A stretch of DNA of 64,000 nt from Ornithinimicrobium pekingense DSM 21552 (GTDB taxonomy: Bacteria; Actinomycetota; Actinomycetes; Actinomycetales; Dermatophilaceae), in contig NZ_ATWJ01000007.1 of NCBI RefSeq assembly GCF_000421185.1, positions 248,001 to 312,000 of the forward strand, in the 5' to 3' direction. Under the pieces are notes generated by a model. It was not told the origin of the DNA and ran no database searches. It was given only the letters and a program-made list of their open reading frames with translations. The translations under genes were made by a program, and so were the position numbers. Shown piece after piece: positions 1-64,000 of this stretch; the stretch's first letter is position 1, and the number at the start of each line of letters is the position of its first letter.

Positions 1-2
1 TC

Positions 3-344
3 GAGGCCTACCGGGCGTTGTCATCGGAGCGACCAGAGCAGCCGGGATGTTGTGCGCAACTACTGAAATTCTTACCAGTGTTCGCGTCCACGCGGTACGA
101 AGACACGAGTCCTATCGACGCTCAGGAGTGGTTGTCGGTGGCGGTGCACGTCGTCTGTGAGCATGTGGACGCGGTTCCGCTGATCGACCGTCTACGCCGA
201 GGGCGGGAAGTGCTTCAACGAGCGACCCAGGCCGGGGTGGATACGCGCCCAATCAAACTCCTGCTTGCCCGCATGCGTAATGTAGGTGGCACTGGAGCCA
301 CTCCGCGCAGGCTGTGGCACGTTCCTTTACGCGGTGACGCATAA
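3..344 (+). CDS. Partial hypothetical protein, C-terminal end
   Basis: An open frame runs in from the left window edge and stops at 342-344. The first internal ATG-type start would be at 18, but the frame is already open from base 3, so this is probably the end of a longer gene. The visible part is about 113 residues, mostly polar with a helical middle (AVHVVCEHVDAVPLIDRLRR), and I recognise no family motif. It lies immediately upstream of a decayed nuclease gene, so it may itself be decayed. The opposite strand is also open here, so coding status is uncertain. Confidence 0.35.
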   Translation, partial: EAYRALSSERPEQPGCCAQLLKFLPVFASTRYEDTSPIDAQEWLSVAVHVVCEHVDAVPLIDRLRRGREVLQRATQAGVDTRPIKLLLARMRNVGGTGATPRRLWHVPLRGDA

Positions 345-381
345 GGAGCGGCTTCAGCCGTAGTCGCACACTGGCCGCCAA

Positions 382-956
382 GTGACAACCGGTAGTGACA
401 ATTGGAAGAGCGTCGCGAGCGAGCCCAACGCCCAGGCCAGTGCCTATTTGGACGTATCCACCGTTGCCCGAGTTCGGATCGCGGGGATCGATACCCCGAG
501 CGGGGGGAGCGCTGCCACGAGGAGGCCGATGCTCGGACGACCGAGCTGGGCCAGGGACCGGGAGGCGGTTCTGGTGAAGGCGGGCGCAGACAGCATCGAA
601 CACTACGGCCACCTCATCCTTACCTTTACGTCGATGGACGCGATGTCGGCCTGACGCTGATTCAGGAGGGCCCTGGCCATCGCCCTGTACGACTCCCGCG
701 ACGGCCGCGGTTGGCACGAGCGCGAACGGAGTACGTCGCCGCTGATGAGGCGAGTCCGCAGGGACACTCCTGCCAGGCGCAGCCAGCCACTCAGCCTGCA
801 CCTCAGCCCCCCGCGGATGGCGGGGGGACCCCACCCGCAGTTCGCGACGTGCAAGGAAGCGAAGGCGAACGGGTACGGCCGGTACTACCGCGGCGTGGAC
901 CCGAGTACCACTGGTACCGTGACGCTGACTGCGACGGGATTGTCTGTGAGCGGTGA
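382..956 (+). pseudogene. Decayed thermonuclease (SNase) with C-terminal excalibur domain
   Basis: Pieces of one protein are spread over two plus-strand frames. VARVRIAGIDTP and VLVKAGADSIEHYGHLILT give the SNase core (pattern RVxGIDTPE and YGR). YVDGRDVGLTLIQEG, then ALAIALYDSRDGRGWHERE in the other frame, then EYVAADEASP, continue the same fold. FATCKEAKANGYGRYYRG followed, after another shift, by EYHWYRDADCDGIVCER is an excalibur calcium-binding domain. Homology order is preserved but at least four frame changes are needed, so the gene is dead or badly sequenced. Intact relatives are secreted nucleases; no signal peptide survives here. Confidence 0.7.
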
Positions 957-1097
957 CCTCACCGTCCCCGCGGCAGGCCGGTCGGTGCGAGGACCCTCCG
1001 CCTTAGCGGCCCGGTAACGTCACGCGGCTGTGGCGATGTCGCCGGCGTGGTCGGTATCGACTGCAGATCCCGGGGCGAAGTTGAGGGTCCCGGGGAG

Positions 1098-1436
1098 TCA
1101 CATCTTCGCGGCGTTGTCCCTGCTCCTCTCGATCGAGTAGCGCGCGTGGTTTTTGGCGACCTTGTCCTGCAGGGCCGTGCTCAGGTCGACGTCGAGGACG
1201 TCGGCTAGCCGCAGGGCGTAGATGAGGACGTCTGCCAGTTCGTCCCGTACTTGTTCGGCTTCCGTGGTGTCCATGATCCGCTTGGATTGCTCAGGCGTGA
1301 GCCACTGGAACAGCGCCACGAGCTCGCCTGCCTCGCCGGCCAGGGCCATGGCGAGGTTCTTCGGCGTGTGAAACTGATCCCAGTTCCTCTCGGCGGCGAA
1401 CTCACGCAAGGCCTGCTGCTCCTGAGTCACATCCAT
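1098..1436 (-). CDS. MazG-like nucleotide pyrophosphohydrolase
   Basis: About 112 residues, the usual size of the RS21-C6/MazG-like dCTP pyrophosphatase family, which hydrolyses (d)NTPs to monophosphate plus pyrophosphate and cleans nucleotide pools. The metal-binding helices show LAMALAGEAGELVALFQW (E-x-G-E) followed by EQVRDELADVLIYALRLADVL (ExxxD, E-L-A-D). I start at the ATG at 1436 (MDVTQEQQALREFAAERNW), because the 23 residues upstream in the open frame look non-coding. The next gene is divergent, with about 98 bases between the two starts. MazG-like proteins are common in phage and defence neighbourhoods; a defence role here is inference only. Confidence 0.85.
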   Translation of the reverse strand: MDVTQEQQALREFAAERNWDQFHTPKNLAMALAGEAGELVALFQWLTPEQSKRIMDTTEAEQVRDELADVLIYALRLADVLDVDLSTALQDKVAKNHARYSIERSRDNAAKM

Positions 1437-1534
1437 GGCGGACAGTGTGCCGGGTCCAGAGCATGGCTCCATAACCGGCCGTCCTGTTGGTGGCACACTG
1501 AACATCCCGTCACCGCATCTAGGAAGGGTTTTCA

Positions 1535-2563
1535 GTGCCTACTGTCGTCATCCAGCCAAGCTTGGGAAACCCGGACGCCCGCCGACACTGGAAGGACACC
1601 ATGGTTCGGCCAGTGCCGCTTGGGCGAATCGATGCGGCATTGACTGAGGAACTACGCCAAGAGTTCATCCGCATGCATCCGGATAACGAAGCTCGGTTTT
1701 GGGGGATGACAGCTAATCAAGACAAGGGCGTGGACAAGCTACGCACAGGGGACGTCGTTCTGTTTACGGGCGCGAACCATGTTCAAGGCATCGGTGAGGT
1801 TGGTCTCGTTCTCCGTAACGCTGCCGTCGGTGACCTCCTGTGGAAGCCCCACCCCGACCGTGGCAGTTATCACAATGTCTACTCCTTGAAGTCGTTCACC
1901 TTCACCCAGATCCCTTACGCCGAGATTTGGGCACTGCCCAGCTTCAACACCGGGGATAACTTTATGGGTGCCCGGTTCCTGACCGGGACGAAGGCGGACG
2001 AGATCCTCACCGGTCTTGACATCACCACACGAACAGCGGCTGAGCGGGAGCGGAGTGCCCAGCAGGCCGAGGTCGAGCGTGCGGCGAAGGTGCTCGGGTT
2101 CGTCGCTGACGAGGCCTTGCACGTTGAGTCCACCGAGTACGTGCATCCCGGCGGGCGCATGACGGTGAACCGCTTCGAGGCTCTGCTCGTCCGCCGCTAT
2201 CGCGAGCATCTCGGCGTCGAAACGCGCCGCATCAGGTGTGACGCTGGAGTGACTGACATGGCCATCGGCACGGACGACGACCTGGAGATCGTCGAGGCGA
2301 AGTCGAACACCAGCCGCCTGAGTGTCCGCACCGCTATCGGCCAACTCCTCGACTACGGCTACCACATCCCCGGAGTTCGAACGTTCACCATTCTGCTCCC
2401 GGCGCAACCGGAGCCTTCGCTGGAGTCTCTTTGCCTGAGACTCGGCATAACGCTCGTTTACCTAGATTCCGAGGGGCACTTCACTCGATGCGAAGCGGCA
2501 CGAGGAGCGCGGGTAGCCATGGCAGCCCTTCTTGCGCCTCTGCTTGAGCAGGCGACAGTTTGA
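1535..2563 (+). CDS. EVE/PUA-like plus PD-(D/E)XK nuclease, putative modification-dependent restriction enzyme
   Basis: 342 residues. The first 140 residues resemble an EVE/PUA-type modified-base reader: FWGMTANQDKGVDKLRTGDVVLFTG, then GIGEVG and a later aromatic segment. The C-terminal half (about residues 205-325) has a PD-(D/E)XK core: VTDMAIGTDDDLEIVEAKS supplies the D and the E-x-K, followed by RTAIGQLLDYGYH, a helix typical of restriction-type nucleases. A reader plus nuclease is the design of type IV enzymes that cut modified DNA. The stop codon TGA (2561-2563) lies in the terminal repeat of an IS element. Joining across the insertion gives eight more codons (PSRPLNTL) before a native stop at 3971-3973, so the protein has lost only its extreme C-terminus. 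The modification recognised cannot be told from sequence. Confidence 0.75.
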   Translation: MPTVVIQPSLGNPDARRHWKDTMVRPVPLGRIDAALTEELRQEFIRMHPDNEARFWGMTANQDKGVDKLRTGDVVLFTGANHVQGIGEVGLVLRNAAVGDLLWKPHPDRGSYHNVYSLKSFTFTQIPYAEIWALPSFNTGDNFMGARFLTGTKADEILTGLDITTRTAAERERSAQQAEVERAAKVLGFVADEALHVESTEYVHPGGRMTVNRFEALLVRRYREHLGVETRRIRCDAGVTDMAIGTDDDLEIVEAKSNTSRLSVRTAIGQLLDYGYHIPGVRTFTILLPAQPEPSLESLCLRLGITLVYLDSEGHFTRCEAARGARVAMAALLAPLLEQATV

Positions 2564-2588
2564 ATCGCCCCGGGTTTCGTGGAGGCTC
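2561..2588 (+). repeat. Left terminal inverted repeat of the IS3-family element
   Basis: 28 bp matching the reverse complement of 3916-3943 at 26 positions. Its first three bases, TGA, act as the stop codon of the interrupted nuclease gene. Confidence 0.9.
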
Positions 2589-2590
2589 GG

Positions 2591-3565
2591 TTAGTTGGTT
2601 CCGGCCCCGGCGGGGACGGGGTTGTCAGGGTAGTGCTGGGGCGTGGTGGTTGCCCAGTGGTGGTCCTCGTACTGGGCGGGTGGGACGTGGCCGAGCTCGC
2701 CGTGCAGGCGTCGGTGGTTGAACCAGTCGACGTACTCGGCGACGGCCAGCTCAACGTCGCTGACGTTGGCCCAGCCACCTTTGGGGCGCATGGCGGGGTT
2801 GCGGATGCACTCGGCCTTGAACAGGGAGTTGAAGGCCTCGGCCATCGCGTTGTCGTAGCTGTCGCCCTTGGACCCGACCGAGGCGACGGCCTCGGCCTCG
2901 GCGAGGCGCTCGGTGTAGCGGATGGCTCGGTATTGATCTCCGCGGTCGCTGTGGTGCGTCAGCCCGGCGAGGTCGCGGCCGGCCCGCCGCCGGGCCCACA
3001 GGCCCATGTCCAGGGCGTCCAGCGCCAGGTCGGTGCGCAGTGAGGTCGACACCTGCCAGCCCACCACCATGCGGCTGAAGACGTCGATCACGAACGCCGC
3101 GTAGGTCCATCCCGCGTGCGTGCGCACGTAGGTCAGGTCGGCCACCCACAGCTGGTTGGGCGCGGCCGCGACGAACTCGCGGTTGACCAGGTCCGCCGGG
3201 CGCTCGGTCTCGGCGCCCTGCCCGAAGGTGGTCCGGGCGGTCTTCTCCCGTGGGATGCCACGTAGTCCGGCCGCCTGCATGAGCCGCTCCACGGTGCAGC
3301 GCGCCACCGCGCTGCCCTTCCGGTTCATCTCGGCGTGGACCTTGCGGGCGCCGTAGACGCCGAGGTTGGCCTTGTGCACGGCCTTGATCTCCTCGGTCAG
3401 CTCTGCGTCGCGCACGGCGCGGGCCGAGAGTGGGCGGTTCCGGGCGGCGTAGTAGGTGCTCGGGGCGATCTGCACGCCGGCGTCCTTCAGGACGGCGCAG
3501 ATCGGCTCGACCCCGAACCTGTCGCGGTGGGCGTCGATGTACTCGACCAGCACCGCGGTGGGCAC
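2591..3565 (-). CDS. IS3-family transposase OrfB (DDE integrase)
   Basis: 324 residues with an HTH_21-like N-terminal part (GVYGARKVHAEM) and an rve catalytic domain. The DDE residues are visible: D in WVADLTYVRTHAGW, D in THHSDRGDQYRAI, and E in NAMAEAFNSLFKAE, ending with YVDWFNHRRLHGELG. OrfB is normally made only as an OrfAB fusion after a -1 frameshift. Its frame stays open upstream of the nominal start and overlaps the end of orfA, as that model needs. The second motif reads SDRGDQY where SDRGSQY is common; this change is next to the catalytic Asp and probably harmless. Confidence 0.93.
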   Translation of the reverse strand: MPTAVLVEYIDAHRDRFGVEPICAVLKDAGVQIAPSTYYAARNRPLSARAVRDAELTEEIKAVHKANLGVYGARKVHAEMNRKGSAVARCTVERLMQAAGLRGIPREKTARTTFGQGAETERPADLVNREFVAAAPNQLWVADLTYVRTHAGWTYAAFVIDVFSRMVVGWQVSTSLRTDLALDALDMGLWARRRAGRDLAGLTHHSDRGDQYRAIRYTERLAEAEAVASVGSKGDSYDNAMAEAFNSLFKAECIRNPAMRPKGGWANVSDVELAVAEYVDWFNHRRLHGELGHVPPAQYEDHHWATTTPQHYPDNPVPAGAGTN

Positions 3566-3567
3566 CT

Positions 3568-3888
3568 CTACCTGAGCTTGCGGTCGAGCTCCGCGGCCGC
3601 GAAAAAAGCCGCGGACGTCTTCAGGATCTCGTTCGCCCGGCGCAGCTCACGGACCTCGCGCTCGAGATCGGCCAGCCGCTGCGCGTCATCGCTCGTGGTG
3701 CCCGGCCGGACGCCGTCGTCGATCTCGGCCTGCCGGACCCAGTTGCGCAACGCCTCGGGGTGCACCCCCAGCTGGTCCGCGACCCTCTTGATCGCCCCAC
3801 GAGCCGACTGCGGGTCAGCCCTGGCGTCCAACGCCATCCTCGTCGCCCGCTGCTGCAGCTCGACGCTGTACTTCCTCGGTGCTGGCAT
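3568..3888 (-). CDS. IS3-family transposase OrfA
   Basis: About 106 residues from ATG 3888 (MPAPRKYSVELQQRATRMAL), the typical length and opening of IS3 OrfA. Residues 30-60 form the helix-turn-helix (IKRVADQLGVHPEALRNWVRQ), and LADLEREVRELRRANEILK is the leucine-zipper-like region used for multimerisation. The upstream in-frame extension to 3987 crosses the terminal repeat and the flanking DNA, so it is not part of the gene. Confidence 0.9.
   Translation of the reverse strand: MPAPRKYSVELQQRATRMALDARADPQSARGAIKRVADQLGVHPEALRNWVRQAEIDDGVRPGTTSDDAQRLADLEREVRELRRANEILKTSAAFFAAAELDRKLR
3601..3607 (-). other. Candidate -1 programmed frameshift heptamer TTTTTTC
   Basis: On the minus strand orfA reads GCT TTT TTC GCG and stops 10 codons later. 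A -1 slip on TTTTTTC gives a frame that runs without a stop into orfB (RGRGARPQAQ then VEVPTAVLVEY). This is the expected arrangement for making the OrfAB transposase in IS3 elements. Confidence 0.7.
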
Positions 3889-3915
3889 GGTGCTCATCAT
3901 CCTTCCCAGGATTGA

Positions 3916-3943
3916 GAGCCTCCACCAGACCCGGGGCGATTCA
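3916..3943 (-). repeat. Right terminal inverted repeat of the IS3-family element
   Basis: 28 bp, partner of 2561-2588. It is followed by GTT, the second copy of the target duplication, and then by the severed tail of the upstream nuclease gene. Confidence 0.9.
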
Positions 3944-3973
3944 GTTCCAAGTCGCCCTCTGAACACACTGTGA

Positions 3974-4297
3974 CGCGAGGCGCGCACAGGCGGTCAAGAC
4001 CGGAGCCCTCGACGGGTGTTCCTGTTCCTTCTGCAGGTGCAGAGCCTTCGATGCCAGGTGCGGGAGTGGCGGGCCGGCAGCTGGGTAGCTCTGGTCGACG
4101 TACAACCCGCACCCCGAGAACGAATGCTCGAGTTCGGCCAGCCGTACCGCGTGTGACGGCTCCAGAGCGAAGCCCGGTCAACAGCGGCACCGGGTTGCGC
4201 CCCAAGCGAGCCCCCCGTAGCTCGGCCAAATTGGCACTTCCCCGCAGGGCTTCAGGCTGGCACAATACTGAGACCACTGGGGCAGGAATGAGCAGTC
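3974..4297 (+). other. Intergenic, no gene seen
   Basis: 324 bases after the severed nuclease tail. Open frames exist on both strands but have no motif, no ribosome site and no domain-like sequence. It probably contains the promoter of the next gene, but no clear -35/-10 pair stands out. Confidence 0.4.
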
Positions 4298-5881
4298 ATG
4301 GGCACGCTAGGGAGGGGTATAACTGCCATTGGCCGCTGCGTGGAACCGGATGTTCGCGAGTCGAACATAGGGGCCAGCCGCCGGCTGGGTCCCGCTCAAG
4401 GCCTAATGGGCGCCGTGACAGCTTTCCTGCTTCTGTGGTTTAGCGTGTTTGCAGGAGTGAGCGCGGTCGCCGCGCCAGCGGGCAACGACGAACCCGCAGC
4501 TCTGTCACTTCTCGTTGTTTCCACGGGAGCAGCTGGGGGAGACGTTTTTGTGCTCCTCTCCAACGATGGGGGGACGGCCGGCACAAATATCGACCTTCGA
4601 GCGCAGGGTCCGCCGGGGACTGAAGTCCAGGTCCACCCGCGACGCGTGTCCAGCCTGCAACCCGGAGAGACGCGCCTCGCGCGGGTGGAAGTTGCAGGAA
4701 CACCCGCCGCTCGTCCAGCTCGTCTAGTCGTACAGGCGACCGCGACAAGTGCTGGCGTCAGCGTAGGGGCAATGGAGGCGATGGAGCTGGCAGCGCCAAC
4801 GGAGTCCACGACCTTAACGATTGCTGGCAGTACCAGCATCACGGATGCTTCCAAAGCGCATCTAGTCGCCGTGCTGGTGAATCCTCATTCGGAGGACATG
4901 ACAGCCGTTCTGACGGCGCGTTCATCCGGAGGGATTGATCTACGCGTTAGTCCGCCTAGCTCGGCGCCGGATTGGAACGCTGGTCAGCAGACTCTTGAGG
5001 TCGAAATGCCGGCCAAATCTGTTGCCAGTGCCATCGTGCATGCGCGGGTGACAGACGCAATCAGCCGGGGGTCTGTGGCCGTCGTTGTTAGTGCTGACGT
5101 TATGGATAAGGCTGGCGTCAGACGCGAGACATTAATGGCCGCTCAAAATCTGCAAGCATCGCTCTCAGCCGACGCTCTGCCCACCTTCTTCGGTGTCAGC
5201 GGAGCGTTGCTGTTTCCCGGCACCGCCATGGTTTACGCGTACCTTGCCGTCTTGAGGTGGGACCAAAAACGCTTGAGGGTCACACCAACGTCCATTGGGG
5301 CCCGATTGTGGCAGGACAAGGAACTGCTGGCGCTAGCAGCGCTTCTTTCTGTGGGGCTTGCCTGGGTCTTTTCCCACGTAGGATTAGGGTCATTTTTCGA
5401 CACTTATACCGTTCCTGATCTAGCAATTGCGACGGCGTTAGCTGCGGTTTTGGGAGCACTATTGGCGCTGCTTCGGGTAGCCATACATCGACGAGGGACC
5501 CGGTTACTGACAAGCGTGAGTTCGAAGTTGGAGGTAGTGCAGGCCAGTGAGACTGCGGATCCATCCAATTTGCGCCCCGTCTACAAAACGTCAAACGACA
5601 AACGTGGTGTGCTCATCCACGTGGATCGCGGCATACCCGTTCTGGCACCGCGAATGGGTTACATGGAAATTGATGTCGATCAAGCAGCACCGAAGTTGCC
5701 GAATAACCAGCCGCAACGCCTATCTGACATAACCCGTCATCTTGCAGAGGACCCGATTGCCAAGGATGATGTCCGACTCGTCTACCTACAGTCGCAAGAC
5801 TGGGTGTCCCATCCCGGAGCGGCCATAGATGCCCGCCCGACTGGTGAGTCGGACGTCCTTCTTCGGTACTCCGACTCCTAA
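4298..5881 (+). CDS. Uncharacterised membrane protein with extracellular Ig-like region
   Basis: 527 residues from ATG 4298. A second ATG at 4406 (residue 37) directly precedes an export signal (GAVTAFLLLWFSVFAGVSAV then AAPA), so the shorter start is credible. Residues 60-290 are Ser/Thr/Val-rich beta-type sequence that looks like two CARDB/Ig-like domains (LLVVSTGAAGGDVFVLLSND; TLTIAGSTSITDASKAHL). Three hydrophobic helices lie near residues 300-320, 343-363 and 373-395. The roughly 130-residue C-terminal part is hydrophilic and, given a cleaved signal and three helices, should be cytoplasmic. GC is visibly lower than in the backbone genes. It is followed by a hairpin and then a second unknown gene on the same strand. 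No family recognised. Confidence 0.7.
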   Translation: MGTLGRGITAIGRCVEPDVRESNIGASRRLGPAQGLMGAVTAFLLLWFSVFAGVSAVAAPAGNDEPAALSLLVVSTGAAGGDVFVLLSNDGGTAGTNIDLRAQGPPGTEVQVHPRRVSSLQPGETRLARVEVAGTPAARPARLVVQATATSAGVSVGAMEAMELAAPTESTTLTIAGSTSITDASKAHLVAVLVNPHSEDMTAVLTARSSGGIDLRVSPPSSAPDWNAGQQTLEVEMPAKSVASAIVHARVTDAISRGSVAVVVSADVMDKAGVRRETLMAAQNLQASLSADALPTFFGVSGALLFPGTAMVYAYLAVLRWDQKRLRVTPTSIGARLWQDKELLALAALLSVGLAWVFSHVGLGSFFDTYTVPDLAIATALAAVLGALLALLRVAIHRRGTRLLTSVSSKLEVVQASETADPSNLRPVYKTSNDKRGVLIHVDRGIPVLAPRMGYMEIDVDQAAPKLPNNQPQRLSDITRHLAEDPIAKDDVRLVYLQSQDWVSHPGAAIDARPTGESDVLLRYSDS

Positions 5882-5884
5882 AAG

Positions 5885-5917
5885 ACGTTGGCGCCTCCCC
5901 GTAGGAGACGCCAACGT
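5885..5917 (+). terminator. Strong hairpin after the membrane-protein gene
   Basis: Perfect 9-bp stem ACGTTGGCG/CGCCAACGT with a further CTCC/GGAG pairing inside, starting four bases after the stop codon. There is no T-run. It is probably a terminator or an mRNA-stabilising hairpin separating the two genes of this cassette. Confidence 0.6.
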
Positions 5918-6015
5918 GATCACTGGACTACATCGGATCTGATCAAGCTGCCATCGGCCTTGGCTACTGCCAGAATCATCGCCGCTGACCACCTCAGGAT
6001 ACCAGGAGGCAGGAC

Positions 6016-7152
6016 ATGCATCAAGGGGACAGTGTGAACATCTTGTCACATCGCGTTCGCGTTAGTTACATCTCGTCAGTACCGTTGGAAGTCTTGCCCA
6101 AATTCGGTGGGCCACAGGAGTTTGCGTTGGCGCTCCAGAGGCCCCCCGTGGTGGGAGACTTTCCATCGCAACTCCCCTTCGGGCCCGGACTCGAAGCAGA
6201 GAACACATTCTGGCTCCGAGTGGTAGAACGCAATCTCCAGACGCCCGTGTCCTCCGGGGAGGCGCCGCACCTACGCCGAGCGGGGGTTCCTTTGCGGTTT
6301 GCCCCCAAGGTTTGGTTCGAGCGTGAGACTAATGATGCACCTTGGAGTCTGCAGCTGCCTCGATTAGAGGTCTGGCTGCATCCCTATGCGCTCAGCAGTT
6401 TTACGAGCATCGACGTCGTCTTCGATCCAGCTATGGAGCTTGGCGATGTGGCGAACGTAGTTGACGCGAATCTCCTCGAGCTACCTCGAGTTAAGGGGCC
6501 GCTTAGCTCGACGGGGGTCCGGATCGACGAGGTCAATGCCCAAGCCTTGTCCGGATTTCTTGACCTCCTGGGGGCCCAGACCCCGCACCAGACCGTGCAG
6601 TATCGTCTATGCACGGTCATCGAGACCAAACCTGGCGACATGGAGGCTATGCCGAAATCAAAGGGCTCTCTGCAGGTTAGTATGCACCGATTGTCGGGTG
6701 GGGATGATCTACTGCCTGCTCCTGCCGATGCATTCGTGGCCACGTGGACTGGGTCTACATATGACTGGTCTCCGGCTCGGCTGTTCTACCTTCTAGCAGA
6801 AGGTGCTTCCTCCTTGAATTTTCAGAAAACATCCGGATTAGGGTCAGCCAGTACACAACATAGGTTTGCCACGATGATGACGGGGTTAATCCTGGCTCAG
6901 CTCAATCTACTACGGGTAGCGCCGCAGTCGAGTAATACCTTCTACAGCGAATGGGCGAAGTTGGCTGCTCAACAGCTCGGTCGACTCTTTGGTCCTAGCG
7001 AACGATTCAAGGACTGGGGCTTGATACCGCAGGCCTTAATGCGGCGTCTCGATGCTACGGCAGCCGTTCAAGCGGTGCTAGGAACCCCGTTGAAGCCGAA
7101 CGAGAACTACCGCGTCGCAGAGTGGGCCGACCCCAAATTAGAAAACAAGTAG
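6016..7152 (+). CDS. Hypothetical protein, second gene of an unknown cassette
   Basis: 378 residues, start ATG 6016 with AGGAGG at 6005-6010, an excellent ribosome site. Soluble, with no signal peptide or transmembrane segment. Mixed alpha/beta composition: an N-terminal beta-rich half (VRVSYISSVPLEVLPKF; PRLEVWLHPYALSSFTSIDVVFDP) and a helical C-terminal third (AKLAAQQLGRLFGPSERF). I recognise no family and see no nucleotide-binding or nuclease motif. Placement 134 bases after a same-strand membrane protein of similar base composition, between restriction genes, suggests a two-gene accessory unit; function unknown. Confidence 0.7.
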   Translation: MHQGDSVNILSHRVRVSYISSVPLEVLPKFGGPQEFALALQRPPVVGDFPSQLPFGPGLEAENTFWLRVVERNLQTPVSSGEAPHLRRAGVPLRFAPKVWFERETNDAPWSLQLPRLEVWLHPYALSSFTSIDVVFDPAMELGDVANVVDANLLELPRVKGPLSSTGVRIDEVNAQALSGFLDLLGAQTPHQTVQYRLCTVIETKPGDMEAMPKSKGSLQVSMHRLSGGDDLLPAPADAFVATWTGSTYDWSPARLFYLLAEGASSLNFQKTSGLGSASTQHRFATMMTGLILAQLNLLRVAPQSSNTFYSEWAKLAAQQLGRLFGPSERFKDWGLIPQALMRRLDATAAVQAVLGTPLKPNENYRVAEWADPKLENK

Positions 7153-7346
7153 CTTCGGATGCAGGCGGCCATCTAATCAGTCGCAACGTGCCCGGCCTAG
7201 TCGATCGCGCCTGCACGCCATGCGGATGCCGGCTCCCGCCTTCCGCGGCGACAGGGGAACGACGCGTTCAACAAGGGACGTGGACGCTGGTGTTCATGTG
7301 TGTAATTCGCCCATAGCGTTCATCCGGTCCATCAAGCCTTGTCCCC

Positions 7347-8243
7347 TCATCGAGGATCGTGGCGCTGGAAGGTTCTACCGTCCTCCTCCCATATGACGGA
7401 GCAGCCGTGTGCTCGCATTAGGTCGACCAAGTCTTCGCTGGGACGCACCGGGACCAGAAGGGCCTTGGTCCGGTGGTCCACAAAGCGGGCGTAGTCGAGT
7501 AACTGCCCCAACCCGGCACGGACGTAGCTCCGGGCGCCCGACGCCTTGGCCTCCACGAGCTCCTCGGCGGTTTTGTTGTAGACGTCCGTGAACAGGTAAC
7601 CACCACCAGGGATAGGGACACGATGACGAACCGCTTCTTGTCCCTGCTTGCTTAGCCACTCGGTGTACCGACCGACCAACCTCGCCTCGCGGCGGACCGC
7701 TTCCCTGGGTTCGTCCGGCCGCTGCGCGGCGTACTTGTCGACGTTGTGGGCCTCGACCGGAAGCTCCTCCGGAACCAACGTGTCAGGGCCGGCTGCATCT
7801 ACCGAGGTCTTGACCACTTGACCCAGCGGAGTGAGACGGAACACGAGGACCGATCGCAACTCACCCTCGCGGTCGAGAGCGTCAGCCCGGTAGTACGGGG
7901 GGTCCGCCAGCATGAACTCGCCAAGGTACGTGGTGTCCCGGCCCGCGCTTCGGAACATACGGATGGTCCGTCCGAGCCCGTCCGCGTCCATGATGGACTT
8001 GTTGCCGCCGGTGCGTAGGGTCTGATCACCCACCTGCCCGTCGCCGGTGTAGTGGAAGGTGCCGTCGGAGTGCCAGCCGTCGTACTTGTAGCCGAACGCC
8101 TCACCGGCACTCGGATTGCTGAAGAGGAAGACGCTTTCCGCCTTGACGGATGGCTCCATCCCGCCATAGCGCCCACCACCCCACCGATCATGCAGTTCCG
8201 ACCGCGGCAGCGTCTGGCCCACTTCGATGTCCCAATCAGCCAT
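7347..8243 (-). CDS. SRA/ScoMcrA-like plus PD-(D/E)XK nuclease, putative type IV restriction enzyme
   Basis: 298 residues. The N-terminal 150 residues match my memory of the SRA-like modified-DNA-binding domain of ScoMcrA-type proteins: RWGGGRYGGMEPS, VFLFSNPSAGEAFGYKYDGW, FHYTGDGQVGDQTL. The C-terminal part is a PD-(D/E)XK nuclease: GGGYLFTDVYNKTAEELVEAKAS supplies D and E-x-K, followed by RAGLGQLLDYARF. The second half resembles the C-terminal nuclease of the gene at 1535. Such proteins cleave methylated or phosphorothioated DNA and act alone in the cytoplasm. The start at 8243 gives a natural domain boundary (MADWDIEVGQTL); no clear ribosome site is visible. It is divergent from the Mrr-like gene. 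Confidence 0.75.
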   Translation of the reverse strand: MADWDIEVGQTLPRSELHDRWGGGRYGGMEPSVKAESVFLFSNPSAGEAFGYKYDGWHSDGTFHYTGDGQVGDQTLRTGGNKSIMDADGLGRTIRMFRSAGRDTTYLGEFMLADPPYYRADALDREGELRSVLVFRLTPLGQVVKTSVDAAGPDTLVPEELPVEAHNVDKYAAQRPDEPREAVRREARLVGRYTEWLSKQGQEAVRHRVPIPGGGYLFTDVYNKTAEELVEAKASGARSYVRAGLGQLLDYARFVDHRTKALLVPVRPSEDLVDLMRAHGCSVIWEEDGRTFQRHDPR

Positions 8244-8458
8244 ACTGCGCAGTCAATCACGGTCAGTCTTCGCTCGGCGCACCACCTCGACAGACGGACT
8301 GAAACTTCAGCTGCCGGATACCAATCCGCCCGGCGGCCTTGAAGACCTAACGGCCGACCGACTAGAGGTGGCGTGTCGGGGCCCAGTCGCCGGACGGGGT
8401 GTAGCGTCGCGGAGGCCGAAATGTTGTGTGTGGGCAAGGTGCTCTTGAGGAGGTTGGC

Positions 8459-9535
8459 GTGGAAGCCAGAGCGTGGGTCGTGCGTGCCGGTAGGCACGGC
8501 GAAGACGAAGGATCGAACCTGCAGGAGGGCCGGGCGACGATCGGCTGGCACGAAATCGGTGACCTCACCGAAATGCAGACCCGCGAACAGGTCCGTCGAA
8601 TAGTGGACGAGGTCTTCGCGGGCGATCACCCGAGCCGCCAGGCAATCTTTGCGGGGCAGTTGTGGGCCTTCCGCGACACGATCCGCGCGGGTGACCTGAT
8701 TCTGATGCCGCTAAAGTCCCAACCCGGCCAGATCGCTTTTGGGCGATGCACCGGCGAATACGCCTATGACCGGGAGGCCGACGCCCACCGGCGCCACTTC
8801 CGCCCGGTGCAGTGGCAACCGGACCTCGTGCCGCGCTCCGCGCTGGGTGGAGATCTGCTGGCAATGGTGAATGCGTCCATGACCGTGTTCAGCCCCTCCC
8901 GGAACGACGCCGCCAACCGCCTGCGCGCCGTCGCGGCCACGGGAGTCGACCCGGGACTGTCCGGCGGCTCAACGGCTGGTGCGGGTGCAGGCGGTGACGG
9001 GCTAGACGCGTCCGGCAACGCTGGTGACGCCCAGGTGACCGACCCTGCGCCGGCGCCAACGCTGGATGCCATCAAGGACCAGGTCCGCGCGTTTGTGATG
9101 ACGCGCTTCCGTGAGCACGAGCTCACCCGTCTAGTGGCGGCGATCCTCGAGGCGCTGGGATTCGTGTGTGACGTGTCCCCGGCCGGGCCTGACGGAGGCG
9201 TGGACATCCTCGCCGGGTCGGGACCCCTAGGCTTCGATGCTCCGACCATCGTCGTAGAGGTGAAGTCGGAACCGGGAGCGGTGGGGTCCGCAGTCCTGCG
9301 CACCCTCCACAGCGCGGTCACCCGCTACAACGCCCACCACGGTGTCCTGGTGGCTTGGGGAGGCGTGAGCAAACCCGCCATGGCCGAGTTCTCCCACCTG
9401 CGAACAACCATCCGAGTCTGGGATAGCGAGACACTGTTGGACAAACTGTTCCAGACCTACCCGCGCCTCCCGGAGCACATCCGGGCGCAACTCCCGCTCA
9501 AGCAGGCTTGGGTGCTGGACGACGAGAGTGCGTAG
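8459..9535 (+). CDS. Mrr-like restriction endonuclease
   Basis: About 358 residues from GTG 8459, chosen because GAGGAGG lies at 8447-8453, five bases upstream, and the product then begins MEARAWVVRAGRHGED, matching the N-terminus of Mrr-like restriction proteins. Residues 1-150 are an EVE/PUA-like beta region (TIGWHEIGDL; FRDTIRAGDLILMPL; IAFGRCTGEYAYD). A Gly/Ala-rich linker follows. The Mrr-type catalytic domain spans about residues 215-335: LVAAILEALGFVCDVSPAGPDGGVDILA, then TIVVEVKS (E-V-K). Mrr proteins cut modified DNA. This is the third modification-dependent nuclease candidate in 8 kb, with a different domain order from the other two. Confidence 0.8.
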   Translation: MEARAWVVRAGRHGEDEGSNLQEGRATIGWHEIGDLTEMQTREQVRRIVDEVFAGDHPSRQAIFAGQLWAFRDTIRAGDLILMPLKSQPGQIAFGRCTGEYAYDREADAHRRHFRPVQWQPDLVPRSALGGDLLAMVNASMTVFSPSRNDAANRLRAVAATGVDPGLSGGSTAGAGAGGDGLDASGNAGDAQVTDPAPAPTLDAIKDQVRAFVMTRFREHELTRLVAAILEALGFVCDVSPAGPDGGVDILAGSGPLGFDAPTIVVEVKSEPGAVGSAVLRTLHSAVTRYNAHHGVLVAWGGVSKPAMAEFSHLRTTIRVWDSETLLDKLFQTYPRLPEHIRAQLPLKQAWVLDDESA

Positions 9536-9818
9536 TGCCGGCCTGTCCTGGCTGGCGTCTGCAGAGGTCCCTAGTGCATCGCTCAGCATCTGTAGTGGTG
9601 GCCCCGGCAACAAACAAGAGGCGGATTCCCGAGGCGCACCTTGATCGTGCCGCCTCGTGGCGTGTGGAAGCCGGAACTGGGAGACTGAGGTGTCACCCTC
9701 CTTGTCGTTCCGGCCTCCCGGCACGGCGCCGCCCGCTGGTTTCAACCAGAGGCAAGTTACGACCGCGCTTCCCCGGGAGATTGTTGACTACCATGCCTGA
9801 CGCCGGCATGGTTGCCGG

Positions 9819-10820
9819 ATGGAAGCAGTAGCCACTGCCGCTCTTGCGGTGGCCCAGACGGATGTGAGTGCGGGACGCGGCGCGTACACAGCGGTGCTCG
9901 TCGCAGTCATTTCACTCTTGGGAACGTTACTAGTGGCCGTGATCACAACTGTTGGGGGTGCGCGCCTGCAGCGGCGCAATGCCGCACTCGAGGAGAGTAT
10001 CGCGGCACGGTCCAACGAAGCGGACGAGCGTATCAAGCACCTCGAGCACGAACATGACGTGGCCAGATTCGAACTCGAGGTATCGGAGCGCGCAAAGGCC
10101 GAAGAGGAGAGCCGAGATGCCGTGGCACGCCGCTATAGGGAACCTCTGTTGATGGCTGCCATCGAGTTGTACGGTCGCCTCCGTAACATCGTCGGCGACG
10201 ACTTCTTGGGAGCTTTTCTGGTGCGCGGACGACCTCACGAGAAGCGCTACGCCGAGAATCATACCTTGTACCAGGTGGCTCAGTACTTCTGTTGGGTCGA
10301 GATCGTCCGCCGGGAGGTGCAGTTCCTGGCCCCGGGAAACGAGGCTCAGCAACAGGAACTGGAGGCGCGCCTACAGACGGTCAGCGCAGCATTCAGTTCA
10401 GATGACTTGCGTCGCGTTATGTTGCACCGACTGAAGAATCTGCCCGGCGCATGCGAGGTGCTTATGGATCGGATGACCGCGGACGCGCGGCTCAGAGGAG
10501 AGCCGACCTTTCGACTCTTCCGAGGAGAGCAGCGAGCGCTCGGCGAAGTGCTAACTGTCCCGCTTGGTGCAGCGCAGTCCGCGGAATGGGGATGCATGGG
10601 GTACGCGCAGTTCATGGAAGCTCTCTCACGACCAGCGACCGCGGCTTGGTTCGACAGTTTGCGAGAAGACATCGCCGAGCTTTCGACAAACCTTCATGAT
10701 CGCGGCTCCCGACTCGTCGTGATCCAAGCGGCTCTTGTTGAACTGATCGATGCGCTCGATCCGCAAAACACTCGTTCACCACACAACGACCGGGAGGTGG
10801 TCGCCCTGCCGCAAAGATGA
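9819..10820 (+). CDS. Membrane-anchored coiled-coil hypothetical protein
   Basis: 333 residues. One transmembrane helix near residues 24-46 (YTAVLVAVISLLGTLLVAVI) is followed by a charged heptad-rich coiled coil (about 52-105: RRNAALEESIAARSNEADER, then HLEHEHDVARFELEV) and a globular, mostly helical domain. The layout (short N-terminus, single helix, coiled coil, cytosolic domain) resembles small defence-associated or signalling membrane proteins, but I know no family with this sequence. No ribosome site is evident before ATG 9819. It stands alone in its orientation block between restriction genes and an IS relic. Confidence 0.6.
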   Translation: MEAVATAALAVAQTDVSAGRGAYTAVLVAVISLLGTLLVAVITTVGGARLQRRNAALEESIAARSNEADERIKHLEHEHDVARFELEVSERAKAEEESRDAVARRYREPLLMAAIELYGRLRNIVGDDFLGAFLVRGRPHEKRYAENHTLYQVAQYFCWVEIVRREVQFLAPGNEAQQQELEARLQTVSAAFSSDDLRRVMLHRLKNLPGACEVLMDRMTADARLRGEPTFRLFRGEQRALGEVLTVPLGAAQSAEWGCMGYAQFMEALSRPATAAWFDSLREDIAELSTNLHDRGSRLVVIQAALVELIDALDPQNTRSPHNDREVVALPQR

Positions 10821-11239
10821 ATGCTCCCACCGGTTGCGCTGTGTCGTCGGGTAGGTCCTCAAGCGATGCAACAGGTCCCGACGCAGACACCGGGCCCAGC
10901 ACCAGCGACGACGCCGGGACGGCGCGCCAAATCCGACACGTGGCCGTTGACTCTGCGGCTCGCGCCCGCCATAAGCTGATTCGGCCATCCCCCTGGCCGG
11001 TGTCGGCTCCGGTCATTCTTCTGCTGCAGACTGCGCTGCACGGAAGCAACAAGGCTGGAGTGCGGACTACCACGACCCCCGCATTCGCCGACGCTCTCTT
11101 CATCCACGGGCACAGCCGGCGATGAACCTGCCAAACCACGAACTTCAAGTGGACTCTCTTAGCAGGTAGCCAGGACGCATCCCGCTGCGCGCCGCGGCAC
11201 GCTTGGTTCTCTCTCGGCTTTCAACGGCCAGATAGAAGT
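10821..11239 (+). other. Intergenic, no gene seen
   Basis: About 420 bases with scattered open frames on both strands, none with motif or ribosome site. It leads into a possible transposase-helper relic. Confidence 0.35.
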
Positions 11240-11400
11240 CCCGGTTTTGGTCAGGTGAAAGTGCTCACCCTCTGTGGGGTGATCACTGGGTGGCAGTTCA
11301 CCTCCTCGCCGTTCGCGGGCGCGTGCGGTACGACTGGCCGTTGGTGACGACGTGGTGGCGTGGTGCAGCAGCCGGTCGAGCATGGCCACCGCGGTGGTGT
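11240..11400 (-). pseudogene. Possible IstB (IS21-type helper ATPase) C-terminal relic
   Basis: On the minus strand one frame reads LPEHTTAVAMLDRLLHHA, close to the AxxLDRLLHH signature near the C-terminus of IstB proteins. The natural continuation, VVTNGQSYRTR, appears only in a neighbouring frame. I read this as a short frameshifted remnant of an IS21-type helper gene; the rest of the element is absent. Confidence 0.4.
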
Positions 11401-11510
11401 GCTCGGGCAGGAACCGTCCTCGATTTCCCTGTCGTGAGGTTCGGCATTCCTCCCCACGGGTGGGCTAGACCCAGCCCACGAAAGGGCGGTCTCGTACGCT
11501 CATAACGCCT

Positions 11511-12977
11511 CTAGGGGTTCTCCACCGGCAGACGGTCGAGGAAGTCGGCGTAGGACACGACGGGTATACCTAGGGCCGCCGCCTGCCTCACCTTGGCGGT
11601 GGCGCGCAGGGTATCGGGGGCTATGAGCAAAGAGATTGCGGAGCTGACCCCGCCGACCGGGTGCACGCCGGCCGCTCGTGCGAAAGCCTGCCACTCGGCA
11701 CGGCTGCGGCCGGGGCCAGCTCCGGTGAAGCAGACCTTGTCACCCGGGTTCAACACCGGTAGATCGCTCGGGGGTGCTGTCTCGGCCGCAAGCGTGTGTG
11801 CCTCCCAGTCCTCGATGAACGCACTGTCTAGTTTCACGTCCCGGGCTCGTTCCAGGTAGTCGTCAAGGTGAATACGAATTGGTGCGGTTTCCTGCCACAT
11901 CTCGGTCCATCCTGTGACCCGTTGCTCGACTGGAAAGCCCGTAGCCGGCCACGGCGCAACGGTGGCGAGGACCTGATCCTCCACCCACAGCGCAGCGCCT
12001 CGGTGAGGGACAGTGATGATCTGCTCCAGACGCCCGCCGAACTGCTCGAGTGTTACCAATCGGGCATCATTACCGCTGTTGGTGATCCCCACTTTGAAGA
12101 CCCCCCAGTGCGGGAACCGGAACAGGTAGACCCGGTGCTCGCTTCTCGGGTCGGCTGCTCCGTCACACTTGTAGCACGGAACGAGGCCCCGGTTCAGCTG
12201 CTTCATGGAGACGCGACGCGGCGTCTGGCACCGGCTGCATCGGGCGTCCTGGATCGTTTCGGCCCCTGAAAGGGGTTGCTCGATCGTCATCTGGTGCGAA
12301 CTGAAGCCCACCGCGACGTCCGAAGCGCACGGTCCGCGGTTCCGGGCGTTGCAGGAGGGGCACATGCACCACCTACCAGCAAGTTCCGAAGCCATTCGCC
12401 CAGGTAGTTCGACTGATTCCCATCCGCACAACCGGCATCGGACCACCACCGGAGACATCCCGTCGTTGTGCTCGACGCTGTCCCAGACAAGATCGTGGTG
12501 AAGGAGGTCCACTGTCGCCCGCGTCCGCTCCGTTGGCCACCACCATTGTCGCAAGACGGCCTGCAGGTCTTCGTGCGTGGCAATGAGTTCCTGCTCCTCC
12601 GGTGCAAGACCGGAGGGGCGTGACAGGACTTCTCCGAGAACGTAGGCAATCTGCGGTTTGTGGATCCTCCTGTTTTCCTCACCCCACCACGACCAGAAGC
12701 AGACCCGGCACACGGCGACCTCGGGGGAATGGATCTTCTCGACGACGTACTCCAACTTGTAGGGAACCTGGGCCCCACAAGTCAGACACCTTGTTCGCCG
12801 GCGCGCGTTGCGATCGCGGAACGGCTCTAGCGGCTCAAGACCAGCACTCTGGTAGATCTTGTCGATGCACGGCACGCAATATGCCTGCACGGTGCGCGTC
12901 GTGAACGCTGCGGCGTTCTGGCACCCATCCCCGGAGCAGACTTGAGCAACCATGCCATCAACCTCCACGTTCGCCAC
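11511..12977 (-). CDS. Zinc-ribbon / GIY-YIG-like nuclease / BRCT protein
   Basis: 488 residues. Residues 1-275 carry repeated cysteine pairs: C14/C19, C34/C37, C64/C67, C90/C93, C181/C184, a C204/C206/C209 cluster, C247/C250, C268/C271. These suggest four tandem zinc-binding ribbons. Residues 282-370 look like a GIY-YIG-type nuclease of the T5orf172 kind: HRVYLFRFPHWGVFKVGIT (Y and the KVG motif), R306, and E333 in VEDQVLA. Residues 412-484 form a BRCT domain (GDKVCFTGAGPGRSRAEWQ, then IPVVSYADFLDRL). BRCT usually binds DNA ends or phosphopeptides. I know no named protein with this domain set. It precedes Lsr2 and shares nuclease class with the ParC fusion downstream. Cytosolic, no signal peptide. 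Confidence 0.75.
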   Translation of the reverse strand: MANVEVDGMVAQVCSGDGCQNAAAFTTRTVQAYCVPCIDKIYQSAGLEPLEPFRDRNARRRTRCLTCGAQVPYKLEYVVEKIHSPEVAVCRVCFWSWWGEENRRIHKPQIAYVLGEVLSRPSGLAPEEQELIATHEDLQAVLRQWWWPTERTRATVDLLHHDLVWDSVEHNDGMSPVVVRCRLCGWESVELPGRMASELAGRWCMCPSCNARNRGPCASDVAVGFSSHQMTIEQPLSGAETIQDARCSRCQTPRRVSMKQLNRGLVPCYKCDGAADPRSEHRVYLFRFPHWGVFKVGITNSGNDARLVTLEQFGGRLEQIITVPHRGAALWVEDQVLATVAPWPATGFPVEQRVTGWTEMWQETAPIRIHLDDYLERARDVKLDSAFIEDWEAHTLAAETAPPSDLPVLNPGDKVCFTGAGPGRSRAEWQAFARAAGVHPVGGVSSAISLLIAPDTLRATAKVRQAAALGIPVVSYADFLDRLPVENP

Positions 12978-13129
12978 AGCTCGGCCCTGACCCTATCCGA
13001 ACCGGCCGGCGACGGATGCACACCCTGCTCTGTACCCCGAAGACCAAGGCGTGCAGGCCCAACAGCCCTGCATCCAATGGCAGGGAGGCTGCCGTTGGCA
13101 TGATGGTGCGACGTCAAAGGAGGCAAATG

Positions 13130-13630
13130 ATGAGCAAGAAGGACACCGTCCGTGGGTTCGCCGTGCTGCAGGAAGATCCTGGCGGACGCCTGGCGGCATG
13201 GCACGTAGGCTATGGACCCCGCATCGCGTCCAACGTCAACGCGATCGTTCTACCAAAGGGCAGCCCCAACATAGACAACTTGTGTCGGGATCAGTTCGTC
13301 CTCTCGGCCGACGGTCAGGCGCAGGGGCCGAGCGCGAAAGAGGTTTGCGAAAGTTTCATAGAAGGCTCACATCGCCTCGGAGAGTATAAGGACATCCCGC
13401 ACCCTCGGATCCCCAGCCCGCCACAATCGAACATCTCCTCACACGTCGCCCTCGCAGCGGCGAACGATCTGGTGGCCAGTTGGAACTACTGGATAAAAAC
13501 TGTCCGCCGAGTCACTTCAGCCAAGGACCCGCACCCTCTCCCAGTTATACCGACCGAGGTCTGTCGGATATTTCGTACCGACCCCGAGGCCATCAAGGTC
13601 GTCGGAGCCTGGAATTTTCCCAAGAATTGA
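13130..13630 (+). CDS. Hypothetical protein
   Basis: 166 residues from ATG 13130 (an ATG directly before it at 13127 is equally in frame); AAAGGAGG at 13117-13124 is a near-perfect ribosome site. The product starts MSKKDTVRGFAVLQED and contains no membrane segment or recognisable motif. A central part is rich in Pro and Ser (HPRIPSPPQSNISSHVALAA). It is divergent from the zinc-ribbon/GIY-YIG gene, about 150 bases start to start, and lies upstream of lsr2 on the same strand. Function unknown. Confidence 0.6.
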   Translation: MSKKDTVRGFAVLQEDPGGRLAAWHVGYGPRIASNVNAIVLPKGSPNIDNLCRDQFVLSADGQAQGPSAKEVCESFIEGSHRLGEYKDIPHPRIPSPPQSNISSHVALAAANDLVASWNYWIKTVRRVTSAKDPHPLPVIPTEVCRIFRTDPEAIKVVGAWNFPKN

Positions 13631-13885
13631 GCCCGATGTAGACACCCTCGTCCCGTTTCTCAAGCTTGATTCCTCGCGCGCCTTGTTGAGTGATCGCCAA
13701 CATCTCGGTCACGTCCCGCAGTGGAAGAGGGCGATGGCCTGTTTGTGCGTCTCAACTTCCTCCAACACTGCGCGTGGGTCCCGCCACACGCTCCAGCTAC
13801 ACGCGCCTCAGACTCGACTTGCGTCCGGCAGCCGCTCAGGGCGTAAGATGAAACGTCAATCCACCCCGTCCCCGTAGGAGCCATT

Positions 13886-14224
13886 GTGGCGCAGAAGGTG
13901 CAGACGATCCTTGTCTCGGATCTCACCGGCAAGGAGCTCGGCGAGGATGGCCAGACCCTCAAGTTTGGTTTCCTCGGCGCTGACTACGAGATTGACCTCT
14001 CGCAGCAGGAGGCGGACGAGTTCGCCAAGGTCATGCAGAAGTACACCGATGCCGCACGGCGTGTCGGTGGCCGTCGCCAGCCCGGTGGCAACCGTGGCAG
14101 TGCCCCGACTGATCGTGAGCAACTGCGGAAGATGCGTGAGTGGGCGAATAAGAACGGCTACAAGGTGTCGACCCGTGGCCGCATCCCTCAAGAGATTCGG
14201 GACGCGTATCACGCGGCTAGCTGA
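13886..14224 (+). CDS. lsr2: Lsr2 nucleoid-associated xenogeneic silencer
   Basis: 112 residues, normal Lsr2 length. The N-terminal dimerisation domain is clear (MAQKVQTILVSDLTGKEL; TLKFGFLGADYEIDLSQQEA), followed by a basic linker. The C-terminal AT-binding domain has REQLRKMREWANKNGYKVST with the RGR minor-groove hook (TRGRIP) and IRDAYHAA. GTG start with TAGGAG six bases upstream. Lsr2 coats AT-rich foreign DNA and represses it; a copy inside an accessory region may silence its own cargo or interfere with the host copy. Whether a chromosomal paralogue exists cannot be seen here. Confidence 0.93.
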   Translation: MAQKVQTILVSDLTGKELGEDGQTLKFGFLGADYEIDLSQQEADEFAKVMQKYTDAARRVGGRRQPGGNRGSAPTDREQLRKMREWANKNGYKVSTRGRIPQEIRDAYHAAS

Positions 14225-14457
14225 CTTCGAGGACTCCGAGCCCCCGATGGCACGTGACTGCCACGGGTTGGTTCTAAAAGTGACGGAGCCGAGGCACTCA
14301 ATCGATGTATCCAGCTCGCGTCGCTCGTCGGCGTTCCCTGTACTCGGGTGAAGCCCAAGCTATAGGCCCTGATGCCCCGACGCGTCTACAAGCGCGGGGG
14401 ACCGCACAATGCCTGTAGCCAACGTCGGGTATTAGCCAGGAAAGCCGGTTCGACTTC

Positions 14458-17400
14458 TTACTCGGTGGCGGTCCAGACAAGGGCGCGTGAGGGAGGGCTG
14501 CTCGGTGGACCATTGCGACCCGCCGTCACGTTGATCACTCTTGGGCCGCCTGCAACCTCACGACGACGTGCCCGTTCGATGTGGTCTGCCTCCGCCTGAT
14601 CTAGATCAACCACTGTCCATAACATCATCTGACGTATAGGCTTTACAGGAATGCACTCGATCTGAACCACATCATCTAGGGACGTTCCCCAACTGCGGCC
14701 CAGAGTCTTTTCATGGCGATAAGGACGTCGCCGAAAGTCGGAAGTTCGCCCGATGTATATCTCTGTCACCCCTGACGTATGCCGTAATATTCGATAAATC
14801 CCAGCCACGCGCGGTATCTTGGCCCAGTCGGCACGACCTCGGACAATCAACGGACGTCCAGCGCGCAGGGCACTTCTTGGCGCCAAGAGAATAGGGCTAC
14901 TCTGTCTAACCAACTGCTCCGGACCCGGTACCCAAATGGCAGCAGAGCGGTCCAGTCGCACGTTCTCTAGCGTGTCCTCCATAGTAAATGCTGCGAGGCG
15001 CAGATTTCTAGCGAGCGCAATTGTGATCTGCTTGTTGGGCATGTCCAGCGTGTATAAAGCACCCGCCTGGCCGAAGGCGCCGGATTCACCCAGAGGACCC
15101 CGACGCCCGAGTGTGACGTGATGAGGATGAGCGGCCAGGATGGCCGACCACATGTCCGCGACAGGATCTGAAGAGCGCGAAGCGGCTGCACCACCCCCCT
15201 CGAAGGCTGGGTTGCTGCGTTGTGGTGCACCCGTTCTCGCCGATTGTCGGCCGAAGACCTCCCGTGGAGTGGGGCCCGTGGATCGGACCATGGGATTGTC
15301 TTCCGCTGAGGTCACCTGGCTGGCGCCAGGCATGTCTCCGCGGTCGGCACCAGTATCTCGCAAGGGGATAGAGGTCGGCTGGAAACTAGGCGGAGAGACA
15401 AGGGCACCGGCCTGGGAGTGGGTTCCCTGGGTTGTCCCTAGCGCGGCTACACGAGTCTGGATGGCCACACCGGAGCCGTCGCGCTTGTCGTTCGTTTCCG
15501 GGAGGTCGACGGGCATCCCATCTGTGGAGGCGGCCCTCGGTGGTGCAGCTTCGGCCCACGCGAGCAGGAGGGCATTTTCGTCGCGCAGGAACCGGTGACA
15601 GCGGACGCCGCCGGTGGCTCGGCCCTTGGAGGGGTAGACCCACATGTCCGTCACCTTGACCGAGCCCGCCTCCACGCCGAGCTGGGCGCCGGCGGAGCCC
15701 GCCACAGTGACTACCACGTTCTGAGCGGCGGGGTCGACGGCGCTGAAGCCAACGACCCAGGCCCCGGGGGACAGCATGACGCCGGCCAATCCGCCCCCGG
15801 AGAGTTCCTGGAACCGCACGAGGGAAGCGGAGTAGTGCAGCAGCTGGGCGTCGGAGGTGATGAACACCAGCGACTCCTCGCCGGTGGCCAGCTCGACGGC
15901 ACCGACGACCCGGTCGCCCTCCTTGAGGCTGATGACCTCGAAGGCGTCCCGGTTGCCGGGGTAGTCGGGCTTAACCCGCTTGACGACGCCCTGCCAGGTC
16001 CCCAGCGCCAGCCCGGGCCCCCCGCCGTCCAACGACGCGAGCGCCAGGACGCTCTCCCCGGGAGGCAGGTCGACAAAGGCCGACAGCGGCGCACCGCCCG
16101 ACAGGGAGGGTGCCCCGGCGGTGGGCGGCATGCTGGGCAGCTCGACGACGGACAGCTTGACCACACGGCCGGCCGACGTCACCAGCCCCACCTGTCCCTG
16201 TGCGGTCGTCCGCACCCGGGAGGTGATGACGTCGTGCTTGGCCCGGCGGCCGCCCGTCTCGAGCGGCTCCGCACCGGTGGTGCGGGCCAGCAGGCCGGTC
16301 GAGGACAGCAGCACCCAGCACGGGTCGTCGGGCACCTCCAGCGCGGCGCCCTTGGCGCCCGGGGCGGCGGCGCCCCTGGCGCCCGGGGCGGCGGCGGACG
16401 TCATACCCGTGTTGCCGTCGGACTCGAGCAGCACCGTGCGGCGCGGGGTGCCGTGCTCCTTGGCCACCTTGGCGAGCTCGTCGCTGACCACCGTGAGCAG
16501 CAGCTGGGGGTCGTCGAGCATCGCCTGGAGCCGTGCGATCTCGCGGAGCAGCTCGTCGCGCTCGGACTCCAGCTCGATGCGGGAGAACTTCGTCAGCTGG
16601 CGCAGCTGCAGCTCGAGGATGTAGTCGGCCTGCAGCTGGGACAGGCCGAAGACCTGCATCAGCCGCTGGCGGGCCGTCGCGGTGTCGTCGGAGGAGCGGA
16701 TGAGCTGGATGACCTCGTCGATGTCGAGGATCGCCACGAGCAGCCCCTCGACCAGGTGCAGCCGGTCCTGGCGCTTGCGCAGCCGGTGCTCGGTGCGGCG
16801 GCGCACCACGGAGGTGCGGAAGTCGACGTAGACCTGCAGCAGCTCGCGCAGGCCCAGCGTGCGCGGCTGCCCGTCGACCAGCGCGACGTTGTTGATGCCG
16901 AAGGACTCCTCCATCGGCGTGAGCCGGTAGAGCTGCTCGAGCACGGCCTCGGGGTTGAAGCCGGTCTTGATCTCGATGACCAGGTGCAGGCCCTTGGTGC
17001 GGTCGGTCAGGTCGATGATGTCGGAGATGCCCTGCAGCTTCTTAGACTGCACGAGCTGCTTGACCTTCTCGATGACCTTCTCCGGGCCGACGAGGTAGGG
17101 CAGGTCGGTGACGACGATGCCCTTCTTGCGCGGGGTGACGTTCTCGATCCGCGCCGTCGCCCGGGTGCGGAAGGACCCGCGCCCGGTCTGGTAGGCCTCG
17201 CGGATGCCGTCGAGCCCGATGATTCGGCCGCCGAGCGGCAGGTCGGGGGCGGGGACGAAGCGCATCAGCGCCTCGAGGTCGGCCTCCGGGTGGGCGATGA
17301 GGTGGCGGGCGGCGCCGATGACCTCGACCAGGTTGTGCGGCGGCATGTTGGTCGCCATGCCGACCGCGATGCCGGAGGCGCCGTTGACCAGCAGGTTGGG

Positions 17401-17952
17401 GAAGGCGGCGGGCAGCACCTCGGGCTGGGTCAGCTGGTCGTCGTAGTTGGGGACGAAGTCGACGGTGTCCTCGTCCAGGCTGGCGGTCATCAGCAGCGCC
17501 GCGGGAGCCATCCGGGCCTCGGTGTAGCGGCTGGCGGCCGGGCCGTCGTCCAGGGAGCCGAAGTTGCCGTGCCCGTCGACCAGCGGCAGCCGCATCGTGA
17601 AGGGCTGCGCCATCCGGACCATCGCGTCGTAGATCGCCGTGTCGCCGTGCGGGTGGTACTTACCCATGACCTCGCCGACGACGCGGGAGCACTTCACGTG
17701 CCCCTTGTCCGGGCGCAGGCCGAGCTCGTGCATCGAGTAGAGGATGCGGCGCTGGACCGGCTTGAGGCCGTCGCGGGCGTCGGGCAGCGCGCGGGAGTAG
17801 ATGACCGAGTAGGCGTACTCGAGGAAGGCCCCCTCCATTTCGTCACATATATCTGACGCAATCCATCGGTCCTCCACACTGCCTTGTGCGTCGGCAGACG
17901 CCGCGGCAAGCTCGCGCAGCGGGAAGGCCGCGGGCACCCCATGCTCACTCAT
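14458..17952 (-). CDS. Topoisomerase IV/gyrase subunit A homologue with C-terminal GIY-YIG nuclease domain
   Basis: 1164 residues; ordinary ParC proteins are about 800-830. Residues 35-500 are the breakage-reunion core: [34 protein letters not shown], and SRYTEARM with catalytic Tyr143. Beta-pinwheel repeats continue to about residue 825, where normal ParC would end (KRDGSG). A roughly 225-residue linker follows, then a GIY-YIG domain: GIYRI at 1051, [12 protein letters not shown] at 1065-1076, H1080, E1121 and VINVTAGRN near 1140 hold the key Tyr, Arg, Glu and Asn. Codon use in the first ~35 codons and the last ~320 looks unlike the very GC-rich core, suggesting a mosaic gene. No parE partner is in the window. 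The topoisomerase assignment is firm; the role of the nuclease tail is unknown. Confidence 0.88.
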
Positions 17953-18115
17953 TGCTCGGAACCCTCCTTCGGTGCCCCCAGGGCAAGCATGCTCACATGG
18001 AGCGGGGAAGGGAGACTACCGCAGAATGGCGTCCTCGCCACCAGTTTGGTTGACTGCCAGGCGGCACTGCGACATCGGCCTGCAGAGGCAGTACTGGACG
18101 CTGAGCTGTGCCGCG

Positions 18116-20050
18116 TTAAGGCGTTCTCGAGCGGGACCTCTTCCGGTTACAGGGCGGGCAGCCGACGTGTTGACGACGGATTCGCCCATTTATGGGCGCC
18201 TGCCAAACGGCGCCACAGTTCGAGCACAGCCACCAAGCCTTGGCGTTGCGTGCATTGGATACGTCCGCGGGAGTGAAAGGGCCGTTGAGGGCGGGATGCC
18301 ACTCGGCCGCGATGGCGGGGGACTTCTCGGCAAGAGAACCCCCTGGCCGCGGGCGCGGTGGGGTGATGGACGGCTCGCGCGGGGAGCGCCTTCCCACGAC
18401 CAGTTCGCTCCAAATGACCTGGGCCGCTGCGGTTTCCCTGGCCACGCCACCAGCGCGGTACAAGTCGAACTTCCGTCGCATCTCGGGCAGCGCGCCCCAC
18501 GCTGCGCGGGAGGCCGCTCCGCCGGAGTTTTCGGGAATGGCGACGATGAGGCTGATGAGCTTCGCGGTCACTGTACAGGCGGTGATGAAGACGTCCGGTC
18601 GTCGAGCATCGACCGCCACATCGGAGTCGCGGCAGGGCAGAGGGGTCTCACGGGCGCGACACACCAGCCACCCCGCTCCAGTAAGGTCGCGCAGTTTGCG
18701 GTCGTCCCGGTCGTTCGTTCTTCGGTGCCAGTGCGCACCGTCGTACTCCACGATGATCCCCAGCTCTGGGCTGGCCATATCAACGCTCCAGGTTTGTTCT
18801 CGACCGTTCACCGTAGTGTCACCGGTTAGTGACGCTGGGAAGGTGTGGCGCAACTCAAGGAGCAACTGAATCTCAGGACGAGAGCGCCGCCATCCAGCGG
18901 CGCAGGTTGGGCATCCAGTGCCGCCGCGGACGCGCGACGCGATGGTTGCCGTCCAGGTGTGTCCACGTTCGCATAGCCACGCGTATTTACGCTGAACACC
19001 CGTTGTCACCTGAGCCGGGGTGACGTCACCGTTCAAGTCGAAGTGCCACTCGGCGGCGACCGCTGGTGCGAGGGTCGCTAGGTCATTCCCATAGCCCACC
19101 TTCTGCCCTGTGCAATAAGGGCACGCGCGCCCTAATTGACACCGATTTGCAATGCGACTGCGGTAGGAGTGGCCGCGCGGGCAGGACCACCAGGCATACG
19201 CGCTGGAGGCGGGCATAACGTCATCGGGCGTTTGCGATCCGTTCTTGTCGGCGTCCCACTCGGCGGCGATGTCAGCTCGAAGCGTTCTCAATGACGTTTC
19301 GGGGGTGGCGAGACGGCCCGAGCAGTAGGGACAGCCAGCCCCGCCCTTGCCCACGCGTCCGGCTGGCGGGACGGACCACTCGTGCCCCCGATGGCACACC
19401 CACCAAGCACGTTTGTTGGACTGTGGGCGAACGTGGAGAGGGGTTATTTGGCCGTTTCTCGTTGCATGCCACTCTGCTGCAATGCCGGGATGAAGGTCGG
19501 CCAGCGAACCCCCTGGTTCAGGAGTGGCACGGCGCGAAGACTGAGCTTTGGCGGCGCACCTAGGGCAGCCGGATCCGAGCACGCTCCTACTCCTGATGCT
19601 TGCCTGCCACTGGTGACCATCGCCGCACCGCCACCACGCCTTGCGTTCGGAGCCCGCCACGACTGTGGGCGAACCAGCGTTGGCCTCGAGGTCCCATTGC
19701 TGGGCCAAGTCGGGGTGTAGCACGTCGAGGCGGTTAGTGAGGGACGGGCGCTTGCCAGCGCAGTACGGGCATCCGGACGTCGGTGATGTCGAGCGATATA
19801 CCGAGTTCGCCATCGCCTCCCATAAGTGATCCGGGCCGCGCGAACACTTCCACCGAAGGCGCTTGTTAGATCCCACTGGAACCGCGTGTGGCGGCAGTTC
19901 ATTGGTCGGGTCATACAGGTCGGCAAGTCGCTGCACGTCTGACACACGAGTGCCACCGCGCCGCGGCCTCGGTTCTCGTTTACGAATCGGCTGCTGCTGC
20001 AGCGCTGCGACATCATTCCTACTCATCCGCGCCATCTTCGGGCACAGCAC
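18116..20050 (-). CDS. Zinc-ribbon repeat protein with embedded Vsr/DUF559-like nuclease
   Basis: 644 residues. Five tandem repeats of 65-70 residues fill residues 40-380, each with W-x-C, G-H-x-W and a gCPyC pair (WKCSRGPDHLWEAM..GCPYC; WWRCGDGHQWQA..GCPRC; WWVCHRGHEWSV..GCPYC; WWSCPRGHSYRS..ACPYC; WLCERGHTWTA..GCPTC), matching the probable zinc-ribbon DUF4379. A nuclease of the Vsr/DUF559 fold follows: SVDMASPELGIIVEYDGAHWHR, then DDRKLRDLTGAGWLVCRARE (near residues 415-470). A sixth ribbon closes the protein (WWLCSNCGAVWQA..GCPPC). The start is uncertain; ATG 20026 is an alternative. It lies upstream of the ParC fusion on the same strand. Probably a DNA-targeting nuclease; substrate unknown. 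Confidence 0.75.
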   Translation of the reverse strand: MLCPKMARMSRNDVAALQQQPIRKREPRPRRGGTRVSDVQRLADLYDPTNELPPHAVPVGSNKRLRWKCSRGPDHLWEAMANSVYRSTSPTSGCPYCAGKRPSLTNRLDVLHPDLAQQWDLEANAGSPTVVAGSERKAWWRCGDGHQWQASIRSRSVLGSGCPRCAAKAQSSRRATPEPGGSLADLHPGIAAEWHATRNGQITPLHVRPQSNKRAWWVCHRGHEWSVPPAGRVGKGGAGCPYCSGRLATPETSLRTLRADIAAEWDADKNGSQTPDDVMPASSAYAWWSCPRGHSYRSRIANRCQLGRACPYCTGQKVGYGNDLATLAPAVAAEWHFDLNGDVTPAQVTTGVQRKYAWLCERGHTWTATIASRVRGGTGCPTCAAGWRRSRPEIQLLLELRHTFPASLTGDTTVNGREQTWSVDMASPELGIIVEYDGAHWHRRTNDRDDRKLRDLTGAGWLVCRARETPLPCRDSDVAVDARRPDVFITACTVTAKLISLIVAIPENSGGAASRAAWGALPEMRRKFDLYRAGGVARETAAAQVIWSELVVGRRSPREPSITPPRPRPGGSLAEKSPAIAAEWHPALNGPFTPADVSNARNAKAWWLCSNCGAVWQAPINGRIRRQHVGCPPCNRKRSRSRTP

Positions 20051-20412
20051 CGACAGACGCGTCTCCGGTCGCGTGGAAGTGTCGTTGCACCTTGATTCCT
20101 TCTGTCTGCACAGGCCGCCTCGGGCAGCGCAGGTTCGGCATACATGGGACGCTCTCTTCTCGCGGCTGCCCCATCAGCCCGGGGCGCATTCATCCCGATG
20201 ACGGCTTCGTCCGTCGAGTCCAACTCTCTTGCCGCTGCGCGCCTGTTTGTCAACGAGGACGGGCCTCGAACAGCCAGCGCGGACGTCGACCTGCGAATCG
20301 CCTCGGCTCGTTTCGCAACGCATGACGACGGCTGACAGTTCGCGTCGCTTGAGCTGCCTCGCGTCGGTACTCGCAGCAGTTGCGTGGCCTTCGAACGGTC
20401 CTACTGAGCGTT
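20051..20412 (-). other. Intergenic, no gene seen
   Basis: 362 bases between the zinc-ribbon nuclease gene and the toxin gene. Open frames on both strands lack motifs and ribosome sites. The promoter of the nuclease gene should lie here. Confidence 0.4.
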
Positions 20413-20826
20413 TCAGGCGAAAAACTTGACTCTCTGCGTGGGGTCGTGGGGGACATGGTTCACGCGGGCGTAGACGGGACGTCCTGTAGTCGAGATTTGC
20501 GCCGTGACTAGGTCAATAGCGGACAGATAAGCGGCAGTCAAGAAGCTCACCTGGCGGGGCCCCGAGAACGGCGGGTCACGGTGAGCTAGCCAGGACATGC
20601 AACTGGCGCGAATCTCCCGCTGCTCTTCCGCAACGCTCCATTGGTTGACGTCTTTCGTGATCAGGACGTCGACCTCTCCTCGGGCGGAAAGTTCGCGGAT
20701 CATCTTTGTGTCTACGGCGCCGGATAAGCCAGCGTCGTTACAGTGTTCAAACTCATGCTGCGGGAACATGAACTTCATCGCTGCACTGAAAGCGGGGGAG
20801 GTATTCTCATCGACGAAGAATTTCAT
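20413..20826 (-). CDS. PIN-like (DUF5615/VapC45-type) toxin
   Basis: 137 residues. It opens MKFFVDENTSPAFSAAMKF, the VDEN signature of DUF5615/Mut7-C-like PIN-fold RNases, and continues with GEVDVLITKDVNQW, where the TKD is the second acidic motif. The gene overlaps the upstream DUF433 gene by four bases (ATGA), the usual arrangement for antitoxin followed by toxin. Toxins of this class are predicted ribonucleases held in check by the cognate DUF433 protein. The C-terminal 40 residues are poorly conserved in my memory of the family. Confidence 0.75.
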   Translation of the reverse strand: MKFFVDENTSPAFSAAMKFMFPQHEFEHCNDAGLSGAVDTKMIRELSARGEVDVLITKDVNQWSVAEEQREIRASCMSWLAHRDPPFSGPRQVSFLTAAYLSAIDLVTAQISTTGRPVYARVNHVPHDPTQRVKFFA

Positions 20827-21353
20827 GATGCTGCCCCTACCCGCATGGTGAGCTCGACGGCGCCTCGCGCCGCTTCATCGCTAACGCCTGGGTAGAAGTG
20901 GTGCAGCAGGGCAAAGTTCGTTTCTTCGTTGCCGATGAAGCCGGAAATGGTGTCATACGCTATCCGCGTGCCCTCAATGGTTGGCCAGCCTCCCATTCGC
21001 TTGAGTTCCACCTGGATTCCGCGGGTGGGGCGCTGGAATGGCACCACCGGCTTGCCATTTCTAGTCACAAAGGATTCAAACACGTCCTGGAGTGAGAAGT
21101 TCATGATCTGGGACCCTGGCCGCTTCGTCAGATCGATGGCAGCCTCGTCGCCAGCGTTCAGCAGCGCTATCAAGTGTCCATCGGTCACAAATCGATACTC
21201 TGATGGATGATCGTTGAAATCCATGTCGCGTAGCGACTCTTGGCTCTTGCGAATCCGCTGGATCGAGACGCTACCGATGGAGCGCAGCTTGACGAACGTT
21301 CGTGCGGCGACTAGATCCCTATATGAGTACGTGATTGGTCGCTCAGCCGACAC
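20823..21353 (-). CDS. DUF433 antitoxin with MerR-like N-terminal part
   Basis: 176 residues from GTG 21353. Residues 8-45 (ITYSYRDLVAARTFVKLRSI, then SIQRIRKSQESLRDM) match the second half of a MerR-like DNA-binding domain. Residues 115-160 are the DUF433 module (GGWPTIEGTRIAYDTISGFI), which binds the PIN-like toxin. Family members usually have about 30 more residues holding the first recognition helix. Here an in-frame stop lies seven codons upstream, so the N-terminus is shortened or shifted. Autoregulation may therefore be impaired, while toxin binding may be intact. Confidence 0.7.
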   Translation of the reverse strand: MSAERPITYSYRDLVAARTFVKLRSIGSVSIQRIRKSQESLRDMDFNDHPSEYRFVTDGHLIALLNAGDEAAIDLTKRPGSQIMNFSLQDVFESFVTRNGKPVVPFQRPTRGIQVELKRMGGWPTIEGTRIAYDTISGFIGNEETNFALLHHFYPGVSDEAARGAVELTMRVGAAS

Positions 21354-22214
21354 CTCAGGTACGAGGAGCCCCTATGCGCCACCGGTGGAGTTGGCTTATG
21401 GAGGCACCGGTCAGGACCGACGCGAGTGGTACCGGGTACACCACACCACCTCACCTCCCTGTGTGGACACACGCGTGATCCCACAGGCAAGACCGCCACC
21501 CCCTGCAGCATCTATGCGGCGTTTCGTGCGTACATCCTTCGCACCCACATCGGCGTACCTGCCAGGTGGTGATACGACTACTTTCTCTTGACGTTACGCT
21601 GACTCCTCAATCAGCGTAGAAGCAGCTCTGCACGACGCGCTTTGTCCCGCCTGGTGCAAGTGGGGGCAAATGCGTAGGCTCGAAGGTTTGGATCCCAACG
21701 GGCTCGCGAGAATGTGCTGGCGTCCTCAAGGTCGCTTATCGGCCGCGCGCCACCGCGAAAGTATCCACCGCACCCGGGGGGGGGGGGGGGGGGGGGATAA
21801 CTTGTGGCTTGTGCCCCCAACGAGTCTTATGTGAAACGCGCGCGTGAGCAGGAGCGCGCCCGCCGACTGTGGACGGATGCCCCACTCCCGCCGCCGTCAT
21901 GCGCCGTCCGCGTTCAGGTTCACGAGGCACAGGTTGGCCCCGTGCACCAATCTTGCGCACAGCGACCACGGCTACCAGGCTTCTGGCACCTGAGCCGCCG
22001 CACCTCAACCTGGGGTGGTTGGGGGGCGTCGAGGTCCTTTCCCGCTTTGGCATCGACTACGACCGGCTCAACTCTGCCACGCCAGCGAGCCCGTCGCGGG
22101 GCGCTCAGGGGCTAGTGCAGTTCCATGGTCCTCTCGGGGTTCTGCCCCGGCACTGACTAGGGTGAGTGCCGATGAGAATGTCGGAGTGGAGTCACCTGTG
22201 GCAGATCCGGGCAC
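21354..22214 (+). other. Long intergenic region with G-tract, no convincing gene
   Basis: 861 bases. Short frames exist on both strands around the G-run (for example LLAPEPPHLNLGWLGGVEVL on plus near 22,000 and DLEDASTFSRARWDPNLRAY on minus near 21,700). These look somewhat protein-like but have no complete start-to-stop structure; they may be remnants split at the homopolymer. TAGGGT at 22158-22163 is a plausible -10 hexamer for the large downstream gene. Confidence 0.4.
21776..21796 (+). repeat. 21-base G homopolymer
   Basis: An uninterrupted run of 21 G on the plus strand (C on minus), about 420 bases upstream of the giant NTPase gene. Such runs are slippage-prone and could form a G-quadruplex. 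They are also a classic sequencing-error site, so the exact length should not be trusted. Confidence 0.8.
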
Positions 22215-25200
22215 ATGAGTGAACTGAAGTACGCCCACGCGGGTTACAGCTACCAGGATCTTATGGGTGCCGTCGCGGCTGTGGACGTGATCCTCGGCGA
22301 CGCGGTCCGGGTCTACTGCGACACCCTCCTCGGTGGTGTTCATGACAGGTTCGACGATCTCACTGTTGAGTGGGCCGACGGCCGCTGGACTCGACGCCAA
22401 ATCAAGTACCAAGCCCAGCCCACGCCGCTCGACATCGACACGTTCGTGCGCGGCACACGCAAGCTGTTGCTGAGCGAGGTCTTCAGGAGCATGCGTTCGG
22501 ACGCGGCGCTGCACTCGCAACGGGCCGGACAGAGTTCCTATACGGTCTACCTGCGCGACGCTGATGCTATTGACGGGGTGCTCACTCGAGTACTGCTGCC
22601 GGCCGACCCGGATCCTGGGCCGTCAATTGTCGGGACCTCTACGGCCCGATACCGTTTTGACGCCAAAGCGTTGTGGCAGGGCGTTCACCGGGAGGGAGCG
22701 GGCAGGAGAAGGGCGGGCGATGCATGGGAGTTCCTGCGGCAGACCGGCGGTGAGGGCGACGGAAGTTGTGTGGGACAGGCTGATGACGCCGAACGACTGA
22801 CGTTCACCCAAGACGAGCTCCAGGAGCTGTGCGCCCGCTTGGTCGTTGAGGTCAATGCTCCCGCCATGTCCAGCGATTTCTCCGCTCCTGGAGCCCTAGA
22901 GCAACTCTTGCTCGCACGCCTGAGGGAGGAAGTGGGCGTCGGGCAATACCCCAACGAGAACCGGCGGCCAGAGGATGTCGCTGCCGCGCTCGTGGCGGTA
23001 GCTGGGAGGGCGCGACACACCCACGAGCCGCTGGTCCGTCCCGCGCTTCTTCGGGCCATCGCCCTACGCACGGACTTTGGCAGCGTCAGCCGCAGGAGTC
23101 CAGTCGTTCCAGACCAGCAGGTCAGTCGACTCGCGGCCGTGCAAAATCTGCGAACTGCCGCCGCCAGTGCCGCCGCGGACGGCGGCTTTCTGGTGGCGGA
23201 GGCGCCGCCTGGGCAGGGCAAGTCCTGGGTCGCAGATCAGCTGCGCTCGTCTTTGACCGCGGATGATTGGACTGTCGCTGAACACTTCTGCTTTCTCAAC
23301 GACTCCGAGGAGGAGCGAGACGACAGGGTGGCCTCTGAGCGCGTGTTTGGCTCGTTGGCGGAGCGGATTGCCGCCGAATATCCCGCGATCGCGATGGCAC
23401 AGCGGCCCATCTTCAGCGCCGACGAGCAGACGCTCATGCGGCTCGTGGAGAAGGTAGTGGGCGTCAGCAACGGGCCGGTCGCCCTAATTATCGACGGGCT
23501 TGACCACGTCACTCGGGTGCGAGCAAGTAGACCCGGAGCGGTGTCACCGTCCGCAGCCATGGCATCCCAGATCGCGGCGCTGGAGCCGATAAAGGGCTGC
23601 GTGATCATCGTCCTGAGTCAGCCCGGAGACCATCTTCAACCGCTCCGTGAGGCTGGTGCCACGACCGTGCAGGTTCCGCCAATGGGCCGCGCTGAGATCG
23701 CGACCTTGTTGGGACGCCTTGGCCTGAACGCAGACGAGCTTGCTGATGATCCTGAGGACGTGGTCGATGCCGTCTTTGGGCGCTCGGCCGGCAATCCCCT
23801 CTATGCGACCTACCTGTGTCGCGAGCTCCAGCGCGAAGACCGGGCTGATCTCCTCCTGACGTCCGGGTCAGCAGGTGAGGTTCTCTCCTCGATCCCGGCC
23901 TACGACGGCGACCTGGAGCACTATTACCGGCACCTGGCAGCGCTGTTGGACACTGCGGGCCAGGCTGCGGCCGACACCCTCACCGTGGTGGACTTCCCGC
24001 TCACCGTCGAGGAGCTGAAGGCGATCCAGCCAGGTGAGGGGCACCGTGTCGCAGCGGCGGTGCGCGTGTTGGAACCCGTCTTGAGGCAGTCGCCACGAGG
24101 TCTGGCGATCTACCACGAGTCGTTCGGGAGGTATCTGCGTCGAGAGTTAGAGGCCGAGCCCGAAGCGCTGGCAGCGCGTCTTGGAGCTGTCATCACTTGG
24201 CTTAGGGACCTAGGTCTTTTCCGTGACACGCGTGCATTCAGATCCCTCCTGCCGCTGCTGGCCACTGCGGGACGCAACCAGGAGGTGCTGGCCCTTGTCG
24301 ATCGGTCCTTCGCGGCCGTCGCCGTGGGGGCAGGGTTTCCCCCATCGGCCATCGCGGCCAATCTCGCCGTCGGGGTGCGCTGCGCCCAGCGCGAAGGAGA
24401 CTGGGCCGCCGTAGCACGGTGCTTGGAGCTCATGCGCGGCGTCGAGACGTACGAACAGGAGCGGCTCAGCGATCTAGACACCCGCTTCACCGAAGTGCGG
24501 ATCGCTCTATTCGGCGGTGAGCAAGTCGCGGAACGGATGCTGCAGGAAGGGCTGGTGACGATGCCACCCGAAGCAGGCGTCCTGCTTTGCGCTGAACTCG
24601 ATCGGGAAGGCTTCGTAGCGCCGTGGCGCCCTTATCTGGAGGCGTGGCGCGACGAGCACAGCGGCAATGGTCAAAGAGGCGAGGATCCTGAGGAGCATGT
24701 GGTCGAGGCGGTGCTGCGCGGGCAGTTCCGGCTGCTGCAGGTCGAAGGCGCACCGGTCCAGATGACCCAGAGCCGGTCTGAAACTGGAACCCACATGTCA
24801 GCCGAGCAAACGGCGGCTGCCACATCCGAGAGCATCAGGCCGTCCGGAGTCGGGCAGTCGCCGGGTGACGAGTTTGACGGGCACCCTGACATCGAACAGG
24901 GCAAGGGAGAAGAACCTCTGCCCGAGGACCCTCACGAGCGACTGCTGACTATCGCACGTGGCTGGTGCGACCGAACAGGGACCCTGTCCTCTCACCGCAT
25001 CGTCGTAAGCACCATCGCAGACACACTGGGCCTTGAGACAGGCGCGCAAATGGCTGCTCGCGTGCGTGATTCCGGGGCCTATTGCCTCGCCGTGGCTGAA
25101 GAGATGGTTCAAAATGGCGTCGACGACCTGGCGCCCCATGGTTCAGTCGGCCGGTGGGCCACCCAAGCGCAGGCAGCCGGTGTTCCGGTGGGACAGGTGC

Positions 25201-28200
25201 ACCGACTGAGGGATCTCGGAGCGGAGCAGACTGCGCCAAGCGGTGACCGCACGGCCAGCGACCATACAAGAGGTGGGTGGGAGGCGGATGCGCTGTCCTC
25301 GGCCATCGACGCAGCCACAGCGGCTTTGGATCGACACAGTCCCATTGCCGTCGCTGCCATGCTAGATGCAATTGAGGCATGCCGGCTGCGGCCGGTCGCG
25401 CTGGACGCGATAGTGGCCGCACTAAGTGGTGAAGGTTGGTACCGCTGCTGGCTTCGTTTCTGCGTCAACCTAGTCCGTGCTGAAGCAGCGCCGCCCGAGG
25501 ATGCTAGTGCCACGGCGATGGCCGCACTGGAAGACTTGAAGTTCGATGCCCGTCCCTTTGCAGGGACGCCGCGGGCAGTGGACCTGTATTTCGAGATGGA
25601 CCTAATCTGGGACACCATCGATCGCGCGGTTCGACTGCTCGACGCCGAGGACTGGCCCCGGGCAATTGAACTCCTCCTCGAGGTGGGGGAGGGGGTCACT
25701 CGCTCATTGCGAGGCGAGATGGGGGTCCCACTGCCACCGGACCGGACACTGACACTGGCGCTTCGGACTGCTCCTGATGAACAATTGGACTTCTTAAGTG
25801 ACTTGATAGACGCCGAGATCGAGCGGTCGGACGGTCGCTTCTATAGCGACATCGCCGAGTTCCATCTTCTCAAGGCGTTGTGCCAGGTGAGGCTGGCCAC
25901 AGTTGGTGAACTGACGTCTGGCGACACGTATTCGAATGATTACGTGCGCACCGACGTCCTTGCCGTCAGCCGCGGCGCTAGTGAACGCGCGATAGCGTCT
26001 TGGACCATGGCCAGTCGCATGCTGCTTGGCTACGGTTTCCATAAGGACCTCACGATCTACGAAGTGCTCGACCCGCTGCGGTCCCTCAACCTGCTGGACC
26101 CCGACCGGGGGTTGAAGCGCATGGTGACGGCGCAGGGCCTGGCGTATAAGGCACGTGCTCATACCGACGGCAAGGAGACTCGACATGCGCCGACCCAATG
26201 GTGGCGAATGTTGGCAGCCACTGATCCCGTGGCTCACGCTCAGTTCTCAACGGAACTGGGGCTCAATACACGGGGCCGTCGCACCCAGGCGGAGCACATG
26301 CGCCACGATCTTTGGTCCGAGCACGCTGACGACGCGGACCCAGTCATGGCGGCGGTGTTGGCAGCCACGCTCAGCGACGCGCCGCGGATGTCGACCTACG
26401 GCCGGATGGTGCAGCGTCTGTCGGTCGACGGGCAGGGGGAGGGCGGGATCCTCCAGCGCGCGCTCACCCGAGGCGATGAGGTAGCCCAGGCGGGCACCGG
26501 CGACGGCAGCGAGTTTGCCGAAGAGGCAGCGGCGCTGTTGCAAATGAACGAGGTCGCTGCGCACCACAATCTGCGACAGGTCACCGTAGTCGCATCCGTC
26601 TCTGATGCTGAAACGCCCACTGGCTATGGTCCTCACGATCAGGGAAGCGAACTGAGCGGCAACAGCGATGTGGCCGACATGACCAGCGCGCGACAGGAGC
26701 AGGAACGGGAACGGGGCAGAGCCGAACTTGAAGTTGTCACGCAGCTCGCGCGAACGGCGCCGCCGGGGGGACATGGCGTAGCAGCTTTGGCAAGGGCGTG
26801 GCGGCGAGGAGCCTCAAGAGTCGGGCAACAAGCGACCCGGCAGGCTCTGGTGGAGGCCTACGCGGTCGCCCTGATCGAGCGGCTGGGTCCATTGATTGCA
26901 GCCGGGCAAGACGCAGAGGTCGCAAGGACATTGGAGTCGCTCTCGGAGATCCCGGGCTTCAATGATGAGCATCTCCTTCTCGCGCGCATCGGGGAGCTTC
27001 TTTCAGAAGCAGGCGGGGCGCTGGAGCGGGAGGAGGGGACGGCGACCGCTGGCGGCCGCACCCACATCGCGCTCGCTGCACGTGCCTTCGCCCTTGCCTG
27101 GACGCAGGCAAGAGGTGACGGCGGGTGGCTGGCATTCGGTGGGAGGCAACACATGACCTTGCTGGCGCGCGCGACGACCCTGGCACCCGAAGTGGCAGCC
27201 GAAGCAGTCGGAATCGGCATCGAGCGCCGCCTGGTTGGCCCCGGTAATCAGACGATGGGCATCACCAAGGCACTCATCGAGGCTTGTGCTGCCCAGGCCC
27301 TCACGGTGCCGGGTGCACCCTCCTCGGCGGACCTGGCGTTCAACGTCTGGGATGAAGCAGCCGCGGTCATTGCGGACCGCCTGCCTGCGCTTCCCGGGGA
27401 CGAAAAGTTGCCCGCTTACGGCGGTATACGCCTCGATCCGCCGCTGGTCGACCCCCGGCTGTCTGCTGTCGACTACGCCTTTGCTGTGTCCTCTTTCGCA
27501 GGCCTGTCCCACCCAGGGAGGGAGAACCTGCGCCGCACACTCATAGCCCTCGACGACTTGGCGCACCTGAGACCCAGGCTGTTCACTCACGCCCTCCCTG
27601 TCGCCCTGCGCTCGATGACAGGGGCTGTGCTGCCGCATCTGCTGCTGTCCATGGTCGAGCGCGTGGCAACGGAGGACCCGTCGATCCTCAGTGCGGCGGG
27701 AGAGGAACTGCGAAGCCTCCTCGCCTCGCAGTACCTCGTCGTCCGCGCACTCGCACGGAAGCTTTTGAGGCTGCTTCCCGGCGAGGTCCCGCCCCTCGCG
27801 TCCTCCGACCTGGATGCGTTCCCCGTGCCACAGCAAACGGGAGGCGCGGCCGACAAACGCCTCGGGCTCGCCGCAAGCCTTTTGCGGGAAGCCCCCTATC
27901 GTGCATCGGTTATCCACAGCCAGCTGGACGGGTTTATCGGGGCGGTGGTGGAACTTATCGCACGGTCCCTCGATGATGACCAGTTTGACATAGCGCTGCG
28001 CGAAAGCGTCCGCGATATGAGCGCCGACCGGGGATGGCCGGACGCCATTCTGCTCAGCAATCATGTGGCAGAGGAGTCGCTGCAGAAGGCCGCAGGCGCC
28101 TGCCGGGCCGTGTGCGAGCTCAGGGGTTACCCGGTGACTGATCCCGCCGAATGGGAGGATGACCTTGCCGAACTGCTGCGGTTGTCAACCCTGCCCTTGA

Positions 28201-28937
28201 CGGTCGAGCGAGGGCGCATCCCAAGGCCTGCTGCCCTGCCGCTCCCTTCTGAAGGTCCGCATCCGGAAAACGCGCGGAGCATGGAAGCGAGCAGCGCCAA
28301 CGGGGCCCTAGTAAACTTGCAAAGGCAGCCGGAGTCGGCGCCGTGGCTCCCGCTAGCACTCGGCGATGGTGGCCCCTACGACGCCTGGGTCCTGGTGGGA
28401 TATCGCGAAACTCGGCGTGAGCGGCGCGGTCATATCACCGGTGACGATCGTCAAACAGAGGTTCAAGGCGGTGTCGAACTCAATCTCTCTGCGCTGTCCA
28501 TCCCCAACCAACGCAGTCCGCTCGCTTTGGTCGGCGCGGAGCAATGGTTCAACCCAAGCGGTCGCCAGACGAGCGAGACGTCGACGCGTTACACCCCTCT
28601 AGCGGCTCGCGGCGACAAGGCCTTCATCGATGAAGACGCCCTACTGGGTCTCCCGGGCATGCTCGCTCCCGCACCTGCGCTTGTCGAGGCGCTTCAGCTA
28701 GTTGCCGGTGATTCCGCTGATGAGCTGTTGATGTGCGACAACGCTGGCTCGGCTCTGGCGCACGTTACATGGCGCTCGAAATACGCTCACAGCGACTACC
28801 ATATGTCGTACCCGTTGCTCGCCGGCTCCGGATTGCTGCTGCGCCCAGACCTCGCGCAAATACTCACCGAGCGGTGGCAAGACCGGCTCACCTGGCGGAC
28901 CTGGAACGATGTGTCTGCTGAGTCCGTCGAGCAGTAG
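22215..28937 (+). CDS. Avs-like STAND NTPase with N-terminal Cap4-like nuclease domain
   Basis: 2240 residues. Residues 1-150 resemble the Cap4/dsDNA-nuclease PD-(D/E)XK fold: YAHAGYSYQDLMGAV (GYxYQ), RFDDLTVEW (D near 45) and RRQIKYQ (Q-x-K near 63). A STAND/NACHT-type ATPase follows: Walker A APPGQGKSW near residue 330, Walker B VALIIDGLDHV near 424, and a NPLYATYLCREL sensor-like segment near 530. The remaining roughly 1600 residues are helical repeats, probably TPR-like, broken by disordered linkers near 850-905 and 1460-1505. Nuclease-STAND-repeat is the layout of Avs proteins, which bind conserved phage proteins and then activate the effector. Sensor target unknown. ATG 22215 is the first start after an in-frame stop; no strong ribosome site. 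Single-gene operon. Confidence 0.8.
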   Translation: MSELKYAHAGYSYQDLMGAVAAVDVILGDAVRVYCDTLLGGVHDRFDDLTVEWADGRWTRRQIKYQAQPTPLDIDTFVRGTRKLLLSEVFRSMRSDAALHSQRAGQSSYTVYLRDADAIDGVLTRVLLPADPDPGPSIVGTSTARYRFDAKALWQGVHREGAGRRRAGDAWEFLRQTGGEGDGSCVGQADDAERLTFTQDELQELCARLVVEVNAPAMSSDFSAPGALEQLLLARLREEVGVGQYPNENRRPEDVAAALVAVAGRARHTHEPLVRPALLRAIALRTDFGSVSRRSPVVPDQQVSRLAAVQNLRTAAASAAADGGFLVAEAPPGQGKSWVADQLRSSLTADDWTVAEHFCFLNDSEEERDDRVASERVFGSLAERIAAEYPAIAMAQRPIFSADEQTLMRLVEKVVGVSNGPVALIIDGLDHVTRVRASRPGAVSPSAAMASQIAALEPIKGCVIIVLSQPGDHLQPLREAGATTVQVPPMGRAEIATLLGRLGLNADELADDPEDVVDAVFGRSAGNPLYATYLCRELQREDRADLLLTSGSAGEVLSSIPAYDGDLEHYYRHLAALLDTAGQAAADTLTVVDFPLTVEELKAIQPGEGHRVAAAVRVLEPVLRQSPRGLAIYHESFGRYLRRELEAEPEALAARLGAVITWLRDLGLFRDTRAFRSLLPLLATAGRNQEVLALVDRSFAAVAVGAGFPPSAIAANLAVGVRCAQREGDWAAVARCLELMRGVETYEQERLSDLDTRFTEVRIALFGGEQVAERMLQEGLVTMPPEAGVLLCAELDREGFVAPWRPYLEAWRDEHSGNGQRGEDPEEHVVEAVLRGQFRLLQVEGAPVQMTQSRSETGTHMSAEQTAAATSESIRPSGVGQSPGDEFDGHPDIEQGKGEEPLPEDPHERLLTIARGWCDRTGTLSSHRIVVSTIADTLGLETGAQMAARVRDSGAYCLAVAEEMVQNGVDDLAPHGSVGRWATQAQAAGVPVGQVHRLRDLGAEQTAPSGDRTASDHTRGGWEADALSSAIDAATAALDRHSPIAVAAMLDAIEACRLRPVALDAIVAALSGEGWYRCWLRFCVNLVRAEAAPPEDASATAMAALEDLKFDARPFAGTPRAVDLYFEMDLIWDTIDRAVRLLDAEDWPRAIELLLEVGEGVTRSLRGEMGVPLPPDRTLTLALRTAPDEQLDFLSDLIDAEIERSDGRFYSDIAEFHLLKALCQVRLATVGELTSGDTYSNDYVRTDVLAVSRGASERAIASWTMASRMLLGYGFHKDLTIYEVLDPLRSLNLLDPDRGLKRMVTAQGLAYKARAHTDGKETRHAPTQWWRMLAATDPVAHAQFSTELGLNTRGRRTQAEHMRHDLWSEHADDADPVMAAVLAATLSDAPRMSTYGRMVQRLSVDGQGEGGILQRALTRGDEVAQAGTGDGSEFAEEAAALLQMNEVAAHHNLRQVTVVASVSDAETPTGYGPHDQGSELSGNSDVADMTSARQEQERERGRAELEVVTQLARTAPPGGHGVAALARAWRRGASRVGQQATRQALVEAYAVALIERLGPLIAAGQDAEVARTLESLSEIPGFNDEHLLLARIGELLSEAGGALEREEGTATAGGRTHIALAARAFALAWTQARGDGGWLAFGGRQHMTLLARATTLAPEVAAEAVGIGIERRLVGPGNQTMGITKALIEACAAQALTVPGAPSSADLAFNVWDEAAAVIADRLPALPGDEKLPAYGGIRLDPPLVDPRLSAVDYAFAVSSFAGLSHPGRENLRRTLIALDDLAHLRPRLFTHALPVALRSMTGAVLPHLLLSMVERVATEDPSILSAAGEELRSLLASQYLVVRALARKLLRLLPGEVPPLASSDLDAFPVPQQTGGAADKRLGLAASLLREAPYRASVIHSQLDGFIGAVVELIARSLDDDQFDIALRESVRDMSADRGWPDAILLSNHVAEESLQKAAGACRAVCELRGYPVTDPAEWEDDLAELLRLSTLPLTVERGRIPRPAALPLPSEGPHPENARSMEASSANGALVNLQRQPESAPWLPLALGDGGPYDAWVLVGYRETRRERRGHITGDDRQTEVQGGVELNLSALSIPNQRSPLALVGAEQWFNPSGRQTSETSTRYTPLAARGDKAFIDEDALLGLPGMLAPAPALVEALQLVAGDSADELLMCDNAGSALAHVTWRSKYAHSDYHMSYPLLAGSGLLLRPDLAQILTERWQDRLTWRTWNDVSAESVEQ

Positions 28938-29121
28938 CCCGCACGGTACCCTCGTCTCACGCGCGGGGCCGAGGCGACTCAGCAGACAACTGGGTTGCCA
29001 TCTGTCTTCTGCCTTCCGCTGATGGATTTGCCAGCCGAGGCAGGCTACTTTCGGGCCATCAGTATTGTCACGCCCCAGGCGGAGTACACGGGCGCTCCAC
29101 CAGCGCCTCGGTTCAGCGGCA

Positions 29122-29397
29122 TCAGTTGCTTGTACGCACTTGGCTGCGGATGGCCGCGAGACTGGACGGACGACGACGCGGTGCGGGGCCGTCAGTGCTA
29201 GTACGAGCCGCCAGAGTGCGCAATGTCGTCAGATAAGTGCCCGCAAGGCGAGTTCCTGGACCCTCCGGCCCGGATGCGTCGAGCTGGGCAGCTAGGGCTC
29301 GGGCCAGCTCGATTAGCGGCTGGTCAGCGGGCCTTAGTTGGTCGTGGGCCGCCGTCAGCGCGTCTTCCACGGCCTTGGTGTGCTTGCCGGGTCCCAT
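29122..29397 (-). CDS. Small phage-type protein, terminase-small-subunit-like
   Basis: 91 residues from ATG 29397 with GGAAGGA upstream. MGPGKHTKAVEDALTAAHDQ, then DQPLIELARALAAQLDA and TYLTTLRTLAAR, resemble small helical proteins encoded beside phage terminases. It is last of a minus-strand set running from the excisionase through the PrimPol gene. Satellite elements often carry such a protein to redirect packaging, but this role is inference from resemblance and position. Confidence 0.5.
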   Translation of the reverse strand: MGPGKHTKAVEDALTAAHDQLRPADQPLIELARALAAQLDASGPEGPGTRLAGTYLTTLRTLAARTSTDGPAPRRRPSSLAAIRSQVRTSN

Positions 29398-29490
29398 GGT
29401 TTTCCTTCCGAGTGGTGGTTTGTGAGCTAGGGAGAGATGTCCACTACCGGCCTGACTGGTCGAGCTGTCGGTCGTCGTGATTTGCCGGCC

Positions 29491-29691
29491 CTACCCCCGA
29501 GGTGGCGGGCGACGCGGGGAGGTCCGCATCTTCGCCCGAAGGGCCGGGCAAGTGTCATCGTGGTGCACCGTGACACGGTGCAGGCGCCCCATACTGGCGA
29601 CAGTCTGATAGGCGTCACAGTCGTCGCACCCGCCGGGTATCCGACGTCCTTGCAGGCTAGTCAGAAGGTTGTTGGTGTCGTCGAAGGCCAT
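29491..29691 (-). CDS. Small CxxC protein of the satellite module
   Basis: 66 residues from ATG 29691, with GAGGGG about 8 bases upstream. The sequence MAFDDTNNLLTSLQGRRIPG is followed by GCDDCDAYQTVASMGRLHRV and HHDDTCPAL: one CxxC pair and further His/Cys that could bind a metal. It overlaps the preceding small frame and lies between the PrimPol and terminase-like genes. Function unknown. Confidence 0.5.
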   Translation of the reverse strand: MAFDDTNNLLTSLQGRRIPGGCDDCDAYQTVASMGRLHRVTVHHDDTCPALRAKMRTSPRRPPPRG

Positions 29692-29837
29692 GCCGTCAGC
29701 CCCTCACAGTCGACACGCTCGGTCCTGCCGTGGGTGGTCCGCATCTCGGACACCGACGCGCGGAACTGCGCCTCCTGCGCGCGCTGGTACTCCAGGCTGG
29801 TTTCTTGGTCATGATGCTTCCTTCCGGTCTTGTACAC
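29661..29837 (-). CDS. Putative small protein overlapping the PrimPol stop
   Basis: 58 residues from GTG 29837, with a charged helical sequence (ETSLEYQRAQEAQFRASVSE). It overlaps the last codons of the PrimPol gene and the start of the next small gene, as in compact phage operons. The reading is supported only by its protein-like composition and placement. Confidence 0.35.
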   Translation of the reverse strand: MYKTGRKHHDQETSLEYQRAQEAQFRASVSEMRTTHGRTERVDCEGLTAWPSTTPTTF

Positions 29838-32109
29838 ATCGGCCGCAGGTGGTGCGGCCTGGCTGTTGCAGCAGCAGCGGGGCGGAGCAGGTGTCGCAGG
29901 CAGTCGGGCCTTCTGGAGCCCCGTCTCCGTGGGCGGGCACGACTGGCGCGACTGGCTCCGACCTGAACAGTTGTGACCCCTGAGAGTCAGTCGTGCCCTC
30001 CTTAACCTCTCCTGGGAGCGGCGGCGCGACTGCAGGCACGACTGGGGCAGGGCCGGGGGCTGGGAGGGACCAGTGTGTGGCGCGCGGGAAGCCACCTGAG
30101 CTGATCTCAATACCGAGCTTGTGGCGAGCTCGGCGCAGTGCTTTCTCCGTGTGCCCAGCGATCTTGGCTGCACGTTTGACGTCGGCGCTGGGGGCCTGGC
30201 CTTCCTTTGAGACGATGTAGTCGTACAGCCAGTCGGCGGCCTCGTCGGTGGCAGACCTGTCGTTGTCGTCCACAGTGCGGCTCATGGCTTCTCGGATGGT
30301 CTCGGTCCGCTCCTCGCCCCAGATCAGCTGTGCCGTCCAGGCGGTGCCCTCATCGGTCTCGATCGGGCAAGAGGCAAGGGTGAACGCGAGAGTGGGCAGG
30401 TTTGTGGTGCCCAGGTTGTTTTTCGGCGTCCCAAACAGCCGGACGTTGTCGTCGTCGGGGTCGGGTACCACGGTGTGCACGGATCGCGCCACGGCCGTGA
30501 ACGCCCTGCTGCCCATCACCAGGTGCATCGGGTCGACGGAGCCCGACTTGTTGTGGTGCATGAGACCCAGCACGGCCATCCGTGTTCGGTCCGCGATGGT
30601 GACCAGGGGCTCCAGGGCTTGTCGCACCTCGGCGTCCCGGTGGGTGTCCAGGTCACCGAGGCGGGACATCAGCGGGTCCAGCAGCATGAGGCCGGCATCG
30701 ACATCGCGGCAGCGGCGTTCGATGTCGAGCAGGTCGCGGGGGAGGCTCAGACCCACCTGCACGTCATCCGCGTTCAGCACCTCCACCTGGTACACGCGGG
30801 TGAGATCGGCTCCGGCGGCCATGAGCCGGGGGACGATGGTGTGTGCCCAGGAGTCCTCGGTGGCGGCGACCAGAACCGATTTGGAGGTACCCCGGTAGCA
30901 CCCGTCGAGCTCCCCACGGGTCATCCGCGCGGCGACCCAGTACGCCAGGGTCGACTTGCCCAGGCCCTCCCGACCGGCTAGCAGCCCGAGCGTGCCGAGG
31001 GCGAGCCTGCCTTCCCAGAGCCACCGGACCGGCCGCGGCCGGATCGTGTCGGCGCTAATGAGCACGACCCGACGATCGGTGGCCGTGCCGGTGGGTGTGC
31101 CCCCGCTTGGCAGGTTGACGGATGGTGCGGTTGTCGAGGAACGCAGGTGTTCACCGAGGGCGGGCACCTTCTCGGCTACCCGGGCGTGGTGGGTCTCGGG
31201 GTCGGTGGCGGTCGCTTGTGCGACCGCCCACGACAGCAGTCCGTACCATTCGTTGTGGGCGGTCGGCCCGGTCCGGGACGCCCCCTGCTTGCCCACCGGG
31301 GGCCTGGCTAGGGCGGACAGGAACAGGGACTGCAATGTGTCGGCCGCGGCGCGCGCGTCGACGTACCCTGCGGCGGCGTCCTTCATCGCCCCGGCCAGGT
31401 GCCCGGCCATGGTGTGGTGCCTCGACTCCCCGGCGTCCACCCTTCGCTGGAACGATTGGGCGTGCACCTTGATCAGGTCGGGTCTGGTGGCGCCGGTGTG
31501 GGCGTCCAGAAAGGCGGTCACCTGTACGTCGGTGGCTGCCTCAGCGGCCTGCATCGCGTCGGGCAGCTGTTCGGCCAGGTAGGCGGGGAGGACCGGCACC
31601 GGCCCGCTTCGCCTCCAGGTGTAGAGGCCGCCGGAGTCGGCGTTCATGTGGACGGTGGGTGCGACGACGATCAGGCCGTTGCGGCCCCGGATCTCGCCCC
31701 AGCCGCTCCCGAGGCCCCCGACGCTGTTGCCCAGCTCCCGCCCGGGTGGGGTGGCGAACAGGTAGTGCCCCCGGCGCGGGTCGCCTGCCCGGGTGGTCTG
31801 GTAGGGCGGCGCGCAGTCGGTGAGTGCCCGCACGATCAGCTGGGGCAGCCGGTCGGGGGTGTCTACGTCGAGCACGACCAGCCCGGAGCGTCCGCAGTGC
31901 AGGAACACCCCGTGGTCGGTTCCCGGGAACCAGGACGCAACGACGTGGGGATCGGTGCTCGTGCGGGTGTGCCAGCCTTTGCCCAGCGTCGAGGAGGGGT
32001 CCTTGGTCCCCCTCCGGACCGGGCCGACGTACAGCCCTGCGGCGGCATACCTCAGGGCGGCGCGCAGCACGTCGTCCTCGGGGGTGATCGGAGGAATGAT
32101 GATGCTCAC
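29809..32109 (-). CDS. Bifunctional primase-polymerase with RepA-type helicase domain
   Basis: About 766 residues from GTG 32109, which has GAGGGA upstream and overlaps the preceding stop as GTGA. Residues 10-190 are a PrimPol/D5-N-type domain: ALRYAAAGLYVGPVRRGTKD, GLVVLDVDTPD (the acidic catalytic pair) and GHYLFATPPG. Near residue 378 GLLAGREGLGKSTLAYW is the Walker A of a RepA/AAA_25 helicase, with Walker B AGLMLLDPLMSRLGD near 473. The tail is Pro-rich and ends in a zinc ribbon (CDTCSAPLLL..TTCGRC). This is the replication protein of many actinobacterial integrative elements and satellites and would replicate the element after excision. Confidence 0.85.
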   Translation of the reverse strand: MSIIIPPITPEDDVLRAALRYAAAGLYVGPVRRGTKDPSSTLGKGWHTRTSTDPHVVASWFPGTDHGVFLHCGRSGLVVLDVDTPDRLPQLIVRALTDCAPPYQTTRAGDPRRGHYLFATPPGRELGNSVGGLGSGWGEIRGRNGLIVVAPTVHMNADSGGLYTWRRSGPVPVLPAYLAEQLPDAMQAAEAATDVQVTAFLDAHTGATRPDLIKVHAQSFQRRVDAGESRHHTMAGHLAGAMKDAAAGYVDARAAADTLQSLFLSALARPPVGKQGASRTGPTAHNEWYGLLSWAVAQATATDPETHHARVAEKVPALGEHLRSSTTAPSVNLPSGGTPTGTATDRRVVLISADTIRPRPVRWLWEGRLALGTLGLLAGREGLGKSTLAYWVAARMTRGELDGCYRGTSKSVLVAATEDSWAHTIVPRLMAAGADLTRVYQVEVLNADDVQVGLSLPRDLLDIERRCRDVDAGLMLLDPLMSRLGDLDTHRDAEVRQALEPLVTIADRTRMAVLGLMHHNKSGSVDPMHLVMGSRAFTAVARSVHTVVPDPDDDNVRLFGTPKNNLGTTNLPTLAFTLASCPIETDEGTAWTAQLIWGEERTETIREAMSRTVDDNDRSATDEAADWLYDYIVSKEGQAPSADVKRAAKIAGHTEKALRRARHKLGIEISSGGFPRATHWSLPAPGPAPVVPAVAPPLPGEVKEGTTDSQGSQLFRSEPVAPVVPAHGDGAPEGPTACDTCSAPLLLQQPGRTTCGRCVQDRKEAS

Positions 32110-32303
32110 GCGATTCCCTCGCGACGCGCGCAGGTATTGCACATACCGACGCCCAGGGCGATGTCACCCCGCGGACGGATGAGGAAGGGCCAGAACGCGG
32201 TGCCCGACGGAGCGTAGGCCCGGCAGCGGTCACACGTGCGGTCCTCTCGCTTTCCGAAGCCGGTGGGTCTCCGCAGGAGGGCGAGAACCTTCCTACCACC
32301 CAC
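32106..32303 (-). CDS. Small zinc-finger-like protein before PrimPol
   Basis: About 65 residues if started at GTG 32303; the frame stays open to 32447 and the true start is unclear. The end holds two CxxC pairs (TCDRCRAYA and GVGMCNTCARREG) spaced like a zinc ribbon. Its stop overlaps the PrimPol start (GTGA), implying translational coupling. Confidence 0.45.
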   Translation of the reverse strand: MGGRKVLALLRRPTGFGKREDRTCDRCRAYAPSGTAFWPFLIRPRGDIALGVGMCNTCARREGIA

Positions 32304-32685
32304 GCCCGGACGGGCGTGGAGGTTGGCGACGCGTCGGGACGCGGCCTGTCGCGGCAACGCTGAGTGCTCAAACGGCGAGGACAATCGACCCTGAACTGGC
32401 CGGGCGGAGGTGCCGTGAGCCGGCCCGCGGCGGCTCGCGTCGCTCATGCGCTGCCCGGCGTCGTGGCGTATGGCGTGCCTAGGCCCACGAAGAGGCTGAC
32501 GCCCGGGTCAGACGTCACGGTGGGAGACAAGAGAGCGCAGCGCAGGGATGCGAGGGGGCTGCAGCGGTCGTCGCGAGAGGCGAGGGCCCGGACGTGATCG
32601 GGCGGGCCGATCAGTGAGAGCAAGACGGCTGTGCTGCGGGCGCCAGCGCCTCGGAGCCGCGTGAGCGGTTCGGCTGGTGCCGTCT
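32304..32685 (-). other. Region with no firm gene
   Basis: 382 bases between the zinc-finger-like gene and the excisionase. An 81-residue minus frame beginning MKTAPAEPLTRLRGAGARS sits just after the excisionase stop but has no motif. I would not call it a gene without homologues. Confidence 0.35.
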
Positions 32686-32883
32686 TCACGAACCGACCTG
32701 CCCGGCGTTGTACTGGTCCTCAACCCAGGCCTCGACATCGGCGCGGCGGTACATGACACGACGTGGCCCAAGCTTGAAGCTCCTCGGACCCGTACCCACG
32801 TGTCGCCAGTACCGCAGAGTCGCGACAGGGGTGTGCAGGACCTCGGCGGCCTCAGCCGTGGTCAAGAGCTCTGTGGAGTACAC
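32686..32883 (-). CDS. Excisionase / MerR-type helix-turn-helix protein
   Basis: 65 residues, winged helix-turn-helix of the excisionase type: LLTTAEAAEVLHTPVATLRY then WRHVGTGPRSFKLGPRRVMY and RRADVEAWVEDQ. Proteins of this class bind attachment sites and steer the tyrosine integrase toward excision. It is divergent from the regulator and integrase genes, with about 116 bases between, where the control switch of the element probably lies. Confidence 0.85.
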   Translation of the reverse strand: MYSTELLTTAEAAEVLHTPVATLRYWRHVGTGPRSFKLGPRRVMYRRADVEAWVEDQYNAGQVGS

Positions 32884-32999
32884 GGTGTGGTACCTAACGT
32901 TCTGTTGGCGGACATCAACAAGGCGATGGTGGCATGGGTTCGGCCGGAGGGCAAGCAGGACGTTGGCGGTCCTCTACAAAATGTTGTACGGTTTGACTC

Positions 33000-33521
33000 A
33001 TGGACACAGCGCCGGCGGGACAGTGGGAGAGCAACCTCCGCGAGCGGTTGGTGCAGTGGCGCGAGCGCCGAGGCTGGACGCAGACCGATCTCGCGAGAGA
33101 GCTGCGTAACCGGTATGGGTTGCCGTTCCATCAGCAGACCGTGCAGCGCGTGGAGTCGGGCGTCCGGCCGGTGCGGCTGAACGAGGCCTACGCCATCGCC
33201 CAGCTGTTCGAGCTTGAGCTGGGCGAGCTCACCGAGAGCCACGGCACGCCGCGAGCTGTCAAGTTGGCAATTCAAAATGGGCTCAGCAATCTGTCTCAGC
33301 TGGCGGAAGAGGTGGTCGAGAAGGTCTCGTCTGTAGCCCTTGCGGCGGAGAGGGTCTACCACTCCGCCGGCGACGAGTGGTTTGCCTATGTCGAGCGACA
33401 GGAGCGTGCTGGGGAGCAGGTCGACCCCGAACTGAAGCGGGAGTGGACCGAGTTCGAGCAGCTGTGGGAGGGCGCAAACGAGGCCTGGAGCCACAATTCC
33501 ATCAAGGGTCTGGCTGACTGA
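33000..33521 (+). CDS. XRE-family transcriptional regulator
   Basis: 173 residues. The helix-turn-helix lies at residues 12-75 (LRERLVQWRERRGWTQTDLA; QTVQRVESGVRPVRLNEAYA), typical of element repressors, and is followed by a helical region of about 100 residues (NLSQLAEEVVEKVSSVALAA). The stop codon overlaps the integrase start by one base (TGATG), so the two are co-translated. It probably controls the divergent excisionase promoter. Confidence 0.85.
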   Translation: MDTAPAGQWESNLRERLVQWRERRGWTQTDLARELRNRYGLPFHQQTVQRVESGVRPVRLNEAYAIAQLFELELGELTESHGTPRAVKLAIQNGLSNLSQLAEEVVEKVSSVALAAERVYHSAGDEWFAYVERQERAGEQVDPELKREWTEFEQLWEGANEAWSHNSIKGLAD

Positions 33522-34618
33522 TGGCCAGCGTCACGAAGCGCCCTAATGGCAAGTGGCGGGCCCGCTACCGAGACGCGGCGGGGAAGGAGCACGCGCGCCA
33601 CTTCGCACGCAAGGTCGAGGGACAGCGGTGGCTCGACGAGGTCACCGCCGACGTCATAACGGGTCGGTACGTCGATCCGCGAGCCGGCGACGCAACGTTC
33701 GACGACTACATGAAGGCATGGTCATCACTACAGGTTTGGAAGCCGCGTACCGCAGTTGGGATGGACCTGATCCGGCGTTCGGTGCCCTTTGGCGACGTTC
33801 GCCTGCGGGCGCTCACGGCCTCGCATGTGGAGGCGTGGAAGAAGCAGATGGTTGCGGACGGATACGCGCCGCTGACCGTGAACCATAGGCTGACGGCCGT
33901 CCGCTCGGTGCTCAAGGCGGCGGTCGGGGAGAACCGGATCGCGGTAAACGCTGCGGCCACCGTGAAGCCGGTGCGGTTGGAGGGTCGCACAAAGCGGGTG
34001 GAGATCCCGCCGCCAGCTGCTGTGGCGTCAGTACTCCAGGCGACCGAGCCGCGCATGCGGGCGTACGTCGAGCTGGCCGCATTCGCAGGACTCCGGCTGG
34101 GGGAGTGCTCGGCCGTCCAGTTGGGCGACGTCGACTTCCTCCGTCGGGTGTTGCACGTACGTCGTCAGGTCCAGGCGTGCCCCGGTGGCAAGCCGGAGGT
34201 GCGCGAGCCGAAGTACGAGAGCGTGCGCGATGTGCCCGTCCCGGACGAGCTGCTGCAAACGCTCTCGCGGCACGTTGAGCAGCAGGGCGTGTCGTCCGCG
34301 GGTTGGTTCTTCTTCACAGGCGCCGGCGATCCTCTGCCGCCGTCCACCGTGCACTACTGGTGGAAGCGCACGGTGCGGGCGGCGGGCGTCCCAGGGCTGC
34401 ACCTACACGCGCTGCGCCACTTCTACGCCTCAGGGCTCATCGCCGCTGGCTGCGACGTGGTTACCGTGCAGCGCGCCCTTGGCCACTCAAAGCCGAGCAC
34501 GACGCTCGACACCTATTCTCACTTGTGGCCCGACGCTGAGGATCGGACCAGGTGTGCAACCGCCGACCTCGTCGCTGAGGTGCGGGGTGCTGAACAACGA
34601 AGGGCAAGGGCAAATTGA
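33521..34618 (+). CDS. Tyrosine-type site-specific integrase
   Basis: 365 residues with an AP2-like N-terminal arm (MASVTKRPNGKWRARYRDAA), a SAM-like core-binding domain (residues 60-140) and a catalytic domain holding the full set: R in FAGLRLGEC, HxxR in LHALRHFYAS, H in LGHSKPS, and the nucleophile Tyr in TLDTYSHLW. Phage/ICE integrase family. It is only about 360 bases from the point where tadA homology resumes, as expected for an integrase next to its attachment site. Confidence 0.93.
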   Translation: MASVTKRPNGKWRARYRDAAGKEHARHFARKVEGQRWLDEVTADVITGRYVDPRAGDATFDDYMKAWSSLQVWKPRTAVGMDLIRRSVPFGDVRLRALTASHVEAWKKQMVADGYAPLTVNHRLTAVRSVLKAAVGENRIAVNAAATVKPVRLEGRTKRVEIPPPAAVASVLQATEPRMRAYVELAAFAGLRLGECSAVQLGDVDFLRRVLHVRRQVQACPGGKPEVREPKYESVRDVPVPDELLQTLSRHVEQQGVSSAGWFFFTGAGDPLPPSTVHYWWKRTVRAAGVPGLHLHALRHFYASGLIAAGCDVVTVQRALGHSKPSTTLDTYSHLWPDAEDRTRCATADLVAEVRGAEQRRARAN

Positions 34619-34619
34619 T

Positions 34620-34907
34620 ATGAGCGACTTTGAACGAGCGATGGCAGACGCAATCGCTGTAGCGACCAGCCTCCTGCATTCCGAGGGCGAGACCGCCACG
34701 CTGGAAGCCACGGACGAACTCGTCAGCGAGATCGTGGAGAAAGGGCGCGCGCACGGCGCCATGCTTGCTCAGGCGCGATTGACTCTGAACCTCCTCAACG
34801 CCATCACGCGCGCGCAGGGGCCGGAGAATATGGTCACCACTGGTGACTCCCTTCTGCGCGAGATCGGGCGCCACCTCATCGAGGCCGAAAGTAGGGGCGT
34901 TAACTGA
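34620..34907 (+). CDS. Small hypothetical protein downstream of the integrase
   Basis: 95 residues, ATG 34620 two bases after the integrase stop. Acidic and helical (MSDFERAMADAIAVATSLLH; LEATDELVSEIVEKGRAHG). No family recognised. It is the last gene of the element before the tadA junction. Confidence 0.6.
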   Translation: MSDFERAMADAIAVATSLLHSEGETATLEATDELVSEIVEKGRAHGAMLAQARLTLNLLNAITRAQGPENMVTTGDSLLREIGRHLIEAESRGVN

Positions 34908-34956
34908 GGCTCCTGCGGACCCTGCGCGGACTCAAATGGACCCCTAAGGGGCCTGA

Positions 34957-34983
34957 CCAGCAGAGAAGCGGGCGGCTGGTTCG
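34957..34983 (+). other. Probable right attachment junction (attR)
   Basis: In the tadA frame, stops lie at 34945-34947 and 34954-34956. After a short non-homologous stretch (PAEKRAAGS), family homology starts at FWINEP, from about 34981. The switch from element DNA to tadA coding DNA falls here. No matching left repeat was found inside the window. Confidence 0.55.
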
Positions 34984-35958
34984 TTCTGGATCAACGAGCC
35001 CAGCAAGGTCTTCGTCGCCCGGCACGGCCGCTCGGAGCTCACGCCGACCTTCCTGACCGAGCAGCAGGTGCACGACCTCGTGGAGCGGATGCTGCGCAGC
35101 TCTGGCCGGCGCGTGGACCTGAGCAGCCCGTTCGTCGACGCCTCGCTCCCGGACGGCAGCCGGCTGCACGTCACGATCCCCGACATCACCCGGCGGCACT
35201 GGGCCGTCAACATCCGCAAGTTCGTCGTGGCCGCGGACGAGCTGTCCGACCTCGTGCACCTGGGGAGCCTGACCGAGCACGCGGCACGCTTCCTCGAGGC
35301 CGCGGTCGTCAGCGGACTCAACGTGCTCGTCGCGGGCGGCACCCAGGCGGGCAAGACGACCCTGCTGAACTGCCTCGCCGCCGCGGTCCCCGCCCAGGAG
35401 CGTGTCGTCACCTGCGAGGAGGTGTTCGAGCTCAAGGTGAACCTGCGCGACGTCGCGGCGATGCAGTGTCGCCAACCCAGCCTCGAGGGCACCGGCGAGG
35501 TGCCCCTGCGCCGGCTGGTCAAGGAGGCGCTGCGGATGCGCCCCGGTCGCATCATCGTCGGCGAGGTCCGGCAGGAGGAGAGCCTCGACCTGCTCATCGC
35601 CCTGAACAGCGGACTGCCCGGGATGGCCACGGTGCACGCCAACAGCGCCCGGGAGGCGGTGACGAAGATGTGCACGCTGCCGCTCCTCGCCGGCCCCAAC
35701 GTCTCCTCCAGCTTCGTGGTGCCCACCGTCGCCGCGTCGGTCGACCTCGTGGTGCACCTGGGGCTGGAGGCCGACGGTCGGCGGCAGGTCCGCGAGATCG
35801 CCGCCCTGCCCGGCCGGGTCGAGGGTGACGTGGTCGAGATCGCCGACATCTTCGTGCGCAGGGACGGCCAGCTGGTCAGGGCTGACGGCTACCCGCCCCA
35901 CGAGGAACGCTTCGTCCGCGCCGGCTACGACCTGCGCGCGCTGCTGGGGTCGAGCTGA
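34981..35958 (+). pseudogene. tadA: TadA/CpaF pilus ATPase, 5' truncated
   Basis: Type II/IV secretion ATPase that powers Flp pilus assembly. Homology runs from FWINEPSKVFVARHGRSEL to the end: RRVDLSSPFVDA, Walker A AGGTQAGKTTLLN, ATCEEVFELK-type Asp box (VVTCEEVFELKVN), Walker B RPGRIIVGEVR and the His box MATVHANSA. The N-terminal domain (roughly the first 80-120 residues of the family) is missing because integrase-linked DNA abuts the gene. The first possible start is GTG 35068, with no ribosome site. The ATP site is present but the protein is probably non-functional. Its stop overlaps tadB by one base (TGATG). Confidence 0.85.
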
Positions 35959-36824
35959 TGGCCGGGGCGGTGTGGGGGCTGGTGCTCGGGCTCGGCCTGG
36001 CCTGCATCTGGTGGTCGTTCTGGCCACGCGCGGAGGGGGTGCGCGCGCGACCGCACCGACGCCGCGTCGACCACCTCGCCGACGAGATCGTCCTGGCCGG
36101 TGTCCGAGGGCTGGGGCCCTGGACCTTCATCGGTTCCGCGGTCGCGCTGGCGCTGCTGGCCCTGCTGCTCGTGCTCGCGGTCACGGGGGTGTGGACCGTC
36201 AGCCTCTGCTTCGCGGTCATGGCGCTCTGGGCCCCCTTCGCGGTGGTGCGTTCCCGTGCCCGGCGACGGCGTACGCGGCTGCGTGACGTGTGGCCGGACG
36301 CCGTCGACCACGTCCAGTCCGCGGTGCGTGCCGGCCTGGCGCTGCCCGAGGCGCTGGTCCAGCTCGGCGAGCGGGGGCCCGAGGAGCTGCGTCCGCAGTT
36401 CGTGGAGTTCACCCACGACTACCGGGCGACCGGCAGGTTCTCGGAGTCCCTGGACCGCCTCAAGGACCGACTCTCGGACCCCGTGGCCGACCGTCTGGTC
36501 GAGGCGCTGCGGATCGCTCGTGACGTGGGTGGTACCGACCTGGGCAAGGTGCTGCGTGCCCTCACCGCCTTCCTGCGCGAGGATGCCCGGGCACGGGCCG
36601 AGCTCGAGGCGCGACAGTCCTGGACGGTCAACGCCGCCCGGCTCGCGATGGCCGCGCCCTGGGCGGTGCTCCTGCTCCTGGCCTCCCGGGGGTCCACCCT
36701 GGACGCGTACAGCACTCCCGCAGGTGCCCTGGTCCTGGCGGTGGGTGCCGCCGTCACCGTGCTCGCCTACCAGCTGATGGTGCGGCTCGGGCGGCTGCCC
36801 GAGGAGCAGAGGGTGCTGAGATGA
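35958..36824 (+). CDS. tadB: TadB-like inner-membrane platform protein
   Basis: 288 residues, type II secretion F-domain family. N-terminal helix (WGLVLGLGLACIWWSFW), two further helices near residues 55-95, then a cytosolic F domain (VDHVQSAVRAGLALPEALVQ, HDYRATGRFSESLDRLKDRL) and two C-terminal helices. With TadC it forms the membrane platform on which the TadA ATPase pushes pilin. Overlaps tadA (1 base) and tadC (ATGA), so translation is coupled. Confidence 0.85.
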   Translation: MAGAVWGLVLGLGLACIWWSFWPRAEGVRARPHRRRVDHLADEIVLAGVRGLGPWTFIGSAVALALLALLLVLAVTGVWTVSLCFAVMALWAPFAVVRSRARRRRTRLRDVWPDAVDHVQSAVRAGLALPEALVQLGERGPEELRPQFVEFTHDYRATGRFSESLDRLKDRLSDPVADRLVEALRIARDVGGTDLGKVLRALTAFLREDARARAELEARQSWTVNAARLAMAAPWAVLLLLASRGSTLDAYSTPAGALVLAVGAAVTVLAYQLMVRLGRLPEEQRVLR

Positions 36825-37753
36825 CGCCCGTCCAGTGGTGGGGCGCCGGCCTTGGTCTCCTGCTGGCCGGTGGCCTGCTCCTGGTCTGGGCGGGCCTGCC
36901 GCTCACCCGCCGCAGCGACCTGACCGCGCGGATCGAGCCCTACCTGGACCGGGCTCCGCTGCGCTCGCGGCTGCTGCTGGTGGACGACGGCCGCCCGTGG
37001 CGCCTCGGCGACGTGGTCGACCCCCTGGCCCGGCGCGGCGCGGCCGCCCTGGACCAGGTCCTCGGCGGCACCGAGTCCGTCCGCTCCCGCCTGCAGCGGG
37101 CGGGCCTGGCACCCGACGTGGAGGGCTTCCGGATCCAGCAGGTCCTGTGGGGCCTGGCGTCGGCGGTCCTGGCGGCCGGGCTGGGCTCGGTGCTGTGGTG
37201 GACCCGCGGCGCCAGCGTGGTCGCCCTCGGGGTGCTGGTCGGGTGCGCCTTCCTCGCAGGCGTGGTCGTGCGAGACACGCTGCTGAGCCGGGCTGCGGCC
37301 CGGCGGGAGCGGTTGATCATGGCCGAGTTCCCGGCCGTGGCCGAGCTGCTCGCGCTGTCCGTCACGGCGGGGGAGGGGACGGTGCAGGCGCTCGAACGCG
37401 TGGCACGGCTGTCCTCCGGGGAGCTGGCCGGTGAGCTCCAGCTGTGCCTCGCGCAGGCACGGACGGGGGCCAGCCTGCCCGAGGCCCTGCAGGCGCTGAG
37501 CAGACGCACCGGGCTCGCGCCGATCGTGCGCTTCGTCGACGGGCTGGTGGTCGCGATCCAGCGCGGCACGCCCCTCGGCGAGGTCCTGCGCGCCCAGGCC
37601 GCCGACGCGCGCGAGGCCGCACGCCAGGGGCTGATCGAGGAGGGCGGTCGGCGCGAGATCACGATGATGGTCCCCGTCGTCTTCCTGGTCCTGCCCGTCA
37701 CCGTCCTGTTCGCGGTCTTTCCCGGGGTCACGATGCTGCGGATCGCCCTGTGA
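36821..37753 (+). CDS. tadC: TadC-like inner-membrane platform protein
   Basis: 310 residues, second F-domain protein. Helices near residues 7-27 and 100-160 flank a cytosolic segment. The F domain is at about 165-260 (AELLALSVTAGEGTVQALER; IVRFVDGLVVAIQRGTPLGE), and the protein ends with a strong C-terminal helix (MMVPVVFLVLPVTVLFAVF). Partner of TadB. The start overlaps the tadB stop by four bases. Confidence 0.85.
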   Translation: MTPVQWWGAGLGLLLAGGLLLVWAGLPLTRRSDLTARIEPYLDRAPLRSRLLLVDDGRPWRLGDVVDPLARRGAAALDQVLGGTESVRSRLQRAGLAPDVEGFRIQQVLWGLASAVLAAGLGSVLWWTRGASVVALGVLVGCAFLAGVVVRDTLLSRAAARRERLIMAEFPAVAELLALSVTAGEGTVQALERVARLSSGELAGELQLCLAQARTGASLPEALQALSRRTGLAPIVRFVDGLVVAIQRGTPLGEVLRAQAADAREAARQGLIEEGGRREITMMVPVVFLVLPVTVLFAVFPGVTMLRIAL

Positions 37754-37849
37754 CCCCCGCCGGCCACGCCCGGACCCGGCACCCCGACGACCTGTCCATG
37801 ACACGCGGTGGCGTGACCGTCACGCCGCCATCGACGAAGGGAACACGCG

Positions 37850-38074
37850 ATGCGTCGCTCGACCTCCTTGTCCGCCGTCGACCGGCACCGACCCTCCGGC
37901 CGGTCGTTCGCCCAGCGCCTCCGCAGCTGGGCGGCCGAACCGGAGCGCGGTGATGTCCCGGGATGGGTGCTCATCACCATCATGACCGCGGGCCTGGTGG
38001 CCGCGCTGTGGCTCGTCGCCGAGCCCCTGCTCACGGGGCTCTTCACCAGCGCCGTCTCCAGCGTCGGCGGTTGA
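37850..38074 (+). CDS. Flp-type prepilin-like protein
   Basis: 74 residues, AGGGA upstream. A positively charged leader ends in ERGDVPGWVLITIMTAGLVA, a class III-prepilin-like pattern: Gly before an acidic residue, then a single hydrophobic helix (LITIMTAGLVAALWLVAEPL). It sits at the normal pilin position between TadC and TadE genes. Cleavage after the Gly of RGD is inference; the pre-peptidase gene is not in the window. Confidence 0.75.
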   Translation: MRRSTSLSAVDRHRPSGRSFAQRLRSWAAEPERGDVPGWVLITIMTAGLVAALWLVAEPLLTGLFTSAVSSVGG

Positions 38075-38472
38075 CCCACCGGCCGCCGGCCACCGCGGTG
38101 GATCGCGAGCGTGGGGCCGCGGTGTCGGAGTTCGCCCTGCTGGCGGGCCTGGTGAGCGTGATCCTGCTGGCGGCCGCCCAGCTCGCGCTCGCGCTGCACC
38201 TGCACAACACGGCGACGGCGCACGTGATCGAGGGCGCGCGCCACGGCGCGCGGGCCGACTCATCGCCGGCGCTCGGCGCCGCCCGTGCGCGACAGCTGCT
38301 GGAGCAGAGCCTGCCGGGAGCGGGTGGGGTCACGGTGACCGCGGGTCGCTCCTCGGTCGCCGGCGTGGAGGTCGTGCAGGTGTCCGCCTCGCTCGCGCTG
38401 CCCGTCTTCGGCCCGTTCGGGCCCGCGGACCGGATGACCGTGACCGGTCAGGCCTACGCGGAGGACCAGTGA
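38071..38472 (+). CDS. TadE-like pseudopilin
   Basis: 133 residues if started at TTG 38071, which overlaps the pilin stop (TTGA); GTG 38098 is an alternative. RERGAAVSEFALLAGLVSVI is the TadE signature (GxxxxEFAL plus N-terminal helix), followed by a periplasmic domain (TATAHVIEGARHGARADSS). A minor pilin of the Tad system. Confidence 0.75.
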   Translation: MTHRPPATAVDRERGAAVSEFALLAGLVSVILLAAAQLALALHLHNTATAHVIEGARHGARADSSPALGAARARQLLEQSLPGAGGVTVTAGRSSVAGVEVVQVSASLALPVFGPFGPADRMTVTGQAYAEDQ

Positions 38473-38909
38473 GCACGCAACGGGCGGGGGACCGGGGCTC
38501 GATGACGGTCGAGGTGGCCTTCCTCCTGGCCCTCCTCGTCGTCCCGCTCTTCTACCTCGTGGCGACCGTCGGACGGGTCCAGGCGGGCGCGTATGCCGTG
38601 TCCGCGGCGGCCCGTGAGGCCGGCCGGACCTTCGTCACGGCCACAGACGCTCCCTCCGCCGGGGGGCGCGCCCAGGCGGCCGCCGCCCTGGTCTTCGACG
38701 CCCATGGTTTCGGCCCGGGGGAGGGGACCGTCTCGGTGACGTGCGAGGAGTCCATCTGCCTGAGCCCGGGGGGCCGGGTCGTCGTCGAGACGCGGATCGA
38801 GGTCCAGCTGCCACTGGTCCCGGACTTCATGCGCGGGTCGGTGCCGACGTCGGTCGCGCTCTCGGCCCAGCACGTCGAGGCCGTGGACGAGTACCGGGAG
38901 GGCCGATGA
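38469..38909 (+). CDS. TadE/TadF-like pseudopilin
   Basis: 146 residues from GTG 38469, overlapping the previous stop. GDRGSMTVEVAFLLALLVVP is the TadE-type prepilin motif, with Glu at the mature position near +5, followed by SAAAREAGRTFVTATD and a beta-type extracellular part with two Cys (VTCEESICLSP) that may form a disulfide. Minor pilin. Confidence 0.75.
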   Translation: MSTQRAGDRGSMTVEVAFLLALLVVPLFYLVATVGRVQAGAYAVSAAAREAGRTFVTATDAPSAGGRAQAAAALVFDAHGFGPGEGTVSVTCEESICLSPGGRVVVETRIEVQLPLVPDFMRGSVPTSVALSAQHVEAVDEYREGR

Positions 38910-39361
38910 GTCAGCCGCGCGACCCGGAGAGCGGGCAGATCAGCATCCTCGTGGTCGGTCTCGTCGCGGTCTGTCTCTCGATCGTCCTCGGCGTCGTCGG
39001 GGTCACCAGCGTCCAGCTCAGCCGCATCCACGTCCTGGACGCCGCCGACGCCGCTGCCCTGGACGCCAGCGACGCGCTGGCGCCCGACCGGGCCTACGGC
39101 GAGGGCGTCGGCGCCGGCGTCCCGCTGACCGACGAGACCGTCCGCGAGGCGGCTGCGGCGCACCTGGGCAGCCGGCAGCGCCCCACGCGTCTGAGCAGCT
39201 GGGAGGTCGCCCCCGGCACCGGCTCGCCCGACGGTCGGACGGCGGTCGTGGTCGTGCGAGGGACTGCCCGCATCCCGGTGCTGTCCTCGGTGCTGGAGCC
39301 GTTCGGCGGCGGCGTGACCGTCACCATGACCTTGTCGGCCCGCAGCGACCTCGTGCCGTGA
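38906..39361 (+). CDS. TadG-like pilus-associated protein
   Basis: 151 residues from ATG 38906 (ATGA overlap). DPESGQISILVVGLVAVCLS is the TadG/Rv3660c-neighbour type N-terminus, a single helix, followed by VLDAADAAALDASDALA, a helix shared by TadG-like proteins. The rest is an extracellular beta domain. Last member of the pilus operon, with its stop overlapping the next start (GTGA). Confidence 0.75.
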   Translation: MSQPRDPESGQISILVVGLVAVCLSIVLGVVGVTSVQLSRIHVLDAADAAALDASDALAPDRAYGEGVGAGVPLTDETVREAAAAHLGSRQRPTRLSSWEVAPGTGSPDGRTAVVVVRGTARIPVLSSVLEPFGGGVTVTMTLSARSDLVP

Positions 39362-40062
39362 CGGCCGTGGCGTCGGCGGCGTGCGACGACTGCGAGACTG
39401 GGCGCATGCGCGACATCACGGCGGAGACCTTCGACGCCGTCCTGTTCGACAACGACGGGACGCTCACCGACTCGACAGCGGCCGTGGAGCGGGCCTGGCG
39501 GGCGTGGGCCACCCACCACGAGGTCCCGCTGGAGCGGCTCACCGCCTTTCACGGTGTGCCCAGCCGCAGCATCGTGGAGGCGGTGGTCCCCCCGCACGTG
39601 GACGTCGACGTCGCGACCGCGGACATCGACCGGCGCGAGCTGGAGGACCTTGCGGGCGTCGTCGCACTGCCCGGGGCGGCGGACGCCATGGCCGCCGTGG
39701 GGGGACGGGCCGCCATCGTGACGTCGGCGGGGCGCGAGCTGGCGGTCCTGCGGCTCGGGGCCGCCGGCCTGGCAGCGCCCGAGGCGTTCGTGACGGCCGA
39801 CGACATCAACCGGGGCAAGCCAGACCCGCAGCCCTACCTGGTCGGCGCCCGCAAGCTGGGGGTCGATCCGTCCCGGTGCCTGGTGGTGGAGGATGCGCCT
39901 GCCGGTCTGCGGTCCGGGCGGGGAGCCGGAGCGGCCACGCTCGCCGTGACGACCACCAGCCCGCACGAGGTGCTCGAGCCGTGGGCCGACCTCGTCGTGG
40001 CAGACCTGGGCGTGGTGGTCTTCAGCGCGACCCCCGAAGGGGTCCGGATCTCGCTGCGCTGA
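39358..40062 (+). CDS. HAD-superfamily hydrolase
   Basis: 234 residues from GTG 39358; ATG 39406 is an alternative that removes a Cys-containing leader and fits the family better. Motif I FDAVLFDNDGTLTDS (DxD), motif II AIVTSAG, motif III RGKPDPQPY, motif IV VVEDAPAGL. The small cap (HGVPSRSIVEAVV) places it with beta-phosphoglucomutase/sugar-phosphatase-type HADs. Substrate unknown. It is coupled to the pilus operon by overlap if GTG is used. Confidence 0.85.
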   Translation: MTAVASAACDDCETGRMRDITAETFDAVLFDNDGTLTDSTAAVERAWRAWATHHEVPLERLTAFHGVPSRSIVEAVVPPHVDVDVATADIDRRELEDLAGVVALPGAADAMAAVGGRAAIVTSAGRELAVLRLGAAGLAAPEAFVTADDINRGKPDPQPYLVGARKLGVDPSRCLVVEDAPAGLRSGRGAGAATLAVTTTSPHEVLEPWADLVVADLGVVVFSATPEGVRISLR

Positions 40063-40130
40063 GGGCACGCGCCGGGGACCGGCGCCGCGGGTGCGGGCGA
40101 GCTGCCGTACGGCAGCCGCGGGACGAGCTC

Positions 40131-40793
40131 TCAGCCGGCAGCGGTCGCGTGGGCGCGCTGCTCCTCCTGGACGGGGACCTGCAGCTCGGCGAGGAGGTCC
40201 CTGACCCTGGTCTCGAGCTCGTCGGCGATGCGGCGGGCGGTCTCGAGGTCCTGGGCGTAGGGGTCGTCCACGTCCCAGCGCACGGTCCGGCGCCCCTCGA
40301 GGTCGCAGGAGCGGCACCCGATGAGGACCAGCACGTCGGCGGCGTCCAGCGCGTCCTCCTGCACCTCCGAGGGCAGTGCGTGGAGCAGCTCGATCCCCCG
40401 CTCGGCCAGGACCGTCCGGGTGTGCGGGTTGAGTCGTCCGGTGGGGTGGACGCCGGCGGAGCGGGTGAGGACGCGTCCCCCGGACAGGTGCTCCGCCAGG
40501 GCCGCGGCGACCTGCGAACGCCCCTCGTTGTGCTCGCAGACGAAGAGGAGCTTGGGCAGGGGTGACAGCGCCCGGCCCTGGCTCCGTGCTGCGGCGAGCA
40601 GCTCGTCTCGCACCCGGTGGTACAGCAGCGAGGGGATGAACTCCGCGTGCTTGCCTGACGTCTCGAGCTCAGCCCTGCCACGGGCGACCACGGCCGCGAC
40701 CTCCTCCGGGGTGAACCCGTCCCCGAACCGCTCGGTGAGGTCCTCCAGGACCCGCGCGACCGAGCGCTCGTACATCAGGCTCTGCAGCTCCAT
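40131..40793 (-). CDS. LMW-phosphatase/arsenate-reductase-like protein with N-terminal helical domain
   Basis: 220 residues. Residues 1-75 form a helical bundle (VARVLEDLTERFGDGFTPEE) found fused to actinobacterial arsenate-mycothiol-transferase-type proteins. The catalytic domain has LLFVCEHNEGRSQVAAAL, a C-x5-R-S loop, plus RSAGVHP and, near the C-terminus, DVDDP as the general acid Asp. The loop reads CEHNEGRS where CVHNAGRS is usual. It is either an arsenate reductase or a protein-tyrosine phosphatase; no ars genes are adjacent. Divergent from the nitronate-monooxygenase-like gene. Confidence 0.8.
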   Translation of the reverse strand: MELQSLMYERSVARVLEDLTERFGDGFTPEEVAAVVARGRAELETSGKHAEFIPSLLYHRVRDELLAAARSQGRALSPLPKLLFVCEHNEGRSQVAAALAEHLSGGRVLTRSAGVHPTGRLNPHTRTVLAERGIELLHALPSEVQEDALDAADVLVLIGCRSCDLEGRRTVRWDVDDPYAQDLETARRIADELETRVRDLLAELQVPVQEEQRAHATAAG

Positions 40794-40809
40794 CGCGCCT
40801 CCCGTCAGA

Positions 40810-40829
40810 TGAACACCCGGTGAACACCC
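40810..40829 (-). repeat. Direct repeat TGAACACCC, 11-bp period
   Basis: Two copies (40810-40818 and 40821-40829), one helical turn apart, 16 bases upstream of the phosphatase-like gene start at 40793. Possible regulator binding site for that gene. Confidence 0.45.
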
Positions 40830-40910
40830 AGTGTACGCCAGGTGCTCCCTCGCTGCTCAGCGGTGGCCGGACGCGCGACGCAGGCTCCGCGGGAGGACGG
40901 AGCCAGAAAC

Positions 40911-40956
40911 TTACGCTACCGTAACCTACGCGACCGAAACCTACGGTTACGTAGGT
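40911..40956 (+). promoter_or_regulatory. Two TetR-type palindromes
   Basis: TTACGCTACCGTAA (40911-40924) and ACCTACGGTTACGTAGGT (40939-40956) are palindromes with four-base centres and shared TACG/CGTA half-sites. Their centres are 30 bp apart (about three helical turns), 31-76 bases before the ATG at 40987. This is the look of a TetR-family operator pair. No tetR gene is adjacent, so the regulator would be encoded elsewhere. Confidence 0.6.
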
Positions 40957-40986
40957 CCACCGATCCGGAAGGTGACCCCTTCGAGC

Positions 40987-42483
40987 ATGGCTGTTGCGCA
41001 CACCGAGCACCCCCCGTTCCCCGCCCCGCCCCGAGAGCGCCCACGTCCCGTCGTGATCCAGGGCGGCATGGGAGTGGCCGTCTCCGGGTGGCGCCTCGCC
41101 CGCGAGGTGGCTCAGGCCGGCCACCTCGGTGTGGTCTCAGGCACCGCGATGGACGCGGTGCTCTCCCGCGTCCTGCAGGACGGCGACCCGGGCGGGCACT
41201 ACCGTCGCGCCCTCGCCCACTTCCCGAGCCCGGCCATGGCCGGGCGGGTCCTGGAGAAGTACTTCGTCGAGGGTGGCAAGGCGCCGGACGCGCCCTACAA
41301 GCCGATCCCCAAGCTGACCCTGGAGACCGCACGCGCGGGCCAGGAGCTCGCCGTGCTCGGCAACTTCGCCGAGGTGTGGCTCGCCAAGGAGGATCTGGGA
41401 ACGGACGCCGTCGTCGGGATCAACTGCCTCGAGAAGGTGCAGATGGCCACCCCGACCGCGCTGCTGGGCGCGATGCTCGCCGGGGTCGACTACGTGCTCA
41501 TGGGAGCCGGCATACCCCGCGAGATCCCGCAGCTGCTGCGGGCCCTGGCCGCCGGCCGACCCGGTTCCATCACGGCTGACGTCGCCGGCGGCTCGATCCG
41601 CCGCACGGTGTCCGTCGACCCTGCCGACCTGCTCGGGGAGGACCTCCCGAGCCTGGTGCGGCCCGACTTCCTGGCCATCGTCTCGGTCGACCAGCTCGCC
41701 TCCTACCTGCACCGAGACCCCGACATCCGCCCCGACGGGTTCGTGGTGGAGCGCCCGCCCGCCGGCGGGCACTCGGCCCCGCCCCGGGGCAAGCTGCAGC
41801 TCGACGAGGGTGGGGAGCCGGTCTACGGCAGCCGCGACGAGGCTGACCTCGCCAAGATGGCTGCCCTCGGGCTGCCGTTCTGGATGGCCGGTGCCTACGG
41901 CACGCCCGAGCAGGTCGCCGAGGCGCTGCGCGCGGGCGCCGTCGGCGTCCAGGTCGGGACGCTCTTCGCGCTCTCCCTCGACTCCGGCCTGGCGGCCGGG
42001 GCCCGCGGCCAGCTGCTCGACCAGCTGCGGTCCGGGGAGCTGACGGTGCGCAACGACCCGCGGGCCAGCCCGACGGGGTTCCCGTTCAAGGTCGCCACCC
42101 TGGAGGGCAGCGCCAGCCAGACCGAGGTCTACGAGGCCCGGCCGCGGCTGTGCGACCTGTCCTACCTGCGCCAGCCCTACGAGCGCGAGGACGGTGAGGT
42201 CGGCTACCGCTGCGCCTCGGAGCCGGTGCACATGTACCTGAAGAAGGGCGGCACCGAGGAGGAGACCCGTGGGCGCAAGTGCCTGTGCAACGGGCTGATG
42301 GCCAACATCGGCCTCGGTCAGCACCGCAAGGACGGGTATGTCGAGGACATCCTCGTCACGCTCGGGCAGGACCTGGCCGGCGCCAAGGAGCTCATCAAGC
42401 GCTACGCCCACGGCTGGCGCGCGGTGCACGCCCTGCAGTACCTGCAGGAGCACCTGCCCGGCGTCCGGCTCGCCGCCGTCTGA
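40987..42483 (+). CDS. Nitronate-monooxygenase/PfaD-like FMN enzyme
   Basis: 498 residues from ATG 40987 (MAVAHTEHPPFPAPPRER); the open frame upstream is the operator region. FMN-dependent TIM-barrel family: RPVVIQGGMGVAVSGWRLAR at the N-terminus, GVVSGTAMD, GVDYVLMGAGIP, and the phosphate-binding end AGAVGVQVGTLFAL. A C-terminal extension carries several Cys (RKCLCNGLMANIG). Relatives oxidise nitronates or act as PfaD-type enoyl reductases in lipid or polyketide synthesis; with TetR-type operators a lipid-linked role is possible. Cytosolic. Confidence 0.8.
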   Translation: MAVAHTEHPPFPAPPRERPRPVVIQGGMGVAVSGWRLAREVAQAGHLGVVSGTAMDAVLSRVLQDGDPGGHYRRALAHFPSPAMAGRVLEKYFVEGGKAPDAPYKPIPKLTLETARAGQELAVLGNFAEVWLAKEDLGTDAVVGINCLEKVQMATPTALLGAMLAGVDYVLMGAGIPREIPQLLRALAAGRPGSITADVAGGSIRRTVSVDPADLLGEDLPSLVRPDFLAIVSVDQLASYLHRDPDIRPDGFVVERPPAGGHSAPPRGKLQLDEGGEPVYGSRDEADLAKMAALGLPFWMAGAYGTPEQVAEALRAGAVGVQVGTLFALSLDSGLAAGARGQLLDQLRSGELTVRNDPRASPTGFPFKVATLEGSASQTEVYEARPRLCDLSYLRQPYEREDGEVGYRCASEPVHMYLKKGGTEEETRGRKCLCNGLMANIGLGQHRKDGYVEDILVTLGQDLAGAKELIKRYAHGWRAVHALQYLQEHLPGVRLAAV

Positions 42484-42504
42484 GCGGTCGCGACCAACCG
42501 GCCG

Positions 42505-43059
42505 TCACTCGCCCGTCTGGCCGTCGACGGCCTCGCGGAGGAGGTCGGCGTGGCCGTTGTGCCGGGCGTACTCCTCCACCATGTGGATGAGCAGCCAGCG
42601 CAGCGAGACCCGGGCGCGTCCGTCCCACGCTGGGTAGTCGCGGTCCAGGGCCTCGGGGCCGCTGCCGAGCAGGTCCTGCACGACGGCACGGGACCGGGCC
42701 ACGGAGCGCTCCCAGCGGTCGCGGGCCTCGGCCGCCGACAGGTCGCCTGCCGACGTCCACGCACGGACGAAGTCGGACCCGTCGTCCGTCGGCTGCCACA
42801 CCTGCGGCATCGGCGACCCGGTGGCTCCGGAGGCGAAGTAGAAGTCCTCCACCCAGGCCAGGCGGCTCAGCAGACCCGCCAGGGTCAGCTGCGAGGGGTG
42901 GGCCTCGAGCCTGCGCCGCAGACCGGCCTCGTCCAGCCCGCGGGTCTTCCACTCCAGCGTCGCCCGTTGGAAGTCGAGGAACCCCAGCAGGGTGTCGGCC
43001 TCGCCGGCCACCAGGGGAGGCTCGGGACGGCCCTGCTCGTCGGTCTGCGGGTTTCCCAT
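42505..43059 (-). CDS. DinB-family (DUF664) protein, possible mycothiol-dependent enzyme
   Basis: 184 residues, a four-helix DinB-like fold with TLLGFLDFQRATLEWKTRGL at the N-terminus and the metal-site pattern SLRWLLIHMVEEYARHNGHA at the C-terminus (H, E..H..H). DUF664 proteins include mycothiol S-transferases of actinobacteria. TAGCCT lies six bases before the ATG at 43059, so it may be leaderless. Convergent with the enzyme gene upstream and divergent from prfB. Confidence 0.8.
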   Translation of the reverse strand: MGNPQTDEQGRPEPPLVAGEADTLLGFLDFQRATLEWKTRGLDEAGLRRRLEAHPSQLTLAGLLSRLAWVEDFYFASGATGSPMPQVWQPTDDGSDFVRAWTSAGDLSAAEARDRWERSVARSRAVVQDLLGSGPEALDRDYPAWDGRARVSLRWLLIHMVEEYARHNGHADLLREAVDGQTGE

Positions 43060-43107
43060 GCCACGAGGCTAGACGAGCGCAGATGCGGTTCACCAACGGA
43101 TAACGCG

Positions 43108-43113
43108 TAGGCT
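43108..43113 (+). promoter_or_regulatory. Probable -10 (TAGGCT) for a leaderless prfB mRNA
   Basis: TAGGCT followed after eight bases by GTG 43122, with no Shine-Dalgarno sequence between. The same TAGGCT occurs seven bases before the ATG at 44257. Confidence 0.55.
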
Positions 43114-43121
43114 TGACCCTC

Positions 43122-44234
43122 GTGGCCGTGGACTTCGACAACGAGATCAAGCACCTGCGCACGACGATGTCCTCCGTGCGCGAGGTGACCGACCTGGAGA
43201 GCCTGCAGGCCCAGATCACCGACCTGGAGACCCAGGCGTCGGCGCCCGACCTGTGGGACGACGTCGAGCGCGCCCAGCAGGTGACCTCCGCGCTCTCGCG
43301 CGCCAAGGCCGAGCACGGCCGGGTCACGGGCATGGACACGCGGATCGACGACCTCGAGGCGCTCGTGGAGCTGGGCACCGAGGAGAGCGACGCGGAGACG
43401 ATGGAGGAGGCCCAGCGCGAGCTGGGCAAGCTCAAGCGTGACGTGGAGCTGCTCGAGGTGCGCACGCTCCTCAACGGGGAGTACGACGCCCGCGAGGCGG
43501 TCGTGACCATCCGCTCCGGTGCGGGCGGGGTCGACGCCGCCGACTTCGCCGAGATGCTCATGCGCATGTACCTGCGCTGGGCCGAGCGGCACGACTACCC
43601 GACGACGGTCCTGGACACCTCCTACGCCGAGGAGGCGGGCCTGAAGTCGGCCACCTTCGAGGTCAAGGTGCCCTACGCCTTCGGCACGCTCGCGGTCGAG
43701 GCCGGAACCCACCGGCTCGTGCGCATCAGCCCCTTCGACAACCAGGGTCGCCGACAGACCAGCTTCGCCGCCGTCGAGGTGGTGCCGCTCATCGAGAGCA
43801 CCGACTCGATCGAGATCCCGGAGGCCGACCTCAAGGTCGACGTGTTCCGCTCCTCCGGTCCCGGTGGCCAGTCGGTGAACACCACGGACTCCGCGGTGCG
43901 GATGACGCACATCCCCACCGGCACCGTGGTGTCGATGCAGAACGAGAAGAGCCAGATCCAGAACCGTGCCGCCGCGCTGCGCGTGCTCCAGTCGCGCCTG
44001 CTGCTGCTCAAGAAGGCCGAGGAGGACGCCGCCCGCAAGGAGATGGCCGGTGACGTCAAGGCCAGCTGGGGGGACCAGATGCGGTCCTACGTCCTGCACC
44101 CCTACCAGATGGTCAAGGACCTGCGCACCGGTTTCGAGGTCGGGTCGACCTCGGCCGTCCTCGACGGCGACATCGACGAGTTCATCGAGGCCGGCATCCG
44201 CTGGAAGCGCGGCCAGGAGAAGGCCGCGGGCTGA
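43122..44234 (+). CDS. prfB: Peptide chain release factor 2
   Basis: 370 residues from GTG 43122 ([16 protein letters not shown]), chosen over TTG 43113 because it matches actinobacterial RF2 N-termini and the -10 spacing. RF2 recognises UGA/UAA stop codons: the SPF anticodon-like motif is at [16 protein letters not shown], and the GGQ peptidyl-hydrolase motif is [17 protein letters not shown]. No in-frame UGA near codon 25, so there is no autoregulatory frameshift as in enterobacteria. It starts the conserved prfB-ftsE-ftsX-smpB neighbourhood. Confidence 0.95.
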
Positions 44235-44256
44235 CCCGTCTCGTAGGCTCGGCGGC

Positions 44257-45767
44257 ATGACGAGCACGCCCGTCGCACCCGCCCCCGCCCCCGACGACAC
44301 CGGCGGCGCGGAGCGCGCGACGGCCCACCCCCTCGGGCTCGACCTCGCCGTCCTCCGGGGCACCGTCGACGGAGGCGTGACGCACGACCTGGGCTGGCGA
44401 CGGACGCAGCTGAGCGCCCTGCGGCAGCTGATCAGCGAGCACGAGGCGGCCCTGGCCGAGGCGATCACCGCCGACGTGGGCAAGCCGCCGCTGGAGGTGC
44501 GGCTGACCGAGACGTCCGCCTCGGTCCAGGAGATCGACCACCTGCTCGGTCATCTGCACACCTGGACCCGGCCCCGCAGGGTCGGCCTGCCCGCGGTCAT
44601 GCTGCCCGCCACCGCCCAGGTGCAGCTGCAGCCCAAGGGTGTGGTCCTGGTCATCGCGCCCTGGAACTACCCCCTGCAGCTCCTGGTCGCCCCCCTCGCC
44701 GGTGCGCTCGCGGCCGGCAACACCGCGGTGCTCAAGCCGAGCGAGCTCGCCCCCGCTTCTGCGCCCTGATGGAACGGCTGGTCCCGCACTACCTGCCGCG
44801 CGACGTCGTCCAGGTGGTCACGGGCGGCGTGCCGGAGACCACCGCCCTGCTGCGCGAGCGGTTCGACCACATCGTCTTCACCGGCTCGACGCGGGTCGGC
44901 AAGGTGGTCATGCGGGCGGCCGCCGAGCACCTCACACCGGTCACCCTCGAGCTGGGCGGGAAGTCACCCGCCTTCGTCGACGGCACCATGGACCCGACGG
45001 TGGTCGCGCGCCGTATGGCGTGGGGCAAGTTCACCAACGCCGGCCAGACCTGCATCGCGCCCGACTACGTCCTCGTCACCCCCGAGGCGCGCGAGCCCCT
45101 CCTGGCCGCCCTCGGCGAGGCCGTCACGCAGTTCTTCGGGGCCGACCCCCAGCGCAGCCCCGACCTCGGCCGGATCGTCGACGCGGCCCAGCACGACCGG
45201 CTGGTCGGCCTCCTGGACGGTCACGGTGGTCGTGTCGTGGTCGGAGGCCATCACGACGCCGACGACCGCTACTACCTGGCACCGACGGTCGTCGCCGACC
45301 CCGACCCCGGCTCCGCGCTGCTGACCGAGGAGATCTTCGGCCCGATCCTGCCGGTGCTCACGGTGCGCGACGTGCACGAGGCGACCGCGTTCGTGCGCGA
45401 CCGGGAGCACCCGCTCGCGCTCTACGTCTTCTCCAGCGACGACGACGTGCGCAGGGCCTTCGACCGCGGCACGATCTCGGGCGGCATGAGCGTCGGTGCG
45501 CCCCTGCTGCACATCGCCGCGCCCGGGCTGCCGTTCGGGGGCGTCGGGGCGTCCGGCATGGGCGCCTACCACGGGCGCTGGTCGGTGGAGGAGTTCAGCC
45601 ACCGACGCTCGGTGCTGGTCAAGCCGGCCAGCCCGGACACCCTCGCCGTGGTCTACCCGCCGCACCCCCGCTGGAAGCGCGCCGTCATCTCCCGGATGCT
45701 GACGCCGCTCACGCGCCCGGACGTCCTCGCCCCGGCCCGCCGGGCGGTGCGCAGGCTGCGCGGCTGA
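44257..45767 (+). pseudogene. Aldehyde dehydrogenase (class 3 type), single frameshift
   Basis: The first 170 residues (44257-44769) end abruptly after AVLKPSELAPASAP. The rest continues from 44769 in another frame (MERLVPHYLPRDVVQVVTGG) exactly where homology demands; one missing base near 44756-44769 explains it. Both catalytic residues are downstream: Glu in TLELGGKSPAF and Cys in NAGQTCIAPDY. The C-terminal RRAVRRLRG and the layout fit fatty-aldehyde-type class 3 enzymes. TAGGCT seven bases before ATG 44257 suggests a leaderless mRNA. Either a sequencing error or a recently inactivated gene. Confidence 0.85.
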
Positions 45768-45854
45768 GACCGGCCATGGGTATGCGGTGCCGGTGCACCG
45801 CATACCGGCTCGACCGCGTCCGGGCGAGGGGTCTTTGCCACAGCAATCACATCC

Positions 45855-45877
45855 GTTACCTTTGTCACGGCCGTCAC
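45855..45877 (+). promoter_or_regulatory. GTTAC/GTCAC direct repeats upstream of ftsE
   Basis: GTTAC at 45855, GTCAC at 45864 and GTCAC at 45873, with a 9-bp period, 27-49 bases before the ftsE start. Tandem GTNAC repeats are reported for MtrA, the actinobacterial response regulator of cell-wall hydrolase genes. A TTGCCA / TACCTT promoter overlaps (45836 onward). Confidence 0.5.
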
Positions 45878-45903
45878 CCCTGTCCCGGAGATAACCACCC
45901 CGC

Positions 45904-46592
<689 letters not shown>

Positions 46593-46596
<4 letters not shown>

Positions 46597-47516
46597 GACC
46601 GGGGTTCCTGCTCGGCGAGATCGCCAACGGCCTGCGCCGCAACGCCTCGATGGTGGTCTCCGTCGTCCTGGTGACGATGGTCTCGCTCTTCTTCCTGGGG
46701 ATCGGCCTGCTCGCCCAGGCGCAGGTCAGCACCGCCAAGGGCTTCTGGTACGACCGGGTCCAGGTCTCGATCTTCCTGTGCACCCCTGACGCGACCGAGG
46801 TCGCCTCCTGCTCGGAGGGTGCCGTCACCCCCGAGCAGCGCGAGCAGATCGCCGCCGACCTCGAGAGCCTCGACCCGTTGGTCACGGAGTACTTCTACGA
46901 GTCCAACGAGGAGGCCTACGAGCGCTTCCGCGAGCAGTTCCGCAACTCACCGGTGCTGGACTCCATCCCCCAGGAGGCCATCCCCGAGTCCTACCGGGTC
47001 AACCTGTCCGACCCGACCCGCTACGAGGTCATCCGCGCCGCGTTCGAGCAGGCGCCGGGTGTGGAGAGCGTGGAGGACCAGCGCGAGGTCGTCGACAAGC
47101 TCTTCACCTTCCTCGGCGTCCTCAGCGTAGGCGCCCTGGCCCTGGCCGTGGCGATGGTGGTGTGCGCCGTGCTGCTCATCTCCACGACGATCCGGCTCAC
47201 CGCCTGGTCGCGCCGGCGGGAGACCGCGATCAAGCGGATGGTCGGCGCCTCCGCGTTCTCGATCCACCTGCCCTTCATCCTGGAGACCGTGATCGCCACC
47301 GTGGCCGGCGCAGGGCTCGCCGTCGCGCTGCTGTGGGCCACGGTGCGCTACGGGATCACCGGCTTCCTGTCCGAGCTGCTCGCGGGGGAGAGCGGCCTGA
47401 TCAGCCTGGTCGGGCCGCGCGACCTGTGGCTCATCACCCCGTTCCTGGTCGGCGGGGCGCTCCTGCTGGCCGTCGTCACCGCCTGGTTGGCGCTCCACCG
47501 CCACGTGAGGGTCTGA
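46593..47516 (+). CDS. ftsX: Cell-division membrane protein FtsX
   Basis: 307 residues with the FtsX layout: N-terminal helix (MVVSVVLVTMVSLFFLGIGL), a 110-residue extracellular domain with two Cys (IFLCTPDATEVASCSEG), then three helices, including the conserved coupling region TAWSRRRETAIKRMVGASAF. It transmits FtsE ATP hydrolysis to the extracellular hydrolase, probably the M23 protein encoded next. Confidence 0.95.
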
Positions 47517-47526
47517 GGAGAAGCAC

Positions 47527-49182
47527 ATGAGCAAGGTCGTTCCGCCCTCCCGTGGGCACCTGGTGCGCAGGAGGCTGCGCGGGGCCGTCGCCCTGGCGCT
47601 GGTGGGGGCCGTCCTGGGCGGCCCTGCCGTGGCCGCCGACCTCGACGACATCCGCGACCGGATCCGGGAGGTCGAGCGACGGGAGAGCCGGGCGGAGAAG
47701 GACCGCGAGGCCGCCCAGGAGCACGCCCACGCGCTGGAGGAGGACCTCGAGCACACCAGCGCCGAGCTGGTCGCCGCCGACGAGCGGCTCAAGGAGACCA
47801 CGGCCAAGGTGGAGGCGGCGCGGGTGGCGCTGGTCGAGGCCGAGGCCGACCTGGCGGACGCCGAGGCGGAGGCCCGGCGCATCGAGACCGAGCTGGCGAT
47901 CGCGCGGGCCAACGAGGAGACGATCGAGGAGTCCCTCGCCGCCAACGAGGCCGCGCAGGAGGACAGCAGGGCGACCGTCGGTGCCATCGCGCGCGACTCC
48001 TACAAGCAGGGGGGCATGGGGTCGCTCGCCAGCACCCTCGAGCTGCTGTCCGGCGAGTCGGACGCCGTCGACCGGATGGCCATGGCGCGCACGGTGCTGC
48101 GGGTGCAGGACCAGCAGATCCGGACCCTGGCCCTGCAGGAGGCGCAGGCCGTCGCCGAGCAGGACCGGCTCCTGGGCGTGCGCCAGGACATCGCCTACCT
48201 GCTCGCCCTCGCCGAGGCCAACGTGGTGGCCAAGGAGCAGGCCCGGACGGCAGCGGAGGAGGCCAAGACCTCCCTGGAGGCGCTCGAGGCCCAGCAGGAG
48301 CAGGACCGGGCCGCCCTGGAGACGGAGAAGGCCAAGGTCGAGGCCGAGCTGGCCGACAAGCAGGCCCGCTCCGACGAGCTGGCCGACCAGCTGGCCGAGC
48401 TGGCCTCGACCAGGCACGGGCTCAAGGCCGAGGAGCAGGCCGAGGTCAGGCGCCTCGCCGAGGAGGAGGCCCGTCGCAAGGCGGAGGAGGAGGCGCGCCG
48501 CAAGGCGGCCGAGGAGGAGGCGCGACGGCAGGCCGCCCTCGAGGCAGAGCGTCAGCGGGCCGCCGAGCGGGAGGCGGAGCGACAGCGCCAGATCGCTGCC
48601 GAGGCGCAGCGCCGGCAGGACCAGGCCGCCGCGGACGAGGCCGCCCGGCGCGCGGCAGCGGCGCAGGCCGAGGCGGAGGCCGCCGACCGGGCGGCGCGCG
48701 AGGCGCGGGAGCGTGAGGCCGCCCAGGAGCGGGAGCGCGAGCGGGAGCGGGAACGGGCCGCGCAGGCCGCGCGCGAGGCCTCCTCGTCGGGCTTCCTGAG
48801 CCGCCCTATGAGCGGCTCGGTCACCAGCGAGTTCGGGATGCGCCTGCACCCGATCCTGGGGATCTACGTGCTGCACTCCGGCATCGACTTCGGGGCGTCC
48901 TGCGGGACCCCGGTGGTCGCCGCCGCTGACGGCGTCGTGCACTCCACGCCCTACGACGACAGCCGCGGCAACTACGTGGTCATCGACCACGGCGTGCAGC
49001 GCGGGGTCAACCTCACCACCGCCTCCCTGCACCTGCAGAGCTTCGCCGTGTCCGCCGGGCAGAGGGTCTCCCGGGGGCAGGTCATCGGCTACGAGGGGAC
49101 GACCGGCTCCTCGACGGGCTGCCACCTGCACTTCGAGACCCGGGAGAACGGCACCCCCGTCAACCCCCGCAACTGGCTCTGA
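47527..49182 (+). CDS. Secreted coiled-coil M23 peptidase, FtsEX partner
   Basis: 551 residues. Signal peptide (RGAVALALVGAVLGGPAVAA), then about 400 residues of coiled coil in two blocks (DIRDRIREVERRESRAEKDR; the Glu/Ala/Arg-rich AEEEARRKAEEEARRK). The C-terminal peptidase domain has EFGMRLHPILG, LHSGIDFGASCGTPV (H-x3-D) and GCHLHFETRENG (HxH). EnvC- and RipC-like proteins use the coiled coil to contact FtsX. ATG 47527 is 10 bases after ftsX with GGAG upstream. The catalytic residues look complete, so it may cleave peptidoglycan itself rather than only activate another enzyme. Confidence 0.9.
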   Translation: MSKVVPPSRGHLVRRRLRGAVALALVGAVLGGPAVAADLDDIRDRIREVERRESRAEKDREAAQEHAHALEEDLEHTSAELVAADERLKETTAKVEAARVALVEAEADLADAEAEARRIETELAIARANEETIEESLAANEAAQEDSRATVGAIARDSYKQGGMGSLASTLELLSGESDAVDRMAMARTVLRVQDQQIRTLALQEAQAVAEQDRLLGVRQDIAYLLALAEANVVAKEQARTAAEEAKTSLEALEAQQEQDRAALETEKAKVEAELADKQARSDELADQLAELASTRHGLKAEEQAEVRRLAEEEARRKAEEEARRKAAEEEARRQAALEAERQRAAEREAERQRQIAAEAQRRQDQAAADEAARRAAAAQAEAEAADRAAREAREREAAQERERERERERAAQAAREASSSGFLSRPMSGSVTSEFGMRLHPILGIYVLHSGIDFGASCGTPVVAAADGVVHSTPYDDSRGNYVVIDHGVQRGVNLTTASLHLQSFAVSAGQRVSRGQVIGYEGTTGSSTGCHLHFETRENGTPVNPRNWL

Positions 49183-49232
49183 TCCCACGGCGGGGCCCCG
49201 CCCGTCCCCGGAAGACGCAGCGTTCGCCGCAG

Positions 49233-49282
49233 GGCGTAGAGCTCGCTGCGCTCACCCCAGAGGCGTAGAGCTCGCTGCGCTC
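49233..49282 (+). repeat. 21-bp tandem-type direct repeat
   Basis: GGCGTAGAGCTCGCTGCGCT plus C occurs at 49233-49253 and 49262-49282, 29 bp apart. Each copy contains an imperfect GAGC/GCTC hairpin. An intergenic REP-like sequence between the convergent peptidase and smpB genes. Confidence 0.7.
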
Positions 49283-49297
49283 GCGTGCGTTGATGTT

Positions 49298-49334
49298 CCG
49301 CTGAACGAGGCTCGCTTCGCTCGCCGTTCAGCGG
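49298..49334 (-). terminator. Hairpin abutting the smpB stop
   Basis: Perfect 10-bp stem CCGCTGAACG/CGTTCAGCGG ending one base before the smpB stop codon, with the loop made of GAGGCTCGCTTCGCTCG. It probably ends transcription from both convergent genes; no T-run. Confidence 0.6.
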
Positions 49335-49817
49335 TCACCCGTGCTTCTTCAGGTGCGCCGACATCGCCCGCTCGGCCTCGCGCCGGTCCTGGCGCTCGCG
49401 CAGGGTCTGTCGCTTGTCGTGCAGCTTCTTGCCCTTGGCCAGGGCGATCTCGACCTTGGCCCGGCCGTCCTTGAAGTAGAGCGAGAGCGGGATGATGGTG
49501 TGTCCCGCCTGCTCGGCCTTCGCGACGAGCTTGTCGATCTGCTCGCGGTGGAGCAGCAGCTTGCGACGCCGGCGTGCCGCGTGGTTGGTCCACGTCCCCT
49601 GGCTGTACTCCGGGATGTGCACGCCCTCGAGGTAGAGCTCGCCGCCGTACTCCACGGCATACCCGTCCACCAGCGAGGCGCGCCCCTGCCGCAGCGACTT
49701 CACCTCGGTGCCGGTCAGCACGAGACCGGCCTCCACGGTGTCCTCGATGTGGTACTCGTGGCGGGCCTTCTTGTTGCTCGCGACCAGCGTGCGGCCGGGT
49801 TCCTTGGGCTTCGACAT
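49335..49817 (-). CDS. smpB: SsrA-binding protein SmpB
   Basis: 160 residues, complete Smp[54 protein letters not shown], and the basic tail [20 protein letters not shown] that enters the mRNA channel. With tmRNA, encoded about 1.6 kb away, it rescues stalled ribosomes. TAGACT lies nine bases before the ATG on the minus strand, a possible leaderless start. Confidence 0.95.
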
Positions 49818-50060
49818 GACCGCGCCAGTCTAGGTGAGGCCGAGGTAAGCGGTCGCCCGGGTTTTCGCGGGGCGGCGGCTCGCCGCCGGACGTCGACGTC
49901 GGTCAGGCACGACCCTGACCCCTGGTCAGGTGGGCCACGGCTCGAGCGTCATCACGACCACTCCGGTCGTCGTGACCGCCACGGCGGTCGGGCGGGGCTC
50001 GTCCTGGCCGTCCTCGCCGCGGCCGCCGTCCTGCCCGGCAGGTTCTCGCAGGAGGCGGAG

Positions 50061-50762
50061 GTGTCCCGGAGCGAGATCGAGCAGGTCCGGTCACGGGGCA
50101 CGGTGGTGCTGGCCTACTTCGAGATCGGGAGCATCGAGAACTTCCGACCCGAGTACCCGCCGGTACGGGAGCAGGCGCCTGACCTGATTTTCAACCGGTG
50201 GGACGACTGGCCCGAGGAGAACTTCGTGGCCTACTGGGACGAGCGATGGTGGGACCTGGTGGTCAGGCCCCGGGTCGACCAGGCCCAGAAGGCCGGCTTC
50301 GACGGGGTCTACATGGACACGCCGTTGGCCTACGAGGAGATCGACCTGCAGCTGGCACCGGGGGCGACCCGCGGGACGCTGGCGAGGCGGATGGTCGAGC
50401 TGATCGTGCGCATCTCCGAGTACGCCAAGGCGCAGGAGCCCGGTTTCCTCGTCGTGCCGCAGAACTCCCCGGAGCTGCGGCAGGTGCCGGGGTACGTCGA
50501 CGCCATCGACGGGATCGGGATGGAGGAGCTGTTCGTGCTCGCCACCGACGAGCTGTGCACGCAGGACTGGTGCGAGGAGAACCTCGACCACACGAGAGTC
50601 CTGCGCGACCTGGGCAAGTTCGTCCTCGCGGTCGACTACGCCGACGACCCCGCGATGGTGGCCCTCGCCCAGCGTCGGCAGCGGGAGGAGGGGTTCTTCG
50701 GGTATGTCGGTCCCGTCGAGCTCAACACGGTGCGCCCGCAGTCAGGACACCGTGGTGGATGA
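50061..50762 (+). CDS. GH114/TM1410-like protein, N-terminally short
   Basis: 233 residues from GTG 50061, with AGGAGG at 50050-50055. TIM-barrel segments are recognisable: SRSEIEQVRSRGTVVLAYFE then IGSIENFRPEYP, DERWWDLVVRPRVDQAQKAG, FDGVYMDTPLAYEEID, GFLVVPQNSPEL, AIDGIGMEELFV. These match the GH114 family (endo-alpha-1,4-polygalactosaminidase-like) but the first strands are absent. Upstream, in frame, RAGLVLAVLAAAAVLPG looks like an export signal without a start codon, so a frameshift near 49,950-50,040 may have cut off the real beginning. Possibly a pseudogene. Confidence 0.6.
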   Translation: MSRSEIEQVRSRGTVVLAYFEIGSIENFRPEYPPVREQAPDLIFNRWDDWPEENFVAYWDERWWDLVVRPRVDQAQKAGFDGVYMDTPLAYEEIDLQLAPGATRGTLARRMVELIVRISEYAKAQEPGFLVVPQNSPELRQVPGYVDAIDGIGMEELFVLATDELCTQDWCEENLDHTRVLRDLGKFVLAVDYADDPAMVALAQRRQREEGFFGYVGPVELNTVRPQSGHRGG

Positions 50763-51203
50763 GCCGGAGATCCGCTGGAGACGGTTCCGCACGGCTGCCG
50801 GCCGGGCGAACAGCCACATCCCGCCCAGGGCGAAGACCGCGGCGAGCACATAGATCGTGAGGTTCGTGGGCTCGGCGACGAAGCCCAGGGCGAGACCGAC
50901 GAGGGCGGGGCCCTCCAGCAGGGCGGCGCGCAGCAGGACCAGCGACTGAAGCACCCCCGCTGGAGGCGCGCCGCCCGCCCCTGTGCCCGGGACGGGTCCG
51001 AAGGCGACCATGATCCAGGCGGCTGCGGTGGCGGCGGCCACGACCAGCAGCATCCAGGCCGGAGGCATGGCCAGTCGGCCGCCGGCCAGCACCAGCACCG
51101 CCCCCAGCAGGACCAGTCCGCCCGCCATCGAGGCGACGAGGAGGGACAAAGGGCCGTACCCGGGGTCGGAACGCCCGTCCCGGGCGTCGTGCGCGTGCGT
51201 CAT
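50742..51203 (-). CDS. Small multi-pass membrane protein
   Basis: 153 residues from ATG 51203. Four hydrophobic helices: LSLLVASMAGGLVLLGAVLV, AWMLLVVAAATAAAWIMVA, LLEGPALVGLALGFVAE and LTIYVLAAVFALGGMWLFA. Looks like a small conserved actinobacterial membrane protein of unknown function. It overlaps the 3' end of the convergent GH114-like gene by 21 bases. Confidence 0.7.
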   Translation of the reverse strand: MTHAHDARDGRSDPGYGPLSLLVASMAGGLVLLGAVLVLAGGRLAMPPAWMLLVVAAATAAAWIMVAFGPVPGTGAGGAPPAGVLQSLVLLRAALLEGPALVGLALGFVAEPTNLTIYVLAAVFALGGMWLFARPAAVRNRLQRISGSSTTVS

Positions 51204-51353
51204 GGCACCGCACCCTGTCACACCGGCAGGGTCACGACTGCGGATGCCCTCCGTCGTGCGGGCGTCGCTCGGGAATGAGGGTGCGTCGCGCCGTGTTGAC
51301 CGTCTAGACTCCAGAGTCTGCGCCCGGGCACGCCCGGTGCGTACCGGTTGACA

Positions 51354-51766
51354 ACTGCACAGCGTGAGACACCCCATGGGGGTGATCGGTTTCGACGTTG
51401 CACGGCACTTCAGGGGAAGCGGGTCGAGGATGCAAGGTCATCTCGTCAACGCTCCTTGCGAAACCAATAGCTGCCGATTCCAAGCGCAGCGACTTCGCCC
51501 TCGCCGCCTGAGCGAGCCACGAAGTCTGTCAGCCTGAGCTAGTCCTCGACTCAGTGTCTGGCATCAGCTAGAGGACTTGCTGCGCCGTCATGTCACGGGA
51601 CGGTGCGGGACTCTTACGTGGCTGGGCCTGTCAGGGAACGTGTGCGCGCGAGCCCTGGGGCCGAGAAAATCCATAGCGCACTGCACCCGGAGAAGCCCTG
51701 ATTTCCCGGTAACGGACGCGGGTTCGATTCCCGCCGCCTCCACTCACGTGTCTCACGCTGTGCAGT
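51354..51766 (+). repeat. Perfect 19-bp inverted repeat enclosing the tmRNA gene
   Basis: ACTGCACAGCGTGAGACAC at 51354-51372 is the exact reverse complement of 51748-51766. The arms lie 5 bases outside each end of the mature tmRNA, so a precursor transcript would close into a 19-bp helix around it. Confidence 0.9.
51378..51742 (+). ncRNA. ssrA: Transfer-messenger RNA (tmRNA)
   Basis: 365 nt. The 5' end GGGGGTG pairs with CGCCTCC before the discriminator A at 51742, giving a 7-bp acceptor stem with one G-U. GGTTTCGACG follows the 5' stem and GGTTCGATTCC is the T-arm. The tag frame runs 51473-51511 and encodes ADSKRSDFALAA before TGA, a typical actinobacterial degradation tag. CCA is not encoded. 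It works with SmpB (49335-49817). Confidence 0.95.
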
Positions 51767-52049
51767 GCCCGCTTCGCGGTGCCTGTTTCCCGCATTACCG
51801 TGCGGTTTTCGGGCCGTGTGCCGGGTAGGCGCCGCAGCCCCCGAGAAGAACCAAACTGCGAGTACGAGCCAACTTTCTGGCACACAGTTGTCACGGTCTC
51901 GAGCGTCCTGGGGCTCGGGTAACCAGCGCCTCAAAGACCCCGAGCGGGCACCCCGGGCGCTTCCGCAGGGGGGCGGGAGAACCCCTTCATCAGCCATGCC
52001 CTCTCGGCGGCAAAATCCGGACTCCACCGCGGCTGAGGGGCGTCGCCGG
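51767..52049 (+). other. Intergenic, no gene seen
   Basis: 283 bases between the tmRNA helix and the 3' end of the PaaK-like gene. Only GC-driven frames are present; a short TTACCGTGCGGTTTTCGGG stretch near 51,800 might serve as terminator. Confidence 0.4.
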
Positions 52050-53408
52050 TCAGTGCCGCGGCGATTGCGTGCTGCGGATCAACGGTGCTTTCCCGATCGC
52101 GGTGCGTGGGATGCTGCCGACCTCCCGGACGGTGATCACCGGTGGCGCGACACCGAGCCGCCCGAGCTCGCCCTGCAGGCGGTCGGCGACGTGCGCAGGG
52201 GTCATACCCCGACCGAGGCTGGCGACCAGGATGGTTAACCCCTCGGCGGTCTGGATGATCTGCCACGCTGACACAGGGACGGTGTCCATCACCCGGTGGA
52301 AGACGACCGGCTGCACGACCACGTCCGTCCGACCCACGCCGGCCAGACGGAGGGCTTCCTGCTCCCGCCCCTGGACGGCGTCAAGCCGGGTGAAGGGCAT
52401 GCCGCACGGGCACGTCCCGCCCGTGGACAGTCGGACGCTGTCGCTCATCTCGTACCGGATCAGCGGGATGGTGCGCGATCCGAGGACGGTGACCAGGATC
52501 TTGGCGCCGAACTCACCGGCGGGCACCGCCCGGTAGTTCTCGTCGACCACTTCTGTGAGGACGAGGTCCTCGAAGAGGTGCAAGCCCGTGTGGTGCTCGC
52601 ATTCCGCCGCGATCCCCGCGGTCTCGGTGGCGGCGTACACGTCGAACGGCTGATGCCCCCAGGCGTGCACGATGCTGCGCCGCGTCGCCGCGGTCAGCAC
52701 CTCTGAGGCGCTGAAGGTGGCGGTCGCGGTGATGTGCAGCCGGTTCGCGGCCTGGGCGTCGGCCAGCAACCTCAGGATCGAGGCGTACCCGACGAGAACC
52801 TGCGGCTGGAAGACGTCGAGCCTGGCGGTCAGGTCCTCCAGCGGCTCGCCCGCATCCAGACGAAGGGTGGGGATGAAGCGGCTGTCGACGGTCGTGGCGA
52901 CCAGCGCCGACTGGTGCCACGGTGTCGTCGAGCTCACCACAGCGGTCCGGGTGCGCCGGGTCAGGCTGACCGGCGCTCCTCCCCAGGCGTACGAGCGGCT
53001 GTAGGAGGCGAGGACACCGGCCCACTCGTGCGTGTCCCACGCGAACACACCGGGTCGGCCGGTGGTTCCGCCGGTGGTTGCGACGTAGTACCTGCCTCGG
53101 TGCAGCTCGCCGGGGCGCATACCGTCAAGGAAATTCTGGAGGTCGGCCAGGTGGAGGTCGCGGTCGGTCACGATGTCGTCGAAGTGCTCCATGAGCGTGG
53201 CCTTGGTGAGCACGGGAAGCCCAGAGAGGGGCGCATCGTCCAGGCCGTTGTGGAAGTCCGTGTAGAAGGGTGAGGCGGTGCGCGCGAACGCGCGTAGGGC
53301 AGTGACCTGATGCCGTTGGAAGGTCGCGAGCCGGGCTGCCGTCCAGGTCTCGCGTGCCCGCAGACGGCGCCTCGCGCGCAGGACCTTGCGGAGCAGCGAC
53401 ATCCGCAT
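52050..53408 (-). CDS. Phenylacetate-CoA-ligase-like adenylate-forming enzyme
   Basis: 452 residues from ATG 53408 (GGGAG upstream); ATG 53402 is also possible. Adenylate-forming superfamily, PaaK/CapK branch: the phosphate-binding loop YVATTGGTTGRPGVF, the VYAATETAGIAAECEHHTGL region, and RYEMSDSVRLSTGG with TCPCGMPFTRL as a Cys pair. PaaK enzymes activate aryl acids to CoA thioesters; CapK-like members act in surface-polymer synthesis. It is 28 bases downstream of the small membrane protein gene, in one operon, and divergent from the two-component system. Confidence 0.8.
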   Translation of the reverse strand: MRMSLLRKVLRARRRLRARETWTAARLATFQRHQVTALRAFARTASPFYTDFHNGLDDAPLSGLPVLTKATLMEHFDDIVTDRDLHLADLQNFLDGMRPGELHRGRYYVATTGGTTGRPGVFAWDTHEWAGVLASYSRSYAWGGAPVSLTRRTRTAVVSSTTPWHQSALVATTVDSRFIPTLRLDAGEPLEDLTARLDVFQPQVLVGYASILRLLADAQAANRLHITATATFSASEVLTAATRRSIVHAWGHQPFDVYAATETAGIAAECEHHTGLHLFEDLVLTEVVDENYRAVPAGEFGAKILVTVLGSRTIPLIRYEMSDSVRLSTGGTCPCGMPFTRLDAVQGREQEALRLAGVGRTDVVVQPVVFHRVMDTVPVSAWQIIQTAEGLTILVASLGRGMTPAHVADRLQGELGRLGVAPPVITVREVGSIPRTAIGKAPLIRSTQSPRH

Positions 53409-53436
53409 GGTTCTCCCGCCCTTTCCTGCTGCTGGC

Positions 53437-53739
53437 TCAGTCCATCCCGCGTCGGCCCGTCCCGACGTCGGGGGAGATGCGCCGTCCTGGTGACGTCTCA
53501 GCCTGGTCGGGAAGGGGCAGGGGCGGAGGGCTCGCCCCTGCCTCGTGGTGCGCAGGTGCGGCATCCCCTGGGCAGCTTGTGGTGCCCGAGGAGATCGGCG
53601 CCGTGCGCTCACCGGGTCCTGGGCGAGTCACGACCACCTTCACGACGACGGCGACCAGGGTCCAGAAACCGACGGTGGCTAGAAGCATCAGCGTCCACAT
53701 CCACCACGTCGCCGTCAGGCTCATCGTGTGGACCCACAT
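53437..53739 (-). CDS. Small membrane protein upstream of the PaaK-like gene
   Basis: 100 residues from ATG 53739 with GGGAGG upstream. One strong transmembrane helix (WMWTLMLLATVGFWTLVAVV) and a Pro/Gly-rich cytosolic tail. Resembles short SHOCT-less membrane proteins often found beside copper-handling genes; function unknown. Confidence 0.6.
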   Translation of the reverse strand: MWVHTMSLTATWWMWTLMLLATVGFWTLVAVVVKVVVTRPGPGERTAPISSGTTSCPGDAAPAHHEAGASPPPLPLPDQAETSPGRRISPDVGTGRRGMD

Positions 53740-53817
53740 GGCGGTGGCCTCCCTCGCCTCGTGTACGTGCCTCAAGGTCGAGGATGGCCCCTCCCGCCCT
53801 GGGATATGGCGGATGTG

Positions 53818-53835
53818 CCATGAAGATTTCACGAA
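53818..53835 (-). promoter_or_regulatory. Copper-locus direct repeat, site A
   Basis: Minus strand TTCGTGAAATC then TTCATGG, an 11-bp-period direct repeat between the divergent small membrane protein and response-regulator genes. Member of a five-site family described under findings. Confidence 0.55.
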
Positions 53836-53897
53836 TTTCGCTCGGCGCCGCCGGGTGGCGGCTCCCAGGGCACGCGGTCCGGGAGAGACTGGCCGGT

Positions 53898-54647
53898 ATG
53901 AGTGGTATGAGCTCCACGCCAGTGCCCGACCCGCCGGTGCGGCCGCATCGTGTCCTCGTCGTCGACGACGAGCGTGACATCGCGCAGATGGTGGGCACCT
54001 ACCTGTCCCGGGCGGGATATGACGTGTCTCTCGCCCACACGGGCCCTGGGGCTGTCGCGGCGGCGCGTGCGGAGGAGCCGGCCGTCCTTGTCCTCGACCT
54101 GGGGCTGCCCGGTCTGGACGGGATCGAGGTGTGTCGCCAGGTGCGCACGTTCTCCGACTGCTACATCCTCATGCTGACCGCCCGCGGGGATGAGATGGAC
54201 CGGGTGATCGGCCTGTCCGTGGGCGCGGACGACTACATCACCAAGCCGTTCAGCGCCCGAGAGCTGGTGGCCCGGGTCCAGGCCGTCCTGCGCAGGCCCC
54301 GCGGCCCCGCCGCCGACCACGCGTCAAGATCGGCCCCGGAGGAGCCGCCGCGTGTGTTCGGGGACCTGACTGTGCGCCCCGGCGCACGTCAGGTGCTGCT
54401 GGGCGGGGAGGCGGTGCCCCTGACACGGACGGAGTTCGACATCCTCGACGTGTTGTCGCGGCGGCCCAGTTTCGCGTTCTCCCGACGCACGCTGGTCGAC
54501 CAGGTGTGGGACCCGGCGTGGGTGGGGGACGAGCACATCGTGGACGTGCACATCGCGCACCTGCGGCGCAAGCTCGGTGACGACCCGGCCGAGCCGCGGT
54601 TCATCGAGACGGTGCGGGGTGTGGGGTACCGGATGGGCCCCGGATGA
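53898..54647 (+). CDS. OmpR-family response regulator
   Basis: 249 residues from ATG 53898. The receiver domain shows VLVVDDERDIAQMV (acidic pair), phospho-acceptor Asp in VLVLDLGLPGLDG, Thr in MLTARGDE and Lys in YITKPFSARELV. The C-terminal winged helix has LTRTEFDILDVLSRRPSFAF and DVHIAHLRRKLGDDP, then TVRGVGYRM. Cognate of the kinase encoded next (ATGA overlap). Its place in the metal locus and the shared repeats suggest a copper- or envelope-stress regulator. Confidence 0.93.
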   Translation: MSGMSSTPVPDPPVRPHRVLVVDDERDIAQMVGTYLSRAGYDVSLAHTGPGAVAAARAEEPAVLVLDLGLPGLDGIEVCRQVRTFSDCYILMLTARGDEMDRVIGLSVGADDYITKPFSARELVARVQAVLRRPRGPAADHASRSAPEEPPRVFGDLTVRPGARQVLLGGEAVPLTRTEFDILDVLSRRPSFAFSRRTLVDQVWDPAWVGDEHIVDVHIAHLRRKLGDDPAEPRFIETVRGVGYRMGPG

Positions 54648-55798
54648 GCTCTGCAGGTCGCCGACGGTACGGGCTGGCCACGCGGCTGCTCTTCGCGCAG
54701 GTCGTGGTCCTGCTGGCCAGCCTCCTGACCGCCGGTCTGGTGGCGTTGCTGCTCGGCCCCAGCCTGTTCCACGGGCACGTGCTGCAGGTACGCCCGGTCT
54801 GGGACCCCGAGGAGCTGCTCCACATCGAGCGGGGGTTCCGGGAGGCCTCGTTCGTCGCGCTCAGCGCCGGGCTGCTGATCTCGCTGGGGTGCGCCATCGC
54901 GGTGACCTGGTGGATGACCCGCGGTATGCAGCGCACGCTCGACGCGCTCACCACCGCGGCGGCAGAGGTGTCCCGGGGGCACCTGTCGGCGCGTGTGTCC
55001 AGCGCGGGCGGGGGCGCCGAGCTGGACACGCTCGCGGGAGCCTTCAACCTGATGGCCGGGCAGCTGGAGTCGACCGAGGCCACACGGCGCCGGCTGCTGT
55101 CGGACCTGGCCCACGAGCTGCGCACCCCGATCTCGACGATCCAGCTCTACTGCGAGGGCCTGAGTGACGGGGTCCTGCAGTGGGACGAGGGCACCGAGCG
55201 GGTGCTGACCGAGCACACCGGCCGGCTGGCCCGGCTGGCCGGCGACATCGACGACGTCTCGCGGGCGGAGGAGGGGCGCCTGGAGCTGGACCTTGTGCCG
55301 GTGGCGGTCGGCCACCTGCTCGCCTCAGCCGTGGAGAGCCACCAGGACGCCTTCGCCCGTGCCGGCGTCCGACTCAGGGACGAGCGCGGGTCCGCGGACG
55401 ACGTCCTGGTCCACGTGGACGTCCACCGGGTGCGTCAGGTCCTGGACAACCTGCTGCGCAACGCCCTGCGGCACACCCCGCCCGAGGGCACGGTGGTTGT
55501 CTCGGCGCGGCGGGCGGGGGAGGAGGTGCACGTCACGGTCACCGACTCCGGTGACGGCATACCCGCGGACCAGCTCGACCACGTCTTCGAAAGGTTCTAC
55601 CGGGGCGACACCGCCCGGGACCGCGACCACGGCGGGTCGGGAATCGGGCTGACGATCAGCCGTGCCATCGCCGACGCGCATGGTGGCAGTCTGACCGCCT
55701 CCAGTGCAGGCCCGGGGCAGGGGTCCTCCTTCACGTTGCGGCTCCCTTCACCCGCCCGGCAGCGCCCTCCCCGCGGGGAGGGCACCGGCCGGACGTAA
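54644..55798 (+). CDS. Sensor histidine kinase
   Basis: 384 residues. Two transmembrane helices (LLFAQVVVLLASLLTAGLVA near 15-37; ASFVALSAGLLISLGCAIAV near 68-92) enclose a short extracellular loop of about 35 residues containing His (FHGHVLQVRPVW, LLHIERGF), which could sense a metal. HAMP, then the phospho-acceptor His in SDLAHELRTPISTIQL (near 155), N-box DNLLRNALRHTPPEG, G1 TDSGDGIP, G2 GGSGIGLTIS. Partner of the upstream regulator. Confidence 0.92.
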   Translation: MSSAGRRRYGLATRLLFAQVVVLLASLLTAGLVALLLGPSLFHGHVLQVRPVWDPEELLHIERGFREASFVALSAGLLISLGCAIAVTWWMTRGMQRTLDALTTAAAEVSRGHLSARVSSAGGGAELDTLAGAFNLMAGQLESTEATRRRLLSDLAHELRTPISTIQLYCEGLSDGVLQWDEGTERVLTEHTGRLARLAGDIDDVSRAEEGRLELDLVPVAVGHLLASAVESHQDAFARAGVRLRDERGSADDVLVHVDVHRVRQVLDNLLRNALRHTPPEGTVVVSARRAGEEVHVTVTDSGDGIPADQLDHVFERFYRGDTARDRDHGGSGIGLTISRAIADAHGGSLTASSAGPGQGSSFTLRLPSPARQRPPRGEGTGRT

Positions 55799-55822
55799 GC
55801 ACACCAACGGCACAGGAGTCGT

Positions 55823-57022
55823 TCAGTGCCCGTGGCCCCCGCCGTCGCTGTCGACGTGCGGCATGGTCAGCTCGACGTCGTCGCGGGCGTCCACGGCAAG
55901 AGGGGAGAAGCTGATCCCGTTAGGCATGTCCCCGACCGGCACCGTCGCCACCACGGTCAGCCGGTCCAGGTCGATGACCGCCACGTCGTCGTCGAAGAGG
56001 TTCGTCACGTAGGCGAAGCGGCCCGTGGGCTCGACGACCACCCCGTGCGCGCCACGCCCGGTCTCGATGGTCGCCACCACCTCCATGTCCGCGGCGTCGA
56101 CGACCGAGACGGTGGTGCCGGGGGCGTCCTCGGTGCCCTGGTTCGCGACCAGGACGTGCTGGCCGTCCGGGGTCACGTACGTCTGGATCGGCACGGCCCC
56201 GACCTGCACCGTGCCGACCAGCTCGCGGGTCGCGACGTCGACCTTGGCCAGTGCGCCCTCGCCGCTGAGGGAGGCGTAGACGAAGGCCCCGTCCGGGGAG
56301 AACGCGACCTGGGCCGGTGCCTCGCCGACCTCCACGTCCGCCACGGTCTCGAGGGTGGCGGTGTCGATGACGCTCAGCGTGGTCGAGCCGACGTTTGCCA
56401 CGTACACGCTTGACCCGTCCGGGCTGGGGCGCAGTCCGTGCGCCCCTTCCCCGACCGGGATGGTGGCGACGACCTCCATGGTCGAGGTGTCGATCGCCGT
56501 GACGGTCCCCTCAGTGGTGTTCGTCGTGAAGGCCGTCCGGCCGTCGGGCGAGACGACGATGTGGGTGGGTGAGGAGCCCGTGGTTGTCACCCCGTGCTGG
56601 TCCAGCGTGGCCGCGTCCAGCATGACTGCGGCACCGTCGTGGCCGCTGACCGCCCACACCGACCGGCCGTCCGGCGACACCTGCACGTTGTGCGGGCCCT
56701 CGATGCCCGAGACCGTCTTCACCACCTCGTAGGTGGACGCGTCGATCGCGCTGAGACTTCCCTCGGCCTCGTTGGCGACCCAGATCGTGCCGCGCACGCC
56801 GCTCAGCGAGTCCGCTTCAGCCATGACAGGCTCGCTCGACTGGGCCGCCGTCGCCACCGGCCCCGGTGTTGCCCCGACCGCTGCCGCGGGCTCGGTCTCG
56901 TCCTGGGCGAGCAGGGCCACCGTCGCGGTCCCTGCACCTGCCATGACGATCGTCAGCGCGCCTGCAATGAGCAGACGACGTCTTCTCGGTGGCGCCGTGG
57001 TGTTCGTGTCCGACTCGCTCAT
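55823..57022 (-). CDS. YVTN-family beta-propeller protein, exported
   Basis: 399 residues; AAGGAG upstream of ATG 57022. Twin-Arg-like start PPRRRRLLIAGALTIVMAGA, then seven propeller blades with the YVTN/NCE pattern (IWVANEAEGSLSAIDASTYE; PHNVQVSPDGRSVWAVSG; VYVANVGSTTLSVIDTATLE; FAYVTNLFDDDVAVIDLDR). The tail ends MPHVDSDGGGHGH, a His-rich metal-binding end. Probably an extracellular metal-binding or scaffold protein. Copper-repeat site B lies upstream. Confidence 0.85.
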   Translation of the reverse strand: MSESDTNTTAPPRRRRLLIAGALTIVMAGAGTATVALLAQDETEPAAAVGATPGPVATAAQSSEPVMAEADSLSGVRGTIWVANEAEGSLSAIDASTYEVVKTVSGIEGPHNVQVSPDGRSVWAVSGHDGAAVMLDAATLDQHGVTTTGSSPTHIVVSPDGRTAFTTNTTEGTVTAIDTSTMEVVATIPVGEGAHGLRPSPDGSSVYVANVGSTTLSVIDTATLETVADVEVGEAPAQVAFSPDGAFVYASLSGEGALAKVDVATRELVGTVQVGAVPIQTYVTPDGQHVLVANQGTEDAPGTTVSVVDAADMEVVATIETGRGAHGVVVEPTGRFAYVTNLFDDDVAVIDLDRLTVVATVPVGDMPNGISFSPLAVDARDDVELTMPHVDSDGGGHGH

Positions 57023-57112
57023 TCAGCCGCTCCTTCGTGTGTCCGCCGGGCCTCGGGGCAACCGGTCCGACAGCAACTGTGGACTGGTGACCGTGAGCGA
57101 CGACGCAGGAAC

Positions 57113-57129
57113 GGTCAAGTTTTGATGAA
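57113..57129 (-). promoter_or_regulatory. Copper-locus direct repeat, site B
   Basis: Minus strand TTCATCAAAAC then TTGACC (11-bp period), 91 bases upstream of the beta-propeller gene start. Confidence 0.55.
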
Positions 57130-57287
57130 TTAACCGAAGGCTTCGCGTGATGTCAGAAGGGCTTGGGGGTGCGCATCCTGGACTTCTGGAGCCGTCCCCG
57201 AACCGGTACCTCGTCCACGCGACCCGTGACTTCCTCGACAAGGCCGCCGGTCTTGTGGCCCTTGAGCCAGGCAGTGGCAGCGCGCGC

Positions 57288-57581
57288 TCAGCTCCGCACG
57301 AGACGGGCGATCGAGGCGGAGGCGTCGTCGATGGACGCCTCGCGTGCCGACGGGGCGTTATCGAGGAGGCAGTGGCGCAGGTGTTGGTCAAGGATCGTCA
57401 GGGCCGCTGCCTGCAGGGCGCCGCGGGCCGCGGCGATCTGCGTCAGCGTGTCCAGGCAGGGCTTGCCGCTCTCGATCATCGCGGTGATGCCGTGGACCTG
57501 CCCCTCGATCCTGTGCAGGCGGTTGGTCAGCTCTGCGGTCGCGGCTGCGCGGCCAGGTGTCGGGCTGGATGCTCCGTTCAT
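57288..57581 (-). CDS. csoR: CsoR-family copper-sensing repressor
   Basis: 97 residues, DUF156 all-helical repressor. The Cu(I) ligands fit the C-H-C pattern: Cys in MIESGKPCLDTL, then His and Cys in LDQHLRHCLLD, after the RLHRIEGQVHGI helix. Copper binding releases the repressor from DNA. Encoded downstream of the copper ATPase, separated by a strong hairpin; a matching palindrome lies upstream of that ATPase. Confidence 0.9.
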   Translation of the reverse strand: MNGASSPTPGRAAATAELTNRLHRIEGQVHGITAMIESGKPCLDTLTQIAAARGALQAAALTILDQHLRHCLLDNAPSAREASIDDASASIARLVRS

Positions 57582-57609
57582 GCCCGTCCTTCCTTGGTAG
57601 TTGGCTGAG

Positions 57610-57645
57610 CCGGTGGTGCCCGCCCGCGAGGGTGGGCACCACCGG
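57610..57645 (-). terminator. Strong hairpin between copper ATPase and csoR
   Basis: Perfect 12-bp stem CCGGTGGTGCCC/GGGCACCACCGG with a 12-base loop, 6 bases after the ATPase stop. It would end or attenuate ATPase transcription before csoR. Confidence 0.7.
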
Positions 57646-57650
57646 TCGGC

Positions 57651-57821
57651 TCAGGCTCCGGTGGTGGCGTAGCGCGTCGGGTCCTGGCCGAAGGTGGCCG
57701 CGCAGTGGGCGGAGCAGAAGTGGTAGGTCTGACCCTGGTGCTGGGTGTGGTCGGCGGCTGTGTCGGGGTCGATGCTCATCCCGCAGACGGGGTCGGTGAC
57801 GAGGTTCGGGGTCTGGGACAT
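57651..57821 (-). CDS. YHS-domain protein from an internal start (possible)
   Basis: ATG 57821 lies in frame within the ATPase gene and is preceded by AAGGAG six bases upstream. The product would be 56 residues: [20 protein letters not shown], then the YHS metal-binding core ([16 protein letters not shown]). In many genomes this is a separate gene, so the domain may be made both fused and free. Confidence 0.5.
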
Positions 57822-60452
57822 GGGGGTCTCCTTGCTCTTGTCGTGCTCGGGTCGATGCCCGACCTCGACCACCGGTTCGGTGGCGAGGGTCTGTGTGACC
57901 TCCGGGACGGGCCGCGGGGTGAACGTCCGCAGGCGGTTGGCGTTGGCGACCACCGACAGCGAGGACAACGCCATCGCGGCGGCGGCGATGATGGGACTGA
58001 GCATCCAGCCCAGGGCGGGGTACAGCACGCCGGCGGCGAGGGGGATGCCCAGGCCGTTGTAGAGGAAGGCGAAGACCAGGTTCTGGCGGATGTTGCGCAT
58101 CGTGGCCCGTGACAGGTCGACAGCGGTGACCAGGCCGGACAGGGACCCGGAGACCAGCGTGATGTCGGAGGACTCGATGGCGACGTCGGTGCCGGTGCCG
58201 ATGGCCGAGCCGACGTCGGCCTGGGCCAGGGCGGGCGCGTCGTTGATGCCGTCGCCGACCATCCCGACCACACGGCCCTCGGCCTGCAGGCGCTGGACTT
58301 CGGCGGCCTTGTGCTCGGGCATGACCTCGGCCACGACCCGGCCGATGCCGACCTGCCGGGCGATCGCAGCAGCGGTGGCGGCGTTGTCTCCTGTCATCAT
58401 GACCACGTCGATCCCACGGGCCCGGAGCGCGGCGACCGCGGCTGCGGACCCGTCCTTGATGGTGTCCGCGACACCGATGACCCCGGCGAGGCGGCCGTCG
58501 ACGACGGCCAGCATGGGGGTCTTGCCGTCCGCGGCGAGCCGGTCGACGTCGGCGGGTGGGGCGTGGATGCCGGCGGTGGCGAGGAGGCGGTGGTTCCCGA
58601 CGAGCACCTCGCGGCCCTCGACCAGCGCGCGCACTCCCTGCCCGGTCACCGAGTCGAACGCGGTGGCCTGCGGGAGCTCCAGCCCTTCCTCCTGGGCGCC
58701 GGCCACGATCGCGGTGGCCAGCGGGTGCTCCGAGGAGCGTTCGACGGCCGCGACGAGGCGCAGCAGCTCGTCTCTGCCCATGCCTTCGGCCGGGAGCACG
58801 TCGGTCAGGGCGGGGGCGCCCTTGGTGATGGTGCCGGTCTTGTCCAGGACGACGGTGTCGAGCTTGTGGGCGGTCTCCAGGGCCTCGGCGGAGCGGATGA
58901 GGATGCCGTGGGTGGCGCCCTTGCCGGTGCCGACGGTGATGGACATGGGCGTGGCCAGGCCGAGGGCGCACGGGCAGGCGATGATCAGCACGGACACCGA
59001 GGCGACCAGGGCGAAGACCAGCGCCGGCTGGGGCCCGACCAAGGCCCAGACGACGAAGGTCCAGCTCGCCACACCGATGACGGCCGGGACGAAGTAGCGG
59101 GAGACCTTGTCCACGAGCCGTTGGATCGGGGCCCTGGAGCCCTGGGCCTCCCGCACGAGCCTGATGATCTGGGCCAGCATCGTCTCCGCACCGACCCGGG
59201 TGGCGGTGTACCGGAAGGACCCGGTCTGGTTGATCGTGGCGCCGATCACGAGATCACCAGGACTCTTGGTGACCGGGATCGGCTCGCCGGTGACCATGGA
59301 CTCATCCACGGCGGACCCGCCCTCCAGCACCTGGCCGTCGACGGGCAGCTTCTCACCGGGCCGGACCACCACGACGTCACCGACGGCGACCTCCTCGACG
59401 GGCACCTCGAGCTCGGTCCCGCGGCGGACGACCCGGGCGGTGCGCGGTTGCAGCCCGATCAGCGCACGGATCGCCTCCCCGGTGCCGGCCTTGGCCCTCG
59501 TCTCCAGGAGCCGACCGAGCAGGATCAGGGTGATGATCACCCCGACCGCCTCGTAGTAGACCGACCGCGCCTCCTCGGGCAGAACCTGAGGGGCTAGCGT
59601 GACGAGCAGGCTGTACCCGAACGCCGCGATGGTGCCCAGCGTGATCAGGGAGTTCATGTCGGCCGTGCGGTGGGACAGCGCCAACCATCCGGTCTTGTGG
59701 ATGGGCCACCCGGTGAAGAGGAACACCGGGGTGATCAGTGCCAGCTGCACCCACGGGTCCATCAGGGCAGCCGGCATCCAGGGCAGGCCGAAGACCTCCT
59801 CGAGCATGACCGCTGCGACGACCGGCAGCGACAGGACGGTGCCGACGGCCACTCGCACGGTCAGGTCCTTGATCTCCGCGGCTCGTTCTCGGGCCTCGGG
59901 ATCGTCGCCATCGAGGCCGCTGGCTGGCGGTGCAGCCTGGGAAGCCTGGTCCCCGTGGTCGTCGCGGTGGGTTCCGCCGCCGGGGAGGGGGTGGCTCTCG
60001 GATGTGTGGCGGTGCCCGGCGGGTCGCTGCGCCGTGAGAGTGGTCGAGGATGCGGCTGGGGGCAGGTCCTCGCTCCGGTTGCCGACGACCCGGATCGTGC
60101 CGCTGACCATGTTCATGCCGCAGGCGAACCGGTATTCGCCCTCGGTGTCCGGGAGGAACTCCACAGCGGTCTTCTCGTGGGCGGGCAGCAGCTGGTTGAC
60201 CCGGAAACCGGGCATCACGACCCGGGAGGTGCACTCCCCGGACTCCTGCCGGTCGAACAGCATCCGCACCGGGACACCGGCGCGAACCTCGATCAGGTCG
60301 GGGCTGTAACCACCCTTGACCCCCACCCGTACCACCTGCATCCCATCCTCCAGGTCGGCCTGCCGTGACTTCTTCGGCCCGAAGAAGTACCACGCCAACA
60401 GCGCGGTCAGGATCAGTGCGGACAGGACGACCAGACCATCGTTGGCGGTCAT
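57651..60452 (-). CDS. Cupredoxin / P1B-type copper ATPase / YHS fusion
   Basis: 933 residues from ATG 60452 (GGAGGTGAG upstream). N-terminal helix ([18 protein letters not shown]), then a cupredoxin-like domain at about 35-110 ([36 protein letters not shown]). A His-rich linker precedes the P1B ATPase: CPC in [19 protein letters not shown] phosphorylation site, [10 protein letters not shown], and [10 protein letters not shown]. The C-terminus is a YHS domain with VCGM and HFCSAHC. It exports Cu(I); the extra domains probably receive or deliver the metal. Under a CsoR-type operator. Confidence 0.9.
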
Positions 60453-60503
60453 CGGGATCTCACCTCCATGGCCTTGCGCAACCCGGGAGCTCCAGGTCGC
60501 CCC

Positions 60504-60520
60504 ATACCCGGGCGGGGTAC
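60504..60520 (-). promoter_or_regulatory. CsoR-type operator
   Basis: ATACCCGGGCGGGGTAC: TACCC and GGGTA arms around five bases, 52-68 bases upstream of the copper ATPase start, matching the GC-rich palindromes bound by CsoR. Confidence 0.6.
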
Positions 60521-60591
60521 GGGCCTGTCTTCGAGACAACACCGTTGGGGCCGGGAATGAAGCCCGCAAGGAGATGTAGATCCGGCGAGGT

Positions 60592-60609
60592 CCATGAAGT
60601 TCTGATGAA
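60592..60609 (-). promoter_or_regulatory. Copper-locus direct repeat, site C
   Basis: Minus strand TTCATCAGAAC then TTCATGG (11-bp period), about 140 bases upstream of the ATPase start and upstream of the CsoR palindrome. Confidence 0.6.
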
Positions 60610-60690
60610 GATGAACGGCACGGACGAACATGGACGAGGCCCACCGTGGCGTCTTAGTTCTTAAAGACAGGGGCGCCAGGTGGTGCTGGT

Positions 60691-61110
60691 TCAGTGGTGA
60701 ACCTCGTGGTCCTGGGTCACCGCAGGATCGGTGGGCAGCGGGGTGTCAGCCTCGCCGCTAATGGCCGGCCCGACGACGAACGCGGAGAGAGCGAACAAGC
60801 CGGTGAAGACCACCACGCCCAACGCTGGGGCCCGCCACGAGCCGAACCTGGCCCGCAGCCTGCGCAGCAGAGGAATGCTGAACACCAGCCCCACGACGTA
60901 GAGGACCCCGTTGCCGACCGCACCGGTCAGGACCGCCGCACCGGCCAGCAGGCCCACGTGGTGCAGCAGGTGCGGTACCAGGCCGAGCGCGGCACCGACC
61001 CCGGCGCGGAGGCCTGCCCACACGCCGGCGACGCGGCGGGGGAGCGTGGCCCCAGGTGCGTGTGCCGCCGCGGGCACGGCTGGGACGGGTTCGTGCAGGT
61101 GGTGTGACAT
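60691..61110 (-). CDS. Small His-rich membrane protein of the copper locus
   Basis: 139 residues. His-rich start (MSHHLHEPV) and end (TQDHEVHH), three hydrophobic helices (GVGAALGLVPHLLHHVGLLA; AVGNGVLYVVGLVFSIPLL; ALGVVVFTGLFALSAFVVG). GGAGG lies somewhat far (about 13 bases) before ATG 61110. Probably a metal-related membrane protein; substrate unknown. Confidence 0.75.
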   Translation of the reverse strand: MSHHLHEPVPAVPAAAHAPGATLPRRVAGVWAGLRAGVGAALGLVPHLLHHVGLLAGAAVLTGAVGNGVLYVVGLVFSIPLLRRLRARFGSWRAPALGVVVFTGLFALSAFVVGPAISGEADTPLPTDPAVTQDHEVHH

Positions 61111-61195
61111 AGGCGATACCTGTCCTCCGGTGCAGGGGCTTCTCCCAAGAACATCGCGGACTAGCTCGGATGGTCGACCGAAGAACCGCTAGAGA

Positions 61196-61213
61196 TTTGA
61201 TGAAGGTTTGATG
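61196..61213 (-). promoter_or_regulatory. Copper-locus direct repeat, site D
   Basis: Minus strand CATCAAACCTT then CATCAAA (11-bp period), 86 bases upstream of the small membrane protein gene and also upstream of the divergent NlpC/P60 gene. Confidence 0.6.
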
Positions 61214-61255
61214 TAGGAGGCGTCGGGTCCGTCGCTGAGCGGCTTTGGGCGGGCC

Positions 61256-61271
61256 GTTACCTTTCCGTTAC
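61256..61271 (+). promoter_or_regulatory. GTTAC direct repeat upstream of the NlpC/P60 gene
   Basis: GTTAC at 61256 and 61267 (11-bp period). The 11-mer CCGTTACCTTT here is identical to one upstream of ftsE (45853-45863), hinting at shared control of cell-wall hydrolases. Confidence 0.45.
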
Positions 61272-61384
61272 ATTTCATTGGCACGCCTACCCCTGACGGC
61301 GTGACGTCCCGTCCCTGTGACGCCGGGTCCCCGTGTGCCCGGCGTCGCCCGACACCGGCCGCCGTGGCGGCTCGGAGGTTCTGC

Positions 61385-62278
61385 ATGGCATCCACCCACC
61401 ACCACCGCGCCAAGCACCGTGCGTCCACCGCCGCGCCCCGTAACGGTGCTGCCGCGCTGATGATCGGCGGCCTCGTCGCCGGCACGGTCGCCACCGCCGG
61501 CGCCACGACCCTCACCCAGAAGCCTGATCAGGGGCCGGGCCTGGCCGCGAGCCTGAACGGCACCGTGCGTCCCTCCACCGCCGAGCCGGCGCCGCAGGAG
61601 GTGCCGCCCGCCCAGGCCACGCTGCGCAGCGCCTCCCTCGACGAGCTGCGCGCCCAGCCGGCCGCCGACCGCAGCGAGGCCCGCTCGGCACCCGAGGACG
61701 CCGCCTCGGTCAGCACGTTGCTCGAGGACACCGAGTTCACCGGTACCACCATCGAGGTCGAGGTCGAGGCCCCGGTCGAGGAGGCTCCCGCCGAGGCCGA
61801 GCCCGAGCAGGTGGAGGCCGCAGCAGCGCCGGTCGAGCAGGAGCAGGCGCCGGTCGAGCAGGCACCGGTTCAGCAGGAGCCCGTCCAGCAGGCACCGGTC
61901 CAGCAGACCCAGCAGGCACCGGCCCAGCCGGCCGCGCCCGCCCCGGTCGGCGGCTCGGTCTTGGACGTCGCCGCCGCCTACGTCGGCTACCCCTACGTGC
62001 TGTACGGGACCCCACCCCAGGCGTTCGACTGCTCGGCCTACACCTGGTGGGTCTTCAAGCAGGCCGGGATTGACATCCCCCGCACTGTCGCCGGGCAGAA
62101 GGCCGCCGTGACCCCTGTCTCCGACCCGCAGCCCGGTGACCTGGTCATCTACAACGACTGGTACCACATCGGCATCTATGCCGGGAACGGCATGACCTAC
62201 GAGGCGCTCAACCCCAGCACCGACGTACGGTACGGGCCGCTGCTGTCGGACAACGTCTGGTACGGCCGCATCGGCTGA
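61385..62278 (+). CDS. NlpC/P60 (C40) cell-wall endopeptidase
   Basis: 297 residues from ATG 61385 (CGGAGG upstream). Signal/anchor (GAAALMIGGLVAGTVATAGA), a 130-residue disordered region rich in Glu-Ala-Pro with Gln-Pro-Val-Gln repeats (EQAPVQQEPVQQAPVQQ), then the C40 domain: catalytic Cys in PPQAFDCSAYTWWVF, His in WYHIGIYAGNGM, PGDLVIY. Cuts peptide stems of peptidoglycan, like RipA-type proteins. Confidence 0.9.
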   Translation: MASTHHHRAKHRASTAAPRNGAAALMIGGLVAGTVATAGATTLTQKPDQGPGLAASLNGTVRPSTAEPAPQEVPPAQATLRSASLDELRAQPAADRSEARSAPEDAASVSTLLEDTEFTGTTIEVEVEAPVEEAPAEAEPEQVEAAAAPVEQEQAPVEQAPVQQEPVQQAPVQQTQQAPAQPAAPAPVGGSVLDVAAAYVGYPYVLYGTPPQAFDCSAYTWWVFKQAGIDIPRTVAGQKAAVTPVSDPQPGDLVIYNDWYHIGIYAGNGMTYEALNPSTDVRYGPLLSDNVWYGRIG

Positions 62279-62290
62279 CCCCCGGGGCCC

Positions 62291-63220
62291 TCAACCCTGT
62301 GCCGGCGGGGTCCTGGTGATGTCGATGTCGCTGGCGGCCTGCTCGTCGAGGCACTCCTGCTCGACCTGCAGGGTGGAGAAGTAGACGTCGAAACGTGTGC
62401 GCAGGGCGTCGGTCGCCTCCTGCAGCACCCGGGCGCTGTGGGCTGCATCGCTCACCCGCAGGTGCGCGGAGAACACACCGTGCGTCCCGACGTCAGGCTC
62501 CACGCGTGCACGTGGTGCAGGTCCTTCACCGCGTCGATCTGGGAAAGCGCCCTGACGGCAGCTTGCATGTCGAACCCCTCCGGCGTCGCCTGGAGCAGGA
62601 CCCGCAGGGCCGATCGCAGGATGCTCCAGGACGCCCAGAGCAGCACGAGTCCGAACGCCATCCCGAGCAGGGGGTCGATCGCCAGGAACCTGGTGAACCT
62701 GATGACGAGCGCCGAGATGACGATGATTAGGCTGCCGACGAACGTCTGCAGGATGTGCCAGAAAGCGGCCCTTCATGTTCAGGCTCGTCTTCTGCCTCTG
62801 GTACATCAGCAGGAACGCCACGACCTCGGTCGCGATACCGCCGGCAGCGACCCAGGGCATCACCGAGGTCGGCGGCTCGACCGGCTCGGACAGCCGCATG
62901 GCGCCCATCCAGAAGACATAGCCGGCCATGAGCACCAGGAAGAGCCCGTTGAACAGCGCGCCGAGGATCTCCGCCCGGCTCCATCCGAACGTCTCCCTGA
63001 CCGTCGCCGGCCGCTGGCCGAGCGCCTGCGCGGCCAGCGCGATCAGGACCCCACCGACGGCCGAGAACGTGTGGAACGCGTCGGAGATCACTGCCACCGA
63101 CCCAGACCACAGCCCCACGACCAGCTCGACCACGAAGTAGCCACCGGTCAGCCAGCCCGAGATGACCAGAGACCGCCGGTCCCCCTCGGCCCCGACGTGA
63201 GCGCCGTGCGACACCGTCAC
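62291..63220 (-). pseudogene. Cation diffusion facilitator, two frameshifts
   Basis: Start near GTG 63220 (GGAGGGA upstream). The N-terminal part is a CDF transporter (DRRSLVISGWLTGGYFVVEL; SDAFHTFSAVGGVLIALAAQ with the zinc-site HxxxD variant). After SLNMKG the match moves to another frame (FWHILQTFVGSLIIVISALV; MAFGLVLLWASWSILRSALR; DLHHVHAWSLTSG). It returns to the first frame near 62,490 (THGVFSAHLRVSDAAHSARV). One extra base near 62,765 and one indel near 62,485 explain both. Metal efflux, if functional. Either sequencing errors or a dead gene. Confidence 0.8.
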
Positions 63221-63272
63221 CTTGGTGACGTCCCTCCGTCGGCGTCCCACGCACCCGGTGGAAAGACCGACC

Positions 63273-63293
63273 TTGACGAGAACTTCATCATCC
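63273..63293 (+). promoter_or_regulatory. Copper-locus direct repeat, site E
   Basis: TTGACGAGAAC then TTCATCATCC (11-bp period), in the intergenic region between the divergent CDF and small membrane protein genes. Confidence 0.55.
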
Positions 63294-63358
63294 GCGTGCT
63301 GAAACGGCAACCCGTGCGCAGGAGCCTGGAAGGACCACCACGAGTTGAGGAGCCTCGG

Positions 63359-63646
63359 ATGAGTCACTTCCCCACGGGTCCCGCGAACGGACCACACGAC
63401 AACATCAGCGCGGTCCCGCCGTTGCCGACCGTGACGACACCACTCCACGAGCACCCTGCCCAGACCGCTCATGGGCACAGCGGGCACGGGTGGGCGATGT
63501 GGCTCATGTGCGTGCCCATGCTGCTGATCGTGGGCCTGCTGATGCTCAGCGGGTCAGCAGGGTTCGGTGCCGCTCTCTACGCGCTTGCCTGCCTGGGCAT
63601 GATGGCCGCCATGATGCTGTTCATGCAGCACGGCACCCGCCGATGA
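63359..63646 (+). CDS. Small His-rich membrane protein (DUF2933-like)
   Basis: 95 residues from ATG 63359, with GAGGAG eight bases upstream. His-rich cytosolic start (TPLHEHPAQTAHGHSGHGW) and two helices (AMWLMCVPMLLIVGLLMLSG; ALYALACLGMMAAMMLFMQH), like the short proteins found next to copper and CDF transporters. The stop overlaps the next start (ATGA). Confidence 0.75.
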   Translation: MSHFPTGPANGPHDNISAVPPLPTVTTPLHEHPAQTAHGHSGHGWAMWLMCVPMLLIVGLLMLSGSAGFGAALYALACLGMMAAMMLFMQHGTRR

Positions 63647-63957
63647 ACCGCGTCACCGAGGCGCGGGCCACCACCGGGCAGCCGGTGGAGCGACAGCCCG
63701 TCCCGCGAGCCACCCTGCTGACCACCTCGGCCTGCCACCTGTGCGAGGACGCCCACGCCGAGCTGGCCAGACGCGCCGAGCGCGGCGAGCTGTCCCTGGA
63801 GGTGGTCTCGGTGGACTCTGACGAGGGGCGCAGACTGGTCGCGACCCACCGGCCGGCCATGTTCCCGCTGGTGCTCCTGGGCGGGCGCCCGCTAGGTCAT
63901 GGGCGCCTCTCCAGGCGCCGCCTGGACGCGGCGCTGCGCTCGGGCAGGGTGCGCTGA
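63643..63957 (+). CDS. Glutaredoxin-like thiol-disulfide protein
   Basis: 104 residues from ATG 63643. Thioredoxin-fold start ATLLTTSACHLCEDAHAELA with the C-x-x-C redox pair, then SLEVVSVDSDEGRRLVA and the cis-Pro region MFPLVLLGG. Coupled by overlap to the genes before and after, so it probably serves the same membrane process. Confidence 0.8.
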   Translation: MNRVTEARATTGQPVERQPVPRATLLTTSACHLCEDAHAELARRAERGELSLEVVSVDSDEGRRLVATHRPAMFPLVLLGGRPLGHGRLSRRRLDAALRSGRVR

Positions 63958-64000
63958 TGGGCACCGAGCTGCTGGCCACCGGCAGCATCCTGGCGGCCTT
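63957..64000 (+). CDS. Start of a membrane protein, cut by the window edge
   Basis: ATG 63957 overlaps the previous stop (TGATG). Fourteen residues are visible (MGTELLATGSILAA). Following a glutaredoxin-like gene, a CcdA/DsbD-type cytochrome-biogenesis protein is likely, but this is a guess from order. Confidence 0.4.
   Translation, partial: MGTELLATGSILAA

What the first reader, a model, noticed from the sequence alone, without database searches (positions are those of the whole stretch)
14458..17952. Topoisomerase IV subunit A fused to a GIY-YIG nuclease
The ParC core is complete, with catalytic Tyr143 and normal pinwheel, yet the protein continues 340 residues beyond the usual end into a GIY-YIG domain with its Tyr, Arg, His, Glu and Asn in place. 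I know of no type IIA topoisomerase with a built-in nicking-type nuclease. Topoisomerases find supercoiled or replicating DNA, so the fusion could aim cleavage at invading replicons, or the gene could be a decoy replacing host ParC when a phage attacks it.
Basis: partly seen in the sequence, partly recalled or inferred. Interest (0 to 1): 0.88.

Follow-up and report, generated by a model that had tools for sequence, protein, structure and literature searches.

The report
Mobile topoisomerase fused to a nuclease
A mobile DNA element in a bacterium carries a second copy of an essential chromosome-untangling enzyme with a likely DNA-cutting domain joined to its end; a related species carries the same kind of fusion, built on a copy nearly identical to that species' own enzyme, and neither the purpose nor the activity has been tested.

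Summary
Window 14458-17952 (-) is one open 1164-codon frame: ParC-like topoisomerase IV A subunit, 99-residue linker, 117-residue unknown subdomain, GIY-YIG domain. It is no frameshift: a separate housekeeping ParC stops 11 residues after the homology ends, and a congener, G007, has the same fusion beside its own ParC. The gene lies on a 37-kb integrative element; 6 of 6 congeners examined have the empty site. The tail is conserved (51% identity, synonymous sites saturated; six presumed catalytic residues invariant in 3 of 3 tails). The ParC cores have another history: G007's is 97% identical in DNA to its own parC, the window's groups with local species, and the two do not group together. Third-position GC jumps at both core ends. 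So the core was exchanged with, or captured from, local parC at least twice. G167, of another genus, has this tail on a LigA-like C-terminal part. Likeliest use: a hybrid topoisomerase IV carrying a nuclease against invaders. That use is inferred, not shown.

The parts
14458..17952 (-). Fused gene parC-giy-yig, 1164 codons, ATG start
   Evidence: Open frame; same architecture in G007
17962..17967 (-). GGAGGG, ribosome-binding-like site
   Evidence: Sequence printed; label by eye
17845..17952 (-). N-terminal extension, residues 1-36, GC3 0.639, unlike the resident ParC N-terminus
15466..17844 (-). ParC core, residues 37-829, GC3 0.955; 88.7% aa identity to the resident ParC
17524..17526 (-). 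Codon of Tyr143, the active-site tyrosine by homology (RYTEAR)
   Evidence: Position; role recalled
15169..15465 (-). Linker, residues 830-928, GC3 0.616, not alignable with the G007 linker
   Evidence: 256 of 300 shuffles score as high
14818..15168 (-). Tail subdomain of unknown fold, residues 929-1045, present in 3 of 3 tails
14461..14817 (-). GIY-YIG domain and C-terminus, residues 1046-1164
1..34984 (.). Part of the 37-kb integrative element that lies in the window (left end at -2058, outside it)
   Evidence: Empty site in 6 of 6 congeners examined; 10-bp direct repeat
34985..34994 (+). Right copy of the 10-bp direct repeat TCTGGATCAA (left copy at -2068..-2059)
33521..34618 (+). Tyrosine recombinase (Phage_integrase) near the right end of the element
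   Evidence: PF00589 77.3 bits
18116..20050 (-). Upstream co-directional gene: six DUF4379 stretches plus a weak DUF559-like match
11511..12977 (-). Nearby gene with a LigA-type BRCT at its end; matches the PADLOC candidate PDC-S48

Best explanation
The gene is an accessory topoisomerase IV A subunit with a GIY-YIG nuclease as a C-terminal tail, carried by an integrative element here and lying in a defence-type gene cluster in G007. Shown by sequence: the fusion is real, exists in two species beside the housekeeping ParC, is mobile in this genome, the tail is under protein-level constraint, and the ParC core of each copy comes from the local parC pool while tail, linker and N-terminus are of another composition. 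Inferred: an old fused gene is repeatedly overwritten in its core by homologous exchange with resident parC, because the chimera must assemble with the resident ParE (no second ParE was found) into a hybrid topoisomerase IV. That enzyme finds crossed, supercoiled or freshly replicated DNA, and the tethered nuclease nicks or cuts there, most likely against phages or rival elements, as its defence-type neighbours suggest. The same tail on a LigA-like DNA-binding part in another genus fits the idea that the tail is a nuclease module aimed by replication proteins.
For: Fused gene and separate ParC and GyrA in each of two genomes. No accessory ParE: 2 GyrB/ParE-type genes in each of 3 of 3 genomes. 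The G007 core against its own parC: 97.0% DNA identity over 2359 aligned columns, dN 0.0059, dS 0.094; the window core against its host: dN 0.069, dS 0.388, like two host species (0.059, 0.417). Well-supported branches force two origins of the cores, and 0% of 200 bootstrap trees join them. GC3 by segment 0.64/0.96/0.62/0.57 (window) and 0.58/0.91/0.60/0.58 (G007); hosts 0.96 and 0.91. Tail identity by codon position 0.56/0.67/0.35. LigA-like partner in G167. Defence-type neighbours at 3 of 3 loci: Mrr/PDC-S02, PDC-S48 and NACHT-type genes in the window, NERD-kinase and UvrD-type genes in G007, pieces of a type IIG-like restriction gene in G167. Empty site in 6 of 6 congeners examined.
Against: No activity, partner or target was tested. 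PADLOC gave no match for P0001 or P0002, and only weak PDC-S14 matches for P0003 (E 0.0012 and 0.0018). The window core has 10 private changes at otherwise conserved columns against 1-5 in five other rows and has lost a pinwheel motif kept in the other 20 of 20 rows, so its topoisomerase function may be altered or decaying. The LigA-like relative is only about 28-35% identical to LigA of the three genomes, so it does not track its host. Independent captures cannot be told from gene conversion with certainty: the window N-extension shows no significant similarity to its own host's N-terminus (52 of 300 shuffles as high) nor to that of G007's fused protein (57 of 300). At the 61 codons where G007's two copies differ, sister species agree with the fused copy at 21, with the host copy at 26, with neither at 5, evenly at 9, so the core could also have come from a sister strain. 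The GIY-YIG match is below Pfam's cut-off.
Confidence: 0.42

Rival explanations
1. Integrated decoy: the ParC part is bait that must look like the resident ParC, and the nuclease is released or activated when a phage protein or a rival element attacks topoisomerase IV.
For: The core follows the local parC in two lineages, as a bait would; defence-type neighbours; linker of about 100 unconserved residues.
Against: No attacker of ParC was looked for or found; the LigA-like relative does not track its host; a bait could be a smaller piece than a full ParC with its R-Y active site.
Confidence: 0.2
2. The chimera serves its own element: a private topoisomerase with a nickase tail helps the element to replicate, resolve or transfer.
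For: The element codes for a Prim-Pol/AAA_25 protein and a recombinase.
Against: The three loci share no other gene beyond transposase-type and low-identity matches, so no element function is common to them; none of the 4 G007 neighbours scanned matched a replication-initiation family.
Confidence: 0.14
3. Selfish homing-type gene: a GIY-YIG endonuclease that lives in frame at the 3' end of essential genes and spreads by cutting empty alleles, with co-conversion of the flanking core.
For: The same tail sits behind parts of two different replication proteins; cores resemble local parC.
Against: The fusions are second copies at other loci, and the resident parC has no tail in either genome; the tail was found in 3 of 186 family genomes, in none of them at the resident parC.
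Confidence: 0.1
4. Spare, drug- or toxin-tolerant ParC in which the tail is incidental.
For: Full-length core with the R-Y motif and few replacing changes in G007 (54 synonymous against 7 replacing codon differences from its host).
Against: The [10 protein letters not shown] stretch is the same as in the host; the tail is constrained; a spare ParC would not need a conserved nuclease.
Confidence: 0.08
5. Assembly error, frameshift or dead gene.
For: Mild excess of private changes in the window core.
Against: Same fusion in a second species with a single-contig assembly; frame open in both; tail constrained.
Confidence: 0.04

Closest known systems
Bacterial topoisomerase IV subunit A (ParC, PF00521; NCBIfam NF004044)
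   Same: Catalytic part and C-terminal region align along their length with the resident ParC, 88.7% identical; R-Y active site
   Different: 335 extra residues with a likely nuclease; second copy on a mobile element; pinwheel motif changed in the window copy
GIY-YIG (URI) nuclease superfamily, e.g. I-TevI, UvrC, Cho
   Same: GIY, YIG, R, H, E and N positions; profile similarity in the first half
   Different: Below the Pfam cut-off; unknown 117-residue subdomain before it; fused to a type IIA topoisomerase. PMC1564403 (passages found by search terms only) surveys GIY-YIG fusions; its held main text has 0 occurrences of topoisomerase or gyrase
GIY-YIG-bearing anti-phage systems PD-T4-3 and PD-lambda-1 (table passage of PMC10952713)
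   Same: GIY-YIG nuclease in a defence context
   Different: No topoisomerase part named in the passage; P0001 has no PADLOC match
NAD-dependent DNA ligase LigA (for the G167 relative P0002)
   Same: Region matched to residues 380-605 of the LigA chain 3sgi_A, which I take as OB, zinc-finger and HhH parts (zinc finger also PF03119)
   Different: No adenylation domain matched; carries the same GIY-YIG tail

Membership tests
Topoisomerase IV subunit A (ParC) | DNA_topoisoIV domain and family score above the cut-off | tested here: met
   PF00521 508.1 bits (cut-off 31), NF004044 865.9 bits (cut-off 654); the ParC equivalog models TIGR01061 and TIGR01062 are below their cut-offs, for the resident ParC as well
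Topoisomerase IV subunit A (ParC) | Active-site Arg-Tyr | tested here: met
   RYTEAR at 142-147, in 21 of 21 aligned rows
Topoisomerase IV subunit A (ParC) | Intact C-terminal DNA-wrapping pinwheel | tested here: inconclusive
   PF03989 25.1 bits, below its cut-off of 27; QGR motif lost in the window copy, kept in G007's
Topoisomerase IV subunit A (ParC) | Works with a ParE partner | not testable with these tools
   2 GyrB/ParE-type genes per genome in 3 of 3 genomes, so no extra one
GIY-YIG nuclease superfamily | Score above the Pfam cut-off | tested here: not met
   15.1 bits whole protein, 17.9 for the tail alone (cut-off 22.6)
GIY-YIG nuclease superfamily | GIY and YIG tyrosines, Arg, His, Glu, Asn in order | tested here: met
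   Invariant in 3 of 3 tails; first half also by profile comparison; Glu and Asn placed by eye
GIY-YIG nuclease superfamily | Domain fold | tested here: inconclusive
   Single-sequence prediction, mean pLDDT 33: not usable
GIY-YIG nuclease superfamily | Nuclease activity | not testable with these tools
   No experiment
Known anti-phage system in PADLOC | Match to a model | tested here: not met
   0 families for P0001 and P0002; P0003 only PDC-S14 at E 0.0012 and 0.0018
Homing endonuclease gene in parC | Insertion at the native locus of the target gene | tested here: not met
   Fusion is a second copy elsewhere in both genomes
NAD-dependent DNA ligase (G167 relative) | Adenylation domain and ligase-level score | tested here: not met
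   62.2 bits against 369; only a C-terminal part matches

The most novel reading that the evidence does not exclude
A mobile GIY-YIG cassette is mounted behind replication proteins (ParC, and a LigA remnant), and its ParC part is renewed from the resident's own essential gene after transfer. The result is a host-matched topoisomerase-nuclease that enters the resident topoisomerase IV and turns it into a weapon or an alarm against invading DNA.
Probability: 0.3. Interest if true: 0.93.

Novelty: new variant of a known kind. Interest (0 to 1): 0.8.

Why it matters
Type IIA topoisomerases are drug targets and are usually thought of as self-contained enzymes (general knowledge). A conserved fusion with a nuclease, on a mobile element, with a core that follows the host's own gene, would show a way by which mobile DNA borrows an essential host machine to place a nuclease on DNA. 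It makes a clear test possible: does the hybrid enzyme form with resident ParE, and does the tail cut? It also shows that an apparent one-off fusion in one genome can be checked by looking for a congener with the same tail and a different core.

Tried and rejected
Artefact or frameshift: rejected by G007 and the resident ParC stop. Simple vertical descent or transfer of one whole fused gene without exchange: rejected, the cores do not group while the tails are related. Accessory ParE partner: none found. Shared neighbour genes: 100 kb around the window gene, 80 kb of G007 and 70 kb of G167 were compared by ORFs of 80 aa or more; besides the fused gene and its antisense frames only transposase-type and low-identity matches (about 24-36%) appeared.

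Wider search for the tail: two scans of genome contigs, two of viral contigs (both used the same two peptide patterns, so the second was no wider), plasmids and phages gave no relative. Whole genomes: 2 of 31 of the genus, 3 of 186 of the family. The draws from class (4 of 394), order (4 of 396) and phylum (2 of 396) gave, besides the window's own genome, only weak partial matches (3, 3 and 1). I read 2 of these 7: L021 is a protein with an exonuclease-like part and a GIY-YIG, L020 a short GIY-YIG protein (by eye), and L020 also matches the window tail at E 2.9e-4. G007 and G167 are not among the hits of these three draws, presumably because they were not drawn, and only up to 7 candidates a genome were scored there, so the draws do not prove absence.

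Length of open frame as a sign of fused ParC: not usable, since frames extend upstream in GC-rich DNA. Structure: the single-sequence model of the tail had mean pLDDT 33; no fold search was run on it. The Pizza beta-propeller hits of the tail subdomain are to repetitive designed proteins and were set aside. Low GC3 at the very end of ParC is not telling by itself: the host's last 11 codons have 7 of 11. Papers: 0 papers; 1 listed, not opened; 3 listed, 2 searched for passages; 15 of 57 listed, all unrelated by title; 12 of 31 listed, none opened; 4 listed, 1 searched for passages. Rows dropped: G022 and G010 of the 20 fetched parC stretches failed the motif filter and are in no tree or count; 18 of 20 were used, plus the two fused and the window's resident copy, 21 rows.

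Full report
What is there. The minus-strand frame 14458-17952 encodes 1164 residues without a stop. Residues 37-829 are a full ParC core (PF00521 at 54-493; NF004044 at 37-794). Residues 830-928 are an unconserved linker, 929-1045 a subdomain with no Pfam match, and 1046-1164 a GIY-YIG domain. Two points are weaker than stated: Pfam's GIY-YIG cut-off is not reached, and the pinwheel has lost a QGR motif kept in the other 20 of 20 aligned rows; a K nearby, kept in 19 of those 20, is M here. I recall this motif as GyrA-box-like; that label comes from no call.

It is an accessory gene. The same genome has a housekeeping ParC of 822 residues on another contig, and a GyrA. That ParC reads ...[11 protein letters not shown] plus 11 residues and a stop; the fused protein is homologous to it up to DGSGV and then differs. 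The first 36 residues differ too. Among 186 genomes of the family three, G000, G007 and G170, show more than two matches to ParC at E 1e-150 or better, one or two being usual; the five of G170 were not examined. No accessory ParE was found: each of three genomes has two GyrB/ParE-type genes.

It is mobile. Comparison with six congeners, in 6 of 6, places both ends at the same points, window -2059 and 34985. A 10-bp repeat, TCTGGATCAA, stands at both ends. The element of about 37 kb has a tyrosine recombinase near its right end. It carries an Mrr-type restriction protein matching PDC-S02, a protein matching PDC-S48, a DUF4379 protein with a weak nuclease match, a PIN/DUF433 pair, a large NACHT-type protein, an Lsr2 and a Prim-Pol protein.

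It is not alone. The tail was found in 2 of 31 genomes of the genus and 3 of 186 of the family, the window's own included. G007 has a second fused gene of 1138 codons, 67% identical over window residues 20-1162, beside its own ParC and GyrA. It stands next to NERD-kinase and UvrD-type genes. G167, of another genus, has the same tail behind a piece similar to residues 380-605 of a LigA chain (62.2 bits to LigA), 18 bases downstream of a fragment of a type IIG-like restriction gene. By eye a BRCT-like stretch lies between the two; Pfam did not confirm it. No other gene is shared among the three loci, apart from transposase-type and low-identity matches.

Core and tail have different histories. 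The tails of the window and G007 are 51% identical; synonymous sites are saturated and second codon positions are the most alike (0.67 against 0.35 at third positions), which means protein-level constraint over a long time. The cores tell another story. G007's fused core is 99.1% identical in protein and 97.0% in DNA to its own parC, with dN 0.0059 and dS 0.094. The window's core is 88.7% identical to its host and 90.0% to G011, and diverges from both about as two host species diverge. In a tree of 21 ParC cores each fused core falls in its own host's clade; two origins are forced by well-supported branches and 0% of 200 bootstrap trees join them. GC at third positions shows the seams: 0.64, 0.96, 0.62, 0.57 for N-extension, core, linker and tail in the window, and 0.58, 0.91, 0.60, 0.58 in G007, against 0.96 and 0.91 for the hosts' ParC. 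The N-extension of G007 is still alignable with its host's N-terminus (0 of 300 shuffles as good), yet different in DNA (27 of 72 bases alike, ungapped); its lower GC3 against the host's N-terminus is only marginally significant (P 0.049; the window's P 0.0004). Both fused N-termini read SDI-x-DEM before the core, which 0 of the 19 resident ParCs do, but the two N-extensions as a whole are not significantly alike (57 of 300 shuffles as high). I therefore favour an old fused ParC overwritten in its core by exchange with resident parC over two independent captures, but the data do not exclude captures, nor, for G007, a core that came with a sister strain.

How it may work. Shown: architecture, mobility, constraint, local origin of the core. 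Inferred: pairing with resident ParE, the reason why a local core is favoured; placement of the nuclease on crossed or replicating DNA; use against invaders, from the neighbours at 3 of 3 loci. The same facts fit a decoy that is triggered when something attacks topoisomerase IV. A homing-type parasite is less likely, as no fusion was seen at the resident parC of the genomes that hold the tail. The window copy has 10 private changes at conserved columns (1-5 in five other rows) and the changed pinwheel motif, so it may already have moved away from normal topoisomerase work; the G007 copy keeps the motif and differs from its host at 7 residues.

Known or new. Six searches of the paper library listed no report of a type II topoisomerase fused to GIY-YIG; most listed papers were not opened. 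I saw passages, not whole papers, of PMC10853773, PMC10952713 and PMC1564403. The parts are known families; the combination and the host-following core are, as far as these searches go, not described. I therefore file it as a new variant of a known kind, and keep the bolder reading apart.

Noticed in passing
window -2068..-2059 and 34985..34994: The 37-kb element splits a reading frame of the pattern VEEIWIN-EPSKVF (by eye), which I recall as a TadA/CpaF-type secretion ATPase; 6 of 6 congeners examined lack the element there.
   Followed up: partly
window 11511-12977 (-): 488-aa protein with a LigA-type BRCT at its end (phrog_3869, E 6.6e-8) and a match to PDC-S48; the middle looks like a GIY-YIG relative by eye, unconfirmed by Pfam.
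   Followed up: partly
window 22215-28937 (+): 2240-aa NACHT/STAND-type protein with a weak match to Avs1b (E 5.2e-4), a possible large defence NTPase.
   Followed up: no
window 18116-20050 (-): Six DUF4379 stretches with weak DUF559 and MTES_1575 nuclease-type matches, about 160 bases upstream of the fused gene on the same strand.
   Followed up: no
window 8426-9535 (+): Mrr-type restriction protein, strong match to PADLOC candidate PDC-S02 (413.7 bits).
   Followed up: no
L015:5556-8431 (G167): Two pieces that match the same type IIG-like restriction model, with an opposite-strand ORF between them that looks like a transposase by eye, just upstream of the LigA-like/GIY-YIG fusion.
   Followed up: no
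G170: Five matches to ParC at E 1e-150 or better in one genome, where one or two is usual; may be a split or extra copy.
   Followed up: no
L008:18404-19423 (G007): A DUF4357 protein with a weak GIY-YIG match lies about 4 kb from the fused gene of G007.
   Followed up: no
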